Shown here one piece after another: positions 1-36,788 of a DNA stretch of 36,788 nucleotides; the stretch's first letter is position 1, and each line of letters starts with the position of its first letter. Made by a program: the position numbers and the translations under genes. Under the pieces are notes generated by a model. That model saw only the letters and a program-made list of their open reading frames with translations, was not told where the DNA came from and searched no databases. This DNA is from Planctomicrobium sp. (GTDB taxonomy: Bacteria; Planctomycetota; Planctomycetia; Planctomycetales; Planctomycetaceae). The stretch covers positions 1-36,788 of the forward strand of contig DAOUPA010000005.1 of assembly GCA_030626405.1 (NCBI GenBank). Direction: 5' to 3'.

Positions 1-2
1 CC

Positions 3-914
3 GCATCGATTGGAGCGAACAGTCGGAACTTCGGGGCGACTTCAAGACCGCTCATGGGGACAGCGTATCTGTACAATAATTGTCGCATCGTCGAACGTGC
101 CGCGAGAATTCTCGGCAATACCGGGGATGAGAAATACTTCCGTGAACTGGCGGACCGAATTCATAAAGGTTTCAACAGCCGTTTCTTTGATGAAAAGACT
201 GGCTCGTACGAAAGTGCGACACAATGCTCAAGCGTGCTCCCGCTGGCGTTTGGTCTTGTTCCGAAAAAGCATCGACAACGCATCATTGACCATCTGACAC
301 ATGACATTATGGTCAACCACAAAGGACACACATCGGTCGGACTGATTGGAACACAGTGGCAAATGCAGGTGTTGACCGACATTGGTCATCCAGAAGTTGC
401 TTACAAAATCGCCACACGAACCGAGCAACCGAGTTGGGGGGATATGATCAACAAAGGTGCCACCACAATTTGGGAACGCTGGGACACCGATACTCAAGAT
501 GGTGGCATGAACGGCGAAAGCCAGAAGATTCTCTCAGGGAATTTCGAAGCCTGGTGCTATCAAACACTCGGTGGAATCAACTATGACCGCAACAATCCCG
601 GGTTCAAACATCTCATCCTGCGACCTCGACCGGTCGGCGATCTAACTTGGGTGCGAGCTTCACACGTTAGCGTTTACGGGAAAATTGTCAGCGACTGGAA
701 ACTGGCCGACGGAAACATCCACTGGCGAGTTGTTGTCCCTCCCAACACAACAGCAACGGCGTACATCCCGACAATGTCGCCGGATCGCATCCGCGAATCA
801 GGGAAACTCATTGGTCAAGTTGCTGATATTCAAGTCCTCGAAAAGCAGAAGGCAGCAACGCTGGTGAAACTTGGCTCCGGTCAATTCAACTTCACAGCTC
901 CCTTTAAAAAGTAG
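3..914 (+). CDS. alpha-L-rhamnosidase (GH78-like), C-terminal part, 5'-truncated by window edge
   Basis: Reading frame stays open to the left edge (ASIGANSRNFGATSRPLMGTAYLY...). (alpha/alpha)6-type sequence 'MGTAYLYNNCRIVERAARILGN...RFFDEKTGSY...TQCSSVLPLAFGLVP...GATTIWERWD' followed by a C-terminal beta-sandwich ('GFKHLILRPRPVGDLTWVRASHVSVYGKIVSDWK') typical of bacterial rhamnosidases. Confidence 0.85.
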   Translation, partial: ASIGANSRNFGATSRPLMGTAYLYNNCRIVERAARILGNTGDEKYFRELADRIHKGFNSRFFDEKTGSYESATQCSSVLPLAFGLVPKKHRQRIIDHLTHDIMVNHKGHTSVGLIGTQWQMQVLTDIGHPEVAYKIATRTEQPSWGDMINKGATTIWERWDTDTQDGGMNGESQKILSGNFEAWCYQTLGGINYDRNNPGFKHLILRPRPVGDLTWVRASHVSVYGKIVSDWKLADGNIHWRVVVPPNTTATAYIPTMSPDRIRESGKLIGQVADIQVLEKQKAATLVKLGSGQFNFTAPFKK

Positions 915-937
915 ATGCTCCCACGAAGGCCAAATCT

Positions 938-2659
938 GTGCAGAACAATACTGACGAAGCAACCGACTCCACATCGATCATCGACCGCGTTGACAAACTT
1001 TACGAGTTTGAACGCGAACCGGTTTCGGAGGACAAACTCGAAAGCGGGAAGCACTTTGCAGCCCTGTTCGCTGGCGAACATGTCGCCGGAACAGAGTTCG
1101 TCATCGGGGCGGCCTTCGTTGCCTGGGGGGCGAGTGCTGCGGATGTTTTAATCGGTCTGTTGATAGGGAACGCACTGGCGGTTTTGTCGTGGACGTTCAT
1201 CTGTGCTCCGATAGCCGTTCGAACGCGCCTCACACTTTACTGGTATTTGCGGAAGATCGCCGGGCCTGGCGTGACCGCCGTTTACAATGTTCTGAACGCA
1301 CTCCTGTTCTGCATCCTTTCCGGAACAATGATCACGGTCTCCGCATCGGCGATTCGAATTCCATTCGGCATCCCTCCGCAGACGAAATGGTATCCCGAAG
1401 ATGCTCGGTTCGTGTTGATCGTGTTGATCGTCGGAGCAGTCGTCGTTGGTGTTGCGATTTTAGGATTCAAACGTCTGGCCCAATTTTCCGAAGTCTGCGT
1501 CCCATGGCTCTTCGTGATGTTTGCAGCAGGTGCAATCGGCACTCTGCCCGTCCTGGCGAATGCTTCACCTGGCATGGGGAATATTGATGGAGTCGCCGAC
1601 CTCTGGAGGATTGCGACGGAACAAATCTGGCTACACAATCCGGAAAGCGGTCTCGGTGTCTGGCACATCATTGCCTTTGCCTGGATTTGTAACTTGGCGT
1701 TTCACGTTGGGCTTTCAGATATGGCTGTGCTGCGCTATGCGCCGCGTTCCTCGTACGGCCTGTTTTCTGCCTGCGGAATGTACCTGGGACATTATGTCGC
1801 CTGGGTCTGTGCTGGAGTCATGGGTGCAGCCGCCGCCTTGATTCTACAACGTCCACTTGGAGAACTTGACGCTGGAGAAGTCGCCTTTCAATCACTTGGC
1901 CTCTCCGGGATTCTGGCGGTCATCATCGCAGGTTGGGCGACATCAAACCCGACGCTCTATCGAGCCGGACTCGCATTGCAGGCAGTGACACCTGGCTGGC
2001 CTCGTTGGAAAGTCACCATGCTGGCGGGGATCGCGACGACGGTCGTCGCCTGTTTTCCATTCGTCTTCACAAAACTCCTTAGCTTCGTCGCCCTGTTTGG
2101 AATTCTACTTTCCCCTGTCGGAGCGATTGTCTTTGTCGAGCATTGGCTGTTTCCGCGTTTAGGATTGTGCCAGTTCTGGTTCAGCAAGACCGGCAAGTCG
2201 ATCAGTTGGCCGGCGCTGTCGACATGGATGATCTCAGTTACCATCGCACTCACTTTCTGGTTCTCCGAAGCGCTGCACGAATTCTTCATTGCAATTCCGC
2301 TTTGGTTTTTCTCTGGAGCGTTGTATACAGGATTAGCGTCCTTTGCCGGAGCGCGTTCAACGGAGTCAATTCATGTCGAAGAAGTAGCCCCCGTCGAAAG
2401 TTCTCTTCCAGTCAAATCCACGAAGCGTACAAAGCCGAACTGGCTACGAGCCATGGGCTACATCGCTCTACTGAGTCTGTTGCTGCAATTCATTTTACCG
2501 CTCTGGATCGCCTTTGGAGGGAATGGAAACTACGAAACCAGGTTGCCGAGTTATCACTATTGGCTCGGCGTCGCCAGTGTGATCCATCTGGTCACCATCG
2601 CCGCCTGGGTTCTTATCGGAGAGCGAAGCCAGGAACCGACACCAGGATTGGCAGACTGA
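938..2659 (+). CDS. NCS1-family / purine-cytosine permease-like membrane transporter
   Basis: 573 aa with many hydrophobic segments; N-terminal 'GEHVAGTEFVIGAAFVAWGASAADVLIGLLIGNALAVLSWTF' resembles permeases for cytosine/purines. GTG start 23 nt after the rhamnosidase stop. Confidence 0.75.
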   Translation: MQNNTDEATDSTSIIDRVDKLYEFEREPVSEDKLESGKHFAALFAGEHVAGTEFVIGAAFVAWGASAADVLIGLLIGNALAVLSWTFICAPIAVRTRLTLYWYLRKIAGPGVTAVYNVLNALLFCILSGTMITVSASAIRIPFGIPPQTKWYPEDARFVLIVLIVGAVVVGVAILGFKRLAQFSEVCVPWLFVMFAAGAIGTLPVLANASPGMGNIDGVADLWRIATEQIWLHNPESGLGVWHIIAFAWICNLAFHVGLSDMAVLRYAPRSSYGLFSACGMYLGHYVAWVCAGVMGAAAALILQRPLGELDAGEVAFQSLGLSGILAVIIAGWATSNPTLYRAGLALQAVTPGWPRWKVTMLAGIATTVVACFPFVFTKLLSFVALFGILLSPVGAIVFVEHWLFPRLGLCQFWFSKTGKSISWPALSTWMISVTIALTFWFSEALHEFFIAIPLWFFSGALYTGLASFAGARSTESIHVEEVAPVESSLPVKSTKRTKPNWLRAMGYIALLSLLLQFILPLWIAFGGNGNYETRLPSYHYWLGVASVIHLVTIAAWVLIGERSQEPTPGLAD

Positions 2660-2730
2660 TTGAACGCTCAGCAGCAGTTCCTTCTTTAAAAACTCCTCGT
2701 TAGTGTTTGCAGTGAATGAGATGTTACCAC

Positions 2731-2760
2731 CGCCTGCCATCGATCACATTGTGGCAGGCG
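2731..2760. terminator. Perfect 9-bp inverted repeat (CGCCTGCCA-12 nt-TGGCAGGCG), candidate hairpin between convergent genes
   Basis: Seen directly: CGCCTGCCA 2731-2739 and TGGCAGGCG 2752-2760, ~70 bp after the permease stop. No clear T-tract on either strand, so an intrinsic terminator is not certain. Confidence 0.4.
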
Positions 2761-2942
2761 AACGACGCCAAGGGACTTGCTACTGCTCTGTTCCCTTTTC
2801 GAATCGCCATGAAAAAGCTCGATGTGCCTGCACTGGATGCGTTGAAAACTCAGTTCCGAAACATCCCTGAACTTCGTTCCTGAAATGATACATTTACTCA
2901 CTCACCGAAAGTTAGACTGTATCCCGTGCAGCGACGAGCAAT

Positions 2943-3845
2943 TCACTTTTGCTTGAGATGTTTGTCGAAGAATTCGAATCGTGCGTTCTCAATCCCTGCC
3001 TTGACTTCCTTCGACGCTCCACGAAATCCGTGATCCGCGCCTTCGATGGTCATTAACGTCGCCTCAACAGCAGAGGCCTTCAGTCGATCAATCAGCCAAA
3101 CCGCTTGTTCATGGGCGACGTAACTGTCTTCGGTCCCGTGAATACACAACGTCGGTGCCGCATTCGGAGTCACCCAGTACAGCGGGCTGGATTCAATATG
3201 CCGACGTCGCTGTTGCTGCAAGTTCCCTCCCAGAAATAACGGTAAAACCTCGGCAGCGTCGACGCTGGCATCGTACGACTTTGTGAAATCACTCGGTCCG
3301 AAGTAGTTGACGACGCAGTCCACGTTGCTGGAAAATTCCGCGTGACCACCATCGCCCTCGAACTTCTTGACATCGCTGGTCACACCCAAAAACTGAGCCA
3401 GGTGACCACCTGCCGAACCACCGGTTGTTCCAATTCGATTTGGATCGATGTTGTATTTCTCCGCGTTGGCTCGCACCCAACGCACGGCAGCTTTGACATC
3501 ATAAACCGCTGCCGGAAACTGATATTTCGGGGCCAGGCGGTAAGTCACCGTCACCGCAACGTATCCACGTTCAGCCAATTCTAAACAGAGTCCATTGAAA
3601 CCTTCCCGAGTCCCTGCACGAAATCCGCCACCGTGAATACAGACGATTGCTGGGAATGGACCGTCTCCGGCCTTTGGTCTCGCCATGTTCAATTGCAGAT
3701 GCTGGTCGTCTGAGTTTGAGTATTCGATGTCCTTTTCGAAGACGACGCCATTGGGTATTGGTCGTTGGGCTGAGACCGGTTGAACGTGAATTATCGCCAC
3801 TGACATCGCAAGTGTGATGGCCATCGTGGTTTGTGTGCACCGCAT
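2943..3845 (-). CDS. secreted alpha/beta hydrolase (carboxylesterase / acetyl-xylan-esterase-like)
   Basis: 300 aa; signal peptide; HGGGF oxyanion motif, nucleophile GGSAGG, C-terminal 'GADHGF' His. Shine-Dalgarno-like AAAGGAAA upstream of the ATG on the minus strand. Confidence 0.88.
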   Translation of the reverse strand: MRCTQTTMAITLAMSVAIIHVQPVSAQRPIPNGVVFEKDIEYSNSDDQHLQLNMARPKAGDGPFPAIVCIHGGGFRAGTREGFNGLCLELAERGYVAVTVTYRLAPKYQFPAAVYDVKAAVRWVRANAEKYNIDPNRIGTTGGSAGGHLAQFLGVTSDVKKFEGDGGHAEFSSNVDCVVNYFGPSDFTKSYDASVDAAEVLPLFLGGNLQQQRRRHIESSPLYWVTPNAAPTLCIHGTEDSYVAHEQAVWLIDRLKASAVEATLMTIEGADHGFRGASKEVKAGIENARFEFFDKHLKQK

Positions 3846-4181
3846 CTTTTCGTTTCCTTTTTATTGTATTCGTGATCTGACTGGCGACGACTCAGTGTTC
3901 CAACCATTGGTTTTTCAAGAGGAGCCTGTTCTCCCGAGACGTTCAAACACACTTTTTGCAAGTGAAGTTCCGCCCGACATCAAAGTAGAACGCGAAGGTG
4001 AAGATTCAGTTCATCAATCAATTAGACCGGTGAACATGAACTCACCTTTCGAGCAACAGTCCTGTAATGCAGCAAACGACTGGTGGTTTCAGAAACGAGC
4101 GTGCACGTAGAGTAAGGTCGTTAATGAGATGGAGTGCTACCAGTAAGGTCAATATGTCAAACCGGATGTCTCAGCAGTTGA

Positions 4182-6326
4182 TTACTTCGGCATCGGTAGG
4201 ATGATCAGGGCATTCTCAGCGAACGATGCTTCGCCTGCCTTTCCGTTGATGCGATATTGGACTTTCAACTGCTTCACAACACCCGGCGATGGATCGCCAC
4301 CGAAGCTGGTGTTATAACTGGTTGATGCCAACGTGATCAGCGGTAAGTCACCGGCCTGTTTTTTGAGGACAGCGGTGACGTCTTTCTGAGTTTCTCCGGC
4401 ACCGTACTCTGCCTTGACAATTTCAAGTTTCACCTTTCCGAGACCACTTTTCGACAAGAGTTTGCTGACGTCGGCTCCTTTGCCACCAACCTTTTGAGCA
4501 ATGACCAGCGCGGCCTGAGTTGCTTCGTCCTTCACAGCTGCAATCTGCATTGACTTTAAGGCGAGATGAAGCCCCGCGACACTTGGATGTAGCTTCAGAA
4601 CATCCAGAACAAGTTTTTGTTCAGCGGATCGGCGAGTCGAGTCCAAAGCGTTCTGGCACATTTCGACTCTCTGTTTTTCCGGCATCGCGAACTTCCGTGC
4701 GAGACCTATATAACCTCGCAAAGCACGGATTCGATATTTTTCTACTGGAGCAGTCTTTGCCAGATCCAGCAGGACAGGAGCGGCGTCGACACCATTCCAC
4801 TTGCCGAGCAGTCGGCTGCCAGCATCCTGAAGTTCAGGATCGCTGCTTTTCGCCGCTGTGGCAAGCGTTTGTAGTGACTTGGCACCACCCACGGCACCGA
4901 GAATCTCCATTAACGTCGTTTTCGCAGCAGCGGGTGAGTGATCCAATGCAATCGCGAGTTCGGTCGCACACGCCTCGCGGTCAGGCATGCGGATACTGGC
5001 AGCCATGAGTGCCCGCTGAGCAACCTGCGCGTCTTCAGGGAATTTCGGAGAGACAACCTGCGAGACCAACAAAGATAATTTCGCGAGAGGCACGGTCTCA
5101 CCCAACGCAACCAATGCGGCACTGCGAACAGCTGGATCGGAGTGGCCCAATGACTTCACCACAACGGGGACTGCATCGATTCTTCTTTGGCCGATCAACT
5201 GCAGAAGCAATATGTAATTTTCCTCTTCTGATTTAGGCAGCATCGCGACGATTTGTGAGTTAAAGTTTTTGCCTGGAAGTTCAGCCAGCGTTTCTTTGGC
5301 TGATTGCGATACATCTGCATCGGATTCTGCGGCGATTTTCAAGAGAGCTGAAAGGCACGAATCGTTGCCGACTCGACTGAGTGCATCAATGGCGGACAGG
5401 CGTACTTGTTTGTCTCCTTGTCCAGCTGCTTTTAATACCGCAGCCAGCACAACGGTTTCAGATCGGTCTGCCATTGCCTGAATGATCAATGCGGCGTGTT
5501 TGGGTGTTGATCGAGTCAATTCGGTCGCCAGTGCTTTATCCACTTCAGAACCAGGAAACTCGCGCGCCGTACCTAATGCGAGTTGAAACAGTTTCTTGTC
5601 TGGCGATTGAAAAATCTCCAGCAACAATGGAAGACCGTTCTGGCCGCGAGCGAGAATCGCTCCGCGAGTCGCTTCGATGATTCTCTGCATCGGAACGTCG
5701 GCAGTGCGAATTTCGTCATAGATCTCCGTGGCTGCTGCTGAGTTCCCGTCGGAGTAGAGTCGCTCGGCACACAATACATAACCCTCGGCAACTGCTGAAA
5801 TAACGTTGGCGGGAACAGTCGTCAGTGCTCCTCGAAGTGATTTTGTTGCGGCTTCATTTCCGATTCGTCCCAGAGCAACGGCGGCGGCGGACGCGACTTC
5901 AGCGTCAGGATCCTTCAATTGATTGGTTAACAAATCAATGGCGCCTGCGTCTCGTCGAACTCCAATCGAATTGATCGTGCCAACCAGAAGTTGACCTTCA
6001 AGAGAGTTCGCCGCTGACTGTAATGCTTCGCTGGCAGCTTGACCGGGAATGACTTCAAGTGCAATCCTCGCCCATGATGACAACTGAGGGTTCGGCAGCA
6101 ACTTCGCCAGTGCCGGAACGGCGGCATCTGAGCCGTAGATCGCCAGATTTTTGCACGCGATGGCTTTCTCAGCTTCGGGGGCGTCCGAGCCAAGAACTGC
6201 GAGCAGTTCCTTTTCTTTTTCAGGTGATGTCGCAGGACCATCGAAGGCTTGGACCGGAGTTGAGGCCACGGCGATCAATGCGGTGAGAAGAACGGCAGAA
6301 CGAGTGAGAGATCGAATTGTCTTCAT
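4182..6326 (-). CDS. HEAT-repeat domain-containing secreted protein with C-terminal beta-sandwich-like module
   Basis: 714 aa; signal peptide; many helical repeats ('DPDAEVASAAAVALGRIGNEAA', 'HSDPAVRSAALVALGETVP'); C-terminal 'KAEYGAGETQKDVTAVLKKQ...GDPSPGVVKQLKVQYRINGKAGEASFAE'. Confidence 0.85.
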   Translation of the reverse strand: MKTIRSLTRSAVLLTALIAVASTPVQAFDGPATSPEKEKELLAVLGSDAPEAEKAIACKNLAIYGSDAAVPALAKLLPNPQLSSWARIALEVIPGQAASEALQSAANSLEGQLLVGTINSIGVRRDAGAIDLLTNQLKDPDAEVASAAAVALGRIGNEAATKSLRGALTTVPANVISAVAEGYVLCAERLYSDGNSAAATEIYDEIRTADVPMQRIIEATRGAILARGQNGLPLLLEIFQSPDKKLFQLALGTAREFPGSEVDKALATELTRSTPKHAALIIQAMADRSETVVLAAVLKAAGQGDKQVRLSAIDALSRVGNDSCLSALLKIAAESDADVSQSAKETLAELPGKNFNSQIVAMLPKSEEENYILLLQLIGQRRIDAVPVVVKSLGHSDPAVRSAALVALGETVPLAKLSLLVSQVVSPKFPEDAQVAQRALMAASIRMPDREACATELAIALDHSPAAAKTTLMEILGAVGGAKSLQTLATAAKSSDPELQDAGSRLLGKWNGVDAAPVLLDLAKTAPVEKYRIRALRGYIGLARKFAMPEKQRVEMCQNALDSTRRSAEQKLVLDVLKLHPSVAGLHLALKSMQIAAVKDEATQAALVIAQKVGGKGADVSKLLSKSGLGKVKLEIVKAEYGAGETQKDVTAVLKKQAGDLPLITLASTSYNTSFGGDPSPGVVKQLKVQYRINGKAGEASFAENALIILPMPK

Positions 6327-6407
6327 GGGATGAGTCCGAAATTTGTAGGAGAGCTAAGAAAGTTCCATCACTGAGCGTTCAGGATGTCGGTACTGCAATT
6401 CGCAGTG

Positions 6408-7694
6408 TTACAGCCTCCACGGTTCTCGAAGTGCCTCTGATCGTAAACGGTTGGCCTGTTCGTCGTTGATGAACGTATGCGTCACGTTGTCGTATTTGAC
6501 CTGTCTGTCTAGGTGAAGAGCGATGTTCGCTGCATGGCAGGCGATGTGAGCGTTGCACGCCGCGTCAGCATTTCCCTTTGGCTTGCGGCGAGTTTTGACA
6601 CAGTCCAGGAAATCGCGAACGTGAAACGTTGCCGGGTAGCCGCCGATTTCAGCGACTTCTCTGCCAGCGAGCAATTCTGGAGAACTCAAGACCATTTTGC
6701 CGCTATCTCCCGCTTCGACCCAGCCTGTCTCGCCTTCAAACCGAACCGGGCATGAGCCAAGAGGAATCCATCCTTTTTCACGGAAGATCAATTCCGTTCC
6801 ATTCTCGTAGCGAGCGACCAACTCTCCGTCTTTCGGTGCGTTGTACTCAACCGGAGGAAGGCAATCATCGACGGCCCATTGGCACAGGTCAACACAGTGT
6901 GATCCCCATTCCAGAACACCACCGCCGACCAGTCCGCCTCCTTTTTCGAAATTGAAACCATCGAGCAGTTTTTTGTTGAACGGACGCCACGCAGCAGGGC
7001 CAAGGTACATGTTCCAATCGACGACTTCTGGATCAGGTTCGGTTTCCGGAATGAGCCAACCACTCATCATGGCCTGCATTCCCGCTGGATGAGCGTAGAC
7101 TCTCTTGAGTTTGCCAAGCTTTCCGGTTCGAGCTAGCTCGCAGGCAAACGCAAAGTGCGGGAGGTTTCGTCGTTGAGTCCCGGCTTGAAACACGCGTCCA
7201 GTCCGACGCATCGTATCCGCCAGGATTAGGCTCTGACTGATATTCTTCGTGACAGGCTTTTCACAGTACATGTCCTTACCGGCTTTGGCAGCAGTCATCG
7301 CGGCGGTGGCATGCCAGTTCGGCCCGGTGGCGATCAGCACTGCATCGATATCACTGCGGTCCAACACATCACGAAAGTCGCGATAAGTGACGCAGTTTTC
7401 ATTGCCGTGGTGCTTGTCAATGATCTGCTTTACTTCGCCACGGCGTTTTTCCTTCACGTCGGCGACAGCCACGAACTGAACATCATTTTGTTGCAGGAAG
7501 CAGCCAAGGTCGTAACCTCCTCTGCGTCCGATTCCGATGCCTCCGACGACAACTCTTTCACTCGGAGCGACGGCCCCGTCTTTGCCGAGAGCCGAGCTTG
7601 GGATAATCGTAGGCGCCACCACTGCGGCACCAACCGCGGAAGCTGCGGTCTTCAAAAAACGACGCCGAGGAACTTGTGTTGGCTTGTTCGACAT
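6408..7694 (-). CDS. Gfo/Idh/MocA-family oxidoreductase, Tat-exported
   Basis: Twin-arginine signal 'PRRRFLKTAASAVGAAVVAP'; Rossmann 'VGGIGIGRRGG'; 'MYCEKPVTKN' catalytic-Lys motif. The ORF track extends to 7733, but the internal ATG at 7694 (MSNKPTQ...) has AGGAG about 7 nt upstream and is the better start. Confidence 0.92.
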   Translation of the reverse strand: MSNKPTQVPRRRFLKTAASAVGAAVVAPTIIPSSALGKDGAVAPSERVVVGGIGIGRRGGYDLGCFLQQNDVQFVAVADVKEKRRGEVKQIIDKHHGNENCVTYRDFRDVLDRSDIDAVLIATGPNWHATAAMTAAKAGKDMYCEKPVTKNISQSLILADTMRRTGRVFQAGTQRRNLPHFAFACELARTGKLGKLKRVYAHPAGMQAMMSGWLIPETEPDPEVVDWNMYLGPAAWRPFNKKLLDGFNFEKGGGLVGGGVLEWGSHCVDLCQWAVDDCLPPVEYNAPKDGELVARYENGTELIFREKGWIPLGSCPVRFEGETGWVEAGDSGKMVLSSPELLAGREVAEIGGYPATFHVRDFLDCVKTRRKPKGNADAACNAHIACHAANIALHLDRQVKYDNVTHTFINDEQANRLRSEALREPWRL

Positions 7695-7910
7695 AATTGG
7701 TCTCCTGGTCGTGGTGATCGCCGGGGCACACATGAAAGATGCCCCTTACAATCAAAGCGTACCCTCGCAGGATTCGCCTTGCCACTCACCGACCGTCATT
7801 GATCAGTAATCGGCGTCGTTTTCTAATCATAGGCTTTCAGCAAATCATCTCTGACCTTCAAATTCCACTTCATTCCTGTGCTTGACTGAGAGGTTTGGAA
7901 AGAGTTCGAG

Positions 7911-7927
7911 ATGTCAGGTGTTGACAT
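7911..7927. promoter_or_regulatory. Candidate operator dyad ATGTCA-GGTGT-TGACAT upstream of GntR gene
   Basis: Perfect 6-bp inverted repeat in the divergent intergenic region between the oxidoreductase (-) and GntR (+) genes. Confidence 0.4.
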
Positions 7928-7936
7928 TCGACTGAG

Positions 7937-7951
7937 AGCGCGATCTGCGCT
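7937..7951. promoter_or_regulatory. Candidate operator dyad AGCGC-GATCT-GCGCT upstream of GntR gene
   Basis: Perfect 5-bp inverted repeat; centre is 25 bp from that of the 7911-7927 dyad. Confidence 0.3.
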
Positions 7952-8084
7952 GCGTTTCAGTTATTGATCATCTCGTTTCAATTAAACAACTTGGTCGTGG
8001 TCACTCGTGGATTTCAAGAAGTTTTCTCATGCAGAATTGGAACAGAGAGTTGACGGTCGACCGTCGACGAATTACGTTAAGTCG

Positions 8085-8792
8085 ATGAAAGCAAATATTT
8101 CTTCAACAGAAAACACAAAATTTTCCCTTCGAAAAGTCCAAAAGCAACTGGTCACTGACGATGTCGAGGGCCAGCTGCGTGAGGCGATTTTATCCGGAGC
8201 TTTGGTCCCAGGTGACTCTTTGGCTGAAGCGCATGTGGCGGCACAGCTTGGTGTGAGTCGGGCATCCGTACGGCAGGCAAAGTTTCGATTGGCGAGCGAT
8301 GGACTCTTGGAGTTCAATGATCGTGGGACAGCCATCATTCGCAAGTTGACCGTGGCAGATGCGCGTGAGATTATCGAGTTTCGGCGAGTGCTCGAAGTCG
8401 CCGCCACAACGTTGGCTTGCTCACGCCTGACCGATGAAGCAGTCGCCGCGATGGAAGTGAACATCCGCCGTACAGAGCAGGAACGTGATCTACTAAAGTT
8501 GACACATCTTGACATTGCTTTTCACGAAGAAATCATTCGCGCAGCCTGCAATTCACGGTTAATGTCCGCCTGGCAGACTCTGCGTCCACAACTCGAATTG
8601 TGGCTCGCTGGCATGCATCGCAAGCATAGCGCAGTGACAGCTCAAACATCTGTGGAGACAACCAAAAACCACCGGGATCTGCTGGCCGCAATGAAGTCCG
8701 GGGATTCCCTCAAGGCAGAACAACTCATGCTCCAGCATGTGACCGGATTTCAAGAATACTTTTTGATGGACGCCGAGGGTGAGAACGAGTAG
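8085..8792 (+). CDS. GntR-family transcriptional regulator with FCD ligand/metal-binding domain
   Basis: wHTH 'LREAILSGALVPGDSLAEAHVAAQLGVSRASVRQAKFRLASDGLLEF' and FCD domain with D/H/H/H set ('LDIAFH', 'NHRDLL', 'LQHV'). The ORF track begins at a GTG (8007); ATG 8085 is an alternative start. Confidence 0.9.
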   Translation: MKANISSTENTKFSLRKVQKQLVTDDVEGQLREAILSGALVPGDSLAEAHVAAQLGVSRASVRQAKFRLASDGLLEFNDRGTAIIRKLTVADAREIIEFRRVLEVAATTLACSRLTDEAVAAMEVNIRRTEQERDLLKLTHLDIAFHEEIIRAACNSRLMSAWQTLRPQLELWLAGMHRKHSAVTAQTSVETTKNHRDLLAAMKSGDSLKAEQLMLQHVTGFQEYFLMDAEGENE

Positions 8793-8822
8793 AGAAAAAA
8801 AGAGACCGGAGACGAAAACATC

Positions 8823-11627
8823 ATGCTAGAAATGTGCAAAAGAACACTCACGCAACTTGGACTCACGATCCTGGTATTCTCTCTTCAGGCACGTACGAGT
8901 CTCGCAGCTGACGTACGGTTTAATGAACAGATTCGGCCACTTCTCGCCGAGAATTGTCTGCACTGCCATGGTCCTGATGCAGAAAATCGTGAAGCGGATT
9001 TAAGGTTGGATATCAGACAAGTTGCAGAAGATCATGTGATCGTGCCTGAGAAGCCGGAGGAGAGCGAGCTGTTCATACGAATCACCTCCGAAGATGCCGA
9101 CTTGGTGATGCCTCCACCTGAAACCGGGAAATCATTGAATACGAAACAGATTGCACTAGTGCGTCAGTGGATTGAGCAGGGTGCTCGCTATGAAGAGCAC
9201 TGGTCGTTTGAATCAATCGTGAAGCCAGAACTTCCACCGCTCAATGAGTTGTCAAAAAATGGAATAGATCAATTTATCCTGGAGGCTCTTCAAAAGAGAA
9301 AGATGACCCTCTCACCTACCGTCAATCGGCAGCAACTCATTCGTCGCGCCACATTTGATTTGATCGGTTTACCTCCCACGTGGGATGAAGTTGAAGCATT
9401 CGTGAACGATGAGTCTGAACAGGCTTTTGAGAAAGTGGTGGATCGACTTCTGGATTCGCCGCAGTATGGCCCACGCTGGGGAAGGCACTGGCTCGATATC
9501 GCTCGATACGCCGACACACATGGTGGCACTGCCATTGGATTCGTCAAATTTCCATTTTCGTATACGTACCGCGATTATGTCATTCAGGCGTTCAACTCAG
9601 ATACGCCTTACAACCGCTTTGTCACGGAACAGATAGCGGCCGACCAAATGGAACTGGATGAGAATGATCCTGCTCTGGCTGGCTTGGGATTTCTGTCTGT
9701 GGGAATGCAGTATCGAAATCCGCACGATGTGATTGATGATCAAATTGACGTGGTCACACGCGGCTTGTTGGGCTTGACTGTCGCCTGCGCGCGGTGCCAC
9801 GACCACAAGTACGATGCCATTCCGACAAAAGATTACTATTCCTTGTACGCCACGCTCGCCAGCAGTCATTCGCCAGAATTACTCCCGCTAATCGGCGAGC
9901 CTGCCGAGACCGCACCTTATCGCAAATATCAACAAGAGTTACTGCACAGGCAGGAAACGCGTGACCAGATGGCTCGCGATCAAAGTGCAGTCATGCGCAG
10001 CCGATTGAAAATGCAAGTGGGTGCTTACCTGAAAAAGTTGGCGCAAGGGACTCCAGAGCAAGATTTGTCTTCAACTTTCCTTTCTTATCGCACGGACGAT
10101 GTTCGACCACTTGTGCTGGAACGTTGGCGGAAATATCTCGCCGAATTAAATGAAAACGATCCCGTTTTCGGACCGTGGATAAAATTGTCGCAGCTGGATA
10201 CCAAAGATTTCTCCAATCAATGTGCAGAGTTAATTCAAGCATTGGTTAAGGAAAATGGCGACCCGAAGAAACAGCCGGCGATGCACACACTCAGTGCAAC
10301 TCCACCACTCTGGAATCCGCGCGTTCTGGGTGCCATTCTCGAAAGAAAACCGCAGTCATTGGTTGATGTGGCGGATGCTTACGGAAAACTCTTTGCTGAC
10401 GTGCATCAGCAGTGGTTACAAAGTTTGATAACGACATCACTTGAAGCCGCCAGTGGAGCCGAGGTGATTCCTGATGAAGACCCCAGGCACCTCGAAGTCA
10501 ACAGTCCAATCAACCGGCAACTGCGAAAACACCTCTACACATCAGGAACGCCAACCGCAATGACAACGGACATCGCGGTGACATTATTGAACCGCCCGAT
10601 CCGTGACAAAGTGCGTGGCCTCAAGGGAGCCATTCAAAACCTGCATTTGACATCTCCCGGTTCCCCACCTCGTGCAATGGCAGTGCAGGAAGACGAACAC
10701 GCCAATGAATTTTACGTTTTCCGTAGAGGAAATTCCATTGATCGGGGCGTGCCTGTTCAGGCTCGTTTTCTGTCCGCTTTGCCAGGCATGAAAACCAGTC
10801 CGTTTCCTATCGGAAAGAGAAGGTTGGGACTTGCGAAAGCGATTGTTGATCCATCGAATCCATTGACTCGAAGAGTCATTGTGAACTGGGCCTGGCAGCA
10901 TCATTTTGGTCGAGGATTGGTCCGCACTCCAGACGACTTCGGGACGCGAGGCGAACCGCCGACACATTCACAACTGCTTGACTATCTCGCTTCAACATTC
11001 GGAGAGGACGGTTGGTCGCTGAAGAAGCTGCATCGCCGGATCATGCTCTCGGCTGTCTATCGGCAGGCTGCCATCGAAGACGCCAACTCGCGCAAACTCG
11101 ATCCAGACAACGAACTCTTGTGGAGAATGCCTCGCCGCAAACTCGACTTGGAAGCAATGCGTGATTCGATGCTGGCTGTCTCAGGAGAACTGAATTCCGC
11201 AATAGGAGGTAAGCCGTTTGACTTATCTTCATCTCCTGCAATTCCGCGGCGCACTGCCTATGGGTTCGTGAACCGAGATATTGTATCGAGTCTTGCCAGC
11301 ACGTTTGACGCGGCGAATTCAAGTTCGTGTACTGCACAGCGACCGGAAACGAATGTCCCACAGCAGACACTGTTTGCTTTGAATTCAGAGTTTATTCAAG
11401 ACCGGGCTGCTGCGTTGACGTCTCTCGATGAATTCACTTCAGAGAAGACCGATTCTGACCGAATACAATTTCTCTACCGCAGAACCTTCTCTCGTACTGC
11501 AGAACCGCAGGAAGTAGAAATTGCGATCAGTTACGTCACATCTCAGAACCAGAAATCGAAAACCACTCCATGGCAGCGGCTGGCTCATGCCTTGCTCGCT
11601 GCAAATGAATTTGTTTTTGTGGATTAA
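8823..11627 (+). CDS. PSD1/PSCyt1 domain-containing c-type cytochrome (DUF1549 + DUF1553)
   Basis: 934 aa; signal peptide; heme motif 'ENCLHCHGPDAENREADLRLD'; second CxxCH 'CARCHDHKYDAIPTKDYY'; 'RRATFDLIGLPPTWDEVEAF' and 'RVIVNWAWQHHFGRGLVRTPDDFGTRGEPPTHSQLLDYLA'. GGAG upstream of ATG. Confidence 0.95.
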   Translation: MLEMCKRTLTQLGLTILVFSLQARTSLAADVRFNEQIRPLLAENCLHCHGPDAENREADLRLDIRQVAEDHVIVPEKPEESELFIRITSEDADLVMPPPETGKSLNTKQIALVRQWIEQGARYEEHWSFESIVKPELPPLNELSKNGIDQFILEALQKRKMTLSPTVNRQQLIRRATFDLIGLPPTWDEVEAFVNDESEQAFEKVVDRLLDSPQYGPRWGRHWLDIARYADTHGGTAIGFVKFPFSYTYRDYVIQAFNSDTPYNRFVTEQIAADQMELDENDPALAGLGFLSVGMQYRNPHDVIDDQIDVVTRGLLGLTVACARCHDHKYDAIPTKDYYSLYATLASSHSPELLPLIGEPAETAPYRKYQQELLHRQETRDQMARDQSAVMRSRLKMQVGAYLKKLAQGTPEQDLSSTFLSYRTDDVRPLVLERWRKYLAELNENDPVFGPWIKLSQLDTKDFSNQCAELIQALVKENGDPKKQPAMHTLSATPPLWNPRVLGAILERKPQSLVDVADAYGKLFADVHQQWLQSLITTSLEAASGAEVIPDEDPRHLEVNSPINRQLRKHLYTSGTPTAMTTDIAVTLLNRPIRDKVRGLKGAIQNLHLTSPGSPPRAMAVQEDEHANEFYVFRRGNSIDRGVPVQARFLSALPGMKTSPFPIGKRRLGLAKAIVDPSNPLTRRVIVNWAWQHHFGRGLVRTPDDFGTRGEPPTHSQLLDYLASTFGEDGWSLKKLHRRIMLSAVYRQAAIEDANSRKLDPDNELLWRMPRRKLDLEAMRDSMLAVSGELNSAIGGKPFDLSSSPAIPRRTAYGFVNRDIVSSLASTFDAANSSSCTAQRPETNVPQQTLFALNSEFIQDRAAALTSLDEFTSEKTDSDRIQFLYRRTFSRTAEPQEVEIAISYVTSQNQKSKTTPWQRLAHALLAANEFVFVD

Positions 11628-11630
11628 AGC

Positions 11631-13022
11631 ATGAACGATCAACAGGACTTCTCCCGACGTCTATTTTTGCAGCGCACCGGAATGGGATTCGGCTCGTTGG
11701 CATTGAATCATCTTCTGGGGCAAGAGAGCCTCTCGGCTGAGTCTGGTGCCCACTTTGCCGGGAAAGCCAAACACGTCATTCATGTCTTCTTGAACGGAGG
11801 CATGTCTCAAGTCGACACGTTCGATCCCAAACCAGAGCTGACGAAACGCGCCGGTCAGATGCTTCCGTTTGAAAACCTACAAACAGAACGCAAAACCGGA
11901 GTCGCCTTACCTTCTCCATTTAAATTCAAAAAGCATGGAGAAAGCGGCATTCCCATCAGTGATATCTTTCCGCACCTGTCTCAGTGTGCAGACGATATGG
12001 CTGTGATTCGTTCGATGCATGTTGAACTGCCGAATCATGAAATGTCCCTCATGCTGATGAACTCCGGAGATCAACGACTCGTCCGTCCGAGTTTTGGTTC
12101 ATGGTTAACATGGGGGATGGGGAGCGAGAACCAAAACCTTCCCGGTTTCATCGCACTTTGTCCCGGTGGATACCCGGTCGGTGGTGCAGCAAACTGGCGA
12201 TCTGCATTTCTGCCAGGTGTTCATCAGGGAACTCATGTTGACACATCAAAAGTCGACCCCACAAAACTGATTAACCATGTTCGTAACAGCCGTTTGACAG
12301 ATCCAGAACAAAAGGCTCAATTCGACCTGTTGCAGAGTCTCAATGAGAGACACCTCTCCCAACGTCCAGGAGAAGTCTCCCTGGAAGGTCGTATTCGATC
12401 TTTTGAACTTGCGTATCGAATGCAGATCGAGGCGACTGACGCATTCGACGTTCAGCAGGAGCCAAAACATATTCAGGAAATGTATGGAAAAGGCCCACAG
12501 AACCGCCAGTTGTTGATGGCACGTCGCCTCATCGAACGCGGTGTCCGATTTGTGCAAACATGGCACGGCAGCGGGCAACCGTGGGACAGCCATGCGAATA
12601 TCAAAAACAGTCATCGCAACGTCGCCAGCCAGTGCGACCAGGGACTGGCTGCATTGATTATGGATCTTAAACAACGAGGACTTCTCGACGAAACACTGAT
12701 TCTCTGCACAGGAGAATTCGGTCGCACACCTTCTGTTGAAATGGGAACAGGCGGCACCGGAGCATCTCAGGGACGCGACCATAATCACTGGGGCTTCTCA
12801 TTATGGCTGGCTGGCGGTGGGATCAAAGGTGGCACGATTTACGGAGCCACCGATGATTTTGGATTCAAAGCTGTTGAAACCCCCGTTTCGGTCCATGACC
12901 TGCACGCTACGATGCTGCACTTACTCGGTTACAATCACGAGAGATTGACTTACCGCTTTGCCGGTCGCGACTATCGGCTGACCGACCTTTACGGAAAAGT
13001 CATCAATGAAATTATTGCGTAG
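11631..13022 (+). CDS. DUF1501 domain-containing protein (sulfatase-fold-like)
   Basis: 463 aa; twin-Arg-like start 'SRRLFLQRTGMGFGSLALNHLL'; 'HVIHVFLNGGMSQVDTFDPKPEL'; 'GEFGRTPSVEMGTGGTGASQGRDHNHWGFSLWLAGGGIKGG'; 3 nt after the PSD1 gene. Confidence 0.95.
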   Translation: MNDQQDFSRRLFLQRTGMGFGSLALNHLLGQESLSAESGAHFAGKAKHVIHVFLNGGMSQVDTFDPKPELTKRAGQMLPFENLQTERKTGVALPSPFKFKKHGESGIPISDIFPHLSQCADDMAVIRSMHVELPNHEMSLMLMNSGDQRLVRPSFGSWLTWGMGSENQNLPGFIALCPGGYPVGGAANWRSAFLPGVHQGTHVDTSKVDPTKLINHVRNSRLTDPEQKAQFDLLQSLNERHLSQRPGEVSLEGRIRSFELAYRMQIEATDAFDVQQEPKHIQEMYGKGPQNRQLLMARRLIERGVRFVQTWHGSGQPWDSHANIKNSHRNVASQCDQGLAALIMDLKQRGLLDETLILCTGEFGRTPSVEMGTGGTGASQGRDHNHWGFSLWLAGGGIKGGTIYGATDDFGFKAVETPVSVHDLHATMLHLLGYNHERLTYRFAGRDYRLTDLYGKVINEIIA

Positions 13023-13056
13023 CGACTCCGCTCTTCGATGCTTACAGAATCGAAAT

Positions 13057-13071
13057 GATTGAAGTTCAATC
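13057..13071. repeat. Perfect inverted repeat GATTGAA-G-TTCAATC in convergent intergenic region
   Basis: Read directly; lies between the DUF1501 stop (13022) and the 3' end of the minus-strand esterase gene (13143). Confidence 0.35.
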
Positions 13072-13142
13072 GCGGACACGGTGATTCTCCGACGTCGTCC
13101 CTCTCATTCAATATTGGTGAGCACCCTGTCGAACTGGTCGAT

Positions 13143-15722
13143 TTAATCAACAGTCAATTTTCGGCGATAGACAGTTTTTCCATGTGCGATAAAGAGAGTG
13201 CTGCGATTCGGTCCAGCTAGAACGCAGCTGGTTAATGGTTGATCCTGATCGACCTTCGGTAAGACACCGCACGGTCGTCCGGTTGGATCGAAAACCTGAA
13301 CTCCGAGGGCACTGGTGACGTAGTAGCGTCCTTTCTTGTCGACTGCCATGCCATCGCCACGCCCCGTTCTCTGGTACGGTGGCGGCTCGTTGAAATTGAA
13401 CTCGCCTTTGTAGTCAATCGGGAGCCGCATCGGCATATTGGGCATCTTCGCATCGAGAGTTCCGTTGGGGTTAACGCGGAACAGCCATGTGCGATCACCA
13501 CCGTAGTCAGAGACCGCCAATGTTCCGCCGTCATTCGAAAGTGCGATACCGTTCGGTTTATTGATCCCGGTATCAACCGCTGTGACTTCACCCGTTTTGA
13601 TGTTGATGCGGGTGACCTGTTTCGCACCAGTTTCGGTGATGAAGATGAACCCATCATCGGTCACTGCCAGATCGTTAGGTTTCACCTCAGTCGCGACAGT
13701 TTTCACTTCACCCGTTTTGATGTTGATGGAGATCACTCGATTCTTCGCTCCCTGACAGCCGTACAACAATCCATCGGAGCCGAATTCCAAGCCACTGACC
13801 GATTCCCTGACGATCTCTGATCTTGTTCCATCGTTAGCACTCACACGGTATACGGCTGGTGCTTTCATATCTGAGAAGTAGAGATTGCCAGCATGATCCG
13901 AGCAGAGACCATCAGCAAAACCAAGGTTGTCAGCTACGACTTCCCATGGCTCACTACGAATCAATAAATTCAGAAGTGTCAGATCACCTCCGAGGTCTCC
14001 GCTGGTGTCCAGGACTGGCTCATGCTGTTCTTTTCTCCAGAGCCACTTCATTGCATCAGGAAAACGAGAGCTGCCATAGTCGGCATTGTGCGCATAGCCT
14101 TCGGCCCAATCAAACCGGGTGTCGTACCCCATGTAACTCAAAGAGGATGCCATTCTCTGATTCGACCACGGCCAGCTTCCAAAGCGATTGTCGACGTCCC
14201 CGCTCGTGTCAGCCATGTAAACGCGGAGTGGTTTCGGTTCCGTCTTACGGACCAGTGCCGGGTAGACGTTTCCGCCACGCAGATTCGTGAAGCTGCCGAC
14301 GCTGGAGTAAACTTTCCGGAAGGCATCAGGGCGTTCCCAAGCAGCGGTGAACGCACAAATGGCGCCTGAACTGGAACCTCCGATCGCCCGCATTTCAGGA
14401 TCTTCTGAGATGTTGTAGCGTTTCTCGACTTCTGGGATGATCTCTTCAATCAGAAAACGGACATAGCGATCGCCGAGACTATCGTATTCGTAACTGCGGT
14501 TCGAGGATCTGTTACCTCGTCGCGTTTTCGACATGTCGTGTCCGGGATTGATGAACACCGCAATCGTGGGAGGCATCTCACCGCGTGCAATCAAATTGTC
14601 GAACACGACAGGAATTCGCCAGCGTCCTTTCATGGATCTCATCCCTTCTCCGTCTTGGAAGATCATCAAAGCCGCTGGTTTCTCTTTCTGGTACTGCTGC
14701 GGAACATAGATTGCCCAGTCGCGCGTTGTATTTGGAAAGATCTTGGATGACTCCCACGGTGGCATCTTCTCGACCGATCCTCGCGGCACATCATCTTTCA
14801 CGATTGCATCAGGATGTGGTTCCCATTTTGGTTTGGTTTGCGTCGGTGGAAAATGTGTCGACTCTGCGTCCTCAGACCACAGCCAGCGCAAGGCATCTGG
14901 AAATTCCTCGCCCCCCCATTTTCCACTATGCCCACCTTCGGTCATGACAAGTTTGTAGTTGTAACCCGCAAACTGGAGAGCTGCCGCGAGATCCTGATTT
15001 CCCAGCGGCCAGTTACCATGAAGATTACTGAGATCGTCCTTGCCTTCCTGCAAGTACACCTTAATCGATTTGGGATTGTCTTTCGTTTTGCGAACGAGGC
15101 CGGGATAGGCCCAGCCTCCGCGGATATTAGTGAAACTTCCAATGTGGCTGAGCACCTTGCCAAACTGGTCTGGCTTTTCCCAAGCAACGGTAAAAGCACA
15201 AATCCCGCTCGAAGAGATTCCGCAGATCGCGCGGTCGGCAGGGGTGGCAGAAACGTTGAGTCCCTCCAATGCCACGGGCAGAAACTCATCCAGCAGAAAG
15301 TTTGTGCAGCGGTCACCTAGTGAATCGTACTCGAAGGATCGGTTGCTTCGATTTTTTGCTCCCGGTTTCGTGGCTGGAATCGTGCCCGGATTCACGAAGA
15401 CAGCAATCGTCACCGGCATCTCTTTTTTGTGAATGAAATTGTCGAAGACAACAGGCACACGAAATGAACCTTTCGGATTCGCATAACCACGCCCGTCCAG
15501 GAACACCATCAAATTCGCTGGCTGATCTTTCTTATACTGAGCAGGCACGTAGACGCTGTATTCACGGCTCGTTCCTGGAAAAACCTGACTCTCCGCGTAG
15601 ACGCCCGTGGTGACCTTCCCTTGAGGGACTCCTTGCTGGACTGTTCGATCAGGATTAGGCTCAGCGGCTTGAACCGAAAGAGCGATGAACGCGACTGAAA
15701 CAAAGCAGATCAATAATTTCAT
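13143..15722 (-). CDS. Two tandem esterase (enterochelin-esterase/Fes-like) domains fused to an SMP-30/gluconolactonase-like beta-propeller
   Basis: Two homologous modules, each with 'YEYDSLGDR/FEYDSLGDR...GISSSG/GGSSSG...AWEKPDQFGKVLSHIGSFTNIRGG/AWERPDAFRKVYSSVGSFTNLRGG', then 'WEVVADNLGFADGLCSDHAGNLYFSD...KPNGIALSNDGGTLAVSD'. Start revised from 15779 to ATG 15722 (MKLLICFVSVAFIALSVQA signal peptide). Confidence 0.9.
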   Translation of the reverse strand: MKLLICFVSVAFIALSVQAAEPNPDRTVQQGVPQGKVTTGVYAESQVFPGTSREYSVYVPAQYKKDQPANLMVFLDGRGYANPKGSFRVPVVFDNFIHKKEMPVTIAVFVNPGTIPATKPGAKNRSNRSFEYDSLGDRCTNFLLDEFLPVALEGLNVSATPADRAICGISSSGICAFTVAWEKPDQFGKVLSHIGSFTNIRGGWAYPGLVRKTKDNPKSIKVYLQEGKDDLSNLHGNWPLGNQDLAAALQFAGYNYKLVMTEGGHSGKWGGEEFPDALRWLWSEDAESTHFPPTQTKPKWEPHPDAIVKDDVPRGSVEKMPPWESSKIFPNTTRDWAIYVPQQYQKEKPAALMIFQDGEGMRSMKGRWRIPVVFDNLIARGEMPPTIAVFINPGHDMSKTRRGNRSSNRSYEYDSLGDRYVRFLIEEIIPEVEKRYNISEDPEMRAIGGSSSGAICAFTAAWERPDAFRKVYSSVGSFTNLRGGNVYPALVRKTEPKPLRVYMADTSGDVDNRFGSWPWSNQRMASSLSYMGYDTRFDWAEGYAHNADYGSSRFPDAMKWLWRKEQHEPVLDTSGDLGGDLTLLNLLIRSEPWEVVADNLGFADGLCSDHAGNLYFSDMKAPAVYRVSANDGTRSEIVRESVSGLEFGSDGLLYGCQGAKNRVISINIKTGEVKTVATEVKPNDLAVTDDGFIFITETGAKQVTRINIKTGEVTAVDTGINKPNGIALSNDGGTLAVSDYGGDRTWLFRVNPNGTLDAKMPNMPMRLPIDYKGEFNFNEPPPYQRTGRGDGMAVDKKGRYYVTSALGVQVFDPTGRPCGVLPKVDQDQPLTSCVLAGPNRSTLFIAHGKTVYRRKLTVD
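13585..13728 (-). repeat. 24-nt exact direct repeat (ACTTCACCCGTTTTGATGTTGATG) spaced 120 bp, inside the SMP-30 propeller
   Basis: Copies at 13585-13608 and 13705-13728; encode repeated 'INIKTGEV' at a 40-codon period. Confidence 0.85.
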
Positions 15723-16043
15723 TATGTGCCTATGGTGAATATGAATATCATCAAGAGGAATTCGAATCGAGCCAAACAAACGGGAGTCGTGTTCGTCATC
15801 ATGGTACTTTCATGAATGTCTGACAAGTCATGCCCAGATGGGCCGCTCTACCGAGTCTGCAGCGAATCAATTCGGAGATTCAAACAGTCTGTTTTGTGAG
15901 CGAGCGAGAACACTTTCGGCTCGGAACAAGTTATCATCGGCACGAAGAGAAATGTGGTCAATACTTTCGCGGAGGGGCATTCCATCAACGAAATTATTGC
16001 GTGAACATCCTTACGAACAGTATTCAACCTCGACACAAATCGC

Positions 16044-16826
16044 ATGCCTGCACAAATCCTGCAACTCACTGATTTACATCTACTGGCCGATCCCGAGAAG
16101 ACGCTCAAAGGTGTTCGTACAAGGGACTCGTTGATTGAGGTCTTGCAGTTGATCCGGGAGCGAGAACAATCAGGAGAATGGAATTTTGAATACATTTTCC
16201 TCACTGGCGACCTGACTCATGACGAACAACTCGCCACGTATGAAGCACTGCGAGAATTATTGGGCGATTGGTTACCTCGCTGCCGTTTGATTCCAGGGAA
16301 CCACGATGACCGCGCCCTGATTCGAAAAGTGTTTCCCGAACTGGTTTCCTCCAGCACCGGATTCATTAACTTCTCAGTGGAAACTGCCGGTTGGAGATTG
16401 ATCGGTCTCGACTCACACGTTGAAGGCGAACTGTACGGGCGTATTGGATCAGCACAGCTTGAATGGCTCTCCTCAGAGTTATCAACTCACGTGAGACAAC
16501 CAACGATTCTGTTCATCCATCATCCACCGGTTTCCGTCCAGTCGGCTTGGCTGGACCGCATCGGACTGCGTGATGCGGAAGCTTTGAATGAAGTTGCACG
16601 CTCGAATTCGCAAGTTCGTGCCATTAGCACCGGCCACGTCCATCAGGAGTTCTCAGAGAATTTCAATGGTTTGCAAATTCTAACGACGCCGTCCACCGGC
16701 GTTCAGTTTCTTCCACGTCAGGACGAACTGGTCTGTGACCAGCTTCCACCAGGATTTCGCATCTTTCACCTCTTTGAAAACGCTTTTGAAAGCGTCGTCA
16801 TTCGCCTGCCTGAAATCCCTGGGTAG
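16044..16826 (+). CDS. CpdA-like 3',5'-cyclic-nucleotide phosphodiesterase / calcineurin-like metallophosphoesterase
   Basis: Motifs 'QLTDLHL', 'TGDLTHD', 'PGNHDD', 'FIHHPP', 'STGHVHQEF' in the order expected for CpdA-type enzymes. Confidence 0.9.
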   Translation: MPAQILQLTDLHLLADPEKTLKGVRTRDSLIEVLQLIREREQSGEWNFEYIFLTGDLTHDEQLATYEALRELLGDWLPRCRLIPGNHDDRALIRKVFPELVSSSTGFINFSVETAGWRLIGLDSHVEGELYGRIGSAQLEWLSSELSTHVRQPTILFIHHPPVSVQSAWLDRIGLRDAEALNEVARSNSQVRAISTGHVHQEFSENFNGLQILTTPSTGVQFLPRQDELVCDQLPPGFRIFHLFENAFESVVIRLPEIPG

Positions 16827-17052
16827 GCACGAGTTTATTGAGCCATGAACAAGTGAGTCTTGAATTCCAATTCTTCATGCGACTGAACTTCACAAGCGTG
16901 GACATGACAAGGCTCTCGCCAATCAAGATCCGCTTCACAACGAATGTCTTACTTGCCTCCTCGGCAAACTGCTGGGATTTATTGAAAACGCTCAGTCGGC
17001 GATCAGAGCCGTTAAAAAATAGAAAACCGTTCTTCGACTCCTTACGATGACG

Positions 17053-17067
17053 ACCGATTCGATCGGT
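17053..17067. terminator. Inverted repeat ACCGAT-TCG-ATCGGT at the 3' end of the minus-strand operon
   Basis: Perfect 6-bp arms with 3-nt loop, 9 bp past the stop of the 17076-19436 gene; no strong T-tract. Confidence 0.3.
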
Positions 17068-17075
17068 GGAATCTG

Positions 17076-19436
17076 TCAGGTCAACCTCGCGAAACCTGTG
17101 TGTTTCACCGGGCCGCCGATGCGCCGTGCGATGTCGCCATCGCGGATTGCATCGGCCAGTTCGGTAAAGACATCGTCCAACGCGTCGAGGTAAGCAGCGA
17201 CGTGTCGCGGTTCATGAGCGAGCATGGCATTGAATGCGCCACCAGCAAGGAATCCTTGCTGCAACATGCGGGCAGTCATCAAAGTCGTCAATGCCGCAGA
17301 CTCGGGATGCTCAAAAGAGAGTAACGCACACTCTGGTCGGCCGGGAGTTTTCACTGGCACGTTGTGCTTTCGCCCCAATTCCTCCCAGCCTTCAATGACT
17401 AAAGAGCCGATGTGAGCAAGGTGACAGGGAGCGTCGAGACGCATCAGCTTCCGCACACATGCCAGTGCCGCAGCTGGTCCGACTCCTTCTGTCCAAAAAG
17501 TGCTGGAAATAAAGGATTCCTGTGCAACCTGCATCACGTCACGAGTGCCGATGGCCGCGCCGATTGGAAAGCCGTTGCCTATCGCTTTGGCAAACACAGC
17601 AATATCTGGATTGACGCCGAATTTGCGATGCGCTCCGCCGAGACACAGCCGCCAGCCGATTGAGATTTCGTCGAAAATCAGCGGTGATTGAAGTCGATCA
17701 CATCGTTCTCGAACGCCTTCAAGAAACCCCGGATCCGGGTCTGTGTGGCGTGTTGGTTCCATGACAATCGCTGCCAATTCGCCGCCGTGTTGGGCAATGA
17801 TTTCGTCCAGTTCGTCGAGGTGATTGTAGCGGAAGGTCAGTACCGATCCGCTCAGGCCAGAAGGGACGCCGCGCGGTTCGAGGCCCGGTAACAGGTGACC
17901 TGTGAGTTGATCACTCTCAGAGAGATTCGCAGCGAGATACCAGTCATGCCAACCGTGGTAACCGCAAACGGCAATCTTATCGCGCCCCGTATACGCTCTT
18001 GCGATTCGAACAGCGACGGTCATCGTCTCGCCACCGGCACGGGTGAACCGTGCGTTGTGCGCCCAAGGATGAATTTCGAGCAACAGCTTGGCGAGTTCGA
18101 CCTCGTCAGATGTTTGCAGCGTGGACATTGAGCCGAGGCCGACACGGCGGATGACGGCGGCGTTCACGTCCGGGTCGCTATACCCGAGGATGCACGTCAA
18201 AATTCCGCCCAGACTCATATCGATGAAACGTCGCCCTTCGATGTCAATCACCTCACAGCCGCGTGCCTCGCGATAGTAAGCGGGCCACTGGTCGGGAGCG
18301 AACATTTCCGGTCGTTTACTGAGCAGTTGCGTCCCACCGGGAATGATCTCTTTCGCTTCTCGGTAAGTCGCCTGCACATCGGGCATGCTTCGCGGCAGCG
18401 GCAGGTCGAGCAATCGTCTCGCCCCGAGGCAGAAAACCTCTTCCACATCTCCATCGGTCAAATGCTGGTTGGTACATGCCTGTTTGAGTGCCAGTAAAGA
18501 CTCAATGCCCAGCAAAGTCGGCTTAGCGAAACGCGAGCGACTGAAATTCGGTTTGAGTTCGTCGAGCCATAAAAAGCCGTCGGCTAAGTTGACGCAACGG
18601 CTACGCATCTCGGTCACACAAAAATCGGCCCCGAAGAACAAGCGAGTTGGCCCGAACGTTTTCAAAATGGCCTCGAAGGCTTCTGGTTCGCAAACAGCCG
18701 AGGTGTCAAAGAAGACATTGTCCAACCCGCGTAGTGACTCGATCCCTTCAACCGTGTGGCGACCACAGAAACCTCGGGCCGCATGAGCGAGAATCAGCTT
18801 TGCTCCGGGATATCGTTGACAGTGATTACGGATATAGGACTGGTTGGCAGGTTCAGCAAGGGCCCGAGGCAACACCATGTGCAGCATGATGACCAAACCA
18901 CGCCGGTCTGCGATTTCCCACGCCCATTCAGGTATGAACTCCTCCGTCGGTGCGAACAACGTCTCATCCCGATCAGCAAACAGGTGGTAAACTTTGAAGC
19001 CCGCGAAACCATCTGCCGCAACTTGCCGCTCAACGTCCGCCGGATCCTGCTTCGGTGTGACGATCATCAGCCCACGAGAACCTGGATCAGTCTTCACTTG
19101 GTCAGCGAGAAATCGGTTTGCCGCGTCGACCTCGAGCGCGCGAGTCGGAAAGGGAAAAAACAAGCCACCGGTCGGACAGCGATTTGGCATCCACATCGAC
19201 ATGCGTTCGTCATACACCGCCCGCGTGACTTCTTCTGGTCCCGCGGCAGCCAGTAGCGGTGTGGGAGTTCCAAGATCGGTCACACGCCAGAGATGCGCGT
19301 GCGCATCGAACGCATCCGGCGGCACAAAGTTTTTGAGCCCCCGGTCAAACAGATCGAGATCCGTGTCACCAACCGTTGCCCAGACGTACGGGTTGATGTC
19401 GTCTGCGGAATCATGTGCCGAGGCTTTCATGGTCAT
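17076..19436 (-). CDS. Bifunctional fusion: N-terminal amidohydrolase (amidohydrolase_2-like TIM barrel) + C-terminal class-III PLP aminotransferase/aminomutase-like
   Basis: 786 aa in one uninterrupted frame. N-term: 'FDAHAHLW', 'GLVIMLHMV', 'AKLILAHAARGF', 'NVFFDTSAVCEPEAF', 'RLFFGADFC'. C-term: 'IIPGGTQLLSKRPEMF', 'AGGETMTVAVRIARAYTGRDKIAVCGYHGWHD', 'FDEISIGWR' (PLP Asp), 'VFAKAIGNGFPIGAAIG' (PLP Lys). Confidence 0.9.
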   Translation of the reverse strand: MTMKASAHDSADDINPYVWATVGDTDLDLFDRGLKNFVPPDAFDAHAHLWRVTDLGTPTPLLAAAGPEEVTRAVYDERMSMWMPNRCPTGGLFFPFPTRALEVDAANRFLADQVKTDPGSRGLMIVTPKQDPADVERQVAADGFAGFKVYHLFADRDETLFAPTEEFIPEWAWEIADRRGLVIMLHMVLPRALAEPANQSYIRNHCQRYPGAKLILAHAARGFCGRHTVEGIESLRGLDNVFFDTSAVCEPEAFEAILKTFGPTRLFFGADFCVTEMRSRCVNLADGFLWLDELKPNFSRSRFAKPTLLGIESLLALKQACTNQHLTDGDVEEVFCLGARRLLDLPLPRSMPDVQATYREAKEIIPGGTQLLSKRPEMFAPDQWPAYYREARGCEVIDIEGRRFIDMSLGGILTCILGYSDPDVNAAVIRRVGLGSMSTLQTSDEVELAKLLLEIHPWAHNARFTRAGGETMTVAVRIARAYTGRDKIAVCGYHGWHDWYLAANLSESDQLTGHLLPGLEPRGVPSGLSGSVLTFRYNHLDELDEIIAQHGGELAAIVMEPTRHTDPDPGFLEGVRERCDRLQSPLIFDEISIGWRLCLGGAHRKFGVNPDIAVFAKAIGNGFPIGAAIGTRDVMQVAQESFISSTFWTEGVGPAAALACVRKLMRLDAPCHLAHIGSLVIEGWEELGRKHNVPVKTPGRPECALLSFEHPESAALTTLMTARMLQQGFLAGGAFNAMLAHEPRHVAAYLDALDDVFTELADAIRDGDIARRIGGPVKHTGFARLT

Positions 19437-19489
19437 GTGACTGTCCTTGTTCTCATCGTCTTCCAGATTCTCATAACGCTGTTTGAAAA

Positions 19490-20968
19490 CTACTCGTTGA
19501 ACTTGAAAGCGTAGAGATCGGCGTCCTTGATCACAAACCGCAACCGAACTGGCTTTCCAGAGAGAGAGGAGAGATCACTTCCTTGTTTCCATGTGACCAC
19601 CCGCTCGATCTCGTTGCCGATTTGCTCGTTGGCCTCGTTCAGTGAAAATCCAGGCATTGGGTTGCCGGATACATCTTGAATCTCAACGCGAACACTGCCT
19701 GCTGCGGAAGTCCCAAAGTTGATGGTCAGCTCCTGTCCTTTGAATGTCAGCGGTTTAGTGACCAATTCTCCACCAGCATAGAGCGCTTTCGCCGAAGCAA
19801 ACCCGTCCAGACGCATTGAGTATCTTCGCAAATGTGATGTGGGTTGAGCGTAATCTTGATTGAGATAAACCGACATTTCCGTAGGGCTGGTTTGCACAAC
19901 ATTCAATGCCGGATAATTCGTCCGCGAAACCCAGTTCCTTGCCCCAATGCCGGGACGAACAAATCCGCCGAGAAATGTTCGGTCGTAGAACCCACCACCT
20001 CGCGAAGTCATCAGCACAGCGTCGGAAGTGTCCTTGAAATATTTCGGAGACACGTCGATCGCTTTGGCTTGTTCGTCCGTAAGCACTTGCCGTCCGGGCA
20101 TAAATCGGGCTGCAATCGAAACATACAGGTGTGGGGCGCGGAAGTATGGATGTGTCTGATTCGTGTAAAGATGTTCGATTGGGGCTTCGCCGCCGTGATG
20201 ACGATACTCCATCAGGATTGGCTGAGACCAATTGATGAAGTCATCACTGGTTGATCGGCAGATGCGGCGTATTCCGCCCTCAAAAACTCGAAAGTAGCAG
20301 ACGTACTTGTTTTCCTCGGCGGACCAGAAGGCGAGATTCTGTGAGTCAAACATGTATTTGTACGGGACCTCTTTCGTTTTGATTACCGCTTCTTCACGGA
20401 GTTTTTTCCAACGAATGCCATCGGCGGAAACCATGGCAATCAGACCACTGGTCATTGTCCCTCCAATTGCCTTGAAACGTTGGTCGGCTGGAACTCCCGG
20501 ACGCGTATCAAGCATCGGGCAGAAGTTGTGAGTGACCGGAGCCGCATCTGCCAGGACGATGTTGTTCTTCGAGTGGCCGCGAACATTAAAGAGATCGAGT
20601 TCTGGTTTCGTCCACACGATGCCGTCATTGGATTCGGCGTAGCAATAGACTTCGATCGGATCACCGTCCGCTCCCTCTTCAGGTCGGCCTCGATAGTAGA
20701 GTCGATACAGATCGCCATCTTTGATCACCGTGCAGTATCCACAGAAAAGGCCTTCCCATGGCTTGTCAAAATTCAAGGTAATGCCTTCGTCTCTCGGCCG
20801 ATTGAGGACCAGGCGAACGTTGTCCAACTTGTCGATCAGATGATAGTCAACCATTAATTCGCGACGACTGCCGATGTGGATGACGTCGCCTTCCGCACCG
20901 ATCGATAACTGACAATTTGTCGTAAGTTGCACGGCAAACAGAGTAAGAACGAGGATATGGTTTCGCAT
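19490..20968 (-). CDS. Secreted glycosidase-like beta-propeller protein (GH32/GH43-like fold)
   Basis: Signal peptide from ATG 20968 (MRNHILVLTLFAVQLTTNC; the track's start at 21025 is non-ATG); 'CYAESNDGIVWTKPELDLFNVRGHSKNNIVL'; C-terminal beta-sandwich-like 'SVRVEIQDVSGNPMPGFSLNEANEQIGNEIERVVTWKQG'. Confidence 0.75.
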   Translation of the reverse strand: MRNHILVLTLFAVQLTTNCQLSIGAEGDVIHIGSRRELMVDYHLIDKLDNVRLVLNRPRDEGITLNFDKPWEGLFCGYCTVIKDGDLYRLYYRGRPEEGADGDPIEVYCYAESNDGIVWTKPELDLFNVRGHSKNNIVLADAAPVTHNFCPMLDTRPGVPADQRFKAIGGTMTSGLIAMVSADGIRWKKLREEAVIKTKEVPYKYMFDSQNLAFWSAEENKYVCYFRVFEGGIRRICRSTSDDFINWSQPILMEYRHHGGEAPIEHLYTNQTHPYFRAPHLYVSIAARFMPGRQVLTDEQAKAIDVSPKYFKDTSDAVLMTSRGGGFYDRTFLGGFVRPGIGARNWVSRTNYPALNVVQTSPTEMSVYLNQDYAQPTSHLRRYSMRLDGFASAKALYAGGELVTKPLTFKGQELTINFGTSAAGSVRVEIQDVSGNPMPGFSLNEANEQIGNEIERVVTWKQGSDLSSLSGKPVRLRFVIKDADLYAFKFNE

Positions 20969-21076
20969 TGGGAATAACCTTTTAATACAAATTGAGTCGG
21001 AATCTATGAGTAGCGAGATTGACACTTCCGAGTTAGAGCGATGGAAGACACAATCTACAAGACAGTTTCATCTGGT

Positions 21077-22768
21077 TCAGTTCTCTCCCTCTCGGCCTCC
21101 GATGTACATGGCATAGACTCTGATATCGCTCGCATCAGGAAAGTTCACTCTCACTGAGAGCTTTCGATTTTCCGGCAAGTGATTCGTTCGCTGACTCGAC
21201 CACACAATTTCAACATACGTTCCAGAAGTCACGACACGAGCCGCATCCACACCTGAGAATCCGGGAAGTGGATTGTCGGATGCGTCAAGCAATTCAACTG
21301 TGACTGGTGAGTTTGCAGAAACACCTTCCAGGTTGAGAAACATCTTGGTGGCTCCCTGAGCTTCAAACGACGATGTCATGAAGCTCGCAGGTGATTCGGG
21401 AACTTTGTGAGAAAGATAACCGAAGCCGTCTCGACGCATTGTGGCGAGACCGATTTCCATGTTTCGCAATTTTCCGCCCGTGTCCCAGTGTGAATACCAC
21501 ATCATGGTCTTGTCACCCACATTGGCAAAGGCGTGCCCTTGCAGCAACGCGATACTGTCCCATTGCCCCTTCTCGCCTCGGGCAATGACTTTGTGATCCG
21601 CCACCGGCTCGCGGAAATGGATTCCATCATGACTGGTGATCAATCCCAGATCGACAGCGACGCCCTGATTCCAGTATTTACCGTCTTCGGGCTTCTTCTC
21701 AGCGTCCTGCCACATTCCGTAAAGCCCTACGATGACGTTTCCTCGATTCCACATTCCCGCACCCATGTGCGTCTGTTGCCCGGCGATAGGCGAGGATGTC
21801 AGCTGTCCTGGTCTTGCGAAGGACAGCGATTTGGCCCGCGACCAATGTTCGAAATCTGATGAGCGGTAAGTGAGCATCACCCGACCGATGTCACTGCCGT
21901 TCGCTCGCCATGCCCAAGGTGCAAGCAATTGCCCTGAGGCATAGTACCGACCATCAAAGCGATACAGACTGGAAACTTCGAAACGCTCGCCACCAGCGTT
22001 CATGGGCCGATCTCCTACAACCTTCCAACTCAAACCATCGGCACTCGTGGCGCAGATAAACGCCGACCATCGATTTTCATTGGGACCGATGCGACTGCGT
22101 CCGCCGTGCACGTCGTCAAAAGTAGGATGTGCGATGTAGGCACACTTAAAACGGCGTTGCGGGTCGGGATCGTGTGGCTCGTAAATCACAGACAGAAAAT
22201 CGTTCACTTTCGCCAGTGACGGGACAGTGGACTCAATCAGGCAGATATTATTCTTGCGGTCGCCGTTGAACTCAACGAGACCCAGTTCGGGTTTACTCCA
22301 GTTCACTCCATCATCACTTTCGGCGTAACACATCGGTCGCCACCAGCCTGGTGCCTGTCCGCTTTTAATCTCGGTCTCGAACATTCCGAGATACCACATG
22401 CGAAACTTCCCGTCGATCCGCAACACGCTGCCGTAGAGAATCGCATGGCCGTGGTCAGGCGCACCTTTCGGCCCACGGCGCACGACCGGATTCGCAGGAT
22501 GCTTCTGCGCACTGACGAGCGTCAATTGAATGTTATCGCGCCAGGGAATCGCATGATCATCAAAAGAAAAGAGCACTGCTTCGTTCACCGCTGGCCCACC
22601 TGCAACCGAGACGCGAGTCACCGATTTTGGTGTGCGCGATTCTGGCTCAACGCCGACTGCATCCTGAGCATTCAACGGCGAAGTGAATAGAAAAAGCAGA
22701 GAGCAAGTGAGCAACCATGCTGTCCGCGAACAGTACTGAGGCGATCGTTGCAATCGAGTAAAATTCAT
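21077..22768 (-). CDS. Secreted glycosidase-like beta-propeller protein (GH32/GH43-like fold), paralogue of neighbouring genes
   Basis: 563 aa; signal peptide; 'KHPANPVVRRGPKGAPDHGHAILYGSVLRIDGKFRMWYLGMFE'; 'CYAESDDGVNWSKPELGLVEFNGDRKNNICL'; C-terminal 'TVELLDASDNPLPGFSGVDAARV'. Overlaps the upstream gene by 4 nt (ATGA). Confidence 0.78.
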   Translation of the reverse strand: MNFTRLQRSPQYCSRTAWLLTCSLLFLFTSPLNAQDAVGVEPESRTPKSVTRVSVAGGPAVNEAVLFSFDDHAIPWRDNIQLTLVSAQKHPANPVVRRGPKGAPDHGHAILYGSVLRIDGKFRMWYLGMFETEIKSGQAPGWWRPMCYAESDDGVNWSKPELGLVEFNGDRKNNICLIESTVPSLAKVNDFLSVIYEPHDPDPQRRFKCAYIAHPTFDDVHGGRSRIGPNENRWSAFICATSADGLSWKVVGDRPMNAGGERFEVSSLYRFDGRYYASGQLLAPWAWRANGSDIGRVMLTYRSSDFEHWSRAKSLSFARPGQLTSSPIAGQQTHMGAGMWNRGNVIVGLYGMWQDAEKKPEDGKYWNQGVAVDLGLITSHDGIHFREPVADHKVIARGEKGQWDSIALLQGHAFANVGDKTMMWYSHWDTGGKLRNMEIGLATMRRDGFGYLSHKVPESPASFMTSSFEAQGATKMFLNLEGVSANSPVTVELLDASDNPLPGFSGVDAARVVTSGTYVEIVWSSQRTNHLPENRKLSVRVNFPDASDIRVYAMYIGGREGEN

Positions 22769-24300
22769 TCTTTATCCTTCGTGCCAGGGGTGGCGTTTGT
22801 TGTTGCAGAATCAGAGTGAATGGAAACGTCGCTTGCATTCAGCGACAGCAGGGTCGTCAATGCTTTGAGGTCTGCACCAGCACTTGAGTTGTGCTCTGTG
22901 AGATTTGCCCACTGCGAGTGAACATCTTGCCCGGTCTGTAATTGAAACTTGGAAAATATCTTTGTGGAATAGCGTGCATTATCGCTCCGTAGACTGGCAA
23001 TGTCATAGAGGTTTCTGTCAGCAGTCCACCGCATGCCTCGCCATAAAGTAATTTCGGGTCGCAGAGGGCCACGCGTCTTCGTCAACGTTGTGATGTAATC
23101 GTAGGTCACGGGAATCTTGGTCAGCGCTGGGACACCGGCAATGATCGAGTCGTGTAGCCGTGCTTCGCCTCCAATACCCAGGATGTTTAGCCCAAGGAAT
23201 GTCACCCGCCGAGCGTCAAGAGCCGAATTGTCGTATAGACGCACATTGCTTTCGTTGGTGATGCGGCGAATGTAAACGTTATCCATCTTCAACCGGCACG
23301 GCTGATCTACCTGTTCGTCGCCGACAACACGTAGCGCGTGTACCGCAGATGAAAGCACAACGGCGTTGGTGATCGAATGCCTTCCAGTGTTCAGAAAGTA
23401 CAGGTCGAAACCCAGACAGTCGCGAATAAAGACACGGTTGTAGCTCGTCTCGCTCGCACCGGTGTCACAGATGCCAGTCGAATTGCCGATGGAGACGAAT
23501 CCATTCACCCGATATTGTGCCGACTCATGTGCGCTGATGCCATCATCACCGCATTCGATTGCGCGGATGTTCTCAAACAGCACGTCCTCGCAGTTGCCAT
23601 GAATGTTGAACCCGTCGTTATAGACATGAGTGCTTGTCAGGTTGCGGATAACGAGGTGCGAGTTTTTGTTTTCACCTCTGGCGTCAAACTGTACGCCCGC
23701 GGCACGCGACGGCACGAAAATGTTCGCATCGGCAAGCTCTTGCCCTGGCAGCAACTTCACATAAAACGCACCCGCGATTTGCAGTCGTTTTGGCATCTTC
23801 CGCTTGGCATCTTTCACGAAGGTCCATTCACCAGGCTTAAGATCGCCAGATTGCTTGAGAGCAGCACTGGGGCCTTTCAGAGTACGCCCCATGTGACTCA
23901 TACGACCGTTCCAAAGCAGAAACCAACGCCCGATGATGGCATCGTCAAGGTAGGGCAAGAGATCGTCGCAACGAAACAGGCCTGACTCCACTTCGCGCCA
24001 TTGTTTGGGATCGAGTGGATCAGAACCTTCTAGTGTCGCCCCGTGACCGTCGAGTGTGATCGGATTTCCCTCTTCACCACGTTTGCCGTAAAAGTTGGCG
24101 GACTCACGATAAACGATTGGGAGCAGATGGATCGTGTCACCCGGTCTCGCCAGTCGAATTGCCTGACGAATCGTTTTGACAGGACCGTTGACCGAGGAAT
24201 CGTCGCCGGATTTCGGATCGACATGAATATCACGAGCAAGGAGCAGCGGAGTCCAAAGGACGCTGAGGACATGGGCAAAAATCAGAACACGACAACTCAT
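22765..24300 (-). CDS. Secreted right-handed parallel beta-helix protein (DUF1565-like / pectate-lyase-fold)
   Basis: 511 aa; 'IHVDPKSGDDSSVNGPVKTIRQAIRLARPGDTIHLLPIVYRE' N-terminal motif; 'NGFNIHGNCEDVLFENIRAIECGDDGISAHESAQYRVNGF' helix-rung repeats. Confidence 0.85.
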   Translation of the reverse strand: MSCRVLIFAHVLSVLWTPLLLARDIHVDPKSGDDSSVNGPVKTIRQAIRLARPGDTIHLLPIVYRESANFYGKRGEEGNPITLDGHGATLEGSDPLDPKQWREVESGLFRCDDLLPYLDDAIIGRWFLLWNGRMSHMGRTLKGPSAALKQSGDLKPGEWTFVKDAKRKMPKRLQIAGAFYVKLLPGQELADANIFVPSRAAGVQFDARGENKNSHLVIRNLTSTHVYNDGFNIHGNCEDVLFENIRAIECGDDGISAHESAQYRVNGFVSIGNSTGICDTGASETSYNRVFIRDCLGFDLYFLNTGRHSITNAVVLSSAVHALRVVGDEQVDQPCRLKMDNVYIRRITNESNVRLYDNSALDARRVTFLGLNILGIGGEARLHDSIIAGVPALTKIPVTYDYITTLTKTRGPLRPEITLWRGMRWTADRNLYDIASLRSDNARYSTKIFSKFQLQTGQDVHSQWANLTEHNSSAGADLKALTTLLSLNASDVSIHSDSATTNATPGTKDKE

Positions 24301-24303
24301 GAT

Positions 24304-25011
24304 TCAGGCTTCCTCGTCATTCGGTTCTGCATTGACCATCCAGGCACGCGCCTGCATTTGAATCATCGCGCGGGCCTGATTCAGATCCCGGTCGCGCATC
24401 GCCGCGGCCAGTTCCTGATGCTCCCAAATGACCCGATCATCAGTTCCTTCGCCGGATGCCCAACGTAGTTGAGCTGACTCGAAGAACTGCACCAGTACGC
24501 GCTGCATGCCTGCGACCAGACTCGAGCCTGTCATCTGTAACAGAACCGAATGAAAAGCAACGTCCAACTCAACCGTTTTGTCATTCGCGCCGCTGCGGAT
24601 AGAGCGTTCGAGTTCATCCGCCAATTCGCATAACTTGGAGATTTGCTCATCTGTTGCGTTTCGTACAGCTAGCTCAACGGCTCCCATTTCCAGTACGTAC
24701 CGCAGCTTCGCCAACTCCGAAATATCCTGCTGTGATTCGAGTAGCGAGGGCAAGCCGAGTTCCAGCAATCGCAATGGATCGGGTCGACGAACGACCAATC
24801 CTTTGCGTTTGCGACCTTCCAGTAATCCAAGTGCGACCAGTCGTCCGACTGCCTCACGCGCGACAGTTCGCGAAACGTCATATTCCTCGGCAAGCTCTGC
24901 TTCGGTCATAAAAAACTCGCCATCGGTTAACCGTGACGATTGAATGCGCTCACGCAATCGTTCAGCAAGGTCTCCGGACTGTGTCCGTTGAATCGTGGTC
25001 TTCGCAGTCAT
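24304..25011 (-). CDS. GntR-family transcriptional regulator, FadR/FCD-type
   Basis: wHTH 'EYDVSRTVAREAVGRLVALGLLEGRKRKGLVVR'; FCD region 'LDVAFHSVLLQMTGSSLV...EHQELAAAMRDRDLNQARAMIQMQ'. Confidence 0.9.
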   Translation of the reverse strand: MTAKTTIQRTQSGDLAERLRERIQSSRLTDGEFFMTEAELAEEYDVSRTVAREAVGRLVALGLLEGRKRKGLVVRRPDPLRLLELGLPSLLESQQDISELAKLRYVLEMGAVELAVRNATDEQISKLCELADELERSIRSGANDKTVELDVAFHSVLLQMTGSSLVAGMQRVLVQFFESAQLRWASGEGTDDRVIWEHQELAAAMRDRDLNQARAMIQMQARAWMVNAEPNDEEA

Positions 25012-25020
25012 ATGTACGGT

Positions 25021-28000
25021 CTATTCTGCTCGCTTGAATTGGACGGTCACTGTTGCTCGAGGGTCGACATCACGAATCAACACGTGCCCATCCGGCGTCG
25101 CTTCCCACGCATGTGGCTTCTGGTTCTGGAAAACGTTTGCGACGTCGGATGCCATTCGGTCCGTAATTCGTAACCACCCACGAACGGACGGATCAGAAGT
25201 TTTGAGTTGGAATGCGAATCGATACTCGTGCTGGACCAGCACATAATCAAGTTGTACGACTGCGTTGTTGCCTTGTCCGAACAGCGTCCGGAAACGTTTG
25301 GTCATCAGGTAGCCCAAAATCATGAACTGACCTGAAGGAGCTAACTTTGGAGCCGGGTTGTTTCGTTCGATAAACAGCGGCATGCAGATTCGCTCTGACT
25401 CAATTGCCGTCGCGCGGTCAAATCCTGTATGCAACCAGCGAACCGCGTCTGATTCTTTACTTTCGTGAGCGGTGATATTCTTGTAGCCGAGTTCTTGTGC
25501 AAGGCGACGATACTCGGTGTCCATCCAAGGCGGACAAATCGTCTCTTTTTCATCCCAGAAGAAATGGAAGTTCGTGTAGGCGTTGTTAATCACGCCCAGC
25601 AGACTATTTCTCGCACTGTAGCGATCAGGAACTTGCGCTGGTGTCCCACCAATGTTAGGCTCCAAAACCCCTTTGTAACTCGTGTTCGCCCAATGACCAT
25701 AGTCGGTGATTCCGAAAAACGCAGTCGCATTGCTAAACAGATCAGGCATGCGAGTGACGGCAGAAAATGTATTCCCGCCACCACCGCTGCCTCCTGTCAT
25801 GTTGATGCACGACGCATCGATTTCGTTCGGATGTTTTTGCAATGCGGCTTGAACGGCATCGTAGATATCCATGACTTCCAATCCGCCGTCATCGCGTTGT
25901 CCCGCAGACTCTTCACGACCACGCAAGTCCACGGAAATCGCAAACAAATCTCGCAAAGCAAAGTGACGTGCGGTGCCGAGCATCCGCCGTCCGCCATGTC
26001 GTAGAATCGGCTCGCCGAACCCATGTAGCATGACAACCACCGGTTTGGGATTGCCGTCAGGTCGAAACGCTGTCCACGCTTTGAGTGGTTTCAGGTGCGA
26101 CACACTGGACGAGTAGACGAGCGACTCCTCGACGAGACGCTTGTCAGCCCGAAACGCCTCGGGAGATGTCGCGTTCTCCTGTCGACGAAACCCCATTGAA
26201 TAGAGACGCAGTCCGTCTCCTTTCCCTCGAAAGATGATGCGAACGCGAACACTTTTCGTCTTCACATTTCCGAGGCCTGACTTGCCTTTCCAGGAAACAA
26301 CCTGCTGCGCGCCTGACATATCGATCTTGTCGCAACTGTCTAATTCATATCCTCCAATCACATCGTCGCTTTGACCATCAAGCAGTTCAGCAAGCAGGTA
26401 CCCACCGTCATCAGTTTGAGTGTTGAGTGTGAGGACGCATTCGTGAAGATCTTCGACCTTCATCGGAACGGTCGTTACGTAGCCAACGTGCTTTCCCGCA
26501 ATGTTTCGGATGTAAGTCCAGCCATCGGTCGGCAGTGTCGCCAGGCCCAACTGCATCTTTGTTTCTTTCCATCGCTTGAACTCAAACGGTGGATCGTCCG
26601 GAGATTGATAATCGGCAGCACCGTAATACAAGCGAATTTCGTTCTCCATCACCATAGGTTTGACTGGCAGGAACAGGCCCCGGTCAAAGGCATCGCCCTT
26701 TCCCTGTTCAATGATTGCTTGTCCGTCGTGAACGCGAACGAAATGTTCGCCATCGCGGCTGACAGCAAGTTCCAGATGCTGCTCGTAGCCGTTGCCGGTT
26801 TGGTAAAGCATCACATACCGCCCCTTGTACTTGCAGACGGCAATGTCGTGAACTTTGTCCCAGGAGCCGCCAGTTTCGGCTTGAAAAATGGGATTCTGCG
26901 GATGCTCGGTCCATGACAGACCATCGGCACTGTAGGCGTAGCAAATGGTGCGTCGTACTGGGGGTTCATCGAGATTCGGACACATGCAACCGTAGGCTTT
27001 CCATCGCCGAGACGCTGGAGCGACCGGGTCGTAGACCACCGAGTGGTAGTCCACCCACTTCGGTTCAGGTCCAGGGCGATGAAACGTGATCGGCTCCTTT
27101 CGCCAACTCAATCCGTCCTCTGAAGCAAACCCAGGTGGAACACTCAGATACTTGCGAGACGTCTGGGTTTGATCAGGATTAAGCATCACGTTGAACGGGC
27201 CATGAAAGTGACGCAATTCCATGCTGAGGTCATAGCCAAGACCGAGTGCATTGTTCTGCTTACTGCCTTTGAATTCGTGAAGGCCGAGCGTAGGTTTTTC
27301 CCAGGTGATGCCATCTTTGGAAGTGGCGTAGCACAGGCGGAGTAATCGCTTCCAGCCTGGGACTCCGTCTGTCTCTTTGAACCAATCCTCCGCGAACGGA
27401 TTGCTTGCCCCGTACCACGCTTTGAAAATGCCATCGTCCTGTAATACGACTCCACCATTGAACACTCGGTGAGAATCAAGTGTTTTATCGTCACCGCTGG
27501 GACGTAAGAGTGGGTTTCCCGGGTGTTTGTGCGCCGTTTGCATGACCTGCTCCGTCCAGAGCGACCGTCCCACATCAAGCATGTCGAGGAATAATACATC
27601 TGTGCCAGGACGGGCAACCGGAGAGGAAGTTGCGAACCGATAGGCACGCAAAGGGCGAGGGACATTTTTATTTATTAAGAGGACGCTGAACTCTTCATGA
27701 CCAGATTCAACATGCGACTGCACAACGAGTTTTTTAACGGGCGCCAAGTTGTCTTCGAAGTTTTCAGAGATATGAAACATCCCCCGACCTTCGCGAATTG
27801 TGTCCCAGCCAAAACCGAGCCAGCGCGTGTAGTAGACGTACTCTCGTTTGCCGGTCGTGTTGATAAAGAACAGCCACGGAATTCCGTTTCCATCCAGCAG
27901 CATTTGTGGGCCAGAGAGACGGTCAACTTCCCATCGCGAATCTCGCGCTGTCAGCGGAAGGTTCTTTTCCCAACTCTGACCGGTGTAGAGCGAATACTCG

Positions 28001-28869
28001 ATTTGTCCATGTTCTACCGGCATCGCAATCAGTAACTGATGTCGGGCACACAAGAGTGATGGACGAGCCGCCGCTACACCGATGGACTCCGGATGTCGGC
28101 TGGTCCCTCCGCTCCGCAACCAGCGTTCGCCATCAGCAGACTCCAGATGCCAGACGATCCCTTTTCTGTCGCGCCAGACGACATGCACAACTCCGAGTTC
28201 CGAAACACAAACCTGCGGATCTGTTTCACCTTGTTCGTGGCAGATTTCCTCATATGTCCAGGAGTTGTCCTTTTGGCGTGCGACCCAAATCGTTCCGCCC
28301 TGTGACTGCGAAGAGCCGACGAAGACCGGTTCGCCACCCCGTCGATTTAAAGCCGAGGCTGACGGGAACCCGGAACCCAATTCAATGGGATCCGAATAGA
28401 ACTGACGCGACTCAGACCGTTTGGCGTCGCCTTCGAGCGAACATGAGCTGAGGTATGTCTTATCACCCTGCGCCCAAGTGATCATCAACACATCCTCTAC
28501 CGTGATCTCCATTGTCGCGCTCGACTGCGCCTCGGCGAGTTGCAACACTCCGCTCGCACCAACAAGAGTCACTCCGTCGCTGAGTGAAACATCCAGCGAA
28601 TCTGCCATTGGAATACCAGGAAACAGTCGCACCCTGCCGTCATCCGCCGTGAGATAGAAGTAGGTCCCGTCACCCGCTCGCGCAACAGCGGCTGTCGCGA
28701 CATGCTCTGCGGCAGCCGACGACCGACAGAGTGAAAGCAGAGACAACAGCAACACCGCCAAAACCACGAAAGCCAATGAGCTGACTGTTCCCTTAGCTCG
28801 TAGCACGGCTGATTCGAAGGAAGATTTTATCACTCCGGTTTCCCTGTTTAGCTCGGGGTCAGGCATCAT
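25021..28869 (-). CDS. Large multidomain protein: signal-anchor + BNR/sialidase-like propeller + GH32/43-like propeller + C-terminal alpha/beta hydrolase
   Basis: ORF to 28926 uses a TTG start; ATG 28869 is a plausible start. Hydrophobic 'LAFVVLAVLLLSLLSL'; 'RLCYATSKDGITWEKPTLGLHEFKGSKQNNALGL'; 'ICYAYSADGLSWTEHPQNPIF'; hydrolase 'PVVVMLHGFGEP...NMTGGSGGGGNT'. Confidence 0.82.
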   Translation of the reverse strand: MMPDPELNRETGVIKSSFESAVLRAKGTVSSLAFVVLAVLLLSLLSLCRSSAAAEHVATAAVARAGDGTYFYLTADDGRVRLFPGIPMADSLDVSLSDGVTLVGASGVLQLAEAQSSATMEITVEDVLMITWAQGDKTYLSSCSLEGDAKRSESRQFYSDPIELGSGFPSASALNRRGGEPVFVGSSQSQGGTIWVARQKDNSWTYEEICHEQGETDPQVCVSELGVVHVVWRDRKGIVWHLESADGERWLRSGGTSRHPESIGVAAARPSLLCARHQLLIAMPVEHGQIEYSLYTGQSWEKNLPLTARDSRWEVDRLSGPQMLLDGNGIPWLFFINTTGKREYVYYTRWLGFGWDTIREGRGMFHISENFEDNLAPVKKLVVQSHVESGHEEFSVLLINKNVPRPLRAYRFATSSPVARPGTDVLFLDMLDVGRSLWTEQVMQTAHKHPGNPLLRPSGDDKTLDSHRVFNGGVVLQDDGIFKAWYGASNPFAEDWFKETDGVPGWKRLLRLCYATSKDGITWEKPTLGLHEFKGSKQNNALGLGYDLSMELRHFHGPFNVMLNPDQTQTSRKYLSVPPGFASEDGLSWRKEPITFHRPGPEPKWVDYHSVVYDPVAPASRRWKAYGCMCPNLDEPPVRRTICYAYSADGLSWTEHPQNPIFQAETGGSWDKVHDIAVCKYKGRYVMLYQTGNGYEQHLELAVSRDGEHFVRVHDGQAIIEQGKGDAFDRGLFLPVKPMVMENEIRLYYGAADYQSPDDPPFEFKRWKETKMQLGLATLPTDGWTYIRNIAGKHVGYVTTVPMKVEDLHECVLTLNTQTDDGGYLLAELLDGQSDDVIGGYELDSCDKIDMSGAQQVVSWKGKSGLGNVKTKSVRVRIIFRGKGDGLRLYSMGFRRQENATSPEAFRADKRLVEESLVYSSSVSHLKPLKAWTAFRPDGNPKPVVVMLHGFGEPILRHGGRRMLGTARHFALRDLFAISVDLRGREESAGQRDDGGLEVMDIYDAVQAALQKHPNEIDASCINMTGGSGGGGNTFSAVTRMPDLFSNATAFFGITDYGHWANTSYKGVLEPNIGGTPAQVPDRYSARNSLLGVINNAYTNFHFFWDEKETICPPWMDTEYRRLAQELGYKNITAHESKESDAVRWLHTGFDRATAIESERICMPLFIERNNPAPKLAPSGQFMILGYLMTKRFRTLFGQGNNAVVQLDYVLVQHEYRFAFQLKTSDPSVRGWLRITDRMASDVANVFQNQKPHAWEATPDGHVLIRDVDPRATVTVQFKRAE

Positions 28870-28991
28870 CGAATCTGCGGTTGATGAGTTGATCAAATTG
28901 AATTCGATGAGGAAATTCGTATCCAAGGCTGGTTTACGGAAGGCACAGCCTCCGTCGCATTCATGCCATTTAAGTCAGTGGTATCTCAACA

Positions 28992-29006
28992 TCAACACGT
29001 TGTTGA
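28992..29006. promoter_or_regulatory. Candidate operator dyad TCAACA-CGT-TGTTGA in the divergent operon/rraA-like intergenic region
   Basis: Perfect 6-bp arms; lies between the 28926 operon start and the 29075 gene start. Confidence 0.45.
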
Positions 29007-29018
29007 CGAATATCATGT

Positions 29019-29037
29019 AATTAAATACTATTTAATT
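29019..29037. promoter_or_regulatory. Candidate operator: perfect 9-bp palindrome AATTAAATA-C-TATTTAATT
   Basis: Read directly; 29-bp centre-to-centre from the 28992-29006 dyad; 37 bp upstream of ATG 29075. Confidence 0.55.
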
Positions 29038-29074
29038 GAATTTTAAGTGTCAACCAACCTCGTTGAGACCAACC

Positions 29075-29818
29075 ATGCCCCCTCGCCCTGAACCATCGAC
29101 AATCCCCGACCTCGCCGCATTACAACGTTTCGACACACCCACGATTTGCAACGCCATCGAGTTGTTCAAGATTCGTTCGCCAAGCGCCGGTTACATGGAT
29201 CGAAGGATTGCCGCCTGCTTCGCAGACCTGTCTCCCATGGTTGGCTATGCAGCCACTGCGACTTTCCGTTCAGCCGCGCCTGCTCACGCGCTCGAAAGTA
29301 ATTCCAATCTTTCATCTCAACTGCTTGAATCGTTCGCAGATTTACCTGCACCGGCTGTCGTCGTATTTCAGGATCTTGATGATCCGCCAGCAGGGGCAAC
29401 GTTTGGGGACGGCATGTGCCTGACGTACAAAACATTTGGTGCCGTCGGTCTCATTACGTCGGGAGCCGCTCGTGACTTGGACAACGTCCGCGCTCTCGAC
29501 TTCCCTTGCTTCAGCAACGGGACAATTTGCGGTCATGGTCATTGTCACACCGAATCCATCAACGTACCGGTTCACGTAGGTGGCATCACCATCTACCCCG
29601 GTGACCTACTGCACGGTGATTGCAACGGCGTCACAACGATTCCACTCGAAATTGCCCATCTCGTTCCATATGCCTGCTCCGAGTATCTCAAGCACGAAGC
29701 ACTCGTGCTCGACCGGCTTCGCGCAGGAAGCACCGACATCTCCGGACACCAGCAAGCCATCGCTGAAATGAACAGGCGTCTCGATCAACTCAAAGGGGAA
29801 CTATCGAGCCTACTGTAA
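29075..29818 (+). CDS. RraA-family protein (HMG/CHA-aldolase-like fold)
   Basis: 'FDTPTICNAIELF', 'ITSGAARDLDNVRALDFPCFSNG', 'VHVGGITIYPGDLLHGDCNGVTTIPLEIA' match the RraA/DlpA-type motifs. The ORF track starts at TTG 29036; ATG 29075 (MPPRPEPS) is preferred. Confidence 0.9.
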   Translation: MPPRPEPSTIPDLAALQRFDTPTICNAIELFKIRSPSAGYMDRRIAACFADLSPMVGYAATATFRSAAPAHALESNSNLSSQLLESFADLPAPAVVVFQDLDDPPAGATFGDGMCLTYKTFGAVGLITSGAARDLDNVRALDFPCFSNGTICGHGHCHTESINVPVHVGGITIYPGDLLHGDCNGVTTIPLEIAHLVPYACSEYLKHEALVLDRLRAGSTDISGHQQAIAEMNRRLDQLKGELSSLL

Positions 29819-29978
29819 AGAGGCATTCCGGGCCTCGTCTCAAAACTGATTTTTAAACGGGGATGCCCTTCTAATTTCAATTTCGTGTTGAGACAGGCCA
29901 TCCTGGCTACTATGCATGTTAAAAATCATGTAAAGTGTCATTGTCGTTACCGATACTTCTCACGATCAACCAGAAGGG

Positions 29979-32900
29979 ATGAAAGGCATTTTCAGTAATA
30001 AGAAAAGAATGTGCTGCAATGATTCTTTTTGGATTGACTGGTCTCTTGCGGGAGGTGCGTTTGCAATTGCGATGCTCGCATTCTCGACCGCTTCAATAGG
30101 GGAAGATCAAAACCATGTTACTACAACTGATGCCAAGGGGATTGAATTCTTTGAGCAGCGAATTCGACCTGTGCTCATCGAGCACTGCTACAAATGTCAT
30201 TCCGAAAACAGCAAGGAAGTGCAGGGCGGTTTTCGACTGGATGACCGGCGAGCGATTCGAACAGGTGGTGATAGCGGTCCAGGCGTTGTGCCTGGGAAAG
30301 TTGATGAAGGTTACCTGCTCGAAACACTCGAATATACTGGCGAACTCTACGATATGCCTCCCGATGGAAAGCTGCCGGAGAAAGTCATCGCCGATTTCCG
30401 CCGCTGGGTGAAGATGGGCGCTCCCGATCCACGCAAGCCAAAAGCTACGAAAACGGCAAAGACCTTAGCGGCATCTCCGGATGACCTTTGGGTACTTCGA
30501 CCGCTGCATCGTCCAGAGTTTCCAGTCGTTAAGAACAAGCGTTGGATTCAAGGCGGCATCGACAGGTTCGTATTAGCGAAGCTCGAAAACTTGAAGCTGA
30601 CACCGGTTGCCCCTGCCAAACGTTACACACTTCTTCGTCGCGTGACGTTCGACCTCACAGGCTTACCTCCCACGGCAAATGAAATCGAATCGTTTATCAA
30701 CGATCCCGACGAAGATGCCTTCGAAAAAGTGGTTGACCGACTGCTTGCTTCTCCTGGATTTGGAGACCGGTGGGCGCGGCATTGGTTAGATTTAACTTGT
30801 TTTGCCGATCTGGCTGACGACCAAGGGAATGTCCTCATTCAAGGAGCATGGCGATACCGCGATTACGTCATTGATGCCTTGAATAGTGACAAACCGTTTG
30901 ACCGGTTCATTCACGAACAAATTGCTGGCGACCTGTTGCCGTACAACACGGTTCAGCAACAGCGAGAACAAATCATTGCGACAGGCTATCTCGCCATTGG
31001 CCCTTGGACATTACAAAATTATGTGAAGGAACAATTGCACGCTGATGTAATCGACCATCAAATCGACAAAATCAGCCGAACGTTTCTGGGGATGTCCGTT
31101 CGCTGTGCGCGGTGTCATGATCACAAATTCGATCCGATTCCAACGCGCGACTACTACGCAATGGCGGGCATATTTCACAGCACGCTGACGACGCGATTCG
31201 ATGGGCGTGGAGTCTGGAGTCGGATTGTGACCCGAGAACTTCCAGAGATACAAGGAGATCAGGCACTTGCAGAACTGGAACAAACACTCACGAAGATCAA
31301 GCAACAAAAGAAAGCCCTGGAAACAGAATTGGAGGAATTCTTCAATCAACAGGCGGCAGAGAAATATCGCAAGAAAGTCGTCAGCAAAACTGGAAACGGA
31401 CTGACTCTTGAATCTGGAATCGCGGCGAATCAAGCTGGCAAGGAGTACCGTGTCTCATTTGCAGCTGGTCCTTCTGTTTGGGCTGCCGCGTCTCAGGCAA
31501 CTGACAAACAGGACGGAATACTCATCCAAATTTTACGGAAGGACGAGACCGTTCTGAATTATCACGTTCATCAACCGGGTGCCTGGTCCAGCAAGCCAGA
31601 CGCTCAACAACTCAGTAAGGGTTCTTTCACGTACACCGGGGACGGATCGGGTGATGTTAGGCTGCACGTGACTGCCAGCCATCTTCATAGTGGCAGATTC
31701 GGTGGAGCAGTTGACGATTTAAAAGTGATTGAAACAGAAGCTTCGCAAGCTATTTTCACTGAAAATTTTGATGAGTATCAGATCAGTGGCACACCGGGCG
31801 TGCAAAACCAAACGCAATTGCCAGTCTATGCCGCAGGTTCGTTTTCTAAGTGGGTTGGCAGCGGAATCAATCATTCACATGCAGTCAATCTGTCTGGCAA
31901 GCAAGATCAGCCAAATATTGCACTCCAGATATTCAGTGGAAACACAGAAAAATCTGAGATTCCACGTGTTGCGGAAATCAATAAAGAAGTGGAATCGCTT
32001 GCCAGGCAAATCAAGTTATTGGAGTACGTTCGTCCAGGAGTTTCGAAAGCACTTGCAGTACAAGATATCCCGACGCCAGAAGATACTTCGATCTACATTC
32101 GCGGCAACTTTCGAACGCGTGGTGATGCTGTGCCGAGAGGTGCTCTCTCCGCCGTTGAGGACCATCCATTTCCGGAGATCCCTCAAGGAACAAGTGGGCG
32201 CAAAGAGTTAGCCGAATGGCTCGCAAGCAAGCAGAATCCGGTCACGCCGAGGGTTCTTGTCAACCGCATTTGGTCCCAATTGTTTGGGACGGGCTTGGTG
32301 CGATCCGTTGATTATGTTGGAATTCATGGTGACCAGCCGAGTCATCCGGAATTGCTCGATTATCTGGCGATCCGATTTCGAGATGACCATCATTGGTCAC
32401 TCAAGTCTCAAATTCGTGAACTTGTTCTCTCAAGCACCTACCGAATGTCGAGTCAGCATCATCCTGTCGCGGCAAAAAATGATCCTGACAATCGGTGGTT
32501 GTGGCGAATGAACCGTCGACGGCTCACAGCCGAGTCAATTCGCGACGGGATGCAGGCAATCAGCGGTAAGCTCGATGACTCGCGCGGCGGACCCTCACTG
32601 GGGTTGAGGATTCCTGCAAATCTTTCGGGCATTGACGACAAAGTGAACCCGGTCGCTTATACCAGCAATAAAAGTCCTGACCACATTGTCAATCGGCGTT
32701 CCGTTTACCTGCCGTTGCTGCGAGATCGACCGACCGGAATGTTAGAAATCCTGAGCGTTTTCGATTTCCCTCACCCCAACGAAATTACCGGACGGCGAGT
32801 CGAAAAGACCGTCGCGACGCAGGCTTTATACATGATGAACGCGCCGTTCGTTAAAGAACAAGCAAAGCTCACTGCCGAACGACTGTTTGTTCGAGAAGGA

Positions 32901-33134
32901 GAAACTCTCGCTGCTAATTCCTCTCGGGAAGAGTTACACTTGAGGCAATTGTACTTGCTGTTACTTAACCGACCGGCTGAAGATATTGAGGTACAAGAAG
33001 CAATCCACTTCGTGAATCAATATGAGAAAAGACGTGCTGCCTCTTCAAATTCTGCCGACAACGTTCGGCTTGAAGCTTGGTCTGAATTTTGCCAAGCCTT
33101 GTTTGCTTCCAACGATTTTTTGTTTAAGGAGTAG
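29979..33134 (+). CDS. PSD1/PSCyt1 c-type cytochrome (DUF1549 + DUF1553) with coiled-coil and insert domain
   Basis: 1051 aa; 'EHCYKCHSENSKEVQGGFRLDDRRAIRTGGDSGPGVVPGK'; 'CARCHDHKFDPIPTRDYY'; 'RVTFDLTGLPPTANEIESF'; 'RVLVNRIWSQLFGTGLVRSVDYVGIHGDQPSHPELLDYLA'. Confidence 0.95.
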   Translation: MKGIFSNKKRMCCNDSFWIDWSLAGGAFAIAMLAFSTASIGEDQNHVTTTDAKGIEFFEQRIRPVLIEHCYKCHSENSKEVQGGFRLDDRRAIRTGGDSGPGVVPGKVDEGYLLETLEYTGELYDMPPDGKLPEKVIADFRRWVKMGAPDPRKPKATKTAKTLAASPDDLWVLRPLHRPEFPVVKNKRWIQGGIDRFVLAKLENLKLTPVAPAKRYTLLRRVTFDLTGLPPTANEIESFINDPDEDAFEKVVDRLLASPGFGDRWARHWLDLTCFADLADDQGNVLIQGAWRYRDYVIDALNSDKPFDRFIHEQIAGDLLPYNTVQQQREQIIATGYLAIGPWTLQNYVKEQLHADVIDHQIDKISRTFLGMSVRCARCHDHKFDPIPTRDYYAMAGIFHSTLTTRFDGRGVWSRIVTRELPEIQGDQALAELEQTLTKIKQQKKALETELEEFFNQQAAEKYRKKVVSKTGNGLTLESGIAANQAGKEYRVSFAAGPSVWAAASQATDKQDGILIQILRKDETVLNYHVHQPGAWSSKPDAQQLSKGSFTYTGDGSGDVRLHVTASHLHSGRFGGAVDDLKVIETEASQAIFTENFDEYQISGTPGVQNQTQLPVYAAGSFSKWVGSGINHSHAVNLSGKQDQPNIALQIFSGNTEKSEIPRVAEINKEVESLARQIKLLEYVRPGVSKALAVQDIPTPEDTSIYIRGNFRTRGDAVPRGALSAVEDHPFPEIPQGTSGRKELAEWLASKQNPVTPRVLVNRIWSQLFGTGLVRSVDYVGIHGDQPSHPELLDYLAIRFRDDHHWSLKSQIRELVLSSTYRMSSQHHPVAAKNDPDNRWLWRMNRRRLTAESIRDGMQAISGKLDDSRGGPSLGLRIPANLSGIDDKVNPVAYTSNKSPDHIVNRRSVYLPLLRDRPTGMLEILSVFDFPHPNEITGRRVEKTVATQALYMMNAPFVKEQAKLTAERLFVREGETLAANSSREELHLRQLYLLLLNRPAEDIEVQEAIHFVNQYEKRRAASSNSADNVRLEAWSEFCQALFASNDFLFKE

Positions 33135-33138
33135 GTGA

Positions 33139-34536
33139 GTGGGCATGTTCTCTCGTCGACAATTATTGCAAGCCTCAGCGTGTGGATTTGGTGCGCTGGC
33201 ATTGGAGGCGATCAGCGCCGAGCAAGCGGTGGCTGCCAATGTGTTTGACAACAACAGACCGCACCACCAGCCACGGGCAAAGCGTGCCATCTTTTTATTT
33301 ATGTCTGGCGGTCCATCGCAAATGGATATGTTTGATTACAAATCCCGCTTGAAGAAAGACCACGGCAAGCCTTTACCATTTTCTTTGCCGGAGACAGAAG
33401 CATCGGTCGGACTGGAAAACACGCGACTTTTAGGGCCAGTGACGTCATTCAGCCATCAGGGTGAATCGGGTTTGTACATGACCGATCTCATGCCACACAC
33501 GGCTCGGGTTGCTGATGAGTTATGCGTGCTACGTGCGGTCGAGACTGACAGTCTTAACCATCCGCTGGCGACGAATTTGCTGCACCGAGGCTCTCTCAAT
33601 GATCGTTTGCCGTCGATGGGCGCGTGGTTGTCCTATGGATTGGGAACCGAAAACGAGAAACTTCCTTCTTACCTCACGATTCTTCCTGCCGAAGGTCAGG
33701 CAAATTATAGCAGTGGATTTCTGCCAGCGATTCACCAGGGAACACCGATTCAAGAGGTCGGAATCAATCCGAAGAGTGCTCCAATACGCCACTTAACCGA
33801 CCCGAACATCTCTCTCGAAATGCAACGGGATCGAATCGATTTGATTCAGGCAATGAACCGCCGAAAGCTTTCGCGTTTGATCGAAGATCAGCAAATGGAA
33901 GGCGTGATCGAATCGTTCGAACTTGCATTTCGGATGCAAACAGAAACACCAAAACTTGTCGATCTATCCAAAGAATCGAAAACAATCAAAGACCTCTACG
34001 GAATCGGCGAAGCCCCTACGGATCAATTCGCCCGTCAGTGCTTGCTGGCACGTCGCTTTGCGGAAGCAGGCGTCCGTTTTATTCAAGTCTCGATGAATGG
34101 TTGGGATCACCACGGTGCAATTGCGACTGGTTTACCTAAGCAATTGAAAATTTCAGACAAACCGATTGCGGGGTTACTGACGGACCTTAAACAGCGCGGA
34201 TTACTTGATGACACATTGGTTGTCTGGTCTGGTGAATTCGGTCGTACACCATTCAGCCAGGGAGACTCTGCTGGCAGCGAAGTGGGGCGTGATCATAACC
34301 GGCGAGGATTTACCGCCTGGATGGCGGGCGGAGGAGTCAAAGCGGGCTATGTCCACGGCGAGACCGACGAATACGGTTTCCGCGCCGTGAATGGCAAGGT
34401 TCATGTGCATGATCTGCACGCCACGATTCTCCATCTGTTAGGTATCAATCACGAGCGACTGACCTATCAGCACATCGGTCGAAACTTCCGCCTCACCGAT
34501 GTCCACGGAAGTATTGTCAACGAAATCCTCGCGTAG
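33139..34536 (+). CDS. DUF1501 domain-containing protein
   Basis: 465 aa; 'SRRQLLQASACGFGALALEAI'; 'AIFLFMSGGPSQMDMFDYKSRL'; 'GEFGRTPFSQGDSAGSEVGRDHNRRGFTAWMAGGGVKAG'. GTG 33139 or ATG 33145 start; AGGAG just upstream. Confidence 0.95.
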   Translation: MGMFSRRQLLQASACGFGALALEAISAEQAVAANVFDNNRPHHQPRAKRAIFLFMSGGPSQMDMFDYKSRLKKDHGKPLPFSLPETEASVGLENTRLLGPVTSFSHQGESGLYMTDLMPHTARVADELCVLRAVETDSLNHPLATNLLHRGSLNDRLPSMGAWLSYGLGTENEKLPSYLTILPAEGQANYSSGFLPAIHQGTPIQEVGINPKSAPIRHLTDPNISLEMQRDRIDLIQAMNRRKLSRLIEDQQMEGVIESFELAFRMQTETPKLVDLSKESKTIKDLYGIGEAPTDQFARQCLLARRFAEAGVRFIQVSMNGWDHHGAIATGLPKQLKISDKPIAGLLTDLKQRGLLDDTLVVWSGEFGRTPFSQGDSAGSEVGRDHNRRGFTAWMAGGGVKAGYVHGETDEYGFRAVNGKVHVHDLHATILHLLGINHERLTYQHIGRNFRLTDVHGSIVNEILA

Positions 34537-34590
34537 ATATATCACATCTTGTTACCTCGGTCGGCACTTTGATCGCGAGTCGTGCTATGA

Positions 34591-34608
34591 TCGACACGGA
34601 TGTGTCGA
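34591..34608. terminator. Hairpin TCGACAC-GGAT-GTGTCGA downstream of DUF1501 gene
   Basis: Perfect 7-bp stem with 4-nt loop, 55 bp after the stop; no T-tract. Confidence 0.4.
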
Positions 34609-34726
34609 GCCTGTTGCACAATATCGGTGAGGTGCATTCCCAAAACGCTTCCGCCTGAAACTTCAATGAAAATAGTAGTCGTGATCAGGATGATAGAAAA
34701 TCCTATTCTTAACGAGTGTCGATGGA

Positions 34727-34759
34727 TTGAATCACCACATAAGACAGTGGCTGATTCAA
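34727..34759. promoter_or_regulatory. Long hairpin/dyad TTGAATCACCAC-ataagaca-GTGG(c)TGATTCAA in leader of cytochrome gene
   Basis: 12 paired positions with a single bulged C, 8-nt loop, ending 32 nt before ATG 34792. Confidence 0.5.
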
Positions 34760-34791
34760 CATTGGAGAGTTTGTCTGGAACGAGAACTTGA

Positions 34792-36788
34792 ATGAAATTA
34801 CAAAAGAGTACATCGGTGATTCTTTTTGCGATATTTATGACGTCGTCTCAGACCATCATGGCGGACGAACAGGTTGCTGGCGCAGTCGTCAAAACTCTTC
34901 TCAAACAAGTCTGCTTCGATTGCCATAGCGATGAAACGGCAGAAGGTGATTTGGATCTCGATCGCGTACCCTGGAAACTCGTCGATAATGATGTGCGGGA
35001 GCGATGGGTGCAGATTTATGATCGCATTGCCGCTGGCGAAATGCCTCCAGACAAAGTGGCGCTCCCGGATGCTGAGCGGACGAAATTACTGAACGCATTG
35101 GGAGAGTCGATTCGCCAGGTTGAACGGGAGCAAACACGAGTACTTGGTCGCGGGCCGCTTCGTCGCCTGACTCAAACCGAATTCCAGGACAACCTGCGTG
35201 ATCTGTTGCAACTGCCGCATCTTGATGTTGCCGATCGTTTGCCGGAGGATCGGCACGCCCACGGTTTTACGAAAGTGGCTGAACTGCTCGACATGTCCCG
35301 GGTGCAGTTAGCTGGTTATCTCGACGCGACCGAATCAGCCCTGCACAAAGCAGTTGCAAGCGGTATGAATCCACCGAAATTCGACTCTCGACGATTCACG
35401 GGGACCGATCTGTTTCCGGCAACCAGCACCTTTGGCGGACGCGAGGCGATGTTCTTCGCCAAGGGCGGATGGATGGTGCCAATTTCAGGCGCCGACATCG
35501 GGAAGATGACTCCGGAAGAGCGGCAGGACTCGCAACTTGAACTCGCACTGTTTCGCTCAGCAACGTGGCCCTACTACGGTTACCCGAAAGGATTCAGAGC
35601 GAAACATGATGGTGAGTACCGCGTGCGTTTCTCCGGGCGAGCAGTGAGGCAATTACCTGGTTACCGACTGGTGCCAGCGTACGATCCTCAACCGATGAGT
35701 TTTCGAGCAAGAAAACCATCGGGAGCAGATGTCTCAGGCGATGTGAGAGAGACAGGAGGTTGGATTGATCTCCAGCCCGAGGAAAAAGTGTTCGAGACGA
35801 CCATCTTGCTCAAAGCAGGTGAGACTTTTGAATACAGTTTGCTTGGGTTGCCAGTCCCGTTCATTCGTACTGACGGTGGCTTCTTTTACGACTATCCACC
35901 GATGCCTCCCGATGGTCATCGTGGGGCAGCGTTTCAATGGTTGGAAGTCTCTGGTCCCTTGACGCCGGAAATTTGGCCGCCAAATTCGCATCGAATCCTG
36001 TTAGGGGATCTGCCGATTCGATTATCGCAGGAAAGCAGTTCGTTGGCGGTCGATGTCGTTTCGGAGCATCCCAAGGCAGACGCCGAACGATTCTTTCGTC
36101 AGTTCGTCAAACGTGCTGCAAAACGTCCGGTTCCAGAAGAAGCTCACGCTGTTTTTTTGAATCTCATCTTTGCAAAGCTCGATGAGGGCGGCTCCTTCTC
36201 CGAGGCGATGTTAAAAGGGTATCAAGCCTTTCTCTGTTCCGGTCATTTCCTGTACCTGACTGAGCCTCAAGCAAATACTTTTTCACTGGCCTCGCGTCTT
36301 TCTCATTTCCTCTGGAATTCGCATCCCGACAAGGGACTCCGAGAGAAAGCCGCCGATGGCAGTCTCGCTCAACCTGAAGTGCTACACGCGGAAATTGATC
36401 GCCTCATCGCTAATGCTCGCTTTGACCGGTTCGTTGAGAACTTCACGAATCAATGGCTCGATCTGCGTGAGTTACGACGCGATATTCCAGATGTCCGACT
36501 CTACCCTGAATATCGAAAAGACGATTACCTCGTCGATTCCATGGAGCGTGAAACCCGCGTCTTCTTTGCCACTATGGTCCGGGACAACCTGACTGCGACC
36601 ACACTGATTGATTCTGATTTCACCTATGTCAATGATCGGCTGGCTGCCCATTACGGGTTGCCTCGTCAGAGTGGCTCGACAATGCGTCGAGTCGAGTTAC
36701 CTGACTGGAGTCCTTACGGCGGGTTGCTTACGCAAGCATCAGTGCTGAAACTGACGAGCAATGGAACCACGACTTCGCCGGTCAAACG
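34792..36788 (+). CDS. DUF1587/DUF1592/DUF1588 (planctomycete-type) c-type cytochrome protein, 3'-truncated by window edge
   Basis: Not in the supplied ORF track. By hand: MKLQKSTSVILFAIFMTSSQTIMADEQ...'KQVCFDCHSDETAEGDLDLDRVP' (CxxCH), 'GRGPLRRLTQTEFQDNLRDLLQLP' (DUF1587-like), 'LASRLSHFLWNSHPDKGLREKAADGSL...FTNQWLDLRELRRDIPD' (DUF1592-like), 'YGGLLTQASVLKLTSNGTTTSPVK' (DUF1588-like); open to the end. Confidence 0.92.
   Translation, partial: MKLQKSTSVILFAIFMTSSQTIMADEQVAGAVVKTLLKQVCFDCHSDETAEGDLDLDRVPWKLVDNDVRERWVQIYDRIAAGEMPPDKVALPDAERTKLLNALGESIRQVEREQTRVLGRGPLRRLTQTEFQDNLRDLLQLPHLDVADRLPEDRHAHGFTKVAELLDMSRVQLAGYLDATESALHKAVASGMNPPKFDSRRFTGTDLFPATSTFGGREAMFFAKGGWMVPISGADIGKMTPEERQDSQLELALFRSATWPYYGYPKGFRAKHDGEYRVRFSGRAVRQLPGYRLVPAYDPQPMSFRARKPSGADVSGDVRETGGWIDLQPEEKVFETTILLKAGETFEYSLLGLPVPFIRTDGGFFYDYPPMPPDGHRGAAFQWLEVSGPLTPEIWPPNSHRILLGDLPIRLSQESSSLAVDVVSEHPKADAERFFRQFVKRAAKRPVPEEAHAVFLNLIFAKLDEGGSFSEAMLKGYQAFLCSGHFLYLTEPQANTFSLASRLSHFLWNSHPDKGLREKAADGSLAQPEVLHAEIDRLIANARFDRFVENFTNQWLDLRELRRDIPDVRLYPEYRKDDYLVDSMERETRVFFATMVRDNLTATTLIDSDFTYVNDRLAAHYGLPRQSGSTMRRVELPDWSPYGGLLTQASVLKLTSNGTTTSPVK

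Follow-up and report, generated by a model that had tools for sequence, protein, structure and literature searches.

Enzymes resembling one or the other half of the fusion reported here have been described. On the aminotransferase side, the heme-pathway glutamate-1-semialdehyde (GSA) aminomutase HemL (PDB 5i92, 2gsa) is a fold type I, class III enzyme with the same Asp/Lys set of PLP residues as the C-terminal domain of the fusion and about 25-30% identity to it, but this domain stays far below the hemL cut-off, possesses other substrate-site residues and comes from a genome with a separate HemL. On the amidohydrolase side, the COG3618 lactonase 4dlf and the PDC lactonases 2ffi and 4i6k yield the highest Foldseek TM-scores with the N-terminal domain (0.67-0.70 on the target), but they are stand-alone enzymes which share only 13-16% identity with it. 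COG2159 amidohydrolases, i.e., LigY (5vn5), LigJ, the gamma-resorcylate and other hydroxybenzoate decarboxylases and ACMSD, are Amidohydro_2 proteins like the N-terminal domain and give the best Foldseek E-values, whereas their TM-scores amount to 0.5-0.56 and their aromatic pathways are not seen near the fusion. Next to these, standalone aminotransferases from nonulosonic acid (NulO) clusters show about 46-60% identity to the C-terminal domain, and nearly all of them share with it the residues K374, R466, W496, W499, R563, W648 and R784 and a C-terminal FxRL motif; they differ from the fusion in being without an amidohydrolase and in having the biosynthetic neighbours NeuB, SpsF and PseG. The pse islands of Aeromonas, which serve flagellin glycosylation, contain an AKR and a class III aminotransferase, neither of which is assigned a function in the passages concerned (PMC7874193), and the likeness of this aminotransferase to the standalone relatives is taken from cluster layout. 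A published amidohydrolase-aminotransferase fusion was not found in the open-access papers searched, which agrees with the initial annotation of this DNA, according to which no characterised enzyme is known to have such architecture.

The fusion gene and its operon

The window, i.e., the whole stretch of 36,788 nucleotides analysed here, is part of a 7.13-Mb planctomycete-type draft genome of 787 contigs. At 17076-19436 it holds an ORF of 786 aa, which starts with ATG and has its sole stop at the terminus. The continuous frame described initially is thereby confirmed, with the correction that it resides on the minus strand, the plus strand over the same interval having many stops and not being open. 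All motifs named at that time were recovered, i.e., DAHAHLW (residues 44-50), LAHAARGF (216-223), FFGADFC (267-273), FDEISIGW (588-595) and FAKAIGNGFPIG (615-626), and the junction, expected near 18.4 kb, was located at residues 346-354, corresponding to ~18.38-18.40 kb of the window. The two-domain assignment was likewise borne out by Pfam, which identified Amidohydro_2 (PF04909) at residues 44-278 (E 7.5e-15, 55.9 bits vs a gathering cut-off of 26.4) and Aminotran_3 (PF00202) at residues 384-738 (E 1.9e-39, 135.9 bits vs 30.5), both well above the curated cut-offs. Codon-position G+C is even across the junction and shows no break, and in an alignment of 35 fusions the inter-domain junction is variable, comprising about 9-40 residues. 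The features of the gene are as follows.

17076..19436, minus: fusion gene, 786 aa (ORF, Pfam, codon composition)
18402..19376, minus: Amidohydro_2 domain of TIM-barrel type, residues 21-345 (Pfam 44-278, AlphaFold model, fold matches)
19293..19301, minus: HxH pair H46 and H48 on strand 1 (invariant in 44 fusions and in separate homologues)
18624..18626, minus: D271, last-strand Asp, invariant; putative metal/substrate set together with K148, H186, H218 and R221
18375..18401, minus: short junction, residues 346-354 (alignment of 35 fusions)
17079..18374, minus: class III aminotransferase domain, residues 355-786 (PF00202; nearest folds GSA aminomutase, PctV and FumI)
17586..17588, minus: K617, PLP Schiff-base lysine, with D589 and E590 upstream (invariant in 44 fusions)

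The operon comprises six genes of one strand (28926 to 17076), which are separated by 9, 3, -4, 51 and 53 bp and end with the fusion, in the order c1/S9-hydrolase protein, FCD-GntR regulator, c16, c1, c1, fusion, where c1 and c16 are our labels for two protein families.

25021..28926, minus: first gene of the operon, secreted protein of 1301 aa, c1-type propeller and S9/alpha-beta hydrolase domain
24304..25011, minus: operon regulator of the GntR/FCD kind (closest to NanR among NCBIfam models, far below cut-off)
22765..24300, minus: c16 protein, repeat-rich, beta-helix-like by inspection (precedes c1-fusion also in L034, L050, L128 and L140)
21077..22768, minus: second c1-family protein (family match)
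19490..21025, minus: secreted propeller-type c1 protein, next upstream of the fusion (no Pfam match; profile weakly like GH130/GH32-type propellers)
29036..29818, plus: RraA-like protein, candidate pyruvate aldolase, encoded divergently to the operon (PF03737, 1.1e-22; best NCBIfam matches below cut-off)

Genes of the c1 family lie close to the fusion gene in further phyla as well. The family is large, with 11 matches in the genome of the window and representatives in 37 of 59 genomes searched, and its proximity to the fusion in planctomycetes is for this reason weak evidence, which also weakens the c1 neighbours as a specific marker of the fusion. Being without a Pfam model and weakly GH130/GH32-propeller-like, the c1 family (19490-22768, minus) is a candidate for an undescribed glycosidase family. 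The RraA-like gene was ruled out as a conserved partner, since in other genomes with a fusion the genes most similar to it sit away from the fusion. Elsewhere in the window, an 878-aa ORF (13143-15779, minus) combines two PF00756 esterase stretches with a subsequent SGL/SMP-30 lactonase domain, and two gene pairs, each for a large cytochrome-type protein (DUF1549/PSD1-like by inspection) and a DUF1501-like one (8823-13022 and 29979-34536, plus), typical of planctomycetes, flank the region.

Conservation, distribution and evolution

Full-length fusions of 60-76% identity are carried by the relatives G004, G008, G034 and G018. When each species was represented by a single genome, a scan detected full-length fusions under nine phylum labels, i.e., Planctomycetota, Verrucomicrobiota, Bacteroidota, Spirochaetota, Hydrogenedentota, Armatimonadota (Zipacnadia), Lentisphaerota, Acidobacteriota and Bacillota, of which individual labels may be wrong because most source genomes are MAGs; isolates are found among the Bacteroidota, i.e., Chitinophaga alhagiae (L051) and two strains of Membranihabitans marinus (L048, L049). 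An even sample of 244 genomes from the phylum of the window was searched for the N-terminal domain, which was present in 25 of them with 27 matches in all. Ten of the matches belong to frames of 334-403 aa, the other 17 to fused frames of 786-852 aa, which are carried by 17 genomes of the sample, nine of these being single-contig assemblies.

Residue conservation was derived from 44 aligned full-length fusions, all of which possess H46, H48, N107, K148, Y150, H186, N198, H218, R221, D244 and D271 in the N-terminal half and K374, R466, W496, W499, E560, R563, D589, E590, K617, W648 and R784 in the C-terminal half. Both active sites, described initially as apparently intact, thus retain their hydrolase (H46/H48/K148/H186/H218/D271) and PLP (D589/E590/K617) residues throughout and are therefore under selection. 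As relatives are fused as well, nine of them in single-contig genomes, and as every catalytic residue is kept in the 44 aligned fusions, chance or a frame-joining error, against which a check at the junction had been advised, is excluded; together with the even codon composition these findings rule out an assembly artefact or joined frames. Nor are the homologues always separate genes, an outcome which would have spoken against the initial proposal.

A maximum-likelihood tree was computed from 82 aminotransferase domains; it places every one of the 35 fused rows in a single clade (support 98/99), along with 12 single rows, and the label fused or single requires about nine changes on the tree. 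Among the single rows, L042 is truncated by a contig end, L036 and L070 adjoin a separate N-domain gene, and L058, L059 and L065 adjoin an Amidohydro_2 protein of another subfamily; the others are without an N-domain or Amidohydro_2 gene in their locus. The simplest account is one fusion event with splits or losses afterwards. Distances among N-terminal and among C-terminal domains correlate at 0.82. The two domains are also encoded by unfused genes which adjoin each other, in either order (L036, L070, L114, L117, G006), whereby divergent pairs (L114, L116, L117, G006, L135) have the opposite order and either adjoin or have one gene between them. Since separate N- and C-domain genes are kept close, the link between the two activities does not depend on fusion alone, which speaks for two functionally linked domains, possibly with consecutive steps on one metabolite as suggested initially, as does the repeated location of the aminotransferase beside amidohydrolases of other subfamilies in L058, L059 and L065.

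The two catalytic domains

The AlphaFold model of the full-length fusion (pLDDT 86.3, pTM 0.85) retrieved aminotransferases only when used as a whole for a fold search, hence the N-terminal domain was modelled separately. The resulting model is of TIM-barrel type (pLDDT 91.4, pTM 0.90), and its HxH pair, two further histidines and final aspartate (H46/H48/H186/H218/D271), invariant in the 44 fusions, are also kept in the separate homologues. Lactonases head the TM ranking, but the label "lactonase" is insecure as the best Foldseek E-value belongs to LigY, a C-C hydrolase, with decarboxylases close behind. A PDB sequence search with the single N-domain sequence gave nothing relevant, and the N-domain profile gave weak PDB matches only, to gamma-resorcylate decarboxylase and ACMSD. 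The N-terminal domain is best taken as a hydrolase, its target being probably a lactone or lactam; a decarboxylase is possible.

The structural and sequence neighbours of the C-terminal domain are GSA aminomutase, PctV, FumI and D-phenylglycine aminotransferase, and it belongs to class III by PF00202 with D589 and K617 invariant. On TIGR00713 (hemL) it scores 186 bits vs a curated cut-off of 527, while the separate HemL of the same genome (L002) reaches 626 bits. The seven residues shared with the standalone members are common to nearly all fused and standalone sequences and unlike those of HemL; HemL-type substrate-site residues were not found, with K374, R466, W496, W499, R563 and W648 differing from the genome's own HemL. 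A heme-pathway GSA aminomutase is ruled out by scores, separate HemL and substrate-site residues, and the scores likewise disfavour the GSA-aminomutase-like 1,2-amino shift considered initially.

Gene surroundings of fused and standalone members

Three locus sets were compared by mechanical neighbour gene calls, i.e., 40 fused, 17 separate-pair and 33 standalone loci. With the reservation that these sets share ancestry and their counts are not independent, HpcH was found in 9/40, 1/17 and 0/33 loci, respectively, SSS in 4/40, 4/17 and 0/33, BNR in 7/40, 0/17 and 0/33, PhyH in 9/40, 4/17 and 0/33, and GntR in 7/40, 1/17 and 0/33, and MFS is likewise limited to the fused and separate side. The neighbouring HpcH proteins have their matches among pyruvate aldolases of the HpaI/GarL/YfaU type. 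L034, L128 and L140 show the gene order c16-c1-fusion again, and an Opitutus MAG (L050) has it extended to c16-c1-c1-MFS-fusion. L129 and L141 consist of a divergent GntR followed by an HpcH gene overlapping or abutting the fusion, the operon of Chitinophaga alhagiae reads MFS-fusion-HpcH-AKR-Gfo-SDR, and fused loci of Bacteroidota in general include an MFS or SSS transporter, HpcH, AKR, Gfo/Idh, SDR and BNR proteins. The fused loci are heterogeneous, as HpcH occurs in only about a quarter of them and some have no recognisable pathway neighbours, and the operons of fused genes are GntR-associated and look catabolic. A few loci have, close to the fusion, a gene of the DHDPS/N-acetylneuraminate-lyase family (L107:13300-14241, L055:5119-6054), which is another possible pyruvate aldolase.

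Standalone loci have other surroundings. NeuB, SpsF, PseG and NeuA were taken as NulO markers, a locus being positive with at least one of them, and 26/33 standalone loci are positive. AKR was found in 13/33 and Gfo/Idh in 10/33 standalone loci and both together in none (Fisher p 0.002, a value which is indicative only because the loci are related); in the standalone NulO loci L063-L103 the two are thus mutually exclusive, as if they did the same job. On the annotated Pseudosulfitobacter plasmid pSMR1-1 the order is pseB-pseC-AKR-GNAT-hypothetical-AT-pseG-pseI, and on a Halorussus plasmid a Gfo/Idh gene lies two genes upstream of the standalone aminotransferase. By analogy, such clusters look like a dehydrogenase may form a carbonyl which the aminotransferase would then aminate, a logic known from Kdo8N biosynthesis. 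Within the standalone clade another, independent fusion was noticed, with a cytidylyltransferase-like (SpsF) domain (Syntrophus L095, 700-aa ORF), and a pse cluster of Pseudosulfitobacter holds a 677-aa gene of the aminotransferase clade which may be a further fusion (L149:8278-10311).

Proposed function and alternatives

With about an even chance, the fusion is a cytoplasmic, bifunctional enzyme that degrades an amino-sugar acid, in which hydrolysis and deamination, in an order and on a substrate that are proposed here, would feed a pyruvate aldolase. The C-terminal aminotransferase would remove the amino group to leave a carbonyl, if it works in this direction, and the N-terminal amidohydrolase would hydrolyse this same compound, for which a lactone or lactam is most likely. 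The resulting hydroxy-2-oxo acid might then be cleaved by a pyruvate aldolase, HpcH/HpaI in relatives and perhaps the divergent RraA-like protein in the window. The likeliest source of the substrate would be a bacterial surface glycan of nonulosonic acid type, favoured because standalone relatives with the same clade-specific binding residues lie in pseudaminic acid clusters; the NulO link of the fusion itself is one of kinship and shared residues, with NulO genes in 0/40 fused loci. Going further, we tentatively suggest, as a reading we hold to be doubtful, that the fusion holds the central place in a pathway, so far undescribed, which consumes amino-nonulosonic acids or extra-amine derivatives from the surface glycans of other bacteria, thereby removing the amine that the standalone relatives, with AKR or Gfo/Idh, would install in pseudaminic-type clusters and leaving its product to an aldolase of HpcH/HpaI or RraA type. 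Such a role would also help to explain the pairing of aminotransferase and AKR or Gfo in many pseudaminic acid clusters. The fusion joins two enzyme families functionally, and since standalone members belong to glycan synthesis and fused ones to catabolism, without overlap of their surroundings, the substrates to be tested reduce to a short list.

Unlikely is a short and linear route for a gamma-hydroxy-alpha-amino acid without any nonulosonic acid, in which the amidohydrolase would open its lactone or lactam, the aminotransferase would form a 4-hydroxy-2-oxo acid and the aldolase would release pyruvate and an aldehyde. L129 and L141, holding only GntR, HpcH and the fusion, fit such a three-step route, as do the lactonase-type fold of the N-terminal domain and the aldolases, since 4-hydroxy-2-oxo acids are substrates of HpcH/HpaI and RraA-type enzymes, but the BNR/propeller glycosidase-like neighbours and the NulO clusters of the standalone relatives would be left unexplained, and class III enzymes of this aminotransferase branch usually take distal amines as substrates. 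Rather improbable is that the two domains share a pathway but not consecutive intermediates, the N-terminal domain being a decarboxylase or C-C hydrolase of COG2159 type; LigY and hydroxybenzoate decarboxylases are among the best Foldseek E-values and the weak profile matches point the same way, yet lactonases score higher by TM and no aromatic-degradation genes were noticed in the loci inspected. That the fusion is biosynthetic and supplies the envelope of its own cell with an amino sugar, as appears to hold for the standalone relatives, we consider similarly improbable, for although the nearest standalone aminotransferases sit in surface-glycan clusters, NeuB, SpsF, PseG and NeuA occur in 0/40 fused and 0/17 separate-pair loci, which instead hold transporters, aldolases and FCD-GntR regulators. 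Neither an error of assembly nor a plain GSA aminomutase of heme synthesis that carries a passenger domain is tenable, since the fused frame recurs in many phyla and in nine genomes assembled as a single contig, a true HemL is encoded elsewhere in the genome and the clade residues are unlike those of HemL, even if the top NCBIfam model for the C-terminal half, with a score below its cut-off, is named "glutamate-1-semialdehyde 2,1-aminomutase". Half of a bifunctional enzyme with nine phylum labels thus carries a GSA aminomutase name whose cut-off it fails.
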